From: a virus
Length of the DNA stretch: 48,543 nt
IMG/VR virus record: IMGVR_UViG_3300036046_000009
Span: 1-48,543 of that record
Direction: 5' to 3' (one strand)
Both the position numbers and the translations under genes were made by a program. Positions 1-48,543 of this stretch are shown here, in pieces. The notes beneath the pieces were generated by a model. That model had not been told where the DNA came from. It worked only from the letters and a program-made list of their open reading frames with translations, and did no database searches. Numbering within the stretch: the first letter of the stretch is position 1; each line of letters opens with the position of its first letter.

Positions 1-198
1 GGCCCTCACGCCCCAGAGGGAGGGGAAGAAGAGTCCGATGATCAGAACTGTCCGTCGGTGGAGGTGGTCTCCTCCTCCGTACGGTCGTCCCCGTCGACAG
101 TGAGACGACGCTGATCGTAGGCATCCTTCAGCTCGAGGTACCGCGTGCGATGAGCGTCCACACGCTCAGACGAGATGGTGGGAGGCACACCAGGATGG
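1..198. repeat. Terminal direct repeat, left copy
   Basis: This stretch recurs at 48349-48543. The copies are identical by eye except that this one has one extra TCC unit in the run around 68-77. It contains half of the hairpin described at 48338-48371 and the 3' end of the gene at 42-887. It shows either that the molecule is circular or circularly permuted, or that it carries a short terminal redundancy. The 3-base difference argues against a pure exact-overlap assembly artefact. Confidence 0.9.
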
Positions 199-887
199 AA
201 GTCCAGCCCGTACCACTTCTGGTCCTTCCGGTCACGCAGAGCAGGAGTCATGCCCCAGACCTGAGCCCAGAGCGGGACGGGAATGCGAGCCGTCGCACCG
301 TCCTGCGTCTGCACCTCCTGCCGGCGGAGCGTGATCGCGGTGATGAAGTTGCGTCCCTGACCGTGCTCCCCGCGTGCGAAGGACACCGTGACCTCAGTCC
401 CGGCAAGATCGTGCTCTCCGTAGACAACGCCGACGAAGTTGAGATGCTCCACGTACCTGAACTGACGCTGAGCCGCAGCCTTCACCTTCGCGTCCTCGGG
501 ATAGATCTCAAGCCGGAGCTCACTGCTCTGTGCCCGTCGCGCGATGTCCGATGTCGGATCGAACGTGCGAGCGATGATCATGGGATTGGTCGTGTCCCTG
601 CGATCGGACCACTTGCAGAACTCCACGAAGAAGAACAACGGACAGAAGAAGAACGTCTCGCCAAGAGCCGCGAGCACGCTGTCGCCGGGACGGATGACAC
701 AGGTCCCTTCGCCGAACTGCTTCTTGAGTCCGTCTTCCGACATCGCCTGGATGACCTTGCACCGCGGGACGATGACGTGCGGTTGCAGTGTCGCGAGGGA
801 CGTGTCCTCGTCGGCGTAGGACAGCCACGAGGGAGGGGTGACCTTCGTGATTCCCTTGTCGGCCTGAGTGTTGCGATCCTTTGCCAT
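42..887 (-). CDS. Putative single-stranded DNA-binding protein
   Basis: A 281-residue protein with no signature I can name with certainty. Its C-terminus is an acidic, Ser/Thr-rich tail ending in a terminal Phe (DGDDRTEEE...DGQF). Acidic tails ending in Phe are typical of replication SSBs such as E. coli SSB and T7 gp2.5, where the tail contacts other replisome proteins. The gene sits directly before the primase-helicase gene once the contig is closed into a circle, which supports a replication role. The start ATG has an AGAGGA ribosome site about 9 bases upstream. The tail is where the two terminal copies differ: three Glu here, two in the copy at the right end. The function is inferred from tail and context only. 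Confidence 0.45.
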   Translation of the reverse strand: MAKDRNTQADKGITKVTPPSWLSYADEDTSLATLQPHVIVPRCKVIQAMSEDGLKKQFGEGTCVIRPGDSVLAALGETFFFCPLFFFVEFCKWSDRRDTTNPMIIARTFDPTSDIARRAQSSELRLEIYPEDAKVKAAAQRQFRYVEHLNFVGVVYGEHDLAGTEVTVSFARGEHGQGRNFITAITLRRQEVQTQDGATARIPVPLWAQVWGMTPALRDRKDQKWYGLDFHPGVPPTISSERVDAHRTRYLELKDAYDQRRLTVDGDDRTEEETTSTDGQF

Positions 888-936
888 GATTGAATCCTCT
901 GATAGGGGAGCGTTGATCCGTCCACGATGGACGGCA

Positions 937-1206
937 TTAGGTCTTGCGAACGAAAGCGTGCTGCAACTCGCAACGAAGACGCGTGCGAGTCAAGAACGCT
1001 TGGTCTGTGAGACGATCGGCCACCTCTTCCCAAGACGGAGGCTGTGCGTCAGGAAAGAAGACTACGGTGCCTGCAACAATGTCTTGAGCGGTGGCAGGCC
1101 GGAGCTCACTTGCCCTAGGCATCTTGGTCTTGCCTCGGAACGTTTGCACAGTCTCAAGAAGGGCCTCCGCGTTCTTGCGGAGCCGGATGTAGTCTTCAGG
1201 TCTCAT
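937..1206 (-). CDS. Small hypothetical protein
   Basis: An 89-residue protein beginning MRPEDYIRLRKNAE. I chose this ATG because GGAGG lies 8 bases upstream and it overlaps the end of the preceding gene (stop at 1196), which implies translational coupling. The N-terminal half is predicted helical and basic. The middle contains a GTVVFFPDAQPPSWEEVADRL segment. I recognise no family. It lies in a run of small genes downstream of the SNF2 helicase and just before the SSB-like gene, so an accessory replication role is possible but unproven. Confidence 0.6.
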   Translation of the reverse strand: MRPEDYIRLRKNAEALLETVQTFRGKTKMPRASELRPATAQDIVAGTVVFFPDAQPPSWEEVADRLTDQAFLTRTRLRCELQHAFVRKT

Positions 1207-1756
1207 TCCGCCTCCGCCTGAAGACTGCATGGAACCGCGGATAGGTCCTGCCGATGCCGGTAGGAAGCTTCTTGCCGTCCTGCTGGAGTGCGTTGCAGAG
1301 TTCCTGCACCCGAGGCCAGTCCGGCTTGACGAGCCCAGACTCAATAAGAGTCAACGGGACGCCGATGAACTGCATGAACTGCACGTACTCAGGGCTCTTC
1401 GGAGACGGCAAGATCGCTTCGATCTTGACGTCCGGCGTTGCAGACGCAAGACGTCCTCGGATCGTCATTGCCGTGTTCGGGTCCGTCAGAGAACGCTCTG
1501 TGAGCGTGACTGCAACGACTTGACCCGCCAGAGCCGCACGGGCGTCTGCCTCCTTGCGAAGGTTGTCGAACGTCTTGGCGATCTCACGAGCGAGGAAGCC
1601 TACGTCTGCAACGTCGGGAAGCTTGGTTCCCGCCTGTTGTAGCAGCGTCGAGACGTCCGCTAGGACAGCCTGGACGCTAGCCTGCAACGAGACCAGTGAG
1701 TCGTAGAGCTTCTCAAGTCGAGCAATGGGTGTCCCAGTTGATAGTTCGCTCAGCAT
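1196..1756 (-). CDS. Hypothetical protein, helical N-terminus
   Basis: A 186-residue protein starting MLSELSTGTPIARLEKL, with an AGGA-type ribosome site upstream. Residues 1-80 look like a long amphipathic helix or coiled coil (LEKLYDSLVSLQASVQAVLADVSTLLQQ). A mixed alpha/beta part follows, and a very basic tail (RRRR) ends the chain. The gene overlaps the upstream gene by 44 bases and the downstream gene by 11 bases, so the three are probably translated together. No catalytic motif is visible and the function is unknown. Confidence 0.6.
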   Translation of the reverse strand: MLSELSTGTPIARLEKLYDSLVSLQASVQAVLADVSTLLQQAGTKLPDVADVGFLAREIAKTFDNLRKEADARAALAGQVVAVTLTERSLTDPNTAMTIRGRLASATPDVKIEAILPSPKSPEYVQFMQFIGVPLTLIESGLVKPDWPRVQELCNALQQDGKKLPTGIGRTYPRFHAVFRRRRNET

Positions 1757-2036
1757 AAGTGCTATTCCTTGCGTCGAAGATGAGGAGGGGGAGCTTGTCG
1801 TACAACGCCGAGACAGCCGCACAGAGCAGACACAGAGTTGCTGCCTTGCCGGAGAGGCAGATCCAATCCGTGTCTGGATCGAACTTGTGCTCTTCGAGTG
1901 CGTCGCAGAACATTCGGACAGTCTCTTCTGTAGAAAGCGGATTGGCCCGTTGAGCGAGATTCACAATCTCTCCCCGCTCTCGAGCGGCAGTGAGATCGAA
2001 TTGCATAACGGGCTCTGGGAAGAAGACGCGAGGCAT
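1713..2036 (-). CDS. Hypothetical protein
   Basis: A 107-residue protein starting MPRVFFPEPVMQFD after a clear AGGAG site. It has a hydrophobic, Cys-rich central helix (WICLSGKAATLCLLCAAVSAL) followed by a strand-like LPLLIFDARN. The central segment is too interrupted to call a membrane span with confidence. It sits between the SNF2 helicase and another unknown gene, and overlaps the latter by 44 bases. No family was recognised. Confidence 0.55.
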   Translation of the reverse strand: MPRVFFPEPVMQFDLTAARERGEIVNLAQRANPLSTEETVRMFCDALEEHKFDPDTDWICLSGKAATLCLLCAAVSALYDKLPLLIFDARNSTYAERTINWDTHCST

Positions 2037-2063
2037 GGGATGGCTCCTAAGAGGCTTGACTAC

Positions 2064-4142
2064 TCACTCGCCGGCGAGTTCCGTGCTGAGGACTCGCTTG
2101 AGGATCTCGCGGACATCCTGGATTTGCAAGGCCATTTGGAGCTTGCCAACAACGCGAGCCCGGATCTCTTCATCAATGGAACCGGGGACAACGACGTCCG
2201 TGATGCGGACAGATGACTTGGTACCCTTGCGGTGAGCACGATCTTCCGCCTGCGAACGCTGCACGGCGGACCAATTGCACGAGAAGAAGATCTCGTGATC
2301 GCAATAAGTGTTCTGGGGTGGATCGGCGGTCGGCTCGTAGCCGAGCAGATTGAGTCCCGTGCCTGCCGTAGCAGGATTGCCGATGAAGACACGACAAGTA
2401 GGATCGTTGTTGAACCGCCAGACGGCTTGCTCTCGGTCATGCTCAGACGTAGCACCGTAGAAGGTGACACAGTCAATGCCCGCCTTCTTCAAGGCGGCGT
2501 CCAGGGCCTTGATGTCTTCGACGAAGACTGCCCAGACGATCGTCTTGCCGTTCGGATCGCGTCCTTCGGACTGTAGCATCTCGAGAACCGCCGCCACCTT
2601 TGGATTGAGATCGGGATCGATCTGCTCCACACGTGCGGGAGTACCCTGCTCCTCGTCCGCGTTCCAACGGACGTGCCCAGACGTGATCTGAGACAGCCGC
2701 AGGAGTTGCGTCAAGATGTGATCGACGGTGAGCGTATTGTCCATTGCCTCCTCCAGAACGATCGCGAGCTCGTCCCGCACCATCCGGTAGAACTCACGCT
2801 GCCGAGGAGTCATCTGAACTTCAAAGATGTCGTACGTCTTGTCAGGGAGAGCGAGATTCGCTTCCTTCTTCGTGATGGCGAAGGACAAACGTGCGAGACG
2901 CTCCTGAAGGAGCGGCACGCCGCGAATGCCGATGAGCCTCTGCACGCTTCCGCCTGATGCTGCCACAGACCTGAAGACACCGTGGAAGGAGCGGAAGTTC
3001 TCGAAGGACGAGAACCCAGACATGCCGTCAGCGAGGAACTCAAGCTGAGCGTAGAGGTCCATCGGAGTGTTTGTGATCGGCGTGCCCGACAAGATCATCC
3101 GCTGCCGCACGTTGGCGTCCCGCAGAGCGGCGACTGCCTTGTAGCGAGCCGTCCGCGTGTTCTTGACGTAGTGGGACTCGTCGAGCACGACAAGATCCCA
3201 TGGGAATGCCTTGAGAGCTCGGAGCGTAGACACGACACTGTCGTAAGAAATGATCGCGGCAGCCCAAGAGCAGTCCTTCTCGTCCCTTGCGACCTCGATG
3301 AGAGACGTGACACGCTCGACTTCCCCGCCGCGGAGCGAGACAACCTTGCCCGGGACGGTTGCGAACTTGCCGAACTCTGCTTCCCAGTTCGCACGGAGTT
3401 GCTTCGGACAGACGATCAAGACGCGGTACATGCCTGCGGGCAGACCGAGGAAGCGTCCTGCCCGCTTGCGAGCTGCCTCGAGACAGACGCGGTTGACCGT
3501 GACGGCAGTCTTGCCGGTTCCTTGCTCCATGAAGAGAGCGGCCATCTCGCGGTTGAGAAAGGCAGACAGTCCCACTCGCTGATACGGCAAGAGTGGAAAC
3601 TCGGGATGCTCGATGAAGTCTCGCGGCATCGCGGGCACGGTGCCCGCGATCTTGAACGCCGAGATCGTCTGGAGCGTCTTGGACGCTGTTGCGAAACGTG
3701 CAAGAAGGACTTCGTACCGCAGCTCCGCCTCTTGGTTGAGGAAGATGATGCGATCCTTGGGCCAACAGGACGCGATCACCAAGACGGTGAAGTCCGTGGC
3801 TCCGAACGTCCACTGTCCGTAGCCAGTAGTCTTCCGCTCTGGGATACGCTCCGCCCACGTCCTCGCGGCGGAGTTAGACGGCACCGCGTACGGAGAGGAG
3901 CTGAAGTCCCGTCCGGCAACGCGGATGCGAGTAGAGGGAACGTCCTTCTCAGGATCGAACGGATGCATCCGCCGTGCCTGAGCAACGAACCGTCCGCGAT
4001 CGTCCGTCTCGAGCGTGAGCCATTCGTCCTCGCGGAGGTGGATCGGACTCAGCAACGCACCCGTCGCCTCACTAAGAGGCTCGAGAACACGTTGCATGGA
4101 CGCTTCGGAGAAAGGAAGGCTGAGCTGGGATGCTGTAGTCAT
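2064..4142 (-). CDS. SNF2-family helicase/ATPase
   Basis: A 692-residue superfamily 2 helicase of the SNF2 type, an ATP-driven DNA translocase. An LLPYQRVG block precedes the Walker A motif MEQGTGKT (about 205-212). Walker B is VVLDESH (about 318-324). Motif III reads LSGTPITNT, and the C-terminal RecA lobe has ATAGTGLNLL and the QAEDRAHRKGT block typical of SNF2 proteins. Roughly 180 residues of unassigned sequence precede the ATPase core and may bind DNA or a partner. I chose the ATG at 4142 because AGGAG lies 10 bases upstream; a reading frame extends further 5' but lacks a ribosome site. Phage SNF2 proteins are usually linked to replication or recombination. The role here is inferred. Confidence 0.9.
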   Translation of the reverse strand: MTTASQLSLPFSEASMQRVLEPLSEATGALLSPIHLREDEWLTLETDDRGRFVAQARRMHPFDPEKDVPSTRIRVAGRDFSSSPYAVPSNSAARTWAERIPERKTTGYGQWTFGATDFTVLVIASCWPKDRIIFLNQEAELRYEVLLARFATASKTLQTISAFKIAGTVPAMPRDFIEHPEFPLLPYQRVGLSAFLNREMAALFMEQGTGKTAVTVNRVCLEAARKRAGRFLGLPAGMYRVLIVCPKQLRANWEAEFGKFATVPGKVVSLRGGEVERVTSLIEVARDEKDCSWAAAIISYDSVVSTLRALKAFPWDLVVLDESHYVKNTRTARYKAVAALRDANVRQRMILSGTPITNTPMDLYAQLEFLADGMSGFSSFENFRSFHGVFRSVAASGGSVQRLIGIRGVPLLQERLARLSFAITKKEANLALPDKTYDIFEVQMTPRQREFYRMVRDELAIVLEEAMDNTLTVDHILTQLLRLSQITSGHVRWNADEEQGTPARVEQIDPDLNPKVAAVLEMLQSEGRDPNGKTIVWAVFVEDIKALDAALKKAGIDCVTFYGATSEHDREQAVWRFNNDPTCRVFIGNPATAGTGLNLLGYEPTADPPQNTYCDHEIFFSCNWSAVQRSQAEDRAHRKGTKSSVRITDVVVPGSIDEEIRARVVGKLQMALQIQDVREILKRVLSTELAGE

Positions 4143-4179
4143 TGGAGGATACTCCTGTTGCTGTTTCTTTGAGTGTGGA

Positions 4180-4500
4180 TCAGGACCGGGGACCGAGGAT
4201 GTCTGTGAAGAGACACTCGAGAGCGTCAAGAGAAGCCATGAAGGACACGTCCTGGTTCCACGCGATGAGAGCCGCGTGAATCTTTGCGAGGGACGTCTTC
4301 TTCATGTTGATGGGCGTCTCGTCCTCGAGAAGACAATCCCACGTCCCGCCGACACGGCGTGTGAGAGTGAGACAGACTTCTCCCTCATGCTCCCCCGTCT
4401 CGTTGACGGCTTGAAGGAAGCACGTGTAGACGTTGTCCGTCCTGTCAATGACGATCTCGTCGCCGACAGAAGACTGAATGGTAATAGTGGGAACTGGCAC
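4180..4500 (-). CDS. Small hypothetical protein, GTG start
   Basis: A 106-residue protein starting with GTG (MPVPTITIQSSVGDEIVID), with GGAG 10 bases upstream. The first 60 residues look like a beta-rich fold, followed by a helix containing IHAALIAWNQDVSFMASLDALE. It is acidic overall. It is the first gene after a 320-base noncoding region with a promoter candidate and iterated heptamers (4537-4588), so it may be the start of the transcript that also covers the SNF2 gene. No family recognised. Confidence 0.65.
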   Translation of the reverse strand: MPVPTITIQSSVGDEIVIDRTDNVYTCFLQAVNETGEHEGEVCLTLTRRVGGTWDCLLEDETPINMKKTSLAKIHAALIAWNQDVSFMASLDALECLFTDILGPRS

Positions 4501-4536
4501 GGTTTGTGCTCCTACTGTTGCGGTTTCTGTTGCTTT

Positions 4537-4588
4537 GTCAGCACCGTTGCTGACTACGTCAGCATACTCTATCTTTGGCCCTAGGCAA
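4537..4588 (-). promoter_or_regulatory. Candidate promoter with operator-like heptamers
   Basis: Reading toward the gene at 4500, TTGCCT (4588-4583) lies 16 bases from TATGCT (4566-4561), a weak sigma70-like pair. The heptamer GTCAGCA occurs three times in alternating orientation at 4537-4543, 4548-4554 and 4558-4564, and the last copy overlaps the -10 element. This is the layout expected of an operator, although a transcript hairpin is also possible. TATGCTGA recurs in the promoter candidate at 28644-28672. Confidence 0.4.
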
Positions 4589-4769
4589 GTAGAAAACTGC
4601 TGGAATTCCAGTTTTTCTTGCGTCCCATTTAGCCCTACAAAGGCAGGCCCTACAGGCCCCTAGGCGGGCACGCGGGCAGGCAGGCCCCCAAGGGTAGGCA
4701 GGCAGGCCCCAAGAGGCTAGGCGGGCAGGCTAGGCCCTAGGGGCAGGCCCTAGGGGCAGGCCCTAGGCG
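4567..4769. repeat. CCTAGG/GGCAGGC repeat array (left)
   Basis: A noncoding stretch built from variants of a GC-rich unit close to GGCCCCTAGGCGGGCAGGC, with about six CCTAGG or GCTAGG cores. It also holds the perfect palindrome CTGGAATTCCAG near 4602-4613. Related arrays occur at 40805-41105 and around 29959-30010. No unique spacers separate the units, so it is not a CRISPR. Possible roles are an iteron-like origin, a packaging or recombination site, or binding sites for a phage protein. Confidence 0.7.
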
Positions 4770-4810
4770 GGCAGGCAGGCAGGCCCCTTGAGGGTGCCTG
4801 CCTGCCTGCC
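4770..4810 (-). terminator. Hairpin after gene 4826-5242
   Basis: A perfect 15-bp stem (GGCAGGCAGGCAGGC with its complement) closes an 11-base loop that itself can pair CCC with GGG. It begins 16 bases past the stop codon of the upstream gene. There is no clear U tract, so it may act as a strong pause, an mRNA 3' end or a processing site rather than a classical intrinsic terminator. Confidence 0.6.
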
Positions 4811-4825
4811 GCGTGAGACGTGGGA

Positions 4826-5242
4826 TCACGCTCGGACGTCGATCTGCAGAGAGATTTCCACAGAGGAGTTGGGAGGGATGCGGACGGCGTGAGCGACGTA
4901 GGGACGCTGGGCGTTCTCAGCCTTGACGAAGACGGTGTTCGTCGATCCGCGTGCCTTCCCTCCTCCAGTCCCCGTCAAGCGGAAGCGGTACGCTCCCGCA
5001 AGAGGCTTGGTGTAAGAGGACACGGCACAGATGTAGTCCCCGATTCCCACGAGCTCGAAGGGACCCATCGCATTGACCGTGACGGAGTAGATGCCAACTC
5101 CCTGATTCACGATCATGGCGGGCAAGGACTGATTGAAGATGAAGTCCTCCGGAGAGTCTCCAGAGTTCTCGACCGAGACGGTGGCCCGGACCATCCCGGT
5201 CTCTTCGTCAGCGACGGCAAGTGCAGAGCGAACAGTCAGCAT
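4826..5242 (-). CDS. Hypothetical beta-rich protein
   Basis: A 138-residue protein starting MLTVRSALAVADEETG. Alternating hydrophobic residues across the chain (VRATVSVENSGD, YSVTVNAMGPFELVG, SSVEISLQIDVRA) suggest a beta-sandwich. A GTGGGKARGSTN segment lies in the C-terminal half. It overlaps the end of the UDG-like gene at 5236 by 7 bases and probably shares its transcript. No signal peptide or membrane segment is visible. The function is unknown. Confidence 0.6.
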   Translation of the reverse strand: MLTVRSALAVADEETGMVRATVSVENSGDSPEDFIFNQSLPAMIVNQGVGIYSVTVNAMGPFELVGIGDYICAVSSYTKPLAGAYRFRLTGTGGGKARGSTNTVFVKAENAQRPYVAHAVRIPPNSSVEISLQIDVRA

Positions 5243-5688
5243 TGGAGGTTCCTTGAAAGAGCATCTGAGACGGCAGCCTCGATGCGAGTCTTGAGAGTCG
5301 AGTCATCCCACGCGGGACATCTCGGTTGCGGACACGGCACGGCGATCTTGTCACATCCCACTTGATACGGTTTAGCCCATGAGAACCTCCCTCCAAGAAA
5401 TGCTCGGACAGCTCTGGCTCCGATGACAACGGCAACGTTCCAGTCCTCGCGGCGGATGAGCTCCTCTGCCACCTGGAAGGCGAGACGAGAGTCCCACTCC
5501 AAACAAGGCGGCAGGAGGTTGCAGCAAAGGGACGCACGGAAGTTGAACTTCCGCAGAAAGACAGCAGACTGACCGCGTCTGAAGCCGCCGAGAGCAATCG
5601 CACGCTCCGCGTTCCAGTCAGAGAGCTTGAGACTAGTTTGCTCAGAGCGGACCCATTGCTCACCAACGATCAGCAAAGTGCTAGTCAT
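5236..5688 (-). CDS. UDG-superfamily-like protein, copy 2
   Basis: A 150-residue protein that is a clear paralogue of the product of 38238-38705. Shared blocks are a GEQW turn near the N-terminus, a GGxxxGQSA region, CNLLPPCLEWD in the middle, and a C-terminal PxPRCPxW block. The order resembles uracil-DNA glycosylases, whose last motif is HPSPL. In this copy the His is replaced (VPCPQPRCPAW), so classical uracil excision is doubtful. The start ATG at 5688 is preceded directly by a conserved leader and has no Shine-Dalgarno site. It could recognise modified bases, but this is only an inference. Confidence 0.6.
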   Translation of the reverse strand: MTSTLLIVGEQWVRSEQTSLKLSDWNAERAIALGGFRRGQSAVFLRKFNFRASLCCNLLPPCLEWDSRLAFQVAEELIRREDWNVAVVIGARAVRAFLGGRFSWAKPYQVGCDKIAVPCPQPRCPAWDDSTLKTRIEAAVSDALSRNLQC

Positions 5689-5834
5689 ATGTAAAACCGA
5701 TACTTACCAGTACACGCGGGGGACCTACTACCTACACCTTCTTTGAGATGTGAGTAAGTGTGCGTGTATGTGCGTGTGGTGCCTGCAATTAGGCGGGCAG
5801 GCCAGGACTTGCGGGTTGTTACACGTCGTGCTTA
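5689..5834 (-). promoter_or_regulatory. Conserved leader region, copy 1
   Basis: A 146-base noncoding gap upstream of the gene at 5688. On the coding strand it ends GGTAAGTATCGGTTTTACAT directly against the ATG. The same block, preceded by CCCCCGCGT and AAGGTGTAGG, occurs before the regulator gene near 29263. The gap also contains an AGGCGGGCAGGC fragment of the CCTAGG repeat family and a CACACGCACATACACGCACAC tract (split over 5758-5778). It probably carries a phage-specific promoter. No Shine-Dalgarno site is seen, so a leaderless transcript is possible. Confidence 0.5.
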
Positions 5835-6236
5835 CTACTTGGTAGCGTTTGGCTTTTCTCCTAGTGCCGCAAGTAGTTTCAACGCTGCCTTGAGAAGTTC
5901 TTGAGCCTCTTTCACGACACTCTCAGAACGCTCCACAGTCGCCTCGATACTCTTGTGCCGCTTCTCCATCTCCTCGACCAACAACTCCATGCGGAGCTCG
6001 GTCTTGAGAATCTTTGCCGTACGAGACGCGTCATACTTCGCGATCGCCCAGACAAACGCACCCGTAGTGAGAAGGCCAGTGACAAAGATCGGCAAGGAGA
6101 AGTCAATTTGATCGTGAGAGATGTGAGCGGGAGCTCCAAAAGCGGCAGCAGACATCATCAACAGATTCGATCCAACGGCGAGAATGCACAAAGCTCGGTC
6201 AATCACAGGGGAGTGCTCCTTCTGAAACGTGTCCAA
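5835..6236 (-). CDS. Two-span membrane protein, holin candidate
   Basis: A 133-residue protein with two hydrophobic segments, about residues 14-36 (RALCILAVGSNLLMMSAAAF) and 48-66 (LPIFVTGLLTTGAFVWAIA). The rest is charged and helical, likely a coiled coil (MELLVEEMEKRHKSIEATVERSESVVKEAQELLKAALKLL, split by a short break). It overlaps the end of the receptor-binding gene by 34 bases and is the last gene of the tail module. The topology would suit a holin or a pinholin-associated protein, but other small membrane roles are equally possible. Confidence 0.5.
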   Translation of the reverse strand: MDTFQKEHSPVIDRALCILAVGSNLLMMSAAAFGAPAHISHDQIDFSLPIFVTGLLTTGAFVWAIAKYDASRTAKILKTELRMELLVEEMEKRHKSIEATVERSESVVKEAQELLKAALKLLAALGEKPNATK

Positions 6237-7213
6237 AAGCGGTCAATGACATACGCTCGGTCCGTGGTGCCTGCGGACTTGAAGATCCCCGTGAAGTAGT
6301 CTACTGCACGTGTAGATGCAGTAGGGATGTTTGCGGTGCGAACTCCAATAGACGTGCCGTTCACAAATGCCTCGAAGGATGTTCCGGCTTCGTTGACGAC
6401 GAGTTTCAACCGATACCATCCCGCCGCCACCGTTGCTCCGGAGCCGTTTGTGATTCCCGTCACTCCGTTGTCGGACGTCGACAGATGCCACGCTCCACCG
6501 TTGATGTCGTCTCGGTAGCGGATCAAGACGTGATTCGTCGGGAGGTCTGTTGTATTGCCGTCTGCGAAGCCGACGACGATCGAGAATCGCTCAGAGCCCG
6601 TCGAGATGACTGGGATGTAGATGTCCCACTCCATCTCGACCTTGCCTTGTCCCATGTAGAGACGCGGCTGAGCTCCTGAGAGCCCTGAACGACCAGTCGT
6701 CGAAGTGCCAGTGTTGAACTGAGTAAGACCAATCCGGTTCATTCCTACAGTGGAATCTGGCTCGTAGGCTGCAGAGCTCGCACCCGTGCCGTTCGTGAAG
6801 CGAGTGACACCGCTTGTGAAGGACGTAGATTGTCCGAACTCGTCAGTCACGAAGAAGGTTCGGTAGTCACCGCGTCCCGTAGGGTGATCGATCCACTCCG
6901 TGCCGTCATAGAATGCAAACGTGTCCTCGTCTGCAACCCAGATGACCAAGCCCTCTTTAGGAGTGAAGAAGTACCATCCGGCAGCGTAGACCGTGATCTT
7001 GTTCGCTTGCCCGGTCCACGCACCAGTAGGCGAAGACCCGATCACGTAGCAGTCTCCGTCGGCTGGAGATCCGGGCGGCGTGTCGAGAGCAAAGTCCTTG
7101 ACGTTCATCCCGACGAACGCGTCCAAGAACGACAGAGCTTGATTGTGCGGGATGTACGCGGAAGACTGCCCATCGGCGATGAGAGGCAGGACGAGTCGAG
7201 GAGTGTCAGCCAT
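6203..7213 (-). CDS. DUF2793-type tail fibre / receptor-binding protein
   Basis: A 336-residue protein. The N-terminal 110 residues match the DUF2793 pattern seen in prophage and GTA tail proteins: PRLVLPLIADGQ, HNQALSFLDAFV, a PADGDCYVIG turn and TFAFYDGTEW. The C-terminal part (about 120-330) reads like a lectin-type jelly roll, with WDIYIPV, FSIVVGFADGN, WYRLKLVVNEAG and FEAFVNGTSIGVRT, the last typical of concanavalin A-like folds. It is immediately downstream of the central tail-tip gene (stop and start share 7213), so a host-recognition or adhesion role is likely. Sugar specificity cannot be read from the sequence. Confidence 0.7.
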   Translation of the reverse strand: MADTPRLVLPLIADGQSSAYIPHNQALSFLDAFVGMNVKDFALDTPPGSPADGDCYVIGSSPTGAWTGQANKITVYAAGWYFFTPKEGLVIWVADEDTFAFYDGTEWIDHPTGRGDYRTFFVTDEFGQSTSFTSGVTRFTNGTGASSAAYEPDSTVGMNRIGLTQFNTGTSTTGRSGLSGAQPRLYMGQGKVEMEWDIYIPVISTGSERFSIVVGFADGNTTDLPTNHVLIRYRDDINGGAWHLSTSDNGVTGITNGSGATVAAGWYRLKLVVNEAGTSFEAFVNGTSIGVRTANIPTASTRAVDYFTGIFKSAGTTDRAYVIDRFWTRFRRSTPL

Positions 7214-9537
7214 TAGAAGCTCCCAGTCGCAGGCTTCCCGCGACCAAGTAAATCTGTGATCTGGTAGACGCGAGCACGGATGATGCTCTGGTTGGAACCG
7301 AAGTCAGTCACTTGCTGGGCAGACGTGTACACTTGCGAGAGCGACGAGATGCCTGAGAACGTCCTGACGACGTTCGACGATCCATCAAGGATTTCAAGAT
7401 CGTAGAGCTCTGAGCCCTCCTCAAGCGGCACCGAATCGTAGAGCTTGGTGAAGTAGCGAGAGCGACGGAGCCAAGACAGCGTCCAGTCGTTGGTAGTGAA
7501 ATCACGGACGCCGCTAAATCGACCGGGAGAGAACCCCTTGCAAGTTCCTGCGTCAAGCAAGAGTGTCTCAGAAGACACGTCCGGCACGCCCAGACCTGTC
7601 GGAACTGCCTTCAAGTACCGCGTCGTGTTGATAGAGCCCGTGTTCTCAGGACTCCAGATAACGGCAGCGGGATTGAGGACCCAGAAGTCCTCGTTGATCG
7701 CGTGCGTGCCCATCTTGTCACCAGTGTCACGCACTCCTCTCAGCAAGGTTGAGAGGCGGTACTGATTGGTTCCGATCGGCGTCACTGTCTGGTAGCCGAT
7801 GAGTTCTCCGCCGAGGAACATTCTGTTGGCTCCGGCAAGGACCTCTTCTTCGGTTGCCGTCGAGATTGTTCCGTGGTAGAGCTCAACGTCGACGGTGTTT
7901 CGCCTGTCCCAGAGCTCCGGCACGGCACCCGTTCCACTCAGCACGGTGAGGGCCTTGCCGAGCTTGCCTTCCGTAACGATCGCGGCGTCTGGGAAGTAGT
8001 TGAGATCGTCTTGAGAGTCGAAGACTGTAGCTCCCAGCCACTCTGCGTCTGGAGACGTCGCACAGACCGCGTAGTAGTATCCCGGCTGATTGATGTGCTC
8101 TTCCACAAGTGCCGGACCGGTGATCGCGATCAACGTGAGAGCAGGAGGGATGTACAGAGTCGGCGGAACCCAAGCTCCTGGATCGGCGGGACCGGACTGC
8201 ACGGCCGTTGCGGAGTCTGTGATCACTCCCTTGACAACGACAAGACTGTTTGCACCCCGCGATACGTCTGTGATCCGGCCGATGTAGGTTTCGTTCTTGA
8301 AGGTGATCGAGACTTCGTCGCTCTCGAGAAGACTGAAATAACTAGGCGGGATCGTTGTCTCAAACGTCAGACGCTCCTTCCACGCCGTCCAGAGACGCCG
8401 CTCTGCGATCTGTCGAGCCTCGGCCGCCGTAAGCGTGATCGGAATCTCAACTTGATCGACTGCGTCCGTGACCCGTTCAACACGGCGTGCTCGTTGAGCT
8501 CCGGCTTGGAGTCCCTGATCGTAGTCGATGTAGCGAACGTCAACCTCGGACGGGATGTCGTACCCTGCCACATCTGTCAGCGTAAGACGCGGGACAGGAT
8601 CGCCACCCGTCGTCTTTGCCGCGAGATCGGATTCTGCCAAGACAACTTGGTCTGCATCTTCCCTGTAGAAGAAACGGATCTTGCCGTCTCGCTCTTGTGC
8701 AGTGAAGTTGAACGTCATCATGAGCGTCTCAAGAGCGTTCAACGTCTTTGTAGGGCCGACGAGAGTGTAACCTTGCAAGACCGTAGAGCCCAGTCCCGAC
8801 GTGTCGTATTGTGAAGACGAGAGTCCCGCTCGCTCGAGGATGTTCCCAACGGCTCCGGCAACCGTCTCGGCGGTGGACTTCGCCTGCACGTAGAACGTGA
8901 GATTGGGAATCCTGTTGCCAAAGTCCGCAAGCCAAAGACGCTCGATGACAACGTACGCCGTCCCGCGGTAGGCAGGAACGTTTCCTGCTCCGAGATAGGA
9001 CTCCATGAGGGAGTTGGCGGTCTGAGCCGTCGTTCCCGTGTAGACGGTGATTGACTGAGAGCGGTGGTCCTTGACGCCGCCTTCATAGATCACCTTCGAG
9101 TCTGCCATGATCTTCGTCACCGCGTGGATCGGACCAGAGCAGACTGCAACGGCGATGTCGACGTAGTAGTTGTACGTTGTCTGCGAGACGGACCCTCCGC
9201 TGCCACCCTTGCCTCCTACGTCTTGTTCATCGGTCGAAGTGACCTCGATAAGATCGCTGGTCCAAATAACGGTGCCAGCGAAGCGATTGTGATTCCCGTA
9301 GGGGATTCGCATCGGGCTCCCCTCCGATGCAGTCTGCACGGACAGATCGTCCACTCTTGGTCCAGTGAGGGACGTCTTCCCGCCGAAGATGGCAGGCAGG
9401 ATGAACTGCGAGTCGATGAAAGAGCCGAAGAGTCCGCCGACGGCTCCGCCTACTGCCGCAGCAGACAGACCGAGGAACGATCCGCCGACGGCACTACCAA
9501 CTGCACTACCGATTACGAAGAATGCGATTGCTGCCAT
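7213..9537 (-). CDS. Central tail tip protein (Phage-tail_3/gpJ-like)
   Basis: A 774-residue protein. Residues 1-45 form a Gly/Ala-rich hydrophobic region (AVGSAVGGSFLGLSAAAVGG), common in tail-tip and GTA gp15-like proteins. A conserved beta-rich hub follows with SPMRIPYGNHRFAG-like text, TYNYYVDIAVAVCSGPI, and WLADFGNRIPNLTFYV. The middle and end resemble the Phage-tail_3 domain (TLTDVAGYDIPSEVDVRYID, LRGVRDTGDKM). It would form the tail spike or baseplate hub above the receptor binder. The order NlpC/P60 peptidase, then this gene, then the DUF2793 gene matches the GTA tail-tip order. Confidence 0.8.
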   Translation of the reverse strand: MAAIAFFVIGSAVGSAVGGSFLGLSAAAVGGAVGGLFGSFIDSQFILPAIFGGKTSLTGPRVDDLSVQTASEGSPMRIPYGNHNRFAGTVIWTSDLIEVTSTDEQDVGGKGGSGGSVSQTTYNYYVDIAVAVCSGPIHAVTKIMADSKVIYEGGVKDHRSQSITVYTGTTAQTANSLMESYLGAGNVPAYRGTAYVVIERLWLADFGNRIPNLTFYVQAKSTAETVAGAVGNILERAGLSSSQYDTSGLGSTVLQGYTLVGPTKTLNALETLMMTFNFTAQERDGKIRFFYREDADQVVLAESDLAAKTTGGDPVPRLTLTDVAGYDIPSEVDVRYIDYDQGLQAGAQRARRVERVTDAVDQVEIPITLTAAEARQIAERRLWTAWKERLTFETTIPPSYFSLLESDEVSITFKNETYIGRITDVSRGANSLVVVKGVITDSATAVQSGPADPGAWVPPTLYIPPALTLIAITGPALVEEHINQPGYYYAVCATSPDAEWLGATVFDSQDDLNYFPDAAIVTEGKLGKALTVLSGTGAVPELWDRRNTVDVELYHGTISTATEEEVLAGANRMFLGGELIGYQTVTPIGTNQYRLSTLLRGVRDTGDKMGTHAINEDFWVLNPAAVIWSPENTGSINTTRYLKAVPTGLGVPDVSSETLLLDAGTCKGFSPGRFSGVRDFTTNDWTLSWLRRSRYFTKLYDSVPLEEGSELYDLEILDGSSNVVRTFSGISSLSQVYTSAQQVTDFGSNQSIIRARVYQITDLLGRGKPATGSF

Positions 9538-9992
9538 GACGGATCCAGATTCGGGTAACAGTAGTGTCTATGGATTCGCTTGATCCACTTGTTGTCCAGC
9601 GTGTGCTCAACTACCCTGCCAATGCCCGCGTGCGTGTGAATTACACCGTAGTCTGTCAGGATGCCCGCGTGCGTAGGAAGCTCTGGCCTTGAGATCCAGA
9701 AGACGACGATGTCGCCGGGAAGAGGTTGCTCGCACGGCAAGAAGGCAAAGTCAAACTCTCGGATAAGAGAGTGCCCATCTGGCCGTTTGGAATACGCTTG
9801 GACATCGTGATAGGATAGGCCAAGCTCTTTCGCGACTCCGACAACAAGACCAATGCAGTCTACACCGTGCTCCTTCGATCGTCCGATGTGAACGTGCCGA
9901 GACCCGAGATAGGTCCTCGCGACACGGATGACATCATTTCGTGTTGGGAGTTTGGAGGACTTTGTCTGTCCCAGGGATGGTAGGGAATCCAC
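9513..9992 (-). CDS. NlpC/P60 tail-tip peptidase
   Basis: A 159-residue protein of the NlpC/P60 cysteine peptidase family, which cleaves peptidoglycan stem peptides. The catalytic Cys is in GVDCIGLV (Cys46) and the catalytic His in PTHAGIL (His108), followed by a second His-rich strand VIHTHAG. An LPGDIVVFW block between them is typical. It overlaps both neighbours and lies between the DUF2163 hub gene and the central tip gene, as in GTA clusters. It is expected to open the cell wall during DNA entry. It is the only recognisable cell-wall hydrolase in the window. Confidence 0.88.
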   Translation of the reverse strand: MDSLPSLGQTKSSKLPTRNDVIRVARTYLGSRHVHIGRSKEHGVDCIGLVVGVAKELGLSYHDVQAYSKRPDGHSLIREFDFAFLPCEQPLPGDIVVFWISRPELPTHAGILTDYGVIHTHAGIGRVVEHTLDNKWIKRIHRHYCYPNLDPSWQQSHSS

Positions 9993-10815
9993 CGTAGTTG
10001 ACCAAGTTGTTGCTCCAAGGCTTCCCGCCCGTGCCGGACGTCCCTTTGCAGTCTTCGACTGTCTTAGAGCAGCCTGGATAGATGCTGATTGTGTCTCCGA
10101 TGGCGAAGTCGAACGGCATGTCCAATTGGAGCGTCACTTGCTTCGTCGCTCCAACGTAGTCTTTCACCTCACCGGCAATGCCGGAGTTGGCACCTCCAGT
10201 CCACAAGACCTTCCCGTAGTTGAAGAAGTCGTTTGCCGTAGACGAGAGGCCCGATGCTCTGAAGACACGCCGTTGCGTGTCCACTTGCGTGATTGTCACG
10301 CTTTGCGTGATCGGAGCGAGATTGATCTGGCAGTTAGCGTCTCCAAGATCCCAGCGACAGTTCCGAGCGTAGATGTCTCCGATGGGGACGCGGAGCCATC
10401 TGGAGATGTCCGTTACCTTCGCGTTCCAGCGGCTCCCGTCAAACGTGATCTCCTCGATCCAATACGTGACGCCGTACAGAGGACCAGCGAAAGGGAATCG
10501 CCAATCGACAGTGAGCTCTTCGACCTTGGCTTCTCGATAGCGTCCGGCCCGTAGGTCTTCTTGCTTGATTGCATCAGAGTTGATGATCCCGATGCACTCA
10601 ACGTTCCGTGTCTGCAGACCCTCTTGTCGCTGCCGTGCAGACGCTTGAAATCCACCGGCAGCAAGGTACGTCCCATCGTTAGGAATCACGATGGGAGCAT
10701 TGTGATCGGTGAACCGCATCACCGTGCCATCGACACGGGTGACTTTCCAGCAAGTGCAAAGTCTGTGCGACTTCGTGTCTACAAGAGACTTGATAGGCGG
10801 GCTGAACGTTCTCAC
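9934..10815 (-). CDS. Tail hub protein, DUF2163/BR0599 family
   Basis: A 293-residue protein of the DUF2163/BR0599 type (equivalent to GTA gp13). The N-terminal part has the expected DGTVMRFTDHN and VECIGIINSDAI blocks. The C-terminus carries the family signature with Cys residues and the closing motif YPGCSKTVEDCKGT...YGGFPTIPG. In the related Rhodobacter GTA hub, conserved Cys residues have been linked to metal or Fe-S binding; here NCRWDLGDANC, GCSK and EDCKG supply comparable Cys. It should form the hub between the distal tail ring and the tip. Its start overlaps the GT2-methyltransferase stop by ATGA-type coupling. Confidence 0.85.
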   Translation of the reverse strand: MRTFSPPIKSLVDTKSHRLCTCWKVTRVDGTVMRFTDHNAPIVIPNDGTYLAAGGFQASARQRQEGLQTRNVECIGIINSDAIKQEDLRAGRYREAKVEELTVDWRFPFAGPLYGVTYWIEEITFDGSRWNAKVTDISRWLRVPIGDIYARNCRWDLGDANCQINLAPITQSVTITQVDTQRRVFRASGLSSTANDFFNYGKVLWTGGANSGIAGEVKDYVGATKQVTLQLDMPFDFAIGDTISIYPGCSKTVEDCKGTSGTGGKPWSNNLVNYGGFPTIPGTDKVLQTPNTK

Positions 10816-12197
10816 GCAAGAACTCCCCGACCAAGAGTAGGACCAGCGTAGTCAGGACAGGACGGCAACACTTCCCAAGTAAATCCCTTCTTGCCTTCCT
10901 CGTACCAGTCTCGCTGGAAGTCATGAAGGAACACCGTGCCTCCTGGCTTGAGCATCCGCTTCGCCATCTGAAGACACTTGTTGCGAAGGACACCGTCCAC
11001 CAAGATCACGTCAAACTGTTGCTCGGCGAAAGCAAGGAGGTACGGGTTCTGAAGATCGGGAAGATCGCAGAGCTCCTCGCCCGGAGTTGCAACGGGGATG
11101 TGTCCGATCCGCACGAAAGGAACGCCGACACGGTGAGCCCATTTCTCATCGTGCTCCAAAGACGTGAGATCAATACCTTGCTCTCGGAACCAATGCGTGC
11201 TTCCTCCAGCTCCCCATTCAAACATCCTTCCGCCGGCGGGAACCGCCGCCGCGATTGCCTTTCTGTGCTCCAATCCCATCAGACACTCCAGCGGTTCGGA
11301 TGGCTTGGGTCTTACCGTCCTAGACGTCAGCTTCCACCGAACGCCGCCCGCTTGACTGATCGGGATAGCAGAGTCAGGGAGCTTCCTGCCTGCCTGCATG
11401 ATGTTTCTGTACTTGTAGATGTGGTCCCTCAGAGCCAAGAACCGTGCTCTGGCTTCCGGAGCCGCGACGGCAAGAGCTTGCTCCTCGTTGAAAGTCTCGA
11501 GATTCGTCGCGAGGCAAACAAGACGGTTGAAACTCTCGTGCCACGTCCCTAGTTTGTTGCCGACTGGCACCCTGTCGAATCTGTGAGCGACAACTAGCCC
11601 ATTGATTCGGCGGACTTCGTAGCCGCGTATCCACGCTCTCATCGAGATGTCCTGCTCTTCGTATCCCCATCCGTAGAGGAACGCGTTCATCCCGCCAAGA
11701 GCTTCCCACACTGCCCGCGGATAGAAGTAGCACGCTCCAAGAAGACACGGCACCGTGTCGATCTCGTCTACCTTTCCTCGCACGCACCACGAGACGTCGT
11801 AGGAGACGTTGTCTTTGAACTCCGCTCCTGCCGCCATGAAAGGACCGCGATCGAATCCCTTGCACGCACAGCAGAAGATGCTCCGAGGATGCTTCTGCAC
11901 GGCGTCGATGGCAAGATCGAGCCAATAGTTCGGCATCCGCATATGCGAATCCAAGACTACGATCAAGTCTCCTTTCGCTTGAGACGCAACTGCCCGCTTA
12001 GACTGTCCGGGTCCGAGTTGCGTCTCGGAGCGAAAGAGTGTCGCTGCCGGGATTCGATTAGGAGCGATGGGCGGATCAGAGCAATCGTCCCAGACGAGAA
12101 TCTCGTAGGGACGGATGGTGCTAGCATCCGCTAGTGCCACCGTTGCTTCCAAGTCCGGGCCTTCGTTGTGTGACGCAATAACTACTGAGACTTTCAT
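10812..12197 (-). CDS. GT2 glycosyltransferase-methyltransferase fusion
   Basis: A 461-residue two-domain protein. Residues 1-240 are a GT-A family 2 glycosyltransferase: MKVSVVIASHNEG at the N-terminus, VVLDSHMRMP with the metal-binding DxH (Asp83-His85), and LYGWGYEEQDISMRAWI at 174-190. DxH and the GWGxEExDIS block are what polypeptide GalNAc-transferases have (their WGGENLEIS block). Residues 320-430 are a class I methyltransferase-like domain with FEWGAGGST (326-334), LEHDEKW and FDVILVDG (395-402). The gene is inside the tail-tip module, one small gene downstream of a poly-Thr protein. The context suggests O-glycosylation of that stalk; substrate and donor are inference. Confidence 0.8.
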   Translation of the reverse strand: MKVSVVIASHNEGPDLEATVALADASTIRPYEILVWDDCSDPPIAPNRIPAATLFRSETQLGPGQSKRAVASQAKGDLIVVLDSHMRMPNYWLDLAIDAVQKHPRSIFCCACKGFDRGPFMAAGAEFKDNVSYDVSWCVRGKVDEIDTVPCLLGACYFYPRAVWEALGGMNAFLYGWGYEEQDISMRAWIRGYEVRRINGLVVAHRFDRVPVGNKLGTWHESFNRLVCLATNLETFNEEQALAVAAPEARARFLALRDHIYKYRNIMQAGRKLPDSAIPISQAGGVRWKLTSRTVRPKPSEPLECLMGLEHRKAIAAAVPAGGRMFEWGAGGSTHWFREQGIDLTSLEHDEKWAHRVGVPFVRIGHIPVATPGEELCDLPDLQNPYLLAFAEQQFDVILVDGVLRNKCLQMAKRMLKPGGTVFLHDFQRDWYEEGKKGFTWEVLPSCPDYAGPTLGRGVLA

Positions 12198-12394
12198 AGC
12201 GTCTCGTCTTCAGCGTGCAAAGAGTGATAGCCGAGCGGACAATGCCCGGCAAGGACGATCTGATAAAAGCGGGTCTTGTTCACGATCTGCCTACAGTCAT
12301 TGCACCCGCATCCGAGTCTGTAGAGCTGAGGACATCGCTCGCAGATCTTTGCGTTAGCGTTGTCTTGCAGAGTGATAGGCCAAGGAGCGTTCAT
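12194..12394 (-). CDS. Small Cys-rich protein
   Basis: A 66-residue protein starting MNAPWPITLQDNANAK. I chose this ATG because it overlaps the stop of the poly-Thr gene (TGATGA) and its own stop overlaps the ATG of the glycosyltransferase fusion. It has eight His/Cys candidates for metal binding (CERCPQLYRLGCGCNDC, then GHCPLGYHSLH). A zinc-binding knuckle is likely. Being translationally coupled to both neighbours, it may be a partner or regulator of the glycosyltransferase or a structural tail-tip piece. No family recognised. Confidence 0.6.
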   Translation of the reverse strand: MNAPWPITLQDNANAKICERCPQLYRLGCGCNDCRQIVNKTRFYQIVLAGHCPLGYHSLHAEDETL

Positions 12395-13251
12395 CAGCAA
12401 AGAGTGAAGCAGAGCACTTCTTCCAACGATCCACAAGGGGTGAAGGCACAGAGGGAGCATCCACAGTTGTACTTCGAGTAAGAGCACTCAACAGTGATGC
12501 AGACCTGTGATCCCGCCGGACATCCTGGCGGTGCTGAGATCGTTGCCGTGCAGTCAAAGTTGTCTGTGACTGTTACTCCACACGAAGGACCAGACGAGGA
12601 AATAACGGAGCATGACTCTGAGCAACACTCCCCGTCTCGCAACGTGCAGATCGACTCACAAGGATCGCCGCACGAGATTCCGACAGTCAAGTTGATCGTC
12701 CCACACGTCGCCGTCGTCGTCGCCGTCGTCGAAGAAGTCGTCGTTGTCGAGGTCGTCGTTGTCGAGGTCGTCGTTGTTGTCGTCGTCGTTGTTGTCGTCG
12801 TTGTTGTCGTTGTCGTCGTCGTTGTCGTCGTCGTCGTTGTTGTTGTCGTCGTTGTCGTCGTCGTGGTGGTGGTAGTCGTGGTCGTCGTCGTTGCTACATT
12901 GCAAGAGACTACCACTCCCCACGAGCCACCCTTCGAAGAAGAATTCAGGAGGACAACAGTCGCGGTACATTGCGGCTGGATAAGAACCAATTCCCGGTTG
13001 AGTGCATCCCGCAGGGAGATGCGACGTCCCGATCCATCCACTGCTGTATTCGTGATGTAGAAGCATGGTCCTCCAGTGCGAAAAGGGGCCTTGGATGCAT
13101 CAGGAAGCTTCAACGTCACCGGGTCTGCGGTCGGCGTTGCTTTGACGCATCGTTGGTAGTACGACAGAGACGTCCCAGAAACCGAGAGGTTCCCGAGATT
13201 GATTTGTCCTCCGTAGAAGATGGCTTCGGCGACACTCAAAGCCAGTGCCAC
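12394..13251 (-). CDS. Tail protein with poly-Thr stalk and Cys-rich head
   Basis: A 285-residue protein in three parts. Residues 1-120 form a beta-rich domain (IFYGGQINLG, VTLKLPDAS, GGPCFYITNTAV) that resembles the C-terminal domain of the upstream DUF2460 protein. Residues 121-182 are about 56 Thr, 4 Ser and 2 Ala. Residues 183-285 contain 18 Cys (CGDPCESIC, GECCSESC, NCGCSLC), suggesting a disulfide-knotted or metal-bound head. The start is a GTG that overlaps the upstream stop by 16 bases. It is probably a virion surface or tail-fibre component, with the stalk a target for O-glycosylation by the enzyme encoded just downstream. No known family matched. Confidence 0.75.
   Translation of the reverse strand: MALALSVAEAIFYGGQINLGNLSVSGTSLSYYQRCVKATPTADPVTLKLPDASKAPFRTGGPCFYITNTAVDGSGRRISLRDALNRELVLIQPQCTATVVLLNSSSKGGSWGVVVSCNVATTTTTTTTTTTTTTTTTTTTTTTTTTTTTTTTTTTTTTTTTTSTTTTSTTTTSSTTATTTATCGTINLTVGISCGDPCESICTLRDGECCSESCSVISSSGPSCGVTVTDNFDCTATISAPPGCPAGSQVCITVECSYSKYNCGCSLCAFTPCGSLEEVLCFTLC
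12706..12891 (-). repeat. ACN codon run encoding poly-threonine
   Basis: 62 consecutive codons, nearly all Thr. All four ACN codons are used (ACG and ACA dominate, with ACC and ACT near the start of the run), plus a few Ser and Ala codons toward its end. Mixed synonymous codons mean selection acts on the amino acid, not just on trinucleotide slippage. Length variation in this run between isolates is likely. Confidence 0.95.
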
Positions 13252-14192
13252 TCCTTTGCGTTGACTCCGTTCCTCGTGATGACAAGAGTCTTGCCGCTCT
13301 GGGCGGCAAGCGTGAACAAGTTTGTCCCAGACGGATAGTGGACAGCGACGGAGTCGATAACGGAACCGTTGATGAGAAAGAAATGCGGACCGCCGTCTGG
13401 GAGCGTGGCAGGGTTCGGCAAGATCAACTTGAAGGTTCCCGCCGTAGGCTGGACGTAGATTGCACGCCCATTAGCAGTTGACAACGTGTAGTCTGCGGAG
13501 AGAGGATCGAGCACCGTGCTCCCACCGTAGAAGAACTCTTCTTGTGCAACGGTGTCGCCAATGATCTCGATCAGATTGATCCCTCTTGCAGATCCGCTTC
13601 CGTAGTCCTCGATTGAAGTCGAGAGGAGTCGGTCTGTGTCCTGAGCGAACCGGACAGGGACGTCGAACTGGCAGCCTGCCGTAACCGTGTGTCCGTTGGG
13701 AGGCGGAGTTGTGAACGTGATGATCCCAGAGTTCTCGTTTACAGACCAGCCAGTCGGCTGATTGGATCCGTTGATCGCAACGAGCGTGGTCCCTGTCACG
13801 ATCTTCGTAAGTGTTCTTGTCCGCGTGATCGCTCCCGACGTGTAGCGTTTGACAAGTTGGAACGTTGTCGTAGTCCCATCACCCGTGCCAAGGATCACAT
13901 CCGCGTTCGTAGGGAAAGTCTGCCCGTCAGAAGACGTCGTGAAATCGAGCCAGTCCTTGTAGCGGAATCCATTCGCCGCTCCCATCCTAGCAATGAAAAA
14001 CGTCTGAAGAGCAGCGAGGTCAGCTCTGCTCTTGATACCGTACGAGACATCGTACTGCCGTCTCGGGAGACTCCATCGCGAGACAAGCTCCTCGGCTCCG
14101 CCGTCGACCTCAATGATCTCAGTGAGATAGGCAGGCCCTCCTGCGGAACCGTAGGAGATGCCTGCTGGAAATTGGACTTCGTGAAATCCCAT
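13236..14192 (-). CDS. Distal tail protein, DUF2460 family
   Basis: A 318-residue protein. Residues 1-210 match DUF2460 (GTA gp12-like): FHEVQFPAGISYGSAGGP, RRQYDVSYGIKSRADL, FRYKDWLDF, GTTTTFQLVKRYTSG and VPVRFAQDTD. Residues 211-318 are an extra C-terminal beta-rich domain (FFYGGSTVLDPLSADY, FKLILPNPATLPDGGPHFFLI) that is related to the first domain of the next gene. It should form the distal tail ring between tube and hub. Its stop overlaps the GTG start of the poly-Thr gene and its ATG abuts the stop of the tape measure gene. Confidence 0.85.
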   Translation of the reverse strand: MGFHEVQFPAGISYGSAGGPAYLTEIIEVDGGAEELVSRWSLPRRQYDVSYGIKSRADLAALQTFFIARMGAANGFRYKDWLDFTTSSDGQTFPTNADVILGTGDGTTTTFQLVKRYTSGAITRTRTLTKIVTGTTLVAINGSNQPTGWSVNENSGIITFTTPPPNGHTVTAGCQFDVPVRFAQDTDRLLSTSIEDYGSGSARGINLIEIIGDTVAQEEFFYGGSTVLDPLSADYTLSTANGRAIYVQPTAGTFKLILPNPATLPDGGPHFFLINGSVIDSVAVHYPSGTNLFTLAAQSGKTLVITRNGVNAKEWHWL

Positions 14193-17100
14193 CAGGATGT
14201 CCCCTGAGCCCGATTGACTGCTCGGCCAATGTCAGACGCGATCTGGTGTCTTGCACGGCGGAACGAATCAGGATTCGGCGTCGTGATGTAAAAGTTGATG
14301 ACGGGAGAAGAACTCTGGCCTCCTGTGTCCGCCGACAAGCCAAGACGCCCATCCGGCAAGCGGGTCAGCGGGAACACCGCCTCCGCCCCTTGCTCTCCAA
14401 GCAAAGCGGAACCGTTGGCCATTGGCACCCGCGTAGGCGACCGCACGATTCCGCCTGCCGCCATAGGGGTAATGGCTCCACCCGCAACTACCATCCCTTG
14501 TGCAGCAGGAGCAAGGAGCCCGCCGAAGATGCCAAAGAGGCCAGAGCTGATCGCAGAGGCCAGAGGCTTGCCGACGATCTCATTGAACAACAAGCGGTAG
14601 ATCGTCTTCAGCAGATCATTCAACGCCTCGTTAGCGTTCTTCGCCTCGATGACGATGTCTCCCAGAGCGTACGAGAAAGCGTCACCGATGTTATTTGCAA
14701 GTTGCTTGATCTGAGCCATCTTCTGCAGCAGGACCAGCTCCTTTTCAAGCACCGTGAGATAGCGTCCCATCGCAGCGACGTTGTTGTCGAGTCCGTACTC
14801 TTCCGCCTGCCTCAGAGCGATAGCGATCTCTCGCTGATCGTTGGAGAGATTGACCAGACGAATGTCAGAGCGGACGTTGGCAAGGTACTCCTCGTACCAA
14901 TCGTTCCCGCGTGCCTGTTGCAACAGATAGAGCTCTTCCTGAAGAACGTCGAGATGCTCTCGTCCATTCTCGATCTGAGCGTTGAGGATGACCGCCTCAG
15001 CCTCTCGAGCGAGATTCATCCGCTCTTGAGCGGCAGTAGTCTGCCCGACGAGGAGCCGTTCCCACCGCAGATCAGACGCCCATCCGTTGAGGAGTGCGAT
15101 TCCTTCCTCACGCTCAGACGAGAGCTCCTGCACCGCGTCCGTTGCTGCGATGACCTCTTCGGTCGAACGCTTCATAGCGGTCGCCACCTCTGTCTCGGCG
15201 TCCGCGGCGGCAAGAGCCGTCTCACGCTCCAGACGCAGAGCATTGGCTCGCTCAGTGATGCTCTGAAACGCCGAGACTGGATTGAAGAGCGTGTCGATTC
15301 GCTTGCCGATGTCCGTTGACGCGAACGCTGCCCACGCCGTTGAGAAGGCTTCCCATCCTTCTTCAGCCGCCGTCTTCAGTTCCTGCACCCAGTCCTTGGA
15401 GAAGTTCGACACCGTGCGATCGGCGAGCTCCGATCCAATCGCCTCTGGGTTGAAAGCATTGATGAGATTCATCGCTCCGACGGCAATGGAGGCCTTGTTG
15501 GTCCAGTCGATGGACGCAATTGCCTTCACACCCGAGACGATGGCATTGAACACCGCCGAAAATGCATCCTTCATCGTCATGAAGGACGCGATGGAGAAGT
15601 TCACCGCTCCACTGATCGCAGACTTCCAATCGGAGCCAAAGTAACCGAGCAGGATGTCTGCGGCGGTACCGATGTCCTTGAAGACACGCACCGTTGCGTC
15701 CTTCGCGGCAGTCAAGATCGGAAGCAACGTCGAGTTCCAGAAGAGCCTCGCCACGTCAGCAGCGAACTTCAAGACCTCAACAAAGTGCTCCCAAGACGCC
15801 GTCAAGAGATCCATGACCGAGAAGGACTTGTCGCCCATCTCGATAATCGAATCCTTGAAGTAGATCAGCGTAGCAACTCCGGCGGAGATTGCCGTGAGAA
15901 GCAAGCCGATCGGATTCGCGGCCATTGCAAGTGTCAAGGACTTGACCGCAAGAGCAACCGTTCGGACGCCCGATGCCAACAGAGCAAGAGCAGGAACCGC
16001 GAGACGTGTGATCGTCGCGGCGGCGAGAGCCTCCATGATGCGAATGAACTCTTGCACCTTGTCTCGAGACGAAGCGATCACGCCTCCGAAGTCCGTGAAT
16101 GCAACGAGAAGCGAGTCGCGAAGGAAGTAGGTAGCGGTAACGAACGCTCCCGACAGTCCCGAGTCTCGTCCAAGCACGAGCACAATCTCACGGATAGCGG
16201 CAAGGAGCCTGCCAAGTGCTCCAAGAGGAGTCTGGGCCATGATCTTGGCCAGCTCCGCCGTGGAACCCGCCATTTCGTGTTGCTTGCGGACGTACTCGTC
16301 GATCTGCTCAGCGTTGTCTGCCAGAGCAAGGGACGCAGACGCGGCTTCCACGCCGAAGATTCGGACCGCTTGCACGGCAGACATTCCTCGCTCGCGGAGG
16401 AGAGCGAAGATCTCGGACATGGAATGGAGCTGCGGATTGACGTCGTCCACCGAGACGCCGAGCTGCTCGAACGCTCCTCGGGCGATCCTAGAAGGATTGG
16501 CAAGTGCTTCCAAGACTGCACGGACTGCCGTGCCGCCCTTGGCTCCTCGGATCATGACGTTGGACAAGACGCCCAGCGTCGCATTGACTTCCTCGAGACT
16601 AAGGCCGAGAGCATTGGCGAAAGGACCGGCAAACTCAAGGGCCTTGGCGAGGTCCTCCACGTCTGCGGAGGACAAGTTTGCAGCAGACGAGAAGGAGTCG
16701 ACGACACGGGTTGCCTCTTCGGTAGTGAGACCGAACGTCCTCATTGCCGCGATGAGGATCTCAGAGGAGCGACCAAGATCCAATCCGTGAGCCTGAGCAA
16801 GAGACAAGACTTCGTCCACGGACTGGATCGACTCCGTTACGGTGTATCCAGCCTTGCTGAGATTCAACATCGCTTCGGCAGCCTGCGTCGCGGAGTACTG
16901 CGACGTGACTCCCATCACCCGTGCCGCTTCCTCAAGACGCTTCATGTCAGCCGACGCGGCTTGCGTGACGCCTTGAATCTCAGCGAGACGTTGCTCGAAG
17001 TTTGCTACTTGTGAGAAGGCCTCCTTTGTTCCGTAGCCGACGGCAATGCCCGACGCTGCCCACGCGAGCACACTCTTCAACGAGTAAGCGGACTCTTGGG

Positions 17101-17254
17101 CAGCCTTGGCGAATCTTCCGAACTCGTCTCGGTTCTGCTTGAGAGCTTGGTCGACACGCTTGGCACTCTTCTGGACGTTATCCGTTGCTCTGACGAACGT
17201 GTCCGCCCCGTCTTTGGCCTTTCGAGAATCGATTGCGAGTTGCAGCGTTGGCAT
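14192..17254 (-). CDS. Tail tape measure protein
   Basis: A 1020-residue protein, the longest in the window, as expected for a tape measure. Helical N-terminal text leads into the TP901-type core: SGIAVGYGTKEAFSQVANFEQRLAEIQGVTQAA, ATQAAEAMLNLSKAGYTV, FAGPFANALGLSLEEV and GAKGGTAVRAVLEAL. Several hydrophobic segments between about 410 and 460 could act as membrane-active parts during DNA injection. The C-terminus has an acidic/Gly patch (ALLGEQGAEAVFPLTRLPDGRLGL) typical of these proteins. Length predicts a tail of roughly 150 nm using the usual 0.15 nm per residue. It overlaps the frameshifted chaperone gene by 77 bases. Confidence 0.93.
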   Translation of the reverse strand: MPTLQLAIDSRKAKDGADTFVRATDNVQKSAKRVDQALKQNRDEFGRFAKAAQESAYSLKSVLAWAASGIAVGYGTKEAFSQVANFEQRLAEIQGVTQAASADMKRLEEAARVMGVTSQYSATQAAEAMLNLSKAGYTVTESIQSVDEVLSLAQAHGLDLGRSSEILIAAMRTFGLTTEEATRVVDSFSSAANLSSADVEDLAKALEFAGPFANALGLSLEEVNATLGVLSNVMIRGAKGGTAVRAVLEALANPSRIARGAFEQLGVSVDDVNPQLHSMSEIFALLRERGMSAVQAVRIFGVEAASASLALADNAEQIDEYVRKQHEMAGSTAELAKIMAQTPLGALGRLLAAIREIVLVLGRDSGLSGAFVTATYFLRDSLLVAFTDFGGVIASSRDKVQEFIRIMEALAAATITRLAVPALALLASGVRTVALAVKSLTLAMAANPIGLLLTAISAGVATLIYFKDSIIEMGDKSFSVMDLLTASWEHFVEVLKFAADVARLFWNSTLLPILTAAKDATVRVFKDIGTAADILLGYFGSDWKSAISGAVNFSIASFMTMKDAFSAVFNAIVSGVKAIASIDWTNKASIAVGAMNLINAFNPEAIGSELADRTVSNFSKDWVQELKTAAEEGWEAFSTAWAAFASTDIGKRIDTLFNPVSAFQSITERANALRLERETALAAADAETEVATAMKRSTEEVIAATDAVQELSSEREEGIALLNGWASDLRWERLLVGQTTAAQERMNLAREAEAVILNAQIENGREHLDVLQEELYLLQQARGNDWYEEYLANVRSDIRLVNLSNDQREIAIALRQAEEYGLDNNVAAMGRYLTVLEKELVLLQKMAQIKQLANNIGDAFSYALGDIVIEAKNANEALNDLLKTIYRLLFNEIVGKPLASAISSGLFGIFGGLLAPAAQGMVVAGGAITPMAAGGIVRSPTRVPMANGSALLGEQGAEAVFPLTRLPDGRLGLSADTGGQSSSPVINFYITTPNPDSFRRARHQIASDIGRAVNRAQGTS

Positions 17255-17950
17255 CTTTGCGTTCCTTAGCCCACCTCATGAACTCTGCATCAAGACTGCG
17301 GACAACTTCAAAGAAGAGACGGCGATCGTCAGGGTGCGAGATGCAATGCAGATCGAGCCAAGCGACAACTTCGTACAACGGGATTGCGTGATCCGCAGAC
17401 CACGCAAAGCGTAGAGCCAGATAGGCATCGAACAAGTCGGGAAAGTCGATCTGAGGTCTTCGGCGAAGAGCCTCGATCTTGCGTCCTTTCCGCTGAAGAT
17501 GTTCAAGCCGCTCTGCGTAAGGTCCCCAGTCAAGGGACCACCGCAGAGCTACTGTGAGTTTCCCACGATCCTCTGAGTCTGCTCTCCGCGGTAGAGATTG
17601 ACGTTCTGCGAGAGCTCAGTCACGAGGAGGCGGAAGTCCCGCACTTCAAGAAGGAGCTGGTACGCCTTCTCGCGAGAGTACGGGATGTCCTTCCCGTCAT
17701 CGTCCTGAAGGTTTCCCCAGTTGAGCAGGATCGCTTCGGCCATTGCACGGCAGAGAACGTCTTCAGACGCTTCCTCGGAGATCGTCCCTGTCCGCACTTG
17801 CGGAAGCAAAGGAGCTCCAAGACGTCGGAGTGCCTCCAGAAAGCGGGGATTGCCCGCACGGGCGATGCGGAGCTGGAGGCCCTCGCCAGCGTCCACCCAG
17901 ACACCATCTTCCTCTGCACGGCGATCAGTACGGAACTTTGAAATACGCAT
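17178..17950 (-). CDS. Tail assembly chaperone fusion (gpGT-like, -1 frameshift)
   Basis: The long product expected if ribosomes slip -1 at GGGAAAC (17564-17558): 131 residues from the first frame plus 126 from the second, about 257 in all. I translated the -1 frame from the slip site and found no stop before 17178. It contains LDWGPYAERLEHLQRKG, DLFDAYLALRFAWSADH and VAWLDLHCISHPDDR. This mirrors lambda G/GT and most siphoviruses, where the G part binds the tape measure and the T part binds the tube protein. The second frame has no convincing start codon or ribosome site of its own before the T domain. Confidence 0.85.
17521..17564 (-). other. Programmed -1 frameshift signal
   Basis: The heptamer GGGAAAC at 17564-17558 is read as GTG GGA AAC in the zero frame, a canonical X XXY YYZ site. 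The zero-frame stop TAG follows at 17551-17549. Eighteen bases after the heptamer, GGTCCC and GGGACC (17539-17534 with 17526-17521) can form a small hairpin that may stimulate slipping. Confidence 0.85.
17549..17950 (-). CDS. Tail assembly chaperone (gpG-like)
   Basis: A 133-residue protein starting MRISKFRTDRRAEEDGVW, the product when no frameshift occurs. It has the usual features of this class: small, with an N-terminal beta part (GLQLRIARAGNPRFLEALRRL) and a helical C-terminus (YQLLLEVRDFRLLVTELSQNVNLYR). It lies between the major tail protein and the tape measure, the standard siphovirus position. AAGGAA precedes the ATG. A hairpin at 17972-18005 separates it from the tube gene and may lower its expression relative to the tube protein. 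Confidence 0.85.
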   Translation of the reverse strand: MRISKFRTDRRAEEDGVWVDAGEGLQLRIARAGNPRFLEALRRLGAPLLPQVRTGTISEEASEDVLCRAMAEAILLNWGNLQDDDGKDIPYSREKAYQLLLEVRDFRLLVTELSQNVNLYRGEQTQRIVGNSQ

Positions 17951-17971
17951 GAGATTCCTTGTAGAAGGGAT

Positions 17972-18005
17972 GCCCTCCCCCGCTGGCTACCAGTCGGGGG
18001 AGGGC
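17972..18005 (-). terminator. Hairpin between tail tube and chaperone genes
   Basis: A perfect 10-bp stem (GCCCTCCCCC with GGGGGAGGGC) with a 14-base loop that can itself pair CTGG with CCAG. It follows the tail tube stop codon by 13 bases. There is no T tract. A partial terminator here would give high tube and low chaperone levels, which is what tail assembly needs. Confidence 0.65.
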
Positions 18006-18018
18006 CTCAGGAGAGAAC

Positions 18019-19170
18019 TCAGGAAAGACGAGCGATGCGGATGGTCACGTCCTCGGTCTCGTGACGGTACGCTTGCCAAGACATGTCCGCGATGATGTCT
18101 TGGTTCTGGCCACCGGCGACACGCTGCCCGCCCGTGAAGCGGACACGCGGGAACTCAATGACGTACCCGTTGGTCCCATCCCAGAGGATGATCGCAAGCG
18201 AGGTCGCGGTGAAGCCCAACATCTTGTCCATGACCGAAGACGAGTTGAAATACATCTGCACCGTGCCAGACACTTCGCACGTTCCTGCTCCAACGCTGAC
18301 AGCCCCGAGATCGGAGATCTGAAGTCGCGGACGCAAGTTGTTGGCGAGCTGGAACGACCAGGACGTGCAGTCGACCTCGACGTTGCTCTCCGTGATCCGA
18401 AGGACGTGGTCAATCGCGTTGAGAATCGGATTGGTTCCAGGTGCCGTGTAGGACGATCCGAAGGACGTTGTCTGAGACACTTCAGCCTTGCCAATAACGC
18501 TGAATCCACCCGTGATGAGGGACTCGGCGTTCACTGCCAGAGACATTCCTTCGAAACAGACGCCCGTGTAGCGAGCGAAGATGTTAGTCAGATCGTCGTA
18601 CTTCCGCTCGAAGTGAACGGAGTTGAGCGTGGTGCCGTTGACAACTTGCTCACCCATCTTGATCGTGACTGACGGACCGGCGGACTCCGTGATCAGCGTA
18701 GTTCCCGCTGTCACGGTGATCTTGCCGTTCGTCGGCTTGGTCACGATCTTGAAGACGCCGTTGTTTGCAGCGGTAGCGAAGCCAGTGACACGAATCCACT
18801 GTCCGACTTGCAACGTGCCGAAACCGTTCGCAGAGTCGTTGAAGGACTGGTCTCCAGACGCCGCAGACAGCGTCGTGCCAGTTACCGTGACCAGAGAAGA
18901 CCATCCTGCGGACTGCAGCGTCCACTGGAGGAAGTCGTTGTAGGACGTAGCGGAGAACTCGAAGTTGATGTCTCCGGCAACCGAGATGTTGGACCGGACA
19001 ACTTCTGCGATCTGGCGATCGCGACGAATCTCACCAGACGTCTCGACGGCAACCTCTTGATGGAGGGATTCCGACGTCAGTCGGAGCTCCTGAATCGCGG
19101 AGGATGCCGGAGTGGAGCCAAAGGTCGTCTCGACCTTGTAGGCCACCCGAATTCGATTTGAGTCAGACAT
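18019..19170 (-). CDS. Major tail tube protein
   Basis: A 383-residue protein starting MSDSNRIRVAYKVETTFG after a clear AGGAG site; an upstream in-frame extension lacks one. The opening is typical of siphovirus tube proteins of the Phage_tube_2 type (AYKVETTFGSTP, LRLTSESL, IRRDRQIAEVV). An inserted Ig-like domain is suggested by about residues 90-185 (LVTVTGTTLSAASGDQSF, GQWIRVTGFATAANNGVF, GKITVTAGTTLITESAGP). It lies directly upstream of the G/T chaperones and should polymerise into the tail tube. Confidence 0.85.
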   Translation of the reverse strand: MSDSNRIRVAYKVETTFGSTPASSAIQELRLTSESLHQEVAVETSGEIRRDRQIAEVVRSNISVAGDINFEFSATSYNDFLQWTLQSAGWSSLVTVTGTTLSAASGDQSFNDSANGFGTLQVGQWIRVTGFATAANNGVFKIVTKPTNGKITVTAGTTLITESAGPSVTIKMGEQVVNGTTLNSVHFERKYDDLTNIFARYTGVCFEGMSLAVNAESLITGGFSVIGKAEVSQTTSFGSSYTAPGTNPILNAIDHVLRITESNVEVDCTSWSFQLANNLRPRLQISDLGAVSVGAGTCEVSGTVQMYFNSSSVMDKMLGFTATSLAIILWDGTNGYVIEFPRVRFTGGQRVAGGQNQDIIADMSWQAYRHETEDVTIRIARLS

Positions 19171-19181
19171 GGGAATCGCTC

Positions 19182-19577
19182 CTAGGAAGCGAGGATGTCG
19201 TAGTAGAAAGGACAGATCGCATTGACCTGCCAATACTTGTCATTACGTCCTACGGTCTCAAGCGTGGGTGTAGCGAAGACGACTCCATCGTATGTCTTGC
19301 AGCGGAAGAACAGTAAGATGGTGTCGATCAGACTGAGATTCGCTTGGTCACCTTTGCCAAGAGGATTGTAGACCTGTAGCACAAGAGCTCCACCCTGCCG
19401 GAAACGCTTCACGCCTCCGGTCGAGACTTGCCTCTGCTCACCGAGCCGGATGGATGCACGGAGCTGTACGACGTCCTGCCGTACAACTAGATTCGGATCG
19501 TTGTCCCAGACAATGGGCGATACGTCTAGCAACTGCACCGTCGCCCGAATCGTGTTGGACATTGCTTCCAAGCTCAT
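19182..19577 (-). CDS. Tail terminator-like protein
   Basis: A 131-residue protein starting MSLEAMSNTIRATVQ, translationally coupled to the upstream gene through ATGA. The segment LRASIRLGEQRQVSTGG followed by GALVLQVYNPLGKGD resembles DUF4128-type and lambda gpU-like tail terminator proteins. Its position between the gp10-like connector and the tail tube gene is the usual site for a tail terminator, which caps the tube and joins the head. The assignment rests mostly on synteny. Confidence 0.65.
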   Translation of the reverse strand: MSLEAMSNTIRATVQLLDVSPIVWDNDPNLVVRQDVVQLRASIRLGEQRQVSTGGVKRFRQGGALVLQVYNPLGKGDQANLSLIDTILLFFRCKTYDGVVFATPTLETVGRNDKYWQVNAICPFYYDILAS

Positions 19578-20089
19578 GGGAACATCCGTCTCAATTCTGC
19601 AATGGAGATAGTTACCATTCCTGCAGGAGCTTGTGTTGAGTAACCGCTTCGCACGAGAACATTGCCAAACCGTCCCTTGCGAGGATCGCTAGAAGGACCG
19701 GGATTCGGCGGATCGAACTGGCCGAACTCAAGGACGCGGATGTACGGCACGTTGTTCGTGAGATACAAGACGCAGAACGGCACGATGGACTGGATGACCT
19801 TTGCACCGCTATTCAATGCGTGCTGCGTCGCTGCTGCCGCGTTCCCTTGTCCGCCAGAGGGATTAGGACGCCCAGCGTACGTCTCTCCAGCAGCGGGAAC
19901 GTGAAGCGTTGTCTGCCAGTTCCCGCGTGCCCGACCTGTATCCACCGGCGTCTTGCTGACGATGAGATTCAAAGCGTCCTGGGCGATCTTCTTGTGAACG
20001 AGCACAAGATCACGCTGCGTCATCGTTCTCGTTGCCTGTTGCACGGCACGGTTGAAGTCGTCGACGTTGGTGAGTGGTCCTCGGCTCAT
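19574..20089 (-). CDS. HK97 gp10-like head-tail connector
   Basis: A 171-residue protein with the family hallmark KTPVDTGRARGNWQ near residues 60-73 and a C-terminal half containing PYIRVLEFGQ, as in HK97 gp10-type minor structural proteins. A helical N-terminus (DFNRAVQQATRTMTQRDLVLVHKKIAQDALNLIV, broken here) precedes it. It is coupled by 4-base overlaps to genes on both sides. It probably helps close the head or dock the tail. Confidence 0.8.
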   Translation of the reverse strand: MSRGPLTNVDDFNRAVQQATRTMTQRDLVLVHKKIAQDALNLIVSKTPVDTGRARGNWQTTLHVPAAGETYAGRPNPSGGQGNAAAATQHALNSGAKVIQSIVPFCVLYLTNNVPYIRVLEFGQFDPPNPGPSSDPRKGRFGNVLVRSGYSTQAPAGMVTISIAELRRMFP

Positions 20090-20451
20090 TGCTCGATTCT
20101 CAACCCGAAGAGACAGATTTGCTCACCAGAGAAGATTGGCTCCACCGATGTGATCCTGAATGCCTCTGTTCCGATCTTGACAACCTGCCCAAGATACGGC
20201 GTGATCTGGAGCCCCTTGGCAGCGATGAAGATGTATGTCCCGCCGTGGACCAAGACGTCTCCCTCTTGGAGGAAGAAACGCTTAGGAGCAGGAGGAGACG
20301 CTTTGATGTCGTAGAACGTCTCGTCAGATTCGGTCGTGAGTCCTGTGGCAGGATCGTACGTCGAGAGCACCGTGCGGAACTGGACGGTCTTCCCAAACTC
20401 CTCAATGAGGTCTAACGCAACTTGCCGAAGTTCTGCGTCAAGAGTGGCCAT
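20086..20451 (-). CDS. Head closure / head-tail joining protein
   Basis: A 121-residue beta-rich protein. It has a helical start (ELRQVALDLIEEFGKTVQFR) followed by strands with DVLVHGGTYIFIAAKGL and GQVVKIGTEAFRITSVEPI, the pattern of phage head-tail joining proteins (stopper or head-closure class). Gene order (adaptor, this gene, gp10-like, tail terminator) supports that role. Stop and start codons overlap with both neighbours. Confidence 0.65.
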   Translation of the reverse strand: MATLDAELRQVALDLIEEFGKTVQFRTVLSTYDPATGLTTESDETFYDIKASPPAPKRFFLQEGDVLVHGGTYIFIAAKGLQITPYLGQVVKIGTEAFRITSVEPIFSGEQICLFGLRIEQ

Positions 20452-20960
20452 CAGCCGCGATCAACTTGAGAGGGCGTGATCAAGCTCCTCAACAGAGCGT
20501 CGATGACACGGTAGGACGGGACTTGACTGCTGCCACCAACGAATTCTGTCTCAGTCTCAAGAGGCCCTACCTTCTTGCGTGTCCGCCCGATCGTCCCAGG
20601 AGTCGTAAGGTCACTCATGAGTTCGCCGGTCAGAGCCCTGATAGCAGCCTCCGCCGTTGCATTCTTCAAGGCAGTCGGGATGTCATCGGACGCAAGACCA
20701 AAGCCGTCGTCGTCTACAACGTAGGCACGCGGCCAAGACAACGCTTGCGTCTCGTTGGAACGGCGTCCTCGCCAACGACTCCTGTACTTGTTGTCCAAGT
20801 ACGCTGTAGCCTTGCGAATAGCCAGCTCTTTCTCGTCTGTGCCTGCCTCTTGCCAAGTGGAATTGGCTACGAAGTTAGTGTTGTAGGTATCCGTCTCACC
20901 AACGCTGACGTACGCGTCAGCGTTGGTGAGACCGGAACCGTCTTCGACGACAAGCGGCAT
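20451..20960 (-). CDS. Head-tail adaptor, DnaT_2-like
   Basis: A 169-residue protein starting MPLVVEDGSGLTNADAYVSV, a sequence opening typical of the phage DnaT-like family (DnaT_2), which despite its name sits at the head-tail adaptor position. KELAIRKATAYLDNKYRSRWRG and ALSWPRAYVVDDDG are also typical. The C-terminus is positively charged then flexible. It follows the coat gene and a 57-residue gene and precedes the head closure gene, so I expect it to bind the portal ring. Confidence 0.8.
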   Translation of the reverse strand: MPLVVEDGSGLTNADAYVSVGETDTYNTNFVANSTWQEAGTDEKELAIRKATAYLDNKYRSRWRGRRSNETQALSWPRAYVVDDDGFGLASDDIPTALKNATAEAAIRALTGELMSDLTTPGTIGRTRKKVGPLETETEFVGGSSQVPSYRVIDALLRSLITPSQVDRG

Positions 20961-20963
20961 CGC

Positions 20964-21137
20964 TTACTTGGTCCTCTTCGCCGGCGTCTCGGCGTTGACG
21001 TCAGGCGGAGTCGCCGAAGGCACCTCCGTTGCGAGCTTGTAGCCACGCTCCTGGTAGGACGCGAGATCGTGCTTGTTGATGACGATGCGTCCGGCAGGGC
21101 CCTCGACTTCGATCGTCTCAAAGATTTCAGCAGGCAT
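20964..21137 (-). CDS. Small hypothetical protein after the coat gene
   Basis: A 57-residue protein beginning MPAEIFETIEVEGPAGRIVI, with an AGGAG site 8 bases before the ATG. The N-terminal 35 residues look folded (ending SYQERGYKLATE) and the C-terminus is Pro/Ala/Lys-rich. Short proteins of this kind, with a Y-x-x-x-GY-like helix, are common between coat and adaptor genes in siphoviruses. Too short for a firm assignment, but the ribosome site and tight spacing (3 bases to the adaptor gene) support it. Confidence 0.7.
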   Translation of the reverse strand: MPAEIFETIEVEGPAGRIVINKHDLASYQERGYKLATEVPSATPPDVNAETPAKRTK

Positions 21138-21168
21138 AGAGTCTCCTAGGGAAAGAGGCGAAACCCCA

Positions 21169-21188
21169 GCGTCCCAGCGAAGGGACGC
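21169..21188 (-). terminator. Hairpin after the coat gene
   Basis: A 7-bp stem (GCGTCCC with GGGACGC) and a 6-base loop, 23 bases past the coat stop codon. One mismatch and two more GC pairs extend the stem. There is no T tract. It may protect the coat mRNA end or cause partial termination. Confidence 0.5.
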
Positions 21189-21210
21189 CGGAGTGGAGTG
21201 AAGAAGACGA

Positions 21211-22338
21211 TCAACCGCCGAGACGGCAAGCGAGTTCCCGACGGGCGATCCCCGCACCGTAGAGAATGTCGAAGTCCCAAACCCACTGCTTCGCCTGACG
21301 GATGAGCTCCGCACGGAAGACGAGAAGGGTCTTGGGGTCCTGCACCGTCCACGTCGGATTCGGGGACATCCGGTCGAGTTCAGATGCCATCGAGCGATTC
21401 GCGAAGCCGATGGCATCGCGGTGGAACGCGAGATTGACACGGTGCGTTGCGACCTTCGCGATCGCGGCGTTGTCAGCGACAGTAGCCACGAGTGCAGGCT
21501 CGAACGCGATCGTGCCAGCTCCGCCAGCGTACGCGGCCGTGATGACGTACGACTGAGCGTGTCCCGCGAAGAAGATGATGTCACCTTCGACGAGAGTTCC
21601 AGTACCCGTGTCAACGGCCGCAGTCTTAGCTCCAATGGCAAGACCGGAGCCGTTGTTGACAAGGTAGCCGGAGCCCGTTCCCGCCGTGTGGAGCGGAACC
21701 GCGTCGTCAGCGAACCAATCGAAGCCGAGCTTGCGTCCGATCTCGCCTTCCGCGATGACGCGTGCGTCAGCGGACTGAGAAGCATCGCGGAACGGAGCGA
21801 GCTTCAGGAGGTTGACCTCCGCAGTGTTGTCCACCACGAAACGACGTTCGCCCTTCGGACAGAGCTGATCGGCAAGGATCTTGCGGACGTCCAGAGCCGA
21901 ATCGTAGTTGGACGCGAACGGAGTAGTCCCGGCAATGCCGGTGTATCCGTAGACCTTCTTGTACGCGTCCCAGATGGACTGGTTCACGGCGTTGCCGAGA
22001 GCCTTCATCGCTTCGGTCAACTGCATCGGCACGAAGGCAGCGTTCGCGTCGATCTCAGCGTAGTCCTTGTCCGTGAGATGGAACGTGACACGCTTCCAAC
22101 TGTTGAGCTGGATCTGCGTCGTGGTAGGCGTGGAGTCGCTCGGAGTGAGAGTCGGAGCGGGAGTGACGTCCGTTGCCGTCAGAGCAGACGGGATCGGGAT
22201 GTCGATCGTGCTGCCCTTCTTAGCAGCGTCAGTGGAGTAGTCAGAGTTGACAAGACGCGGCATCCATGCAGTCTGCCGCAGAGCCATCATCGCTCGCCCG
22301 AGAATCTTCGGGACAAGCGGTGTGATTGTGTTAGCCAT
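21211..22338 (-). CDS. Major capsid protein, P22 coat-like
   Basis: A 375-residue protein of the HK97 fold. The start MANTITPLVPKILGRAMMALRQ and the block VTFHLTDKDYAEI resemble the P22 coat protein family (gp5). RRFVVDNTAEVNLLKLAPFRDASQ and GFDWFADDAVPLHTAG are further coat-like stretches, and an inserted beta segment appears at about 225-275 (GSGLAIGAKTAAVDTGTGTL). It lies directly after the scaffold gene, which it would need for procapsid assembly. The ATG is preceded by AGGGG. The gene is flanked by small hairpins on both sides. Confidence 0.87.
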   Translation of the reverse strand: MANTITPLVPKILGRAMMALRQTAWMPRLVNSDYSTDAAKKGSTIDIPIPSALTATDVTPAPTLTPSDSTPTTTQIQLNSWKRVTFHLTDKDYAEIDANAAFVPMQLTEAMKALGNAVNQSIWDAYKKVYGYTGIAGTTPFASNYDSALDVRKILADQLCPKGERRFVVDNTAEVNLLKLAPFRDASQSADARVIAEGEIGRKLGFDWFADDAVPLHTAGTGSGYLVNNGSGLAIGAKTAAVDTGTGTLVEGDIIFFAGHAQSYVITAAYAGGAGTIAFEPALVATVADNAAIAKVATHRVNLAFHRDAIGFANRSMASELDRMSPNPTWTVQDPKTLLVFRAELIRQAKQWVWDFDILYGAGIARRELACRLGG

Positions 22339-22380
22339 GGGATGACCCCTGAGGGTGCGAGTGGAAATCTGAAAGAACTA

Positions 22381-22395
22381 GCGAGCCCCGCTCGC
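22381..22395 (-). terminator. Small hairpin between scaffold and coat genes
   Basis: A 6-bp stem GCGAGC/GCTCGC with a CCC loop in the 69-base gap between the scaffold stop and coat start. It is the only intergenic space in this part of the head module. It could stabilise the 5' end of a processed coat mRNA. Confidence 0.4.
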
Positions 22396-22407
22396 CGGCA
22401 TCCCGCC

Positions 22408-23181
22408 TTACTGAAGAGCAACCTTCCCGTCGATGAGTTCCTGCGGATCGACCCGCCCGTGAGCAAGATCGTCCCGCGTTGCAATTCGCTGCCCGGCGGA
22501 CGTAGTTCCTCGGGAGCCGCTACCTCCTGAGGCACCGCTTCCGCGAGAATCGGTTGCAGTGAACGCTGCCGCGAAGCTCGCGTCTGTACGGAGCTCTTCG
22601 ACGTACTGTGCGATCGTCATTGGCTGTCCATGCTTGTCGCCGATACGGGGCTCGCCCCTCTCATTGACAACCTCAGCCAGGAAGCGTTCTCCGTCCTCTC
22701 GGATACGGAGAGCGGACTTGACATGCGGCAAGAGCAGACGCACGTTGCCTTTCGCCTCCACAATTGCCCGCTCTGCCGCTTGGTCGATGAGGACGCTTTC
22801 CAGTTGACGCTGGAGCGTCTTTGCACGGCCGTCGGCCTTGTTGAGCTCCTTCTTGTGGAGATCAACGATCTGGGCCTCGCGAGCCTTGACTGCCTCTGAG
22901 ACCTTCTTGTCCGGGTCCCAGCTCTTGATCTCGTCGAGTTTGCTTACGGCCTCTCGAATCACGTCCGGATCGTGATCTCCGATCGCAGCAAGCCGATCGT
23001 TCAACTTGCGTCGATCCGCACGTTCTCGTTCGAGAGCGGACTTCAACCCCTTGGTGTTCTCAAGGGCGAATCCATCGACACTGGTGACGCTGAGCATGAA
23101 CTTCCCGTCCTGCTCAGTGTAGTGTCCACGAAGCTCTTCTGAGAGCCCATCCAGGGAATCAAGAATTGCTTTCAATGCCAT
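22408..23181 (-). CDS. Scaffolding protein
   Basis: A 257-residue, highly charged and largely helical protein. A long coiled-coil region covers about residues 45-135 (SALERERADRRKLNDRL, KAREAQIVDLHKKELNKADG), followed by a GGSGSRG flexible linker near 215-225 and a short C-terminal segment (ARDDLAHGRVDPQELIDGK) that may bind the coat protein. It lies between the Mu F-like head protein and the coat gene, the standard position for a scaffold. It overlaps the upstream gene by 23 bases. Confidence 0.8.
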   Translation of the reverse strand: MALKAILDSLDGLSEELRGHYTEQDGKFMLSVTSVDGFALENTKGLKSALERERADRRKLNDRLAAIGDHDPDVIREAVSKLDEIKSWDPDKKVSEAVKAREAQIVDLHKKELNKADGRAKTLQRQLESVLIDQAAERAIVEAKGNVRLLLPHVKSALRIREDGERFLAEVVNERGEPRIGDKHGQPMTIAQYVEELRTDASFAAAFTATDSRGSGASGGSGSRGTTSAGQRIATRDDLAHGRVDPQELIDGKVALQ

Positions 23182-24214
23182 AGCGTTTCCTCAACTGTTC
23201 TAGAGTGTACGGTCGTCCTGTCGACGCGTTCACCATGTCTTTGATCGAGAGTTGACCCGAACGGAAGAGCTCCGCTCTTCGAGGCCCCAGGATCTCGTTT
23301 TGCGTTGTCTTTGACTTCCTGCGTAGCCACTCCTCGTAGGTAACGCTCTTAGCAACCTGTCCATTCATGGACGCACGTGTGGACTCAGGAAGGAGTTTGA
23401 TTCCCTTGATCCCGAGCTCCTGCCAAGACTTCGTGACAGGGACCGTTGTCGACCGGCAGTTGAAGTGAGCCGGAGGACGCGGTCCTTCGTCAATCGGAAA
23501 TCGCTTGCCGTCTCTGCTCATGCAAATGAGAGTTGTACGTGCGTCCAGGACTGAGACCCATTGAACTTCGGCAACGACATCAGAGTTCTGAGCGAAGACG
23601 GCTTCTCGTGTCTGCGTAGACGTGTGATTCACCGCCGTGCGGACGAGAGCCTCTGCTTGATCGCGAGTAGTGCGGACAACAGAACGCCGCAGATCGTTGA
23701 CAATGTCTCCTACTGCCTTGCCTTCCACCATCCCTGCCGTGATCGCACGCTCCGCACCTTTGTAGGCCCGTGTACTGAGACCATCTACCCAAGACTTGAG
23801 AAGAGCGTTCTCGAAGGGGCGAGCAACTACAATCTGTCGGAGCGTTGCGACGGACGGAACATCGTACGAGATGTTGACAGGAACGATGCGTGAGAACGCT
23901 TTGATCCACGCGGCTGATTCGGTCTTGCCAACCTCTACTAGCCTGTCTCGCAAGGTAGCGTAAGACTCGCCGAACCGCGTCTTGACGAGTGAACGAATGT
24001 CTGCGAGAGCAGTCCTAAGCGTCTTTGTAGTGAACACTCCTGAGGACATCCCGCGAGACGCAAGCGGGATTCGGTTTACACGATCGAACACATCCGGCCA
24101 GACAAGGTTGTCCAGCAGAGCCGCGTAGCGGCGTCCTTCCGACTTGCCAAGTCTGGTGAGATAGACAGCGTGATGGATAGCCCAATCAAGAATCTGGTCA
24201 TTGACCGACTGCAT
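23159..24214 (-). CDS. Minor head protein, Mu F-like
   Basis: A 351-residue protein of the phage Mu F/SPP1 gp7 family. The signature is in the second half: EALVRTAVNHTSTQTREAVF, VQWVSVLDARTTLICMSRDGK and PRPPAHFNCRSTTVPV. These proteins bind the portal inside the procapsid and may be ejected with the DNA. The gene starts at the portal stop codon (shared base 24214) and overlaps the scaffold gene. Confidence 0.88.
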   Translation of the reverse strand: MQSVNDQILDWAIHHAVYLTRLGKSEGRRYAALLDNLVWPDVFDRVNRIPLASRGMSSGVFTTKTLRTALADIRSLVKTRFGESYATLRDRLVEVGKTESAAWIKAFSRIVPVNISYDVPSVATLRQIVVARPFENALLKSWVDGLSTRAYKGAERAITAGMVEGKAVGDIVNDLRRSVVRTTRDQAEALVRTAVNHTSTQTREAVFAQNSDVVAEVQWVSVLDARTTLICMSRDGKRFPIDEGPRPPAHFNCRSTTVPVTKSWQELGIKGIKLLPESTRASMNGQVAKSVTYEEWLRRKSKTTQNEILGPRRAELFRSGQLSIKDMVNASTGRPYTLEQLRKRYGIESNS

Positions 24215-25596
24215 TACGCAAGTGCATCCTGTTCACCAGAATTGTCCGGCAGCAGATCTGCACCCAGTCTCTCGATCTCCTCGTCCACGTCAAGCGTCTC
24301 ATTGAGAACACCCCGTCGCTTGAGCTCCTCGAGATACGTGTCTCGCGAAATCTCGCCGGCGATGCGGGACTTGAGAAGGACGTCCAGCTCGTTGGTTGCA
24401 CGTACAGAAACGCCGAAGTCATCGAACAGAGCAACGGCAACCTCCGTCTCCTGCCCGATCCACCTGCCCGCGTACGCACAAGCATCCGAGAGACCGCGAT
24501 TCACGGATGCGACCCAGCTCTTCAGCGAGGAGGCACTATTGCTGTCGTCGATGAGCTTCCCTGTTGCCGTGGACTCAGACGTCCTTTCGACGACGGGTTG
24601 CAGTCCGAGGACTTCCATTTGCCGTTCAAGACGGTCGAGATCGTCCTGTCCGATCTTGATCGCGGAACCAGAGTGCTCGACGTACGAGAGCTTGGCCTGC
24701 GGATTCACGGACTTGACAACGTAGTTCGGACCAATGACGAATCCTTGATCGAACTCTTCGGCGGTGAATCCTACTGCACAGAGCAAGCCGATGCGTGCAA
24801 AGCGGAGAGCGTTACGCTGGTCCGCAGAAGACTGCCAGTGAGCAAGGTTGAGCATGGCGAGGTCCTCGAGAGGAGGATCGGCTACCATCTCTTCTTGCTT
24901 GTTCAAGTAGACCGAGACAAGAGGCACACCGCCGAACGTGTGAGTGCCTTTGCTCTCCAGCGAGAACTTGGCTCCATCCTCGTCCCGACGGTGCAACTCC
25001 CATGCGTCCTTCTTGTAGACGAGGATCTTCTCGACCCGTTGCTGTCCGTACGCCCCGACTGGCTCGTCCACAAACAATCGAATGCGGACCTCGACAAGCT
25101 CCATGCGATCGTTGAACTGCCATCCGATGAGATCAGGAGCGGCGACCAAGACGAAGTAGGGACGCACCTCCCCTCCAACTTCGGCAAGCGTGGCTCCGTC
25201 TGGCACGTTGGGAAAGTCCACAAGGACGTGTGCAACGCCGTGGATTGCAGCAGAGCGGAGCAGGTCCTTCGCGAAGTCGTCCAGCGAACGCTTCGTCCGT
25301 GTGCAGTCTGTGCGGAGAATCTCAAGCGTACCAAGTTCGCCCGTCAACGTCAGCGGGCGGGCGAACGGACGATCTACAAGATCGTCGACCGCAGTCTTGA
25401 AGCCATTGAAGAGTACCGCACGTTCGAGACGAATCGCGTAGTGGCTGCTGTCTTCCTTGGGCTCTTGTGGAAGCCAGCGAGTACCCGCTTGTCTCATCGC
25501 GTACGTTCCACCGAGGAGATCGTGCAACAACGTCCAGTGTTGCTGCACCCTCCGGTAGGGAAGACATGGCGAGTCGATGCGGTCTTCGGCTTTCAT
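24214..25596 (-). CDS. Portal protein, DUF4055 family
   Basis: A 460-residue protein of the DUF4055 portal type. Landmarks are the TYAMRQAGTRWLPQEPKEDSS region, RAVLFNGFKTAVDDLVDRPF near residue 60-80, PYFVLVAAPDLIGW in the middle and HWQSSADQRNALRFARIGLL near 250. The C-terminus ends in an acidic helix. The portal forms the dodecameric ring through which terminase pumps DNA. It is placed between the terminase/lysis-like genes and the Mu F-like gene, and its ATG overlaps the stop of the preceding gene. Confidence 0.85.
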   Translation of the reverse strand: MKAEDRIDSPCLPYRRVQQHWTLLHDLLGGTYAMRQAGTRWLPQEPKEDSSHYAIRLERAVLFNGFKTAVDDLVDRPFARPLTLTGELGTLEILRTDCTRTKRSLDDFAKDLLRSAAIHGVAHVLVDFPNVPDGATLAEVGGEVRPYFVLVAAPDLIGWQFNDRMELVEVRIRLFVDEPVGAYGQQRVEKILVYKKDAWELHRRDEDGAKFSLESKGTHTFGGVPLVSVYLNKQEEMVADPPLEDLAMLNLAHWQSSADQRNALRFARIGLLCAVGFTAEEFDQGFVIGPNYVVKSVNPQAKLSYVEHSGSAIKIGQDDLDRLERQMEVLGLQPVVERTSESTATGKLIDDSNSASSLKSWVASVNRGLSDACAYAGRWIGQETEVAVALFDDFGVSVRATNELDVLLKSRIAGEISRDTYLEELKRRGVLNETLDVDEEIERLGADLLPDNSGEQDALA

Positions 25597-26111
25597 TGGA
25601 TTTGGAACTGGAGATCAGGACGGAGACGCTTGCAGACAGCAAGGAACTTCTCCCGCTCGTACGCAGACGGCGGGTCGATCACGATGGTCTTGTCCTTTGG
25701 CAGTGCGGCAAGAGTCTTCTTGAGGAGGTCGAGATCGATCTGACCGTCAACCTCGTACTGCGAGACAATGACGCGAACGCGACTAGCGTACGCTTCCCAG
25801 TCGAAGCAAGAGATGGTACGTCCTACGAAGTGACTGCTAGGGAACCATCCCAAGTCGATGAGAGTGCCTGCCTCTTCGTCCCAAGCCGAGACGCGAAGAT
25901 TCGAGAAACTTGCGTCTGAAACGAAGAGCGGAGCATCCTTGTCCGCGAGAACAATGTCCTTCTTGGCACATCCGAGGAAGAGCAGAAGGACGGACAGAAC
26001 GGCGGCCACGAGCAGGATCGAACAGACACTTGTGATCACCCATCCGACAAGTGTCAGAATGAGGTGGTCAATCTTTTGGAAGATGCTTCTTGATGTCTGC
26101 GTTGACTGCAT
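25593..26111 (-). CDS. Putative membrane-anchored lipoprotein
   Basis: A 172-residue protein starting MQSTQTSRSIFQKIDH. A hydrophobic stretch at about residues 17-45 (LILTLVGWVITSVCSILLV, AAVLSVLLLFLGC) ends in a lipobox-like LFLGC followed by a polar domain. It could be a signal-anchor or a type II signal peptide with Cys as the lipidated residue. The remaining 120 residues look like a compact alpha/beta domain (DKTIVIDPPSAYEREKF). It follows two small membrane genes, so a spanin-like or superinfection-exclusion role is conceivable. I do not see an endolysin fold. Start chosen for the AAAGGA site. Confidence 0.5.
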   Translation of the reverse strand: MQSTQTSRSIFQKIDHLILTLVGWVITSVCSILLVAAVLSVLLLFLGCAKKDIVLADKDAPLFVSDASFSNLRVSAWDEEAGTLIDLGWFPSSHFVGRTISCFDWEAYASRVRVIVSQYEVDGQIDLDLLKKTLAALPKDKTIVIDPPSAYEREKFLAVCKRLRPDLQFQIQ

Positions 26112-26235
26112 CGATCGGTTCCTTTCCGATGACTTTGGTCTTACGCTGCCTACGACGTTCATCGAAGATGGCGGGAAGGATCTCTCGCAGGATGCGTCCG
26201 ATGAACGCCGCGATCGCTGCGAGAAGCCCACTCAC
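26068..26235 (-). CDS. Small membrane-active protein, GTG start
   Basis: A 55-residue protein starting with GTG in a GTGA overlap with the stop of the holin-like gene. Residues 2-22 form a hydrophobic or amphipathic helix (SGLLAAIAAFIGRILREIL), followed by a strongly basic segment (DERRRQRKTK). It may be a single-span membrane protein, antiholin or small lysis accessory. It overlaps the following lipoprotein gene by 44 bases. Assignment depends on the GTGA start, a pattern seen repeatedly in this genome. Confidence 0.5.
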   Translation of the reverse strand: MSGLLAAIAAFIGRILREILPAIFDERRRQRKTKVIGKEPIDAVNADIKKHLPKD

Positions 26236-26435
26236 TTCTTCAGTCCTTCGTCCTCGCTTGTCACGTTCCAGTCGCGTGCGAAGATCAGACCGATGCCTGC
26301 CATGACGCTGGACGCGACGAGCGCCCAATCCGGTGTGGTGAGTGGATCAGTGTCGAACTGAGCGACGAAGGCGGTTGCGACCGCGGCAACCGCAGCAAGG
26401 ATGCCCGTGAGAGTTGTCTTGTAGGACTTGATCAT
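26232..26435 (-). CDS. Holin-like protein
   Basis: A 67-residue protein with two hydrophobic helices, about residues 8-26 (TLTGILAAVAAVATAFVAQ) and 38-54 (WALVASSVMAGIGLIFA), joined by a short polar loop, and a charged C-terminus (SEDEGLKK). This is the standard layout of small phage holins. It is in a cluster of small membrane genes between the terminase and the portal, an unusual but not unique site for lysis genes. No endolysin gene is adjacent. Confidence 0.65.
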   Translation of the reverse strand: MIKSYKTTLTGILAAVAAVATAFVAQFDTDPLTTPDWALVASSVMAGIGLIFARDWNVTSEDEGLKK

Positions 26436-26638
26436 GTTGAAATCTCAACTGCAATGACTTCGTCCAGCGTGAAGTACAACTCCACGTGGACAGAGCCTGT
26501 GGGTGTAGACTTGGTTCCAGCGACTATCCTCCGTCCCTTGCGTTCGTTCCTGAAATCGTCCGCAATTCTTGCGGCGTCGATCATATTGACTTGCATTGCG
26601 AAGACGGCGTTCCTGAGGACGATGTAGATGGTTCGCAT
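26432..26638 (-). CDS. Small hypothetical protein
   Basis: A 68-residue protein starting MRTIYIVLRNAVFAMQVNM, 1 base after the terminase stop codon. It has an N-terminal hydrophobic strand or helix, a basic middle (DDFRNERKGRRIVAG) and an acidic C-terminus (LYFTLDEVIAVEIST). The last bases overlap the holin-like gene start by ATGA coupling. No family recognised. Confidence 0.55.
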   Translation of the reverse strand: MRTIYIVLRNAVFAMQVNMIDAARIADDFRNERKGRRIVAGTKSTPTGSVHVELYFTLDEVIAVEIST

Positions 26639-26639
26639 G

Positions 26640-28070
26640 TCAGATTGCCTCTGCGACGACGTTAGCACGGTTGGAGGACATCGGATGGCGAGCGTGGATC
26701 ATGTAGCCAAGGCCATCCGAAAGGTGAGTCAGATTGCGGTCTCGCTTCTTGTCGATCTCAGACGTGCCTTGCTGATAGCGGACACCTTCGAGATCACGGA
26801 TCATGTAGCGACACTTCTTCGCTACCATGAGACGGCGTGTTCCGTCTGCCGTCTTGATCCGGCGGTTCATCGAGTTGATGCGGAGCTTCTCTTCGGGATT
26901 CGAAAGCGGAACAAAGTCCTTGACGCGTCCTGGGAAGGCGGGTCCAAGCTCTTGCCGAATGAGGTCCCAGTCCGTTCCTTGCACCTTTGCAGTACCGCGT
27001 GCTCCTCCTGTTGCGTCTCCGTAGAGAAGCACGCGGCCTTCGTGCTTAGACCAGTGATGCTTGATTTGCTTGCAGACGAGAGGCGTATTCGAATCGTTGG
27101 GGATGTAGACCTCGTCCAAGACTACTGTCTGGCCAGCGTGCTCTTGTGCGATGGACGCTGTGCCGGGATTGACGTTGAAGTCGAAGCAGAGCAACAGATC
27201 CGCTTTGGGATCGTAGGGTGGATTGTCGATCACGTTCTGCTCACGCTCGAAAGCATAGTAGACACGCCCGACGAAGTTGACAAAGGACGCGTCGACTTCT
27301 TGTGCCAGCGTAACCTCGTCCATGGTCTCCTCCATGGCACGGATCTCTTCTGGCGGAAGGACGGTCCTTGAAGACCAAGTGTAGACGCGACGCTGACCTG
27401 ACTCGTCGTGATACGCGTTCTCGACTTCCTCGTAGTAGTGATTGCGTCCTTCAGGAACGCCGATCAGCCATGCCCATCCTCCAGTGTCGGCAAGTGCCGG
27501 ACGGACGTGGTGTGTCCACGCCTCCGGTTTCATGTTTCCGAACTCGTCCAGGACAACGCCCAAGATGGGATGTCCTTCGATACGAGACGGTTCATCCATC
27601 CCTGCTACGTTCAAGCGAACGCCGTTGTAGAGACGGATCGTGAGATCAGTCTCCAACGGAGCACCTACAACGAACTCCTTGGGGACGAGCGTCTTCAGAT
27701 CGTCCCAGAAGATGTCCTTCGCTTGCTTACGGACAGGAGCAAGGAAGTGAATCCAGCCCTCCTGTCCCATCGGTAGAGAGCATCCACAGAGGACGCCGTA
27801 CCGCTTGGCCAGTTCCGTCTTGCCCGATCGACGTCCCGCAGGCACAAGACGGATGCGGATGTCATCTCGCCAGAGCCTCTGCTGCAGATCGTGAGGACGC
27901 AGCGTAGACCAGCGAGACGTAGGACGGTAGGACGGTGCTCCGCCTACCGACTGAGACATGGCACGTAGGATCATCCGCCGCCTACGCTGCCAGTCTACAC
28001 TGTTGTACAGACTCTTCGCCCGTAACGCGGACTCAAGGACCTCGAGACGCGTGCGTACGGAGGAAGACAT
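26640..28070 (-). CDS. Large terminase subunit
   Basis: A 476-residue DNA packaging motor. The ATPase has a Walker A motif GRRSGKT (79-85) and a Walker B GVVLDEFG (171-178, Asp175-Glu176). The nuclease half begins with LLLCFDFNVNPGTA, whose Asp is expected to bind metal, and continues with LLYGDATGGARG and NLTHLSDGLGYMI, supplying further acidic residues. I chose the ATG at 28070, which overlaps the preceding stop (TAATG). The gene is followed by a run of small membrane genes and then the portal. Confidence 0.9.
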   Translation of the reverse strand: MSSSVRTRLEVLESALRAKSLYNSVDWQRRRRMILRAMSQSVGGAPSYRPTSRWSTLRPHDLQQRLWRDDIRIRLVPAGRRSGKTELAKRYGVLCGCSLPMGQEGWIHFLAPVRKQAKDIFWDDLKTLVPKEFVVGAPLETDLTIRLYNGVRLNVAGMDEPSRIEGHPILGVVLDEFGNMKPEAWTHHVRPALADTGGWAWLIGVPEGRNHYYEEVENAYHDESGQRRVYTWSSRTVLPPEEIRAMEETMDEVTLAQEVDASFVNFVGRVYYAFEREQNVIDNPPYDPKADLLLCFDFNVNPGTASIAQEHAGQTVVLDEVYIPNDSNTPLVCKQIKHHWSKHEGRVLLYGDATGGARGTAKVQGTDWDLIRQELGPAFPGRVKDFVPLSNPEEKLRINSMNRRIKTADGTRRLMVAKKCRYMIRDLEGVRYQQGTSEIDKKRDRNLTHLSDGLGYMIHARHPMSSNRANVVAEAI

Positions 28071-28288
28071 TAGCCTGAGAGTCGACTGTGGACCCGCTTG
28101 CGGATCGCTCGGAAGGCGATCGAGAGCATCCCGATGAGCGTGACAGGATGTCCCGCCGTGCGACACATCTGGCACGTTGAGTCAGCGTCGTCCTTGTGCA
28201 GAACGATGAGAGCAAAGGCAAGCGGGTCTCGCCGCTCCAGTTCGTTGGCGATCTCATCCAACGTTGCTTCGGACAGAATCGTCTCCAA
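28070..28288 (-). CDS. Small protein with CxxC, TTG start
   Basis: A 72-residue protein between the small and large terminase genes. I set the start at a TTG because AAGGAG lies 6 bases before it and no ATG precedes the conserved text (ETILSEATLDEIANEL). It is helical with a CQMCRTAGHP motif at residues 39-48 that could bind metal, and a basic end (RAIRKRVHSRL). It overlaps the small terminase by 35 bases and couples to the large terminase through TAATG. It might be a packaging accessory factor. No family recognised. Confidence 0.55.
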   Translation of the reverse strand: METILSEATLDEIANELERRDPLAFALIVLHKDDADSTCQMCRTAGHPVTLIGMLSIAFRAIRKRVHSRLSG

Positions 28289-28637
28289 GTGCTTCTCCTT
28301 GTGTCGTGAGGACGATGGCTTCGAGCTCCGCAAGCCGCTCGATGACTTCCTGCTCAGACGTCTTGCCAACGCAACGGTCCAAGACCTCTCGTGCGGCAGA
28401 GATGTTCCCTCGCTTCGCACGTTCGACGAGAGCCAGCATGACTTCCTGGATCTCGCTGATCGTAACGGCGGAGAGCATCGCTATCCGAAACTTGCGTTGG
28501 ACGCGGTGCAGACGATTGGTGTCTCGCCGTGCCTTCGCTTTCTTGGTGTCGGTTGCGTCACATGATGGCACCTCGGGCCCTAATTCCTCGTCGGGAATAT
28601 GCGGGCAGTAGCGGAGTTTTCCGTTGGAGCCGGGCAC
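28254..28637 (-). CDS. Putative small terminase subunit
   Basis: A 127-residue protein. The core RIAMLSAVTISEIQEVMLALVERAKRGNISAAREVLDRCVGK looks like the helical DNA-binding region of small terminase-like proteins in which a repeated helix follows a 'RAKRGN..AA..LLDR' pattern (broken here by position). Its location just before the large terminase supports this. The GTG start at 28637 coincides with the predicted transcription start of the promoter at 28644-28672, so the mRNA may be leaderless. An alternative internal GTG lies about 30 residues in. The start is therefore uncertain. Confidence 0.65.
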   Translation of the reverse strand: MPGSNGKLRYCPHIPDEELGPEVPSCDATDTKKAKARRDTNRLHRVQRKFRIAMLSAVTISEIQEVMLALVERAKRGNISAAREVLDRCVGKTSEQEVIERLAELEAIVLTTQGEALGDDSVRSNVG

Positions 28638-28643
28638 ACCATC

Positions 28644-28672
28644 AGCATATACAAGTACAAGTGCGTTGACAA
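28644..28672 (-). promoter_or_regulatory. Promoter candidate for the head operon
   Basis: TTGTCA (28672-28667) and TATGCT (28649-28644) are 17 bases apart, a good sigma70-type pair, in a locally AT-rich gap in an otherwise GC-rich genome. The predicted start site falls at the GTG of the small terminase gene. On the other strand TTGACA (28666-28671) and TCTAAA (28689-28694) are also 17 apart, so a divergent promoter may exist. Confidence 0.55.
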
Positions 28673-28696
28673 GGCAAATTAGCCATTTTCTAAACG

Positions 28697-29263
28697 CTAC
28701 TCACCTATAAACGTGACACCGCATTCCTGCAACGCCTTCACAATGCGTTCCTTCTGCTCGTCCGAGATGCTCTTAGCGTGCGATTCGATCTGATGAACAC
28801 GTGCAGAGCTCACTCCCATCAAGATTGCAAAGTCTCGCTGCGACACGCCCGCGTCGATCCGCAACTGCCGCAGAGCGGCTCCGTCCAGCGTCCAACGCAC
28901 CTCTCGTGTGAACAAACCCGCAGCGACCACTCCCGTCTTAGGCCGGAGCCGCGTGTAGCAAGAACGGCAAAGAACGATTGCACCGTCCATCCGCACCATC
29001 CACTCTCCCGGACCAATCCGCGTCTCTTGACAGCAAGGACACTTCCTGTCCGGCACCAGTTCGTCGAGGACCCTCCGCCTCCGCCTCCGCCTCTCAACCT
29101 TCCTCCAGAACACGACGTCGTCCGCGTCCTTCCAATCACACTTGGTATTGACATGACGAGCGAACGCGGCAAGAGACTTCTCCAGGGACGAGTTCATCTC
29201 GTACGCCTGACGGTAGACATTCACTTGGCCAGTTGCACCAGTTGTACCCATATTGCTACTCAC
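28697..29263 (-). CDS. Zinc-ribbon plus HTH transcription regulator
   Basis: A protein of about 188 residues with two recognisable parts. The middle has a four-Cys zinc ribbon (CPCC ... LCRSC), preceded by a run of seven Arg. The C-terminal 60 residues are an XRE-type helix-turn-helix (LRQLRIDAGVSQRDFAILMG, then SARVHQIESHAKSIS). The start is uncertain: GTG at 29263 directly abuts the conserved leader shared with the gene at 5688; an ATG lies four codons downstream at 29251. It stands alone between the terminase promoter and the J-domain gene. A switch regulator acting on the paired leaders is plausible. Confidence 0.7.
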   Translation of the reverse strand: MSSNMGTTGATGQVNVYRQAYEMNSSLEKSLAAFARHVNTKCDWKDADDVVFWRKVERRRRRRRVLDELVPDRKCPCCQETRIGPGEWMVRMDGAIVLCRSCYTRLRPKTGVVAAGLFTREVRWTLDGAALRQLRIDAGVSQRDFAILMGVSSARVHQIESHAKSISDEQKERIVKALQECGVTFIGE

Positions 29264-29391
29264 ATGTAAAACCGACACTTACCCGCTTACGCGGGGGGGA
29301 TACACCCTACACCTTCCCTAGAGTGGAGGGAGAGTGTACTAGGTACCGTGTACTAGGTACTGCAATTACTAGGCGGTTTGCCGGGACACCC
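29264..29391 (-). promoter_or_regulatory. Conserved leader region, copy 2
   Basis: The second copy of the leader found at 5689-5834. Shared blocks on the coding strand are AAGGTGTAGG, CCCCCGCGT and GGTAAGTGTCGGTTTTACAT, the last ending against the GTG start. It also contains two tandem copies of GTGTACTAGGTAC (29335-29361 region), each partly palindromic, and an ACTAGGCGG fragment of the CCTAGG family. It probably holds a promoter and operator. No Shine-Dalgarno site is visible. Confidence 0.5.
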
Positions 29392-29940
29392 CTACTGGTA
29401 AGCACCAGTACAACAACCTAGTAGCGTTTCCAATAGCCTTGGCAGTGCCGCAACTTGCACGAGTTGCTTGCCGTCATAGTGCTCAATCCACATCCCGTTG
29501 TTGCGTAGTCCGAAGACTCCCGCCCAGATGCCTCTGCGAATGAGTTCCTTGATGCGATGCTTCTGTAGAGGCTCGCATCCGTTCTTACCTACCTTCAACT
29601 CGAGATGCCAGACGCGTCCTCGAGCGTAGATCTGCAGATCGGGCCATCCCGACTCTTGCATCACATGTCCATGGACCTTGAAGACAACGGCTCCTGCGGC
29701 TTCAAGAGCCTTCTTCACCTTGGGTTGCCATTTCGCTTCTGTCTCGATCGCTGCCGGCGTCCTGATCCTCGAGAACTCCAAGAGGAGGTCGCGAGCGATG
29801 ACTGCCTCCATGAAGAGCTGCTCTGTGCCTCCCTGATCGGGATGCCTCCGCAGAGCGGCTCTACGGAACGCCGTCTGCACCGTTGCGGGAGTTACTGCTC
29901 CGTAGAGCCCGATGATCCGGCGTGCCCAGTCTACGTCCAT
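29392..29940 (-). CDS. J-domain / VRR-NUC-like nuclease fusion
   Basis: A 182-residue protein. Residues 5-50 look like a DnaJ J-domain with the hallmark HPD (33-35) in ALRRHPDQGGTEQLF. Residues 65-150 look like a PD-(D/E)XK nuclease of the VRR-NUC type: a Glu in IETEAKW, then SGWPDLQIYARG with Asp101, WHLELKVGKNG with Glu114-x-Lys116, and Gln126 in EPLQKHRI. A clear GGAGG precedes the ATG. J-domains recruit Hsp70, so the host DnaK could be drawn to a DNA substrate. The fusion follows the ribonucleotide reductase gene across a CCTAGG hairpin. Confidence 0.75.
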   Translation of the reverse strand: MDVDWARRIIGLYGAVTPATVQTAFRRAALRRHPDQGGTEQLFMEAVIARDLLLEFSRIRTPAAIETEAKWQPKVKKALEAAGAVVFKVHGHVMQESGWPDLQIYARGRVWHLELKVGKNGCEPLQKHRIKELIRRGIWAGVFGLRNNGMWIEHYDGKQLVQVAALPRLLETLLGCCTGAYQ

Positions 29941-29958
29941 GGGTGTACCTCCGTAATA

Positions 29959-29993
29959 GGCCCTAGGGAGCCGCTAGGGGCCTCCCTAGGGCC
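29959..29993 (-). terminator. CCTAGG hairpin after ribonucleotide reductase
   Basis: A perfect 12-bp stem (GGCCCTAGGGAG with its complement) and an 11-base loop, 10 bases past the reductase stop. The stop codon TAG is itself inside a GCCTAGGCC copy. It probably ends or processes the upstream transcript before the J-domain gene, whose ribosome site lies immediately after. Confidence 0.6.
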
Positions 29994-30003
29994 TTGGGGT
30001 GGC

Positions 30004-32076
30004 CTAGGCAGGGTAACAGGCCCCTCCGCTACAGGCAGGCTCTGGCTGTACCGCCGTCCGGCGGTACGGCACGCTGCCATAGTCAACCGTCTTCCAGTTG
30101 GACACGATGTCCGTCCACCGTGCCATGTCTGCATCAGACACGATCGCTTCCTGCGGAGCGTGAGCGTACGTCTTGTCACCGACGGGACTGATGAACGAGA
30201 TGGCTCGGATGTCGTGATGATTGTTGTAGAGCCACACCAGGATCGCGTCCGGGTCATCCAACGTCACCGTCGCACTGACATTGTGACAGACACCCGGATC
30301 GTAGACCCACTTCTTGTAGACGCGGCGGATGAGTTCGAGATGCTCCACGCCGGACATCTTGACCTTGCGTCCACGCATCGGGAAGACGAGAGCCCAGTCA
30401 CCGTTCGGCTTCTCCTCGACGGCACGCGGGTTAGCCTCCCTGAACGCTTGAGCCAGAGGCTCATTCGGGTTAGCCGTGACGCGACGGAAGTAGTACTCCG
30501 CGTGCGGAGGATGGATGCCCGCGGAGCACTCCAGCAGGAGGCTCGCCGTCCCGCTTGGCTTGACGGTGCAGATTCGCAGACTGCGAGGGATGTTGAGATA
30601 GTGACACCACTCGTCTGCCATCACGCGTGCAGCCTTCTTACCGTCCTCGAGCCAGTCGTCTGGGATCTCCTGATCACAGATGCCGGTGAGACTGACACCG
30701 AGAAGACGCTCGTCCCTTGCGTTGCCGTTCGGGACGTCCCAGTCCATGTAGAGAGCCTGAAGGCATCCCAAGATGGTTGCACTCTCAACCGCGACGATGA
30801 ACTCGTCCTTCGTCTGGCAGCGGGGAACGCAGACCTCTGTGAGATTGCATCCGGCGAAGTCGGGACTGGTCTCCGGAAGTTGGAAGCCGATCTCGGCACA
30901 CGGGTTGCATCCGTGATTGCGAGTCTCGCCAATGAAGAATCCCGGCTCCCCGTACTCCATTGCACAGGCGACGAGACGAGCGAAGTCCGGCAGGTCCTCA
31001 CCACGGACGTAGTGGACGCTGTTGTTCGCGTTGGCAAGGTAGGGACGCTCCTTCCACCACTCGCCCGTCTTGCACGTCCACATCTCGTCGTCTTCCTTCG
31101 AGAACAACGCAATGAGACTGCTGCGACGGATGCCTCCGCTGAGAACGGCGTCCGCCATGCGAGTCATGATGCAGTGCCACTCGAACGGACGCAGATGCCT
31201 GCCAAGCGGGATCATCCCACGGACCGCTTCGAGCATGTCGCGAAGCGGCAGATGCCCGGGAGCGAGACCACCAGACGTCACCAGCTCCGACCCTTCGGGA
31301 CGGATAAGGTGATAGTCGAACTCGACGTAGCATCCGGTGACGAAGTACGACTCAAGCAAGACCTCAAGAGCGGTCCGCCATCCCCGGATCGAGTCCTCGA
31401 CGGTGTGATGCAAGACACGCTTCCGATTGATCCGTGCCACCGTTGCAGGAATCTGATCGACGTGACAGCGTTGAATCGAGTAGCCGACTCCTGCTCCACA
31501 GAGAAGCATCCACAGAGACTCCGCCGGCATCCACCATCTGTTGAGATGGGTGTAGCAGCAATTGAACATCCGCTCGTTGACGAACTCGATCGCCTTCCCA
31601 CCGAACTGGAGGCTCCGCATCGACGGCAGGACACGCATCGCTTCGAGATCGCGGCGTGCCTGCTCTGGGAACTTGTTGATGCGGTTCTCGTGCATCGTGA
31701 TGACACGCTCGAGAGCCTCCGGGTACGTCTCGTAGCGTCCGTTCCGCTCACGAGCGTACTTTGCCGCCTGGATGTATCTGCTGAGCTCTCCCTCCACGGG
31801 TGCGGGAAGGTCTCGACGCTGACGCTTCCGCTGATCGCGGAAGAGGATGAACTTCCTCGCTTCATCAGTGAAGCCACGATCCATCATGAGTGCCTCGAGA
31901 CGATCGGAGATGGTCTCGACGGAGAGCTCCGTCTCGAGAGACGCGTCCGCATTGTGGCGGATAGTGAGAGCCATCGCCGTAGCATGTTCGATGGGCACTC
32001 CAGCCGCTACTGCGGCCCTCTCGATCCGGGCCTGATCCCACTGCACCTTCCGTCCATCACGCTTGATTACCAGCAT
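30004..32076 (-). CDS. Class II (B12-dependent) ribonucleotide reductase
   Basis: A 690-residue monomeric reductase making deoxynucleotides. Residues 1-90 are an ATP-cone (LVIKRDGRKVQWDQARIERA). The active site has Cys173/174 in FNCCYTHLN, the finger loop GCNPCAEIGF (Cys393, Glu395) and FAGCNLTEV with the partner Cys. SGGIRRSSLIALF and SFISPV are also typical. The end CSGGAC (682-687) supplies the redox-relay Cys pair, as in the Lactobacillus RTPR. No small subunit or radical-generating partner is needed or present. It overlaps the GT-B gene by 10 bases, so it shares a transcript with the modification island. Confidence 0.92.
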   Translation of the reverse strand: MLVIKRDGRKVQWDQARIERAAVAAGVPIEHATAMALTIRHNADASLETELSVETISDRLEALMMDRGFTDEARKFILFRDQRKRQRRDLPAPVEGELSRYIQAAKYARERNGRYETYPEALERVITMHENRINKFPEQARRDLEAMRVLPSMRSLQFGGKAIEFVNERMFNCCYTHLNRWWMPAESLWMLLCGAGVGYSIQRCHVDQIPATVARINRKRVLHHTVEDSIRGWRTALEVLLESYFVTGCYVEFDYHLIRPEGSELVTSGGLAPGHLPLRDMLEAVRGMIPLGRHLRPFEWHCIMTRMADAVLSGGIRRSSLIALFSKEDDEMWTCKTGEWWKERPYLANANNSVHYVRGEDLPDFARLVACAMEYGEPGFFIGETRNHGCNPCAEIGFQLPETSPDFAGCNLTEVCVPRCQTKDEFIVAVESATILGCLQALYMDWDVPNGNARDERLLGVSLTGICDQEIPDDWLEDGKKAARVMADEWCHYLNIPRSLRICTVKPSGTASLLLECSAGIHPPHAEYYFRRVTANPNEPLAQAFREANPRAVEEKPNGDWALVFPMRGRKVKMSGVEHLELIRRVYKKWVYDPGVCHNVSATVTLDDPDAILVWLYNNHHDIRAISFISPVGDKTYAHAPQEAIVSDADMARWTDIVSNWKTVDYGSVPYRRTAVQPEPACSGGACYPA

Positions 32077-32966
32077 GTCAGTCCTTCCATTGTTGAATGC
32101 TTCTTCAGAAAGTCCCAGTTGAGACGTTGCATCTCCATGAGTTCCTCATCGGAGCGGCTCACCAGGACAGACGCCAGATCAGTCTTGTCCGCAGACAAGT
32201 GTTGAAACTCACACTGCCCCCAATCGTGGTGGCAGATCGGGATGCACCCTGCATCCATGGCTTCGAGCCAAGAGTACTGCGTCCTGCCGCGATCGCCTCC
32301 GGGCATCTTGGTGAAGTCGACGCAGAAGCGAGAGTTCAACAAGAGCTCGTACGGGTCATCGAATCCTTCCGGCAGCGGGATGCCGAACGTCGGCTGGAGC
32401 TGCCACTTCCAGTAGGCACGATTTACGCTGCCGCGAATGAGACACGGCACACCGCTTGCCAAGATGTCCGCCTGCCGCTTGTTGAAGTCGATCCTTGCAT
32501 GGCAGATGAGATTCGTCGTGCGTCCGGCAAGCGGAGTGTTCTGGCAGCGACGGACGTACGGGTGCCGCCAGAGCTGAGCGTGCGGATACATCTGCTGCAC
32601 TTGCCTGCTGATCGCGATCAACTTGAACCGAGGAGACTTCAGACACGGGTTGTCTTCGAAGCCGCGGAAGTCGTGAACCGTGATCAGAGCTCCCATCTCG
32701 CGAAGAGCGTCGAGTCTGTAGTCCTCGTCATTCGTCACAGACGTGACGATGATCTGTGGGCGTTGCTGCATCTCCCACTCTCGTCTGAAGTCGACGAGAT
32801 CGAGGACTTGGCAAGTGCCTCCGTGGGCACACCTCTCGGTCTTTCGGCGATCTCCGATCCGGTAGATCTGGCTCCCTGCGATCTCGGCAAGATGCTGTCC
32901 GTAGGTGAAGGAGCCTCCGAGGAGGTTGAACGCACGCTTGCCGACCAAGGTAGTCATGTATCTCAT
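32067..32966 (-). CDS. GT-B fold glycosyltransferase
   Basis: A 299-residue protein. Its C-terminal part has the pattern of GT-B glycosyltransferases: a donor-side Rossmann region (LICHARIDFNKRQADIL), then TQYSWLEAMDAGCIPICHHD near 235-255, where the conserved Glu normally binds the sugar nucleotide. The N-terminal half lacks a clear signature. I chose the ATG overlapping the HAD stop (AAATGA). It is the last gene of the modification island and could extend or add a sugar on the modified base. Its acceptor cannot be read from sequence. Confidence 0.7.
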   Translation of the reverse strand: MRYMTTLVGKRAFNLLGGSFTYGQHLAEIAGSQIYRIGDRRKTERCAHGGTCQVLDLVDFRREWEMQQRPQIIVTSVTNDEDYRLDALREMGALITVHDFRGFEDNPCLKSPRFKLIAISRQVQQMYPHAQLWRHPYVRRCQNTPLAGRTTNLICHARIDFNKRQADILASGVPCLIRGSVNRAYWKWQLQPTFGIPLPEGFDDPYELLLNSRFCVDFTKMPGGDRGRTQYSWLEAMDAGCIPICHHDWGQCEFQHLSADKTDLASVLVSRSDEELMEMQRLNWDFLKKHSTMEGLTCW

Positions 32967-33460
32967 TTGGGCTTCCAATCAAGAGCTGCGAGACCTGCGA
33001 CACGTGCAGCAGAAGTAACCTCGGGATCGTCGTCGATGACGAGACCGCTCTTGCCCTTCCAGAAACTGTACGCCCGCTTAGGAGCGGACGTCTCCTTGAC
33101 CTTGTGATGGAGCCAAGAGGGGAGCTTCTGAAGCGTGGACTCTTCGCTGCCCGAAGTGATGATCCAAGCGTTCTGGTTGTCCAGAAGCCTGAAGAGCTCC
33201 TGATTGACACGGTTCTGGAGGTCCTTCCACGTCGGAAGCACCCGTGCTTCCAAGATCGCTTGCAGCGTCGGCTCGCTGTAGATCTCGCCGAGACGTCCTG
33301 GCCACGTCCGCTGCCAGAGCATGTCGTCGAAGAACCATCCGGGACACTCCGTCCCGGTCACCTTCTCAATTGCCGTACAGAAGGAAGCTCGCACAACGCT
33401 GTGAGAATCGATAAGGGTCCCATCGAGGTCGATGAAGATTGAGAAGTTGCTTGCACTCAT
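32963..33460 (-). CDS. HAD-superfamily phosphatase
   Basis: A 165-residue protein with all HAD motifs: motif I FIDLDGTLID (Asp10 and Asp12 with the ATG at 33460), motif II WIITSGSEE, a Lys in the KAYSFWKGKSG-like stretch, and motif IV GLVIDDDPE. A short cap lies between motifs I and II. It would hydrolyse a phosphate ester; with the adjacent kinase and nucleotidyltransferase it could convert a sugar bisphosphate to a sugar 1-phosphate, as GmhB does in the heptose pathway. Its first 95 bases overlap the kinase C-terminus in another frame. Confidence 0.85.
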   Translation of the reverse strand: MSASNFSIFIDLDGTLIDSHSVVRASFCTAIEKVTGTECPGWFFDDMLWQRTWPGRLGEIYSEPTLQAILEARVLPTWKDLQNRVNQELFRLLDNQNAWIITSGSEESTLQKLPSWLHHKVKETSAPKRAYSFWKGKSGLVIDDDPEVTSAARVAGLAALDWKPK

Positions 33461-34073
33461 GGATGACAAACTCTGCGTAGAAGGACGGATAGTGACGGCT
33501 CAGACGGAGCCAATGCGAGAGCAGGAGTTGAAGATGGAGACGAGTGTCGAGGTTGCGGAAGTGTTCCACCGGCGTCTCAATGATCGGCCAGCCACGACGC
33601 CAGACCTCCCAATGGGTGCAGAAGGACTGCAGGAGCTTCGCCTCGTCCAACTCCTGCACGAGCATGCCGCGAGGATCGCCGGGATCGATGATGCGGAGGC
33701 CGTGTCCTCGCTCCCAGACGAGGTTCTCCAGCGTGCAATCCCCGTGGACAACGCACGCTGCACGAGCCCAATCATCCAACTCGAACTCGCCCCAGATTCC
33801 ACGGACGTACTTCACGTACTTTGCCGGGTCTGAGCGTGGGAAGTCCAAGTTGCGGGACCAGACCATCTCGTGGAGCCGCGTGCGGAGCAGCATGAGATCC
33901 GCAAGATGGTATCCCGGGGTGAACTTGTAGACGATCCCGTCCTCCTCTTCAACGTCCTTCTGGAATCCGTGGGGAAGGATCCGGGGATCGCAGTGACGCC
34001 AGAGTTGCCATCCAATCGGCTTGCGGATCAGATCGCCAGAGGTCGGAGAATCCTTCGGGAGTTCCAATGTCAT
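33366..34073 (-). CDS. APH-family small-molecule kinase
   Basis: A 235-residue kinase of the aminoglycoside/choline kinase fold. The catalytic loop is VVHGDCTLENLVW (109-120, with HGD and Asn117 expected to act in catalysis and metal binding), and the metal-binding loop is IIDPGDPRG (128-136). ELDEAKLLQSF follows, as in sugar or choline kinases of capsule loci. The N-lobe is short. Between a nucleotidyltransferase and a HAD phosphatase, it most likely phosphorylates a sugar or small alcohol to be activated as an NDP derivative. It overlaps the upstream gene by 125 bases and the downstream gene by 95. Confidence 0.8.
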   Translation of the reverse strand: MTLELPKDSPTSGDLIRKPIGWQLWRHCDPRILPHGFQKDVEEEDGIVYKFTPGYHLADLMLLRTRLHEMVWSRNLDFPRSDPAKYVKYVRGIWGEFELDDWARAACVVHGDCTLENLVWERGHGLRIIDPGDPRGMLVQELDEAKLLQSFCTHWEVWRRGWPIIETPVEHFRNLDTRLHLQLLLSHWLRLSRHYPSFYAEFVIHECKQLLNLHRPRWDPYRFSQRCASFLLYGN

Positions 34074-34602
34074 GCCAGCCTCGACTTTCGACGAAGAACG
34101 GACGCACACTGGCGTCCTGGAAAATGACGTGGGCCTGATCGCCGCGTGCCTCTCGCAACGTCTTCGCTGAGAGGCACCACGGAGAGATCAAGGCCCGACA
34201 AGACTTGTCGTACTCGTTGTCCCGATGCCATCCTCGGCTGCTCCAATGAGCCAGACCGGCGATCGGGAACTCCGCGACGCAGGCAGTGTCCGGTGTCAGG
34301 GGAACGTCAAGGAGCTGCGGAGGGTAGACGTTGTCGGCAAGGTAGATCATGACAGGATCATCTCCCTTGACGCACGCTTTGAGAGCTCCGCAGAGCTCCG
34401 GCTCGAACTGGTGGAGAGTCCGCCATCCCATCCGCTTGCAAACGGCGTTGATGGTTCCAAACTCCCGGCACACAATCTCGGTGTCCTTGCCGAGTTGATC
34501 GACGAGACGATGAAGAGCACTCCGGCCGTCGTCGTCTACCATGAGCAGAGGCTTCATCGGCATCCGTGTCGCGAGTCCGCCGGCGAGGATTACCTTTCGC
34601 AC
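33949..34602 (-). CDS. Sugar-phosphate nucleotidyltransferase
   Basis: A 217-residue NTP-transferase. The signature GGLATRMPMKPLL (residues 8-20) is the nucleotide-binding loop of glucose-1-phosphate thymidylyltransferases and relatives. VMIYLADNVYPP provides the metal-binding Asp, and ESRGWHDIGTPEGFSDLW is the classical late motif that contacts the sugar. It starts with GTG after a strong GAGGAG site, overlapping the TAGT stop by 13 bases. It should make an NDP-sugar, or an NDP-alcohol as LicC does, for the glycosyltransferases beside it. Confidence 0.87.
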   Translation of the reverse strand: MRKVILAGGLATRMPMKPLLMVDDDGRSALHRLVDQLGKDTEIVCREFGTINAVCKRMGWRTLHQFEPELCGALKACVKGDDPVMIYLADNVYPPQLLDVPLTPDTACVAEFPIAGLAHWSSRGWHRDNEYDKSCRALISPWCLSAKTLREARGDQAHVIFQDASVRPFFVESRGWHDIGTPEGFSDLWRSDPQADWMATLASLRSPDPSPRIPEGR

Positions 34603-35384
34603 AAGTCACGCTCCTCCCATGCCTTCCGCCAGTTGACGCGGAGGTCTGGTGCGGTCGCCCCGTCCCATTGACGCCATCCAGCCGCCGACTTGTCGACGGC
34701 CTCACAGAACGCACCGTGCTCCTGAAGGAACGCTTCGCGACACTCGCGAAGAGCTGCCTCTGTGCGGTAGACCGAGACGCCACCGGCAGCATTCGTTTCG
34801 CTTGTGTCTGTGACGTACCAGTTGGAGACGGCGTTCGGGTATCCACGCCGCAGCAAGGACAGCGTCACGTGGAAGTCTTCCCAGAAGGGATACTTGTCGA
34901 AGCGGATGCCTTCATGCTGCAGGATGTCCGTACGGACGCCGAAGGACCGCATCTGGCGGTAGTTGTATCGCCAGTGACGATCTTGGAGTTCCTGATTGAA
35001 GCCGCGTGCTCCGAGCCCGACCATTGCTCGCTCGTCCATTGCTTGGTTCATCAGAACCATCGCTGCCGCGATGTCGTCGGGCGTAGCCTGTTGGAGCTTT
35101 GCATTGGTACGGAACGCCCAATCGTCGACGCGACGGCAGAAGCGAAGATCGTCGTCGAAGAAGAACAAGCGATCGTACTGGCTACTGAGCTCGTCCACTG
35201 CCGCTTGCCGGAACTTCGGAGCTCCGATCTCGTCCATGAGGATCATGGGACAGCCGAACTCGGCGTACTTCTCAGCCTCCGAACGGTGTACAACGAGCGT
35301 TGTCATCTCCTTCAGCTCTTGCGGGAAAGCCAAGAACGTGTTCATGCGGTGGGATCGTCCAAGTGATGGGATCACAATTCGCAT
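34590..35384 (-). CDS. TAGT-like GT-A glycosyltransferase (DNA base)
   Basis: A 264-residue protein. The opening MRIVIPSLGRSHRMNTF and the following VHRSEAEKYAEF match my memory of TET-associated glycosyltransferases (TAGT), which modify 5-hydroxymethylated bases in phage DNA. The donor site DxD is in FFFDDDLRF (77-79), and YPFWEDFHVTLSLLRRG near 165-181 looks like the catalytic acceptor block. No TET/JBP oxygenase is present in the window, so the hydroxymethyl acceptor would have to come from a modified dNTP. An ATG with GGAGTAGGAA upstream is a secure start. Confidence 0.75.
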   Translation of the reverse strand: MRIVIPSLGRSHRMNTFLAFPQELKEMTTLVVHRSEAEKYAEFGCPMILMDEIGAPKFRQAAVDELSSQYDRLFFFDDDLRFCRRVDDWAFRTNAKLQQATPDDIAAAMVLMNQAMDERAMVGLGARGFNQELQDRHWRYNYRQMRSFGVRTDILQHEGIRFDKYPFWEDFHVTLSLLRRGYPNAVSNWYVTDTSETNAAGGVSVYRTEAALRECREAFLQEHGAFCEAVDKSAAGWRQWDGATAPDLRVNWRKAWEERDLCER

Positions 35385-35387
35385 TTC

Positions 35388-35723
35388 CTACTCCATGTTC
35401 GAAGACACTGGTGGACCGAATCCCTGGAGCACGTCTTCGATTGTGGTGCTGCCAGCGATGAGACAATGCAGAGAGTTAGGGGCTCCCAGACAACCCGCCA
35501 CGAAGGCCTCCACGCGGAGCCATCCCGTTCTTCCGTCTGGAAGCAAGAAAATGATGTTGTCCGCGATCATCGTGAACGGAATGCTCAACCAGAGTCGCAC
35601 CGTCCCGTTGTGGGACAGATAGACGTCCACGCGAATCGAGGAGGGATGTATGGAGACGTCCGTCCTTGATGAACGCCTTCGTGGTCTTCCACCCGTGGGA
35701 TGTGAGTCGGCGGACTTTGGCAT
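35388..35723 (-). CDS. Hypothetical protein in the modification island
   Basis: A 111-residue protein starting MPKSADSHPTGGRPRRRSS (an earlier TTG overlapping the upstream stop is also possible). The first 30 residues are basic and likely disordered. The rest looks like a beta-rich domain (VDVYLSHNGTVRLWLSIPF, MIADNIIFLLPDG). A small DNA-binding or accessory factor would fit, but nothing diagnostic is present. It sits between the helical-domain protein and the TAGT gene, with 3 bases to the latter. Confidence 0.55.
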   Translation of the reverse strand: MPKSADSHPTGGRPRRRSSRTDVSIHPSSIRVDVYLSHNGTVRLWLSIPFTMIADNIIFLLPDGRTGWLRVEAFVAGCLGAPNSLHCLIAGSTTIEDVLQGFGPPVSSNME

Positions 35724-35740
35724 GATGTGAGACTGCTTTC

Positions 35741-36667
35741 TCAAGAGGCGTGATGAGTCTTACGATCTGCATAGCGACTTCTCGTCTTTCCTTGTCCAAG
35801 ACGGACACGTTCGTACTTGTCGAACTCGCAGAGACAATGCTCGATCTCGCGGAGTTCGAACGGTGGCCACAAAGGATCATCGTCCGGCTTGACGGCAAGC
35901 GGATGATGTCTGCGGACCACCAGCGGGAGCTCCTTCTTGGCACGAGCCCAGAGCAGGATCATCGTGCCGACATTGGGCTCGTAGCCGAGACGGATCATTC
36001 CTCGGCGGCATCCGGGACCTACGTTTGCCCATTCGTAGCAATCGACTGGCTCGAAGAGCACACTCCAACGCAGATCGCTTGCCATCTCGTAGGCAATGAA
36101 CGGACCGCAGTAGCGGAAGAGCCTGAGCTCCTCAAACGCGGTGCGGATGGACATTGACTCGTAGATGGTCCTTGCCAGCGTCTCACGCTCTTCCCAGACA
36201 CGTTGGATCACAGGGATGTGAGCCTCGTGCTTAGGAGTAAGCGTGTCTCCTCCGTTGGTCATGTGGGCACCAGTGTAGAGCTGGAGCCCTCTCCTGTAAC
36301 GGTAGCGGATGTAGGAGTAGAGCGTATCCGGGGTGGACGAGAACCCGTACTCCTTAGCGTGGATGTCCAGGTTGAACATCCTGTACCAGAACGTGTTCCA
36401 CACGATCAGTCCGGCAGTCTTCCAGTCTGGAGTCCGCCGGCGACTAACGTCCCAAAGATCAACGTGCCGTTCCTCCATCTTGCGAAGAGCGATCGTCCCG
36501 CGATCGAGCTCTCGGAACACGTTGGTGAACTTGTACTCGTGCAGGATCGGGTCCGTCGTCCAAGGACGTGGCAGTCCCTTGTCACGCTTGCACCAGATCT
36601 CGTGACGCTTGCCCATCCAGGCGAAGAAGTCTTCTACGCGACTTGATCCGGGTTTGATTGGGTCCAC
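35741..36667 (-). CDS. 5-hmdU DNA kinase helical-domain protein (aGPT-Pplase-like)
   Basis: A protein of about 308 residues. The stretch VEDFFAWMGKRHEIW, GLPRPWTTDPILHEYKFTN and VFRELDRGT (residues 11-60) is the family hallmark of the 5-hmdU DNA kinase helical domain, also called alpha-glutamyl/putrescinyl thymine pyrophosphorylase, from phages with hypermodified thymine such as SP10 and phiW-14. The rest (HAKEYGFSSTPDTL, GGDTLTPKHEAH, GCRRGMIRLG) is consistent. No P-loop is present, so ATP binding must come from another protein, perhaps the kinase at 43462. The GTG at 36667 is my choice; longer forms lack a ribosome site. It likely recognises or activates the modified base in DNA. Confidence 0.75.
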   Translation of the reverse strand: MDPIKPGSSRVEDFFAWMGKRHEIWCKRDKGLPRPWTTDPILHEYKFTNVFRELDRGTIALRKMEERHVDLWDVSRRRTPDWKTAGLIVWNTFWYRMFNLDIHAKEYGFSSTPDTLYSYIRYRYRRGLQLYTGAHMTNGGDTLTPKHEAHIPVIQRVWEERETLARTIYESMSIRTAFEELRLFRYCGPFIAYEMASDLRWSVLFEPVDCYEWANVGPGCRRGMIRLGYEPNVGTMILLWARAKKELPLVVRRHHPLAVKPDDDPLWPPFELREIEHCLCEFDKYERVRLGQGKTRSRYADRKTHHAS

Positions 36668-36756
36668 TTGAGAAGTCCCCAGAGGAGGTAGAGAAAGAGG
36701 GCTGCCGCGAACAGATACCAAGAACGCTGGAACAGGACGCCGACGAGAGTTGTCAC
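36634..36756 (-). CDS. Tiny membrane protein, GTG start
   Basis: A 40-residue protein. I place the start at a GTG overlapping the upstream stop (GTGA), the same coupling used twice nearby. Nearly the whole chain is hydrophobic (LVGVLF, then WYLFAAALFLYLLWGLLKW), giving one membrane helix and a short polar tail. A longer form from an ATG at 36840 is possible. It could be a superinfection-exclusion or lysis-control peptide, but no function can be assigned. Confidence 0.45.
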   Translation of the reverse strand: MTTLVGVLFQRSWYLFAAALFLYLLWGLLKWTQSNPDQVA

Positions 36757-37136
36757 TCCACAAAGGGCGAGACAGACTCCCCGCAGGAGTGCAAATTCAC
36801 AACGGACACGATGCGTAGTACGACTTTGCATTTGGAACACTTTCCTTCGTAGAAGATCTCATGGACTTTGACGGTTCGGAGCTCCGTGACAGTGGAGCAG
36901 ACACAGATCTCAACGGGAGCCGGCACAGACGCTGGTGCTTGCGGATTGCTGATTGCCTTCAGCAGCTCTGTCTCTGGGAAAGTCGGCCCGTACCGCTCCA
37001 TCAGACAATCGAGACAGGGCAACGTCAAACTCTCCCTGAAGTTCCCGTTCCTGATGTGACCGAGTCCTGGAGCGAAGACAAAGCGGATGTCGTCCGTGCG
37101 GTAACTGCCGGGAGCGAGTGGAATGCAGTAGGTCAT
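36753..37136 (-). CDS. Cys-cluster protein, paralogue B
   Basis: A 127-residue protein starting MTYCIPLAPGSYRTDDIRF, its ATG overlapping the upstream stop (ATGA). It has CLDCLMERYG, then CVCSTVTELR, and FYEGKCSKCKVVLRIVSVV near the end, so two CxxC pairs that may bind zinc. The last block is clearly related to the upstream gene (FYEGVCGRCKKTLRVVSAV). The pair are tandem duplicates. Function unknown; a zinc-dependent nucleic acid or regulator role is possible. Confidence 0.65.
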   Translation of the reverse strand: MTYCIPLAPGSYRTDDIRFVFAPGLGHIRNGNFRESLTLPCLDCLMERYGPTFPETELLKAISNPQAPASVPAPVEICVCSTVTELRTVKVHEIFYEGKCSKCKVVLRIVSVVNLHSCGESVSPFVE

Positions 37137-37438
37137 TTGTTTACAGTAACGGCAGACACGACGCGTAGCGTCTTCTTGCATCTGCCGCATACTCCTTCGT
37201 AGAAGACTTCTTGGACAGCAATGGACCGGAGTCTCGTCTCTGCTGAGCGGAGCTCAAGAGCAAAGACCGGTATTGGCTCTTCTGAGTCCCGCGAGAGTGC
37301 GAGCATGCAGTCAGCACATGGAGTCCGGAGCATCCGGAGCCGATTCTCATTATCGAGCAGACCAATCCCCGGCTCGTAGAGCGTCAGCACGGTGCCGACG
37401 CAGCAACGGTCGCGGACGATTGGGACAACGAAAGTCAC
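37133..37438 (-). CDS. Cys-cluster protein, paralogue A
   Basis: A 101-residue protein starting with GTG in a GTGA overlap with the DNA ligase stop (VTFVVPIVRDRCCVG). It contains CADCMLALSR and FYEGVCGRCKKTLRVVSAV, giving two CxxC pairs. It is the shorter of two tandem paralogues. The duplication and shared coupling to the ligase suggest a linked role in DNA transactions. No family recognised. Confidence 0.65.
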   Translation of the reverse strand: MTFVVPIVRDRCCVGTVLTLYEPGIGLLDNENRLRMLRTPCADCMLALSRDSEEPIPVFALELRSAETRLRSIAVQEVFYEGVCGRCKKTLRVVSAVTVNK

Positions 37439-38244
37439 TTGTCGTCCCTCCACCTGACAAAGCGTGGGAACTTGAGACCGCCGTTGGCAGCAAACGAGTC
37501 GAAGGAAATCTCGGCGACCCGTCCTACAAGTGTGGACGGGTCGACGGACATCCGCCACTCTGCCTCGAAGCCAGAGCCGACGGACGCAAGCGTCTCGGAC
37601 GGACGTTGCGGGTAGGCAACCTGGATGGCCTTGACGCCTCCAGCGAAGGAGTCGGAGTCGGAGATGGTGTAGCCAGTGACGACAAGATCGAGAGTCTGCG
37701 TTGGCTTGACCTTCCACCATCCCGAGTAGTGTTTCTCCTTGAGGATGTATCCTTCCCATCCTCGCGTCTTCGCTTGCTCTTCGAGATAGCAACGCATCTC
37801 ATCGGGATCATCAGACGGCCACGAGAAACTCTTCCGCTCTTCCGTGAGAGCAAACGGGATCTTGAACTCCTGCATGAGACTACGTATGACGGGAAACGTC
37901 TGACGCCGGAAGTCCTTCCCGCAGAACCATGGAACTGCAAACGGGATGACGTCGATGACGCGTACGTAGTCCTTGAGATGCGTGATCACGCTAGTAGCGT
38001 GTACGCCCTCTACGTAGACCTCGCAGTCCAAAGCGGTGTACGTTGGGACGTAGGAGATCCATGGCACGCGGTCTTGCAGCATGGGCCAGACGTCCGTCTT
38101 GCCGTTGCGTGTATACGCGTCGTAGACACCCGGCTCCGTGTGCCGTAGCAGTACACGGAGCCCGTCGTACTTGCGTTGCACCCACGAGAACGGCCTCCGG
38201 CCGTCCCAGTCCTTTGCGGCTAGTAGGGCTGTCCAGTTTAGCAT
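37435..38244 (-). CDS. ATP-dependent DNA ligase
   Basis: A compact 269-residue ligase. The adenylated Lys is Lys25 in the KYDGLR motif. Motif III is ALDCEVYVEG (Asp73, Glu75), motif IV GYILKEK and motif V WWKVKP. An OB domain follows, ending AEISFDSFAANGGLKFPRF. I start at the ATG overlapping the UDG-like stop; no ribosome site supports longer forms. It seals nicks during replication and would be needed after base-excision type repair by a UDG-like enzyme. Small size is typical of phage ligases with minimal core domains. Confidence 0.88.
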   Translation of the reverse strand: MLNWTALLAAKDWDGRRPFSWVQRKYDGLRVLLRHTEPGVYDAYTRNGKTDVWPMLQDRVPWISYVPTYTALDCEVYVEGVHATSVITHLKDYVRVIDVIPFAVPWFCGKDFRRQTFPVIRSLMQEFKIPFALTEERKSFSWPSDDPDEMRCYLEEQAKTRGWEGYILKEKHYSGWWKVKPTQTLDLVVTGYTISDSDSFAGGVKAIQVAYPQRPSETLASVGSGFEAEWRMSVDPSTLVGRVAEISFDSFAANGGLKFPRFVRWRDDK

Positions 38245-38705
38245 GAGAGGTGCCCCTTGATGGCTATTGCTGCCTGCCTTGCCGTCTCTGTTACTCCTGC
38301 CTGCCTCCACGTAGGGCAGCGAGGCGACGGGTGTGGCAGTGTAAGTAGCAGCATCCCGTCCTGCCCATAGAAGGTAAGCATCTTCGTACACCCAAAGGCC
38401 CTCCATACACGCTGCCCGCACAGGAGCAGGACCTCCGCTGGGCGGGCAGCAATGATCTGGTCGGCCACCGTGCTAGCCAAGGCGGCGTCCCAAGCGAGAG
38501 CTGGGGGCAGTACGTTGCACCCCTTGTCCCAGCGGAAGCCGAGCTTGGCTAGCCTGTAGGCACTCTGCCCTCCGCCCATACCGCCTAGCCATAGGGCTAG
38601 CCTGCCGTCCCACTTACGCTGCCAGCGTGCAAGGACGTCTGGCCGCACGCACGCGGCGGAGGAGGAATTCCATTGCTCTCCAATGCAAAGGACGCGTGTC
38701 CTCAT
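38238..38705 (-). CDS. UDG-superfamily-like protein, copy 1
   Basis: A 155-residue protein with a UDG-like order of motifs: LCIGEQWNSSS (turn 1), GGMGGGQSAYRLAKLGFRW, CNVLPPALAWD and LPHPSPRCPTW, the last resembling the HPSPL motif of uracil glycosylases. The catalytic water-activating motif I is altered (GEQW instead of GQDPY/GEAPG), so activity on uracil is uncertain. It is a paralogue of the protein at 5236-5688, and in this copy the His of the last motif is kept. Its start ATG overlaps the upstream stop. Adjacent to DNA ligase, it fits a repair or base-recognition role. Confidence 0.65.
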   Translation of the reverse strand: MRTRVLCIGEQWNSSSAACVRPDVLARWQRKWDGRLALWLGGMGGGQSAYRLAKLGFRWDKGCNVLPPALAWDAALASTVADQIIAARPAEVLLLCGQRVWRAFGCTKMLTFYGQDGMLLLTLPHPSPRCPTWRQAGVTETARQAAIAIKGHLSC

Positions 38706-38947
38706 GAGAGCCGCTCCGCGAGAGAGACGCAGAGGCCGAGGGACGAGAAGTGTAGCCACCGTGCCGAGACAGACGCACGGACGGCAAGGACAAACTCTGC
38801 CGGCTCCCACCCGTGCCTACTGAGGACCTGCCGTACGTCCCGGTCTCCAATTGCAATGGCAGGCCCTCCGTCGCATGGGCAGGTCTCGCACCAGTCTCGC
38901 ACGAGACCCACGAGAGCAGAGCAGACAATCGAGAGGGAGGATTTCAT
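38702..38947 (-). CDS. Small hypothetical protein
   Basis: An 81-residue protein starting MKSSLSIVCSALVGLV, with ATGA overlaps to both the upstream and downstream genes. The N-terminus is hydrophobic, possibly a weak membrane or export helix, followed by CETCPCDGG and a DVRQVLSRHGWEPAEF helical part. The Cys may bind metal. No family recognised. Confidence 0.55.
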   Translation of the reverse strand: MKSSLSIVCSALVGLVRDWCETCPCDGGPAIAIGDRDVRQVLSRHGWEPAEFVLAVRASVSARWLHFSSLGLCVSLAERLS

Positions 38948-39351
38948 GACGCGTCCTTCCTAGCCTTCTCCCGTGCAACGGCAAGAAGATTCTGGACTGC
39001 CCACTCTCGCACGCTGCAAGCGTGCCCGCTGAGCCGCATGGGATTGTAGCGTGCAATGAGGACGTCGTCGCTAAGCCGATCCCCCGTCTGCGGGCAGACG
39101 TAGTAGTCTGCATCGGGAGGCGAATCCTCAGTCCTACCGTGCCGCGTAGACAGCTCCTGCAGGACCACGCGGCTTGTCTTCTGGCAGATGCCTACGCGGA
39201 AGAGTCGCTGCCCGCTACCTACCGTGCCGACGCGTATGTACAGGCTGAGGTAGTCCTGGCTTGCCGTGCTCTCGACGGTGTAGGTAGTACCCGCGTCCCG
39301 TATGGCACGGTTGATCTCCTCCACCGTAACGGTAAGGGGCACGCTGGTCAC
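38944..39351 (-). CDS. Hypothetical protein, GTG start
   Basis: A 135-residue protein starting with GTG in a GTGA overlap with the preceding stop. It begins MTSVPLTVTVEEINRAIRDAG, has a beta part (DYLSLYIRVG, QRLFRVGICQ) and then YYVCPQTGDRLSDDV and a basic C-terminal helix. It is one of five small genes coupled from 39680 to 37435. No recognisable family. Confidence 0.55.
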   Translation of the reverse strand: MTSVPLTVTVEEINRAIRDAGTTYTVESTASQDYLSLYIRVGTVGSGQRLFRVGICQKTSRVVLQELSTRHGRTEDSPPDADYYVCPQTGDRLSDDVLIARYNPMRLSGHACSVREWAVQNLLAVAREKARKDAS

Positions 39352-39680
39352 GCGGCACCGTCCTCTCGGAGGACAGCCCGGAGCTGCCGGAGCTTCTCCA
39401 ATTGTGGCTGGAGAGCCGCCTTGACGTACTTGTCCTTGAGAGCACGCAAGCGGGCGGTAGCCTCCTCACGCTGCCGAGGCATGTCCGCCATTGCAGTATG
39501 CATGTCTGCCAACCGCTTCTGGATCTGGGCAATGCGGTTTGTCATGTGCCCGACCTCGAAGAGGAAGTTTTCCTCGAACCGCCGAATCTCGCGGAGACGG
39601 CTTGTCTCTGCAAGGATGGCGTCCTTGACCCTCTGAATCTCTGCCTTGTTCTTGCTGTTGGTGTTCTGTTGCTTTCTCAT
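39348..39680 (-). CDS. Coiled-coil hypothetical protein
   Basis: A 110-residue, strongly charged protein, almost wholly helical with heptad-like Leu/Ala/Met spacing (AEIQRVKDAILAETSRLREI, RIAQIQKRLADMHTAM, EKLRQLRAVLRE). It probably forms a coiled coil. It is the first gene after a pair of competing hairpins (39706-39780). Role unknown. Confidence 0.6.
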   Translation of the reverse strand: MRKQQNTNSKNKAEIQRVKDAILAETSRLREIRRFEENFLFEVGHMTNRIAQIQKRLADMHTAMADMPRQREEATARLRALKDKYVKAALQPQLEKLRQLRAVLREDGAA

Positions 39681-39705
39681 TTTAGTCTGCTCCTCGGAGG
39701 CTTTG

Positions 39706-39780
39706 TAGGGGCCTCCCTCGGCCGCCCCACTACGGGCGGGCGAGGGAGGCCCCTACCGGGAGGCCCGTCCCGGTAGGGGC
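39706..39780 (-). terminator. Two mutually exclusive hairpins
   Basis: Hairpin 1 (39780-39749) has a perfect 13-bp stem around loop GGCCCG. Hairpin 2 (39755-39706) has a perfect 15-bp stem with a 20-base loop that can itself pair CCGCCC with GGGCGG. They share 39749-39755, so only one can form. Transcription reaches hairpin 1 first. The layout resembles an attenuator, although no leader peptide or T tract is seen. Confidence 0.65.
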
Positions 39781-39790
39781 AGCGTGCAGG

Positions 39791-40282
39791 CTACTCCTCG
39801 CCCAGATCGCCGTCCAGCTCCCCGTCCCCGCCGAGGAGCTCGTCGAGGTCGACGTCCTCCCCGATCTCCGACTTGAGGGACTCGAAGAGCTTCTGGTACG
39901 CGGTGCGGGCACGCTGGAGCTTCTTGACACGCTTGCGGGTCTCCGTGTCTCCGAACTTCTCAATGCGGAGGGCCTCGGCACGGAGGGCCTTGAGGGTGTC
40001 CTGGGCCTTGGCAATGCGGAGCTCGAGGAGGTCCGCACGGTGCGTGACGTAGATGCCCTCGCTGGCAAAGGCCTCCTTCTTGAGAGGCTTGAAGGTGCGG
40101 TCCCAGTTGGCAGGCGACGCCGTCAACTTGCCGTTGTCATCGAGAGGGATGCCGTGCCCATTGATGTCGAGAGCTGCCTCGACGTTGAAGTCGAGACGCA
40201 CCTTCTTCTCCTTCTTCTCGGGGGCAGGCTTCTCGGTCTTGGTCGGCTTGGCGGACGGGGTGATCTTCTTGCTGGTAGACAT
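39791..40282 (-). CDS. Charged hypothetical protein with acidic tail
   Basis: A 163-residue protein. Its first 28 residues are Lys/Pro-rich and likely disordered; a helical middle (LLELRIAKAQDTLKALRAEALRIEKF) follows. The last 20 residues are almost purely Asp/Glu/Gly (DVDLDELLGGDGELDGDLGEE). Such a tail could mimic DNA or bind a basic partner. It lies between two hairpins. No family recognised. Confidence 0.55.
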   Translation of the reverse strand: MSTSKKITPSAKPTKTEKPAPEKKEKKVRLDFNVEAALDINGHGIPLDDNGKLTASPANWDRTFKPLKKEAFASEGIYVTHRADLLELRIAKAQDTLKALRAEALRIEKFGDTETRKRVKKLQRARTAYQKLFESLKSEIGEDVDLDELLGGDGELDGDLGEE

Positions 40283-40346
40283 GACGTTCCTTGTGTAGGA
40301 CGTGAGAGATGGTCCGGCGGACCTAAGCGGTCCTGTCCCGGGGAAA

Positions 40347-40377
40347 CCTACGCGGCACGTTGCCGTGGACGCGTAGG
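40347..40377 (-). terminator. Hairpin after gene 40394-40717
   Basis: An 8-bp stem (CCTACGCG with CGCGTAGG) encloses 15 bases that can form a second small stem (CAC with GTG). It lies 17 bases after the stop codon and before the ribosome site of the next gene. There is no T tract. It may end or stabilise transcripts. Confidence 0.5.
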
Positions 40378-40393
40378 GAGGAGGAGGAGAGAG

Positions 40394-40717
40394 TCAGCAA
40401 CCGAAGCAAGCGTTGACGAGACGGGAGAGCTTGCCCTCAGGCGGGCACCGGAAGCCGATCGAGACGAGAGCGTTGCGGAGGCCGAGCGAAGAGTCACCCT
40501 CAGCCGAGACCGTGACGTTCATCATTGCCCCTTGGCTGTTGGTGAAGTGGATGGTGCAGGTGAGCGTCCGGGCGTTGAAGACCACGACTGCCACGTCCTT
40601 GTAGTACTCGGTGTACGACTCGATGATCGTAGTGCGGAGCTGGCCATCCATTGAGAGGATGCCGTTGTACGAGATGTCGCAGGGATCGGAGAAGGACGGC
40701 TTGCGGGTAGTGGTCAT
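40394..40717 (-). CDS. Hypothetical protein
   Basis: A 107-residue protein starting MTTTRKPSFSDPCDISYNG. It looks beta-rich in the middle (TIIESYTEYYKDVAVVVFN, TLTCTIHFTNSQG, MMNVTVSAEGDSS) with a Cys-rich end (RCPPEGKLSRLVNACFGC). The leader before it contains two CAACAG repeats. It is the first gene after the 300-base CCTAGG array, so it may begin a transcript. No family recognised. Confidence 0.55.
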   Translation of the reverse strand: MTTTRKPSFSDPCDISYNGILSMDGQLRTTIIESYTEYYKDVAVVVFNARTLTCTIHFTNSQGAMMNVTVSAEGDSSLGLRNALVSIGFRCPPEGKLSRLVNACFGC

Positions 40718-40804
40718 TGGGGCCTTGCCTTTGCTGTTGCTGTTGCGTGCGTTGCGTGCCCTACTGGCTACTTGCAACACCCACAATGTAGCCCACCCAG
40801 GACG

Positions 40805-41105
40805 GGGTGCAAGGCCCTAGGGGCGACTTTTCGGCCGAAATCTAGGAAAAGAGGATTTTGACCTGGATTCCCGTCTCAGATTGACGTGGAAAATTCCCTT
40901 ATTCCTTCGTTTAGGCCCCTTGGCAGGCCCTAGGCAGGCCCCTACAGGCCCCTAGGCAGGCCCCTAGGCGGGCAGGCAGGCCCCCAAGGCCCTAGGCGGG
41001 CAGGCAGGCCCCTAGGCGGGCAGGCAGGCCCTAGGCGGGCGGGCAGGCCCCTAGGCGGGCGGGTAGGCCCTAGGGGCTCCCTAGGCCCCTATATAAAGGT
41101 ATGGG
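40805..41105. repeat. CCTAGG/GGGCAGGC repeat array (right)
   Basis: The largest array of the family, about 300 noncoding bases between the polymerase stop and the next gene. Around ten CCTAGG cores occur in units near GGCCCCTAGGCGGGCAGGC; some have the variant GGCGGGCGGGC. The polymerase stop codon TAG is inside the first unit. It also holds the palindrome TTTCGGCCGAAA (40829-40840), an AT-rich block near 40841-40915, and TATATAAAGG at 41091-41100. Candidate origin, packaging or regulatory site. Confidence 0.75.
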
Positions 41106-41106
41106 C

Positions 41107-43029
41107 CTAGCGGAGCTTGCCCTCCACGCCGTTGTACGCCTCCTCGGAGCACGCTCCTGCCCAAGACGTAGGGCTGACGCCCAGTCCTACGCGGATCGGG
41201 ACAGAGAAACGTACAAGAGGCGTCTCGCAGATCGAGATGATCCTTTCATGGACAGACGCGTCTAGCAAACGATCAAGAGGACACTCGAAGAGGAACTCGT
41301 CGTGGACGTTGGCAACGATCCTGACACTTGCATCTTCAAGGAACCGATCTGTTGCAAGAGCGACAAAACGATCCTTGATGATGTCCATTGCTCCTCCCTG
41401 GACAATTGAGTTGAACGCTTTGTGAACTGCCTTCAACGGCAAGTGCCTCCGCCTCTTGTAAGCGTTGAAGACCCATCCTCTCCGCTTGCAGACGTTTGCC
41501 GCCTCAACGGAGACACGCTTGATGCCGGGCATCCGTTCGTGGTAGGACGCGTAGATGTACGCGGCTCTTCGTTCGCACTCCGCCTCAATCTCCTCTTGCG
41601 TGAAGGACGGATGCTCCTCGCAGACCTCCGTGAGGATGGCAGGGTCACCAAGAAGCATTTGTAGCACCCTACGCTTCCCGGCTCCGAAGCCGACACCGAA
41701 GTTGATGAACTTTGCCTTCTTCCGCATCCCCTTCGTGACGCCTTCCTTTGGGACGCCGTACATGAGGGACGCGGTGAGAGTGTGGAAGTCTGTGTCCGGA
41801 TCATTGACGTACGCGTCGATGACGTCTTGATCGCCAGCGTAGTGTGCGATCAGTCGGAACTCGATCTGAGAGTAGTCGCACGAGATGAAGCCGAAGCCTG
41901 GACGAGGATGTATCAGGAGCTTGGAGCGGGAGTTCTGTTGCTGGATGTTCGGATCGCGGCAAGACATGCGTCCGGTCCGCACCAGTTGATTGTAGAACGG
42001 GTGGATCACGTCCTCGGAGTCCCGCAGCTCTTGGAAGGGGACAAGAAAGAGCCCGTTGTACTGAGACTCTACGCGGTACTTCCTGATCGCACGCACCAGA
42101 GCCAAGAGCCGCTTGTTCCCGCGGACGGCGGGGAACTCCTCGTACATAGCCAGTGCCCGCTTGTTGAACGTAGGCTTACCAGTCACGTCGTGGTAAGCGA
42201 GCACGGGTAGATCGTACTTGACAACGAGCGTCTCGTAGATCCATTGTGGGCTATTAGAGAACTCTTCGCCGGCGAGTTGCGAGATGCGTGTCCCCAAGTC
42301 GATCAGGAGCTTGATCGTCCTCAGTTGCTCCTTCTTGACCTCTTGCACGTCTACGCGGAACCCGTGCATCTCCATCTCGTGCAAGACGGAGGTGAGTTGG
42401 ATCTCCCTCTTGATCAGCTCTTGCATGTCTTCGGGGAGCTCCCGCTGCAAGTGCCGGTAGAGAAGTCTGTTGCCGAGAACGTCCTCGCAAGCGTACTCCC
42501 CGAGGACGCTTTGCGGGCAGTCGGCAAAGTCTTCGGACTTGACACGTGCGAGATAGGCGATCCGCTTCTCCTCGCCCTCCATTGCAAGGCCAAGCCATTC
42601 TCGGCACAGAGCCTTGAGACTGTGTCCGATCCGGTCCGTGTCTAGCATCTTCGCCAGCGTCAGAGTGTCGACGAGACGCCGATTTGCCTTTGCTCCCGTT
42701 TCTCGCCGCGTGAAGACGGCGTCGAACTTGACGTTGTGATTGATCCAGTCCCCGGAGCCCGTAACAAGATCGCAGAGCCAGCGTCTGAATGGCTCGATCT
42801 CCACAGACGGTCCGAAAGTGTTATGCCGGACAGGAACGTAGTACGCGTCTGCATGATCGTCTGCTGTGATCGCCACTCCGCAGATCTGGTCCTTCCACGG
42901 AAAGCCTCCGGCACGCTTCGGAGTGCCGGAGCGTGTCTCAAGGTCGAGAAAGATCTCCCTCGCTCCCTTGAAGTCGGGAAGCTCAGAGGCCTCGTCGATT
43001 AGGACACTGTTTTCAGAGAGGCGTAGCAT
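41107..43029 (-). CDS. Family A DNA polymerase
   Basis: A 640-residue replicative polymerase with 3'-5' exonuclease. Exo I is FLDLETRSG (Asp29, Glu31). Polymerase motif A is CDYSQIEFRLI, motif B GMRKKAKFINFGVGFGAG (with Phe at the position corresponding to Phe762 of E. coli Pol I), and motif C ANVHDEFLF. There is no 5'-3' exonuclease domain, as in T7-like polymerases. I start at the ATG at 43029; its first 31 bases overlap the deaminase gene. It would copy DNA with the modified dNTPs made by its upstream neighbours. Confidence 0.9.
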   Translation of the reverse strand: MLRLSENSVLIDEASELPDFKGAREIFLDLETRSGTPKRAGGFPWKDQICGVAITADDHADAYYVPVRHNTFGPSVEIEPFRRWLCDLVTGSGDWINHNVKFDAVFTRRETGAKANRRLVDTLTLAKMLDTDRIGHSLKALCREWLGLAMEGEEKRIAYLARVKSEDFADCPQSVLGEYACEDVLGNRLLYRHLQRELPEDMQELIKREIQLTSVLHEMEMHGFRVDVQEVKKEQLRTIKLLIDLGTRISQLAGEEFSNSPQWIYETLVVKYDLPVLAYHDVTGKPTFNKRALAMYEEFPAVRGNKRLLALVRAIRKYRVESQYNGLFLVPFQELRDSEDVIHPFYNQLVRTGRMSCRDPNIQQQNSRSKLLIHPRPGFGFISCDYSQIEFRLIAHYAGDQDVIDAYVNDPDTDFHTLTASLMYGVPKEGVTKGMRKKAKFINFGVGFGAGKRRVLQMLLGDPAILTEVCEEHPSFTQEEIEAECERRAAYIYASYHERMPGIKRVSVEAANVCKRRGWVFNAYKRRRHLPLKAVHKAFNSIVQGGAMDIIKDRFVALATDRFLEDASVRIVANVHDEFLFECPLDRLLDASVHERIISICETPLVRFSVPIRVGLGVSPTSWAGACSEEAYNGVEGKLR

Positions 43030-43475
43030 GAGAGGATCCCAGCGAAGATCGGAGCAGCGAGTTCCCACACTTCGCCCTCTTGAAGGACGAAGATGCCTGC
43101 ATGCGTCAGCCATTGGACGCCGCGTGGATCATGCGTCGTGAAGGACGAATACAAGACGGCGATGACGCTTTGTGACGCGATGATTGCATTGGCACAATTT
43201 GTGCAGGGCGAATAGCCAACGCAAAGGATGCCTTTCTGCGTGCGTGGGACCTTGAGAAGCAGAGCCACCTCTGCGTGGATGCAACCGCAGTTCCCGATCT
43301 CACCAGAGCACGGGCCTCCGACCGGTCCGTTCATTGCTGACGCAAGTTCCACAAGACGCCCGTCTTGCAAGCCGCAGAGAACGGCACGGACTTTCTTCCG
43401 CTTGCATCCGCACGGAGTCTCGTCCATCTTCATGACGTCGTGATACGACGCCCACAATGTGTCACGAGAGTGCAT
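42999..43475 (-). CDS. dCMP/cytidine deaminase
   Basis: A 158-residue zinc deaminase. The active site has CIHAEVALLL (His-Ala-Glu) and GYSPCTNCANAII (PCxxC), the classical zinc ligands and proton shuttle. A CGCKRKK segment and other Cys lie in the N-terminal part. It should convert dCMP to dUMP for pyrimidine synthesis. It lies between the kinase and polymerase genes with short overlaps on both sides, part of the nucleotide-pool operon. Confidence 0.88.
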   Translation of the reverse strand: MHSRDTLWASYHDVMKMDETPCGCKRKKVRAVLCGLQDGRLVELASAMNGPVGGPCSGEIGNCGCIHAEVALLLKVPRTQKGILCVGYSPCTNCANAIIASQSVIAVLYSSFTTHDPRGVQWLTHAGIFVLQEGEVWELAAPIFAGILSCYASLKTVS

Positions 43476-43986
43476 CTAGACGCATCCTCCATTTGGAGAC
43501 GATCTGCCCAAGCCCGATAGCTCCGCAGAAGACAATCTGCTCACTATGCGGAACCGTGACGTCGATGCAGATGTCGGCGTACGGCACGAGAGTGTTGAAG
43601 CGAATCGCAGCCTGAGTCAAAGCGTGCTCGTCAAACATCTCGTCCTTCGGATTCGTTCTGAGATGCCGGACGTAGGCCTCTATGTTGGAGGCGTGGACGA
43701 GCACGATCAATCCACCAAGAGCACGCACCCACGACGAGACGATCTCAAGACGAGGGATCGTCAAGACGTCCCTGTGATACGCAATCCCACCGAAGTGGAA
43801 TCGGTCTTGGACTACTGGCACGTCCCTCTCCAGATAGTTCCGGCGAATGATTTCCTTGTACCCTTGGAAGAAATCGAAGTCCTCCGTAGGACGCGTCATG
43901 TGGGCGTAGTGGGCTCCCATCACCCTGCAGACTTCTCTCGCCAGCGTGGTCTTGCCTACGTTGTCTGGTCCTTCAATCACTAACAT
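43462..43986 (-). CDS. Deoxynucleotide (thymidylate-like) kinase
   Basis: A 174-residue P-loop kinase: IEGPDNVGKTTLA (residues 4-16) is the thymidylate kinase type Walker A. VVQDRFHFGGIAYH holds the DR-type substrate motif and lid residues follow. The length is typical of dNMP kinases. Its ATG overlaps the end of the synthase-like gene by 14 bases. In this context it could phosphorylate a hydroxymethyl-dNMP, as T4 gp1 does. Alternatively it is the ATP-binding partner of the helical-domain protein at 35741. Confidence 0.85.
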   Translation of the reverse strand: MLVIEGPDNVGKTTLAREVCRVMGAHYAHMTRPTEDFDFFQGYKEIIRRNYLERDVPVVQDRFHFGGIAYHRDVLTIPRLEIVSSWVRALGGLIVLVHASNIEAYVRHLRTNPKDEMFDEHALTQAAIRFNTLVPYADICIDVTVPHSEQIVFCGAIGLGQIVSKWRMRLDALS

Positions 43987-44962
43987 TGTGGTTCTCCCAA
44001 TGACGGCGGAGTGTGGGATTGAGAAGTCTCTTTGCCGCTCTGATACCTACGTCCTTCGTCGCGGCCATGAGACACAAATTGTGACCCATCTGAGCAGGAG
44101 TGCCGGCAGAAGAAAGTTCGCCGGCACATCCGGTATTCTTGCGGTTGTAGTCCTCCAGATCTACTGCCGCTTGAATCCGCTCAAGGACGTGATGCGGGTT
44201 GTAGGGCACGTAGGACATCGGAGCCACGTCGAACGTTCCTGTGTGGACTCCCGCAAGAGCACGTTGGTAGTGCTTCTCATAGAGATGCATCGAGCCAACT
44301 TGGTGATGGTAGAAGCCGAGATCGACGTCCAGCATGTTCGCTACCAGCATCTGAAGGTGGCAGAAGCAGAACACGTCGTACGGCAAACCTAGCCAAGCGT
44401 CGTTGCTCCGCATCGTGGTGATCAGATTGAGCTTCCCATTCCGCAGAAGGAACTGCAGACTGAGCGTGCAAGGGATGTCTTTGCGATTCTTCGCCCGCAC
44501 GTGGATCAAGTCCGATGCTCTGAAGAGCGGAAGGACAGCCTGCCGCGAGTTCGGGTCAGCCTTGAGAGCATCCACAAGTGTCGACAGAGGCGTCATCTTG
44601 CTCAGCGTGGTCGTTGCGGATCTCCACTGCCAGTCAAGGTCAGTCTTACCGAAGATTCGTCCTCCGTACGCACCGTACGCTTCTCCGTCGTCGGCGAACT
44701 GAGCGTACTGCGGAGCGTAGTGGACGATCCGGTCTATTGTCAGCTCACCGGACATGTACCAAAGGAACTCGCCGGCAGCGTAAGACATGCTGAGACGCCG
44801 CTCGGGGTTGAACATGAAGCAGAAGGTAGGGTCCATGAGACGTCCGCTCCAGCCGACGATCTCCTTGGACGGTCCTGCTCTTGAATGAATGTCCTCCCCA
44901 TCTCCAAGAATCGAATCACAGACGTCGACCCACATCTCGTCTACATAATCGTAAGTGTTCAT
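43973..44962 (-). CDS. Thymidylate synthase-family enzyme, likely dCMP-type
   Basis: A 329-residue member of the thymidylate synthase family. The catalytic Cys is Cys165 in RKDIPCTLSLQF; RSNDAWLGLPYDVF supplies Arg185, Ser186 and Asp188. Counting from the catalytic Cys, Asp196 (LPYD) falls exactly where E. coli synthase has Asn177, the residue that reads uracil. Asp at this site is known from T4 dCMP hydroxymethylase, and Asn-to-Asp mutants of synthase accept dCMP. So dCMP hydroxymethylase or methylase activity is more likely than dTMP synthesis. It is coupled by ATGA to the MazG-like gene. Confidence 0.85.
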   Translation of the reverse strand: MNTYDYVDEMWVDVCDSILGDGEDIHSRAGPSKEIVGWSGRLMDPTFCFMFNPERRLSMSYAAGEFLWYMSGELTIDRIVHYAPQYAQFADDGEAYGAYGGRIFGKTDLDWQWRSATTTLSKMTPLSTLVDALKADPNSRQAVLPLFRASDLIHVRAKNRKDIPCTLSLQFLLRNGKLNLITTMRSNDAWLGLPYDVFCFCHLQMLVANMLDVDLGFYHHQVGSMHLYEKHYQRALAGVHTGTFDVAPMSYVPYNPHHVLERIQAAVDLEDYNRKNTGCAGELSSAGTPAQMGHNLCLMAATKDVGIRAAKRLLNPTLRRHWENHNVSD

Positions 44963-45471
44963 TGCTGTTGCACCTTGTTCTTGTCGGTCAGTCTGGTTGC
45001 ACGTGCGAGAATGCCTTTGATGTCAGGCGGCGAGTAGTTCGGTCCCTTGTCCCGCATCCGAAGATTGTCCGCGGTGCGGACTTGCTTGGTCATGTTGGAG
45101 CGGTGCGTGTCGATGAAGAGCTCCTTCCATGGAAGCCCGTACGTCTCAGCGAGTCCGATGACAACGTAGAGCAGGTCTGCAACGCCGTCTGCAAACCCGA
45201 TCGTGTGCCCGCAGAGAGCGGCGGAGATGAGCTCTCCCAGCTCCTCAAGGATTAGATGCAGCCGATACGAGAAAAGATGCTCTTGTCCAGGCTCCTCGCC
45301 ATAGACTGCCAGGAGCTTCGCCTTGTCTCGGCAGCGGCGGACATACTCGCTGTCCATGTCTCGCCAGAAGATTGGTTGGTCCAGCGGGAAGGAATGCTTC
45401 TCGTGGAATGCTCTTGGCCCGTCGAGAGCGATGAGCAGACCAGAGTTTGACAAGGTGCTGTCGTCAATCAT
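44959..45471 (-). CDS. MazG-like nucleotide pyrophosphohydrolase
   Basis: A 170-residue all-alpha NTP pyrophosphatase. The metal-binding acidic residues are in LILEELGELISA (Glu76, Glu77, Glu80) and FADGVADLLYVVIGLAETYG (Asp95, Asp99). It is closest to the MazG/dUTPase-dCTPase class by pattern. With the dCMP-type synthase and a kinase it could clear dCTP or dUTP and feed monophosphate substrate, like T4 gp56. Overlaps link it to the primase and the synthase-like gene. Confidence 0.85.
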   Translation of the reverse strand: MIDDSTLSNSGLLIALDGPRAFHEKHSFPLDQPIFWRDMDSEYVRRCRDKAKLLAVYGEEPGQEHLFSYRLHLILEELGELISAALCGHTIGFADGVADLLYVVIGLAETYGLPWKELFIDTHRSNMTKQVRTADNLRMRDKGPNYSPPDIKGILARATRLTDKNKVQQQ

Positions 45472-48320
45472 CAGAATTTCTCCTTCTGTGAAACCTCAGC
45501 CGTCGTGGGCATGGAGGTTCTGATCCTTTTCAAGAGGTCAATGAATCCCGGTGTCTTGATGTACTCGCGTCCACTCCGGTAGACCGCGTGCTTCCTAACA
45601 AGGAAAGACAAGAACTTCTGGGCGTCTCCAGCGTCACAGTCTCCCCAGTCTTCAATGTCTGAACGTGCAATCCGATCCGTGTGAAGAATGAGTTCGCAGA
45701 AATCTCTAGGGTGCTTGAGCGAGCGGATCATCCGCTGGATCACGTCTGGGTCGACCAGCGAGACAGCGAACTGCTGAGCCCTAGAGTACTCTGCGTAGCC
45801 GAAGACCTCGTCCCCGTAGACCTTGCGGAGCCATGCCGTGATGTAGAGCACGTGCTCCTTCTTGACAAGGAGGACAGATGGGTCTTCGGGATCGTGTGAG
45901 AAGAGCCTTGCTGCAAGTGCAGCAGCGAGCCGAGCGAGCTTGAGCTTTGTAGTTCCTCGATCGATGAGCGGCAACGCGTCTGTGAACTCTTCGCAGAGCT
46001 TACTGGCCTCCTCCATTGCACAGAGCTCCGCGTCTCGTGTAAACTGGACTTGATCCGGCTTTCGTGTCCACGCCCACAAGACCAACTTCCGGCAAAGAGG
46101 CCCGGAGAACACGGGTTCCTCATTGGAGCGTTGCAGCAAGAACTCGTTGATCTCGCGAGCGTTCACTTGCCGAGACGAGACAACAAGTGCAACGTCGAAA
46201 CGGCGGATGTCTTCGAGTCCTGGGATCAATTCGTGAATGGCCTCTACGCCGAAGTTGAACGCTGCCACCGCCCTGTCTGATCGCGGATTGGAGATCATCA
46301 CAAGACGCGTCCTCGCATGAGCTCTGCGTCTTTCGATCTTAGGCAGTTCTGCTACGCCCGAAGACCGCATGTCCGTGAGACGTGCGATGATCTCAGGAGC
46401 TGCACCTTTCACCTCCTCCATGAAGAGCAACCGCCCGTCGTGCTGAGGGATCATTCCCCAAGTAACGATGTAGCGAGTCCCATGCTGTTGTAGCCCTCCA
46501 AGGAGTCCGGCGACGGAAGCGTTCTTACAGTCCACTCTCTCCCCGAGACCGTAGTGCTCCATGAGACGCTGGGACACCTCTGACTTACCCTGAGCAGAGT
46601 CTCCAACGACAAGAGCATTGATCCATCCACGATGAGTCTGGTCCTCAAAGCGGATATACATGGGGGAGTGATAAGCAAGATCGATGCAGAAGTGCAAGTC
46701 CGGTCGCTGGCAGATGCGTGTGACATGGAGAGACAAGTCCGTGTAGATCGCGTGCAGCCTTTCCTCAATGGGGCCACAGAACACGTCTAGGCTCTTGACG
46801 TCTTCGGCGGTGAGCGTGAACGCGGCAAGCGAGTCTTCCGTTCTCGACAGTTCGTTGAGCAGCAAGACAGCGTGCTGCGTCCTAGGATCAGGATGGACCC
46901 TGCCTTGGAACACGTAGGGCGAATTGAGGTCCGGCAGTACAGGCGAAACAATGAACGCTGGAACTACAACGTGCTCACGGTGTCCTCCTCCGATCTGGAG
47001 TTGGGGCGAGACTCTCACGTCGTAGATGTTGTAGGACGATTCGATCGTGAAGGACGCCACCTTGCACGGTGGGATACGGAGGGCCTCTCGGATGGCTTCC
47101 CGTTGCTTTGCAACGGGAGCCTCGATCATTGTCAAGAGGCCAATCGACGTACCCTTGATCGTGAGTGCAACTGTGCCGGTAGTCTCGTCCTCGTCTTCGG
47201 CTTGCACGGGACAGATGTGGCAGTTCGGCTGGTCCCTAGAACACGAGACACGGATCCGCTGAGGAACGATGTAGGGCGTCTCGTCCAGCGAGGTAAGTGT
47301 TCCGCTGAAACAGATCGTCTTCCCCATGTTCGCTGCGGACGTTGTCTCTGACAGTCGGACCTGAAGGACAGGACCCTCTTCGTCCGATGCAAGCTCTTGT
47401 GGGGTGTAGACGTCCGCAGACTCCATGAGAGCAAGGAGCTCAGGAGCCTTCGCTCCGAGCTTCCCAACGAAGTCATTGACATCCCCCTTCGGGAAGCGTG
47501 CCTTGTCTAGTGGCAGGCGGATGATCTTCACGGACGCGGCAACGTGAAAGACCTCCCGAGCGATCTTCCTAGCCGCAGCCTTCCCGCCGGAGTCGACGTC
47601 CATGCAGACGTAGACGTCCTTGTCTTTGAAACGTGCCGTCCACGCGGTTTCCCACGCTCCTTCGCCTGCCGTTGCAGACACTGCTCCGATCTTGTGCTTT
47701 GCTAGCAGTGAACCAACGACCAGAGCCTTCATCTCGCCGCCACAGATCCAGACGTTGTTCCCACGCTTGATCTGCTCTACTTGATACAGAGCTGGCTTGC
47801 TGAAACCCTTCCGGTTGAGCATCTTCTCGTGCGAAGGAGCTCCTGGCAAGTAGGCACGGATGTTGAGCACCTCCCCAGACTCGCCAAAGACAGGGATGGT
47901 GATCCGGCCGTCGTGGTAGCCGAGCTTTGCCTTGCGGATCATCTCGTCCGTCAGACCGCGATCCCGCAGAGCCTTCAACAACGGACCCGCCGAGAAGACC
48001 TTTGACGCGTACCTCTCAACGATCTCTGGCGACAGCGATCGGACTGTCTGCAGATCGTATCTCGTTCCCAGATCTGCAAGGACAACCTTGCGTTCGACGC
48101 GGGCGATGTGGGCCAAGAGCGAGACAATGTCGCCCTTCGCATTGCATCCGGCCGCGTGGCACCGCCAGAGGTTCTTCGCGACGTTCAACGACGCTGACGC
48201 TGTCTTGTCTCCGTGGACAGGACAGCAGATTCCAACCTCCTCGTCCCCCTTAGGAGTGTAATCCCACCCGGCCCGTTGCAGCTCCGCAAGAGCGTTGATC
48301 TTCTCGATAGCAATAGGCAT
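45471..48320 (-). CDS. Primase fused to MCM-like AAA+ helicase
   Basis: A 949-residue protein. Residues 30-65 form a CHC2 zinc finger (GICCPVHGDKT, WRCHAAGCNAKGD). Residues 185-260 are a TOPRIM catalytic core (WICGGEMKAL with Glu196; CMDVDSGG 239-245). Residues 320-510 look like an MCM-type OB region with its own Cys cluster (VSCSRDQPNCHICP). The AAA+ part has Walker A GDSAQGKS (573-580), Walker B LLFMEEVKG, sensor 1 VMISNP (674-679) and arginine finger DIRRFD (704-709), all MCM-like. A winged-helix tail follows. It is the likely phage replicative primase-helicase. Confidence 0.88.
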   Translation of the reverse strand: MPIAIEKINALAELQRAGWDYTPKGDEEVGICCPVHGDKTASASLNVAKNLWRCHAAGCNAKGDIVSLLAHIARVERKVVLADLGTRYDLQTVRSLSPEIVERYASKVFSAGPLLKALRDRGLTDEMIRKAKLGYHDGRITIPVFGESGEVLNIRAYLPGAPSHEKMLNRKGFSKPALYQVEQIKRGNNVWICGGEMKALVVGSLLAKHKIGAVSATAGEGAWETAWTARFKDKDVYVCMDVDSGGKAAARKIAREVFHVAASVKIIRLPLDKARFPKGDVNDFVGKLGAKAPELLALMESADVYTPQELASDEEGPVLQVRLSETTSAANMGKTICFSGTLTSLDETPYIVPQRIRVSCSRDQPNCHICPVQAEDEDETTGTVALTIKGTSIGLLTMIEAPVAKQREAIREALRIPPCKVASFTIESSYNIYDVRVSPQLQIGGGHREHVVVPAFIVSPVLPDLNSPYVFQGRVHPDPRTQHAVLLLNELSRTEDSLAAFTLTAEDVKSLDVFCGPIEERLHAIYTDLSLHVTRICQRPDLHFCIDLAYHSPMYIRFEDQTHRGWINALVVGDSAQGKSEVSQRLMEHYGLGERVDCKNASVAGLLGGLQQHGTRYIVTWGMIPQHDGRLLFMEEVKGAAPEIIARLTDMRSSGVAELPKIERRRAHARTRLVMISNPRSDRAVAAFNFGVEAIHELIPGLEDIRRFDVALVVSSRQVNAREINEFLLQRSNEEPVFSGPLCRKLVLWAWTRKPDQVQFTRDAELCAMEEASKLCEEFTDALPLIDRGTTKLKLARLAAALAARLFSHDPEDPSVLLVKKEHVLYITAWLRKVYGDEVFGYAEYSRAQQFAVSLVDPDVIQRMIRSLKHPRDFCELILHTDRIARSDIEDWGDCDAGDAQKFLSFLVRKHAVYRSGREYIKTPGFIDLLKRIRTSMPTTAEVSQKEKF

Positions 48321-48337
48321 TCTGTTTCCCGAGCAAG

Positions 48338-48371
48338 CCTCCCTCTGGGGCCCTCACGCCCCAGAGGGAGG
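48338..48371 (-). terminator. Strong hairpin at the contig junction
   Basis: A perfect 14-bp stem (CCTCCCTCTGGGGC with its complement) and a 6-base loop CCTCAC. It lies between the end of the SSB-like gene and the primase-helicase start, after circular closure. The left end of the window begins in its loop. It may be a terminator, or mark the physical ends. Confidence 0.65.
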
Positions 48372-48543
48372 GGAAGAAGAGTCCGATGATCAGAACTGTC
48401 CGTCGGTGGAGGTGGTCTCCTCCGTACGGTCGTCCCCGTCGACAGTGAGACGACGCTGATCGTAGGCATCCTTCAGCTCGAGGTACCGCGTGCGATGAGC
48501 GTCCACACGCTCAGACGAGATGGTGGGAGGCACACCAGGATGG
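48349..48543. repeat. Terminal direct repeat, right copy
   Basis: Matches 1-198 except that one TCC unit is missing around 48417-48423. It supports a circular map of about 48.35 kb. The length of the repeat may simply reflect assembly overlap, so true physical ends cannot be fixed from the sequence. Confidence 0.9.
48390..48543 (-). CDS. 3' end of the SSB-like gene, duplicate at the contig end
   Basis: The C-terminal 50 or so codons of the gene at 42-887, cut off by the window end. The acidic tail has one Glu fewer (TEETT instead of TEEETT). It is not a second gene but the same locus seen at the other end of the circle or terminal repeat. Confidence 0.85.
   Translation of the reverse strand, partial: HPGVPPTISSERVDAHRTRYLELKDAYDQRRLTVDGDDRTEETTSTDGQF

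Follow-up and report, generated by a model that had tools for sequence, protein, structure and literature searches.

Whether a gene cluster in a viral genome record attaches a sugar to DNA, how that sugar is supplied and which base carries it are the questions raised by the island at positions 32067-36763 of IMG/VR record IMGVR_UViG_3300036046_000009, of which the whole analysed stretch of 48,543 nucleotides is hereafter called the window. The island is real: as initially annotated, its genes are co-oriented, here on the minus strand, and mostly overlap, and all seven reported frames are present. A ribonucleotide reductase gene (RNR, 30004-32076, minus strand; phrog_367, 4e-93) adjoins it as the next gene, in an order that is kept in relatives and is syntenic in L012, another phage contig. 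With a probability of roughly 0.6, the phage makes sugar-decorated 5-hydroxymethylcytosine (5hmC) DNA.

Two products of the island are securely identified by family profiles. Specifically, the gene at 35741-36763 codes for a helical-domain protein (HMUDK_hel, PF18723; E = 5e-42, 144.6 bits against a cut-off of 25), with a probable GTG start at 36667 that had already been proposed and that fits the alignment of homologues from about residue 40, and the gene at 34590-35384 codes for a TAGT, a GT-A glycosyltransferase (PF20691, 47.8 bits against the Pfam cut-off of 27.5, 2e-12; phrog_842, 3e-31) bearing the DDD motif in FFFDDDLRF at residue 74, with the DD conserved. The AF2 model of the helical-domain protein (pLDDT 83.7) resembles the helical domains of the SP10, phiRSL1 and phiW-14 5-hmdU kinase proteins. 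A DNA-glycosylase fold, an idea drawn from a thymine pyrophosphorylase annotation and a GPG motif, is unsupported, as the model has no PDB match with E < 0.001. The intervening 118-aa frame (35388-35744) is doubtful and may not be a gene: profile searches give no family match, codon usage gives no coding signal, and the slot is filled in L012 by an unrelated protein.

Three further genes of the island may supply the activated sugar. The predicted sugar-1-phosphate nucleotidyltransferase (NTase, 33949-34602) has a weak Pfam match (7e-5, under the cut-off), but its five-sequence profile matches RmlA at 3e-9, a protein of the 6-deoxy-mannoheptose pathway at 5e-7 and a CTP:inositol-1-P cytidylyltransferase; NDP-heptose, initially noted as what such an enzyme set makes in bacteria, is at most a candidate product here. 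The APH-fold sugar kinase (33366-34109), whose annotated start is probably too early, and the HAD phosphatase (32963-33469) likewise have weak Pfam matches, but both retain complete catalytic motifs that recur in their homologues: HGDCTLEN, IDPGDPRG and ELDEAKLLQS in the kinase, and DLDGT, TSGS, K and DDD, also kept in L012, in the phosphatase. Single-sequence PDB searches with these three proteins, the TAGT and the glycosyltransferase candidate discussed below gave nothing useful, a PDB search with the APH profile gave chance-level matches only, and phage-record searches with the NTase and the glycosyltransferase candidate gave no match; single-protein IMG/VR scans with the NTase and the TAGT were also empty, and therefore alignments were used instead.

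These family profiles connect the three genes to RB69, a phage in which, as in NP, another Mosigvirus, cytosine is arabinosylated, and whose DNA arabinose has been shown chemically (PMC6024577, PMC13390438). The NTase profile matches RB69 ORF053c (2e-9), the APH profile matches ORF052c (2.6e-7), and the HAD protein shares with ORF051c its slot and a DxD motif (weak profile E of 0.011), so that homologous NTase and kinase and a HAD-like protein stand in matching order in both phages, each of which also has a TS-family cytosine enzyme. Conversely, the NTase and the kinase form one protein in RB69 and are separate here, the TAGT is present here, and the RB69-type SIS arabinose-5-phosphate isomerase (PF01380) was not found in the window.

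The last gene of the island (32067-32978) is a candidate second glycosyltransferase. It is coding by codon usage, and its only family match is a sub-threshold one to exostosin GT47 (0.003); single-sequence AF2 gave no fold (pLDDT 36.5), and hhalign comparisons with the family that fills the corresponding slot elsewhere, RB69 ORF003c and T4 beta-GT revealed no relationship, so that its assignment as a putative GT-B enzyme is left unproven. In L012, L103, L109 and L115, the slot after the TAGT is occupied by an unrelated transferase-like family. The initial gene identities are thus secure for the TAGT and the HMUDK_hel protein and weak for the GT-B enzyme; for the NTase, kinase and phosphatase, the motifs are complete and profile matches range from weak to moderate.

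The identity of the base is predicted from precursor genes at 42999-45471, also on the minus strand, which the initial annotation did not include. Among them, the gene at 43973-44962 codes for a predicted dCMP hydroxymethylase of the thymidylate synthase (TS) fold, which ranks a CMP 5-hydroxymethylase first in the PDB (1e-32) and the best TS at 4e-19. Its D196 (in GLPYDVF) occupies the position of T4 Asp179, which governs dCMP/dUMP specificity and at which Asp denotes cytosine specificity (PMC6400193, PMC5175136); D162, three residues before the catalytic C165, corresponds to the hydroxymethylase Asp145 of T4; R140 and S186, in place of Lys133 and Ala176 of MilA, point to a deoxyribose preference; and D188 is also among the key residues. 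The Ser/Thr expected two residues before the active-site Tyr (T4 Ser94) is a Gly here (G97-A98-Y99), and therefore the enzyme is said only to work like a dCMP hydroxymethylase, with provisional membership. It is flanked by a dCMP deaminase (42999-43475; phrog_174, 1e-9), a MazG/PRA-PH-type nucleotide pyrophosphohydrolase that is a candidate dCTPase (44959-45471; phrog_671, 9e-17; PRA-PH, 1.6e-9) and a P-loop nucleotide kinase that is a candidate hmdCMP kinase (43462-43986; Thymidylate_kin, 1.7e-5), whose family profile matches RB69 ORF045 at 6.6e-9 and the M6 5hmdU DNA kinase only at 0.013. Because of the closest PDB match of the TS-like enzyme, its two diagnostic Asp residues and these neighbours, the modified base is most likely cytosine rather than uracil, judging from sequence. 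The initially proposed sugar on a hydroxymethyl pyrimidine is supported as a modification, with the predicted dCMP specificity leading to 5hmC and away from a uracil-type base.

Two other bases have to be weighed. It is unlikely that the phage makes 5-hydroxymethyluracil and hypermodifies its thymine positions as M6, ViI and phiW-14 do (PMC6449724), with the HMUDK_hel protein acting as it does there. This protein is shared with those phages and is about 33-38% identical to those of M6 and Sonora, and in most of the about 70 phage loci in which it adjoins a TAGT and a hydroxymethylase (HMase), the latter is of the Asn (dUMP) type; however, the specificity position is Asp in both the window and L012, dUMP-type enzymes have a one-residue insertion that this TS-like enzyme, being of a distinct type, lacks, and neither the M6 P-loop 5hmdU DNA kinase (gp54) nor the Sonora amino acid:DNA transferase has a significant homologue in the window. 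It is quite improbable, moreover, that the TS-like enzyme produces 5-hydroxy-dCMP and that the sugar is placed directly on the C5 hydroxyl, as in RB69 and NP: RB69 has a TS-like enzyme homologous to this one besides the homologous donor module (PMC13390438), but the window keeps RSND, whose Asp corresponds to the folate-contacting Asp171 of T4, where RB69 has RSQN, and the best PDB match is a CMP hydroxymethylase.

The recurrence of the genes links the island to DNA. The whole order is repeated in one other phage contig, L012, with a TAGT that is 43% identical and an Asp-type HMase, and seven further loci pair an Asp-type HMase with the helical-domain protein and the TAGT, one of them with a UDP-glucose dehydrogenase, an epimerase and an FkbM methyltransferase in between. 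A scan seeded with the APH kinase, in which the HMase played no part in selection, found the APH-HAD-NTase trio in siphophage contigs, with the Asp type in all six contigs where an HMase was found; in phages with an HMase, the trio adjoins RNR or ligase. In another group, of large phages, 11 loci (L200-L210) carry NTase and/or APH genes, with HAD-like genes, beside a TAGT-like gene, and all four loci tested have TET/JBP, which would presumably make the hydroxymethyl group on DNA, whereas here it would be made at the nucleotide stage. Lastly, TAGT lineages follow the HMase type, with 3 changes where shuffles gave 7.8 and none of the 500 came as low, on a tree with long branches and by a shuffle test that does not correct for relatedness. 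That the glycosyltransferase and sugar-nucleotide genes instead alter a surface polysaccharide or a virion protein is very unlikely: bacterial relatives of the APH and NTase proteins do lie in polysaccharide-type loci, and a separate GT2 protein is present in the tail region of the window, but in T6 the TAGT family glycosylates DNA (PMC13216743), and the adjacency to the helical-domain protein and the HMase, the tracking of HMase type and the trio's neighbours all connect the genes to DNA.

The reading of sugar-decorated 5hmC is thus supported by the HMase residues and PDB ranking, the adjacent precursor genes, the RB69 module and these recurrences, and is weakened by the Gly at the T4 Ser94 position, the prevalence of Asn-type HMases beside HMUDK_hel, the missing isomerase, the polysaccharide-type relatives and the long branches; the initial view of a DNA modification island with a glycosyltransferase and its own sugar-nucleotide supply is likewise supported. 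In this pathway, the kinase, phosphatase and NTase would start from a sugar, or its phosphate, taken from the host and activate it as an NDP-sugar, and the TAGT would move its sugar, or a second sugar, onto the hydroxymethyl group of the DNA, to which the 32067-32978 protein might add a further residue; the helical-domain protein may act with the TAGT on DNA, perhaps by recognising or exposing the base, and the modification would likely protect against host nucleases.

Not all of this is new. TET/JBP (PF12851) is indeed absent from the 48.5-kb, possibly incomplete record, as first noted, but a TAGT without TET/JBP, which together with a self-made donor initially seemed undescribed, is known from T2/T6, where a dCMP hydroxymethylase, an alpha-GT and a TAGT yield gentiobiosyl-hmC, and solitary TAGTs occur in 288 of the 753 phage genomes of one survey (PMC13216743). 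Similarly, self-made sugar donors are known or proposed in RB69 and Thanatos (PMC6024577, PMC12838424). In contrast to T2/T6, no alpha-GT or beta-GT is recognised here, and the NDP-sugar genes and the HMUDK_hel partner are present; the novelty lies in the combination. A more tentative proposal, which may well not hold, is that the DNA glycan itself has not yet been described, with a sugar other than glucose or arabinose, its own kinase, phosphatase and NTase, a TAGT and a helical protein acting on 5hmC and a lineage-variable second transferase, relatives differing mainly in the sugar cassette.

The island joins in small siphophages three known pieces, namely T4-like cytosine hydroxymethylation, a TAGT and RB69-type sugar activation, and suggests that the sugar cassette behind phage DNA glycans can be exchanged. 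If true, new modified bases would come with defined enzymes, and it could be asked why a "5hmdU kinase" helical domain accompanies glycosyltransferases in both uracil- and cytosine-type systems.

A nucleotide-precursor operon, overlooked in the initial annotation, lies 8 kb from the island (32067-36763, minus strand) and encodes a pyrophosphohydrolase, a thymidylate synthase (TS)-like enzyme (43973-44962, minus strand), a P-loop kinase and a dCMP deaminase. Against the PDB, the TS-like enzyme matches the CMP 5-hydroxymethylase MilA at 1e-32 and the best thymidylate synthase at only 4e-19. In the T4 enzyme, Asp179 determines the preference for dCMP over dUMP and Asp145 activates water, while deoxyribose is favoured by Arg and Ser replacing MilA Lys133 and Ala176 (PMC6400193, PMC5175136); the window's enzyme carries D196, D162, R140 and S186 at these positions and lacks one signature, with Gly where T4 has Ser94. 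The P-loop kinase resembles RB69 ORF045 more than it does the 5hmdU DNA kinase of M6. Taken together, these residues, the MilA ranking and the kinase resemblance make 5-hydroxymethylcytosine (5hmC) the most likely modified base.

All seven island frames initially proposed are present on the minus strand, the 118-aa one being doubtful as a gene, and the helical-domain protein and the TAGT glycosyltransferase score well above Pfam cut-offs; the TAGT also matches phrog_842, "beta-glucosyl-HMC-alpha-glucosyltransferase". The putative sugar-supply trio of nucleotidyltransferase (NTase), APH-fold kinase and HAD phosphatase falls below the Pfam cut-offs but keeps its catalytic motifs in relatives, and an NTase profile retrieves sugar-1-phosphate nucleotidyltransferases from the PDB. 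The frame read as a GT-B glycosyltransferase (32067-32978) exists, but its GT-B assignment is weak. The 48,543-base IMG/VR record is linear, and therefore possibly incomplete; with tape measure, portal, terminase, DNA polymerase and primase/helicase genes it represents a tailed phage, a siphovirus by appearance, and a DNA-level search of the phage collection with 10 kb around the island returns no close record. Within the tail gene region, 10812-12197 encodes a GT2 glycosyltransferase whose C-terminus weakly resembles a methyltransferase; this protein is probably unrelated to DNA.

The helical protein, modelled from 34 sequences, is all-helical with good confidence (pLDDT 83.7); fold comparison gives significant matches to further phage proteins, the named ones being 5-hmdU-kinase helical proteins (e.g., of SP10 and phiW-14), and none in the PDB. 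The window lacks a P-loop partner of the M6 type, and none was detected in the helical-TAGT loci, so the helical protein is unlikely to be a mere kinase accessory in this setting; it might recognise the base or present it to the TAGT.

Self-made sugar donors for DNA glycosylation, initially suggested to be undescribed in such a combination without TET/JBP, have precedents. RB69 DNA carries arabinose on cytosine, as chemically demonstrated (PMC6024577), with the linkage since revised to a direct C5-O link (PMC13390438), and RB69 ORF053c, 052c and 051c correspond to an NTase, an APH and a HAD-like protein, arranged as in the window and adjoining a TS-family enzyme. Our profiles match them at 2e-9, 2.6e-7 and 0.011, respectively, ORF053c and 052c having been shown to be one protein (PMC6024577). 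Since a sugar kinase and an NTP-transferase of this cluster are listed as likely arabinose suppliers (PMC13390438), such a donor had already been proposed; likewise, in Thanatos a UDP-xylose pyrophosphorylase is tied to the phage's cytosine sugar (PMC12838424). Arabinose is not implied for the window, which has no counterpart of the RB69 isomerase. Nor is a TAGT without TET/JBP novel, being known in T2/T6 and, as solitary TAGTs, in 288 of the 753 phage genomes of one survey (PMC13216743). Pyle et al. 2024, as cited there, report diverse glycans from virus glycosyltransferases and may already cover clusters like the window's.

A TAGT alignment search of IMG/VR yields 236 relatives, 80 of which were kept; in most of these a helical protein and a hydroxymethylase adjoin the TAGT, and nearly all the hydroxymethylases have Asn at the T4 Asp179 position (dUMP type). 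Only one kept locus, L012, holds NTase-APH-HAD genes; it repeats the window's order (ligase, helical protein, a further gene, TAGT, NTase, APH, HAD, a further gene, RNR), and its contig also encodes an Asp-type (dCMP) hydroxymethylase, a kinase and a dCMP deaminase. A scan seeded with Asp-type enzymes adds seven helical protein-TAGT loci (L101, L103, L109, L111, L112, L115, L133). The Asp-type phage TAGTs form three tree groups: the window with L012 and L103 (100/100), L109 with L112 and L115 (100/100), and, unsurely, L101 with L133 (92/55). Hydroxymethylase type changes 3 times on the tree vs 7.8 in shuffles, which, with the long branches and shared ancestry in the tree, is suggestive at most, though in keeping with a TAGT that would act on the hydroxymethylase product. 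A second transferase-like family, one member of which weakly matches Glyco_trans_1_2, is common to L012, L103, L109 and L115 and sits after the TAGT or after the cassette; the window protein in this slot has no sequence relation to it.

Other gene contents accompany these transferases. L109 (11058-16503) places a UDP-glucose dehydrogenase, an NAD-dependent epimerase and an FkbM methyltransferase between HMUDK_hel and TAGT, followed by the second transferase-like gene, and L111 has the same spacing; the L109 genes look like a cassette that would decorate DNA with an oxidised, methylated sugar. In L103 (3920-5943), TAGT is separated from the second transferase-like gene by a radical SAM/SPASM protein and an unassigned 315-aa protein. 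The triad of HMUDK_hel, TAGT and Asn-type hydroxymethylase recurs in 69 loci (most of L013-L091; e.g., L022, 9134-11996) and predicts glycosylated 5-hydroxymethyluracil, a base-J-like modification stated to be unreported in phages as of 2019 (PMC6449724). Separately, Asp-type hydroxymethylases occur with M6 5hmdU DNA kinase homologues in L141, L142, L143, L146, L150, L165 and L169, and three of these loci also hold a TAGT-like gene. Phosphorylation of 5hmC by a base kinase would be new.

An APH-seeded scan, with no selection on hydroxymethylase, gives 27 loci, eight with APH, HAD and NTase. Six of these eight contigs encode a hydroxymethylase, of Asp type in 6/6 (G001, G002, G003, G004, G011, G012; G004 and G012 are near copies), with G011 and G012 the only fully new finds because the APH profile seed came partly from contigs located via their Asp-type enzyme; in the other two, fragments of 26 and 19 kb, no hydroxymethylase was found. 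A TAGT search of G002, G003, G011 and G012 was negative, and the trio can therefore also serve other transferases. In L119 (10790-11853) and L198 (1172-2432), the trio is directly followed by an unassigned protein of 279-294 aa and a cupin-like one, possible sugar-forming steps, and then by a large GT-B-looking protein. L191-L196 and L199 have ~700-aa frames in which one protein is matched by both APH and HAD profiles. Eleven loci (L200-L210; e.g., L200, 6680-10744) form a set of their own, in which NTase and APH accompany a TAGT-like gene; the three examined in full also have a HAD-like gene. No TET/JBP was found in the window's group, and TET/JBP is present in 4/4 of the L200-L210 contigs tested; in these loci, sugar-supply genes accompany the alternative way of making hydroxymethyl bases.

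Follow-up and report, generated by a model that had tools for sequence, protein, structure and literature searches.

Gene and domain layout

The window, the whole stretch of 48,543 nucleotides that was analysed (IMG/VR record IMGVR_UViG_3300036046_000009), carries one uninterrupted open reading frame on its minus strand at 45471-48320. The frame starts with ATG, encodes 949 amino acids and has full-length homologues, and this full-length form is kept across dozens of relatives. Coordinates of its parts are given on the same strand (-). Conservation was read from an alignment of 50 full-length sequences, which comprised the window protein plus 49 relatives taken from public viral contigs.

The protein begins with a CHC2 zinc-binding domain (residues 30-92, 48045-48233), followed by a DnaG-type primase core with TOPRIM (residues 113-300, 47421-47984). 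Next comes an MCM N-terminal tier with an OB fold and a zinc site (residues 316-500, 46821-47375), which is covered by the VIA-align match to 9nuk_A. The MCM AAA+ ATPase domain (residues 535-835, 45816-46718) was assigned by profile, profile-profile and structural comparison. Residues 886-936 (45513-45665) show a helix-helix-two-strand order in the models and were tentatively assigned as a winged-helix-like part.

The primase half

The CHC2 domain was detected with PF01807 (5e-8; 33.1 bits against a cut-off of 24.9). Its ligands are near invariant in the family alignment, with C33 and H36 in 49/50 and C54 and C59 in 50/50 sequences. The TOPRIM score of the window protein lies below the Pfam cut-off (19.5 vs 22.1); the acidic residues E196, D241 and D243 are invariant (50/50). 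When the 50-sequence profile was searched against the PDB, its first third matched Aquifex DnaG (2au3) at 2e-23 over both domains, and other DnaG chains and T7 gp4 chains were matched as well. Judged by its CHC2 ligands, the TOPRIM Glu and DxD and the DnaG profile, the primase half is a DnaG-type TOPRIM primase. An earlier note on this DNA had placed CHC2 and TOPRIM within the first 260 residues; both domains are there, and the TOPRIM part extends to about residue 286. A defence reading, suggested by a PADLOC RTasDnaG-like match, was rejected, as that match reflects the TOPRIM part only.

The ATPase half

All motifs that had been read in the second half are present, and their key residues are conserved in 50/50 sequences. 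The zinc site of the OB tier consists of the cysteine cluster C360, C367 and C370 together with a fourth cysteine, C419. Walker A (GDSAQGKS, residues 573-580, 46581-46604) contains the invariant K579 and aligns with all six archaeal MCMs used for comparison. Walker B (residues 631-636, 46413-46430) ends on the catalytic E636. Sensor 1 (ISNP, residues 676-679, 46284-46295) carries N678 and the arginine finger (RRFD, residues 706-709, 46194-46205) carries R707, which is also shared by all aligned archaeal MCMs; E636, N678 and R707 are each present in 50/50. Two further MCM elements, the helix-2 insert hairpin (residues 605-623, 46452-46508) and the pre-sensor-1 beta hairpin (residues 655-670, 46311-46358), were colinear with MCM in HMMER alignments. 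Both are seen in the predicted model, the former as two strands and the latter as a hairpin, and K661 of the pre-sensor-1 hairpin is conserved in at least 90% of the family. Close to the sensor-2 region, K794 (45939-45941) is invariant in the phage family at a position where archaeal MCMs have Gly or Ala. Sensor 2 may be shifted by about one helical turn in the phage family.

The Pfam MCM model (PF00493) scored the window protein alone at 14.8 bits, below its cut-off of 23.3. Relatives exceeded this cut-off with 27.3, 24.0 and 27.7 bits and a cousin fused to an archaeo-eukaryotic primase (AEP) with 49.7 bits, and 36/50 family sequences matched at E <=0.01. Bacterial control genomes also scored above the cut-off, so this model alone is unspecific. 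Family profiles were searched against the PDB. The last two thirds of the full-length 50-sequence profile matched Mcm6 (4e-8) and SsoMCM (1e-6). A profile of the C-terminal part retrieved 49 MCM-family chains, with Mcm6 best at 9.9e-9 and SsoMCM at 2.5e-7; the first non-MCM chain appeared at E 0.64, and HPr kinase and ClpX were found at E 0.6-1. With hhalign, the family aligned to a six-sequence archaeal MCM alignment over 543 columns with a probability of 99.7% and an E-value of 2.3e-24.

As a control, single sequences of other ATPases from Escherichia coli were compared. ComM, DnaA, RavA, DnaB and ClpX scored at most 2 bits against the family profile (DnaB -3.4 bits), and single archaeal MCMs scored 8 to 55 bits. 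The hhalign probability of the same controls was at most 0.1; these were single sequences against the six-sequence MCM alignment, and we put weight on the single-sequence bit scores. In the all-Pfam scan of the window protein with E up to 1, MCM was the only ATPase family listed, and SF3 was not among the matches. PF03796 (DnaB_C, RecA-fold) had no match in the window record. Thus none of the competing placements covered by the DnaB and DnaA controls and by the all-Pfam scan, SF3 included, found a match.

We corroborated these results by structure prediction. The full-length model had a pLDDT of 89.5 and a pTM of 0.66, and the MCM part modelled alone reached a pLDDT of 91.8. VIA-align superposed the full-length model on SsoPfMCM (9nuk_A) with Z 31.5 and an rmsd of 4.9 over 464 residues (315-846), covering the OB/zinc tier and the AAA+ domain. 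The MCM part alone aligned to an archaeal MCM with Z 30.0. Identity in the structural alignment with archaeal MCM is 14%. Structure searches listed MCM chains only, and the absence of other families from these lists is not proof against them. In searches with both the full-length model and the MCM part, the structural match starts only at residue 313-320, equivalent to about residue 103-104 of the archaeal MCM in 6mii; the primase thus appears to occupy the position of the A domain. Towards the C-terminal end, the secondary structure fits a winged helix and hhalign reaches column 616, and the structural alignments end near residue 850.

Sequence profile, profile-profile alignment and predicted structure, across the whole MCM core, bore out the MCM-style ATPase that the earlier note had proposed. 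As far as sequence and model can tell, the ATPase half is a member of the MCM family with a zinc-bearing OB N-terminal tier and an AAA+ domain.

Relatives and a sister clade with another primase

A conserved-motif scan of IMG/VR gave at least 285 confirmed relatives, the best 80 of which were kept; for most viral-contig records completeness is unproven. Among isolate phages, the fusion is present in Krampusvirus and further phages of Microbacterium, in Arthrobacter phage Wollypog, Bacillus phage BSTP8, Weizmannia phage Youna2 and Paenibacillus phage SV21, and their proteins are annotated 'DNA primase' or 'DNA primase/helicase'. The Krampusvirus-type proteins (Microbacterium, Wollypog, BSTP8, Youna2) have the same architecture, belong to the same family and are 28-30% identical to the window protein over most of its length. 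Their records label them primase or primase/helicase only and leave the MCM identity unstated. The architecture had been called unusual; given at least 285 relatives, the fusion is widespread and that description needs qualifying. A genome scan for host or prophage copies, done with one single pattern, found one distant relative on a Gastranaerophilales MAG contig (L114:3684-6536). Together with the protein of SV21 (L011) it forms a divergent sister TOPRIM-MCM pair on long branches, and this pair is without most of the four OB-tier zinc cysteines.

In Bacillus phage vB_BboS-125 and some 20 viral contigs, the MCM body is the same and the primase is an AEP. The AEP domain (PF01896) lies N-terminally in vB_BboS-125, L093 and L108, and it was not found in the window protein in the all-Pfam scan. 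Compared with residues 314-926 of the window protein, the vB_BboS-125 MCM part has 26.7% identity. This sister clade substantiates the remark that some MCM-like phage helicases are linked to AEP primases. In a tree of the MCM part, phage and archaeal proteins were separated with 100/100 support, and the AEP-type proteins formed a single clade (100/100). The AEP clade was nested within the TOPRIM type in nearly all bootstraps of this tree, whose sampling began from TOPRIM queries. In an AU test, a single TOPRIM clade was not rejected (p 0.55), so the direction of the swap between TOPRIM and AEP is not fixed. Read from these sequences, the primase type on a shared MCM body has been exchanged at least once.

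The AEP-MCM architecture is already known from BcMCM of a Bacillus cereus prophage (PMC4538821, PMC5862659, where McGeoch & Bell 2005, Samuels 2009 and Sanchez-Berrondo 2012 are cited), for which 3'-5' helicase and primase activity are reported (PMC4538821). BcMCM, by description, and the vB_BboS-125 protein, by sequence, likewise have an N-terminal primase and a C-terminal MCM helicase, comprise about 1000 aa and belong to tailed phages. They differ from the window protein in the primase, which is an AEP in the former and a TOPRIM/DnaG primase with a CHC2 zinc finger in the latter. Our literature searches for TOPRIM or DnaG together with MCM in phages returned AEP-MCM reports only. They covered the relevant literature in part, and an earlier mention of TOPRIM-MCM is possible. 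The fusion of MCM and primase in phages is thus known with AEP, and the TOPRIM form appears to be undescribed in the literature searched.

Genomic context

The primase-MCM gene stands first in a block of replication and nucleotide genes, which also encodes a MazG-like pyrophosphohydrolase, a member of the thymidylate synthase family, proteins resembling dTMP kinase and dCMP deaminase, and DNA polymerase A. The polymerase gene, with a 3'-5' exonuclease, lies downstream at 41110-43113(-) (PF00476, 7e-49; PF01612, 9e-10). PolA is present in 24/30 phage records with such fusions, and Wollypog has a DnaE-like polymerase instead. DnaB_C (PF03796) was above cut-off in 0/30 of these records, with one 10.6-bit match; this model leaves some possible replicative helicases uncovered, and the window also has a helicase of the SNF2 type. 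A Pfam SSB was found in 1/11 records and in none of the window's proteins. In Youna2 (W02, 50062-51780) and BSTP8 (W06, 5704-7092), PolA is in two pieces. The C-terminal part is encoded in another frame, several hundred bases further downstream; the gene may be split or interrupted by an insertion.

Two regions of the window, 34593-36763 and 43002-44962, hold a gene set for hypermodified thymine. It includes a 5-hmdU DNA kinase (35744-36763; PF18723, 5e-42), a TET-associated glycosyltransferase (34593-35384; PF20691, 2e-12) and the thymidylate-synthase-family, dTMP-kinase-like and dCMP-deaminase-like genes. As to the thymidylate-synthase-family gene, a neighbour in one relative (L008) carries the annotation 'pyrimidine hmase'. 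From its gene content, the phage may replace or decorate thymine. In three relatives (L002-L004), the gene for the SNF2-type helicase is located upstream of the primase-MCM gene, at a distance of a few kb; in the window it is at the far end, at 2067-4229(-). This position (1-4229 vs 45471-48543) fits a circularly permuted genome cut between the two genes. A terminal overlap of the window, as expected for a closed circular genome, was sought and not found.

Discussion

T7 gp4 joins a CHC2 zinc finger and TOPRIM primase to a hexameric helicase that follows it in one chain, and the window protein shares this order. The motors are different, as the T7 helicase has a RecA fold and runs 5'-3' on the lagging strand, whereas the window protein has an AAA+ MCM. 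With archaeal MCM (SsoMCM, SsoPfMCM) it has in common the OB/zinc tier, the AAA+ domain with helix-2 insert, the pre-sensor-1 hairpin and the arginine finger. The archaeal proteins lack a primase and differ in the sensor-2 region; in the window protein the primase appears to stand in the position of the MCM N-terminal A domain. We consider the TOPRIM-MCM protein to be probably a single-chain primase and replicative helicase belonging to the phage itself. The 30 records, among which no DnaB was above cut-off and 24 carry PolA, support the helicase as the phage's own replicative one and do not prove it. The invariant K794 at a Gly/Ala position of archaeal MCMs speaks against this reading.

Other readings were weighed against this one. 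It is very improbable that the ATPase is merely MCM-like and belongs to another AAA+ or RecA-type group, such as ComM/Mg-chelatase, MoxR/RavA, DnaB, DnaA or SF3. A weak Mg_chelatase match of the divergent Gastranaerophilales relative (E 0.0099) and the unspecific behaviour of PF00493 would suit such a group, but the single-sequence controls did not score, and MCM-specific parts beyond the P-loop, namely the zinc OB tier, the helix-2 insert and the pre-sensor-1 hairpin, are present and aligned. We also regard it as quite unlikely that the primase half has no priming activity and only binds DNA or has a structural role, with host DnaG as the primase. Degenerate primase domains do exist, for example in animal Twinkle, and the TOPRIM score of the window protein is sub-threshold; decay would nevertheless not leave invariant TOPRIM acidic residues and near invariant CHC2 ligands.

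Still unlikely, to a lesser degree, is an accessory or initiation/restart enzyme, acting in origin melting, fork restart or recombination-dependent replication, with a host DnaB-type helicase unwinding the main fork. Many phages borrow the host helicase, and recombination genes (RecA-like, RecB/Cas4-like exonuclease) lie near the primase-MCM gene in several relatives. For BcMCM, a role in leading-strand re-initiation has been suggested (PMC4538821). Against such a role stand the co-occurring replicative polymerase of the phage, the lack of a phage DnaB above cut-off in the same records and the fusion to a primase with an intact active site, as in T7 gp4.

In the TOPRIM-MCM protein, a short linker connects a DnaG-type primase, made of zinc finger and catalytic core, to the MCM helicase, at the apparent position of the A domain. 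By analogy with MCM biology, and in line with what is reported for BcMCM, the protein would form a homohexameric ring around the leading-strand template and travel 3'-5' with the N-terminal tier first, the polarity that the earlier note had held possible. The excluded lagging-strand template would then exit near the zinc domains of this tier. A primase in the place of the A domain could prime the excluded strand directly, and the fused primases at this exit would supply RNA primers to the PolA-type polymerase, or to a DnaE-type one in some relatives. Translocation 3'-5' by the window protein is inferred from homology, and lagging-strand priming from the position of the primase. The pTM of 0.66 leaves the relative orientation of primase and MCM uncertain, and the geometry is therefore a model. 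The proposed placement resembles that of Pol alpha-primase on the eukaryotic CMG; in yeast and human replisomes, primase is positioned on the N-tier side that leads, over the channel between the MCM zinc domains by which the lagging-strand template exits (PMC10501992).

Taken further, these proteins could represent a widespread type of phage replisome, a proposal to which we give even chances. In it, a bacterial-style RNA primase would be covalently attached to a 3'-5' MCM ring, on the side that leads at the fork, and prime the excluded strand, a CMG-like placement would have been reached independently, and TOPRIM and AEP would be interchangeable on one MCM body. Relatives occur in isolate phages that infect Bacillus subtilis and Microbacterium foliorum, which makes the system testable in the laboratory. 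TOPRIM primases are known with 5'-3' helicases, which occupy the strand that needs priming. In the window protein, such a primase is joined to a member of a 3'-5' helicase family that runs on the opposite strand, an archaeal/eukaryotic-type motor in a bacterial virus, and unrelated primases would be exchangeable on one helicase. If active, the fusion would offer a one-protein system for the coupling of priming to an MCM motor, which is otherwise studied in the large eukaryotic replisome.
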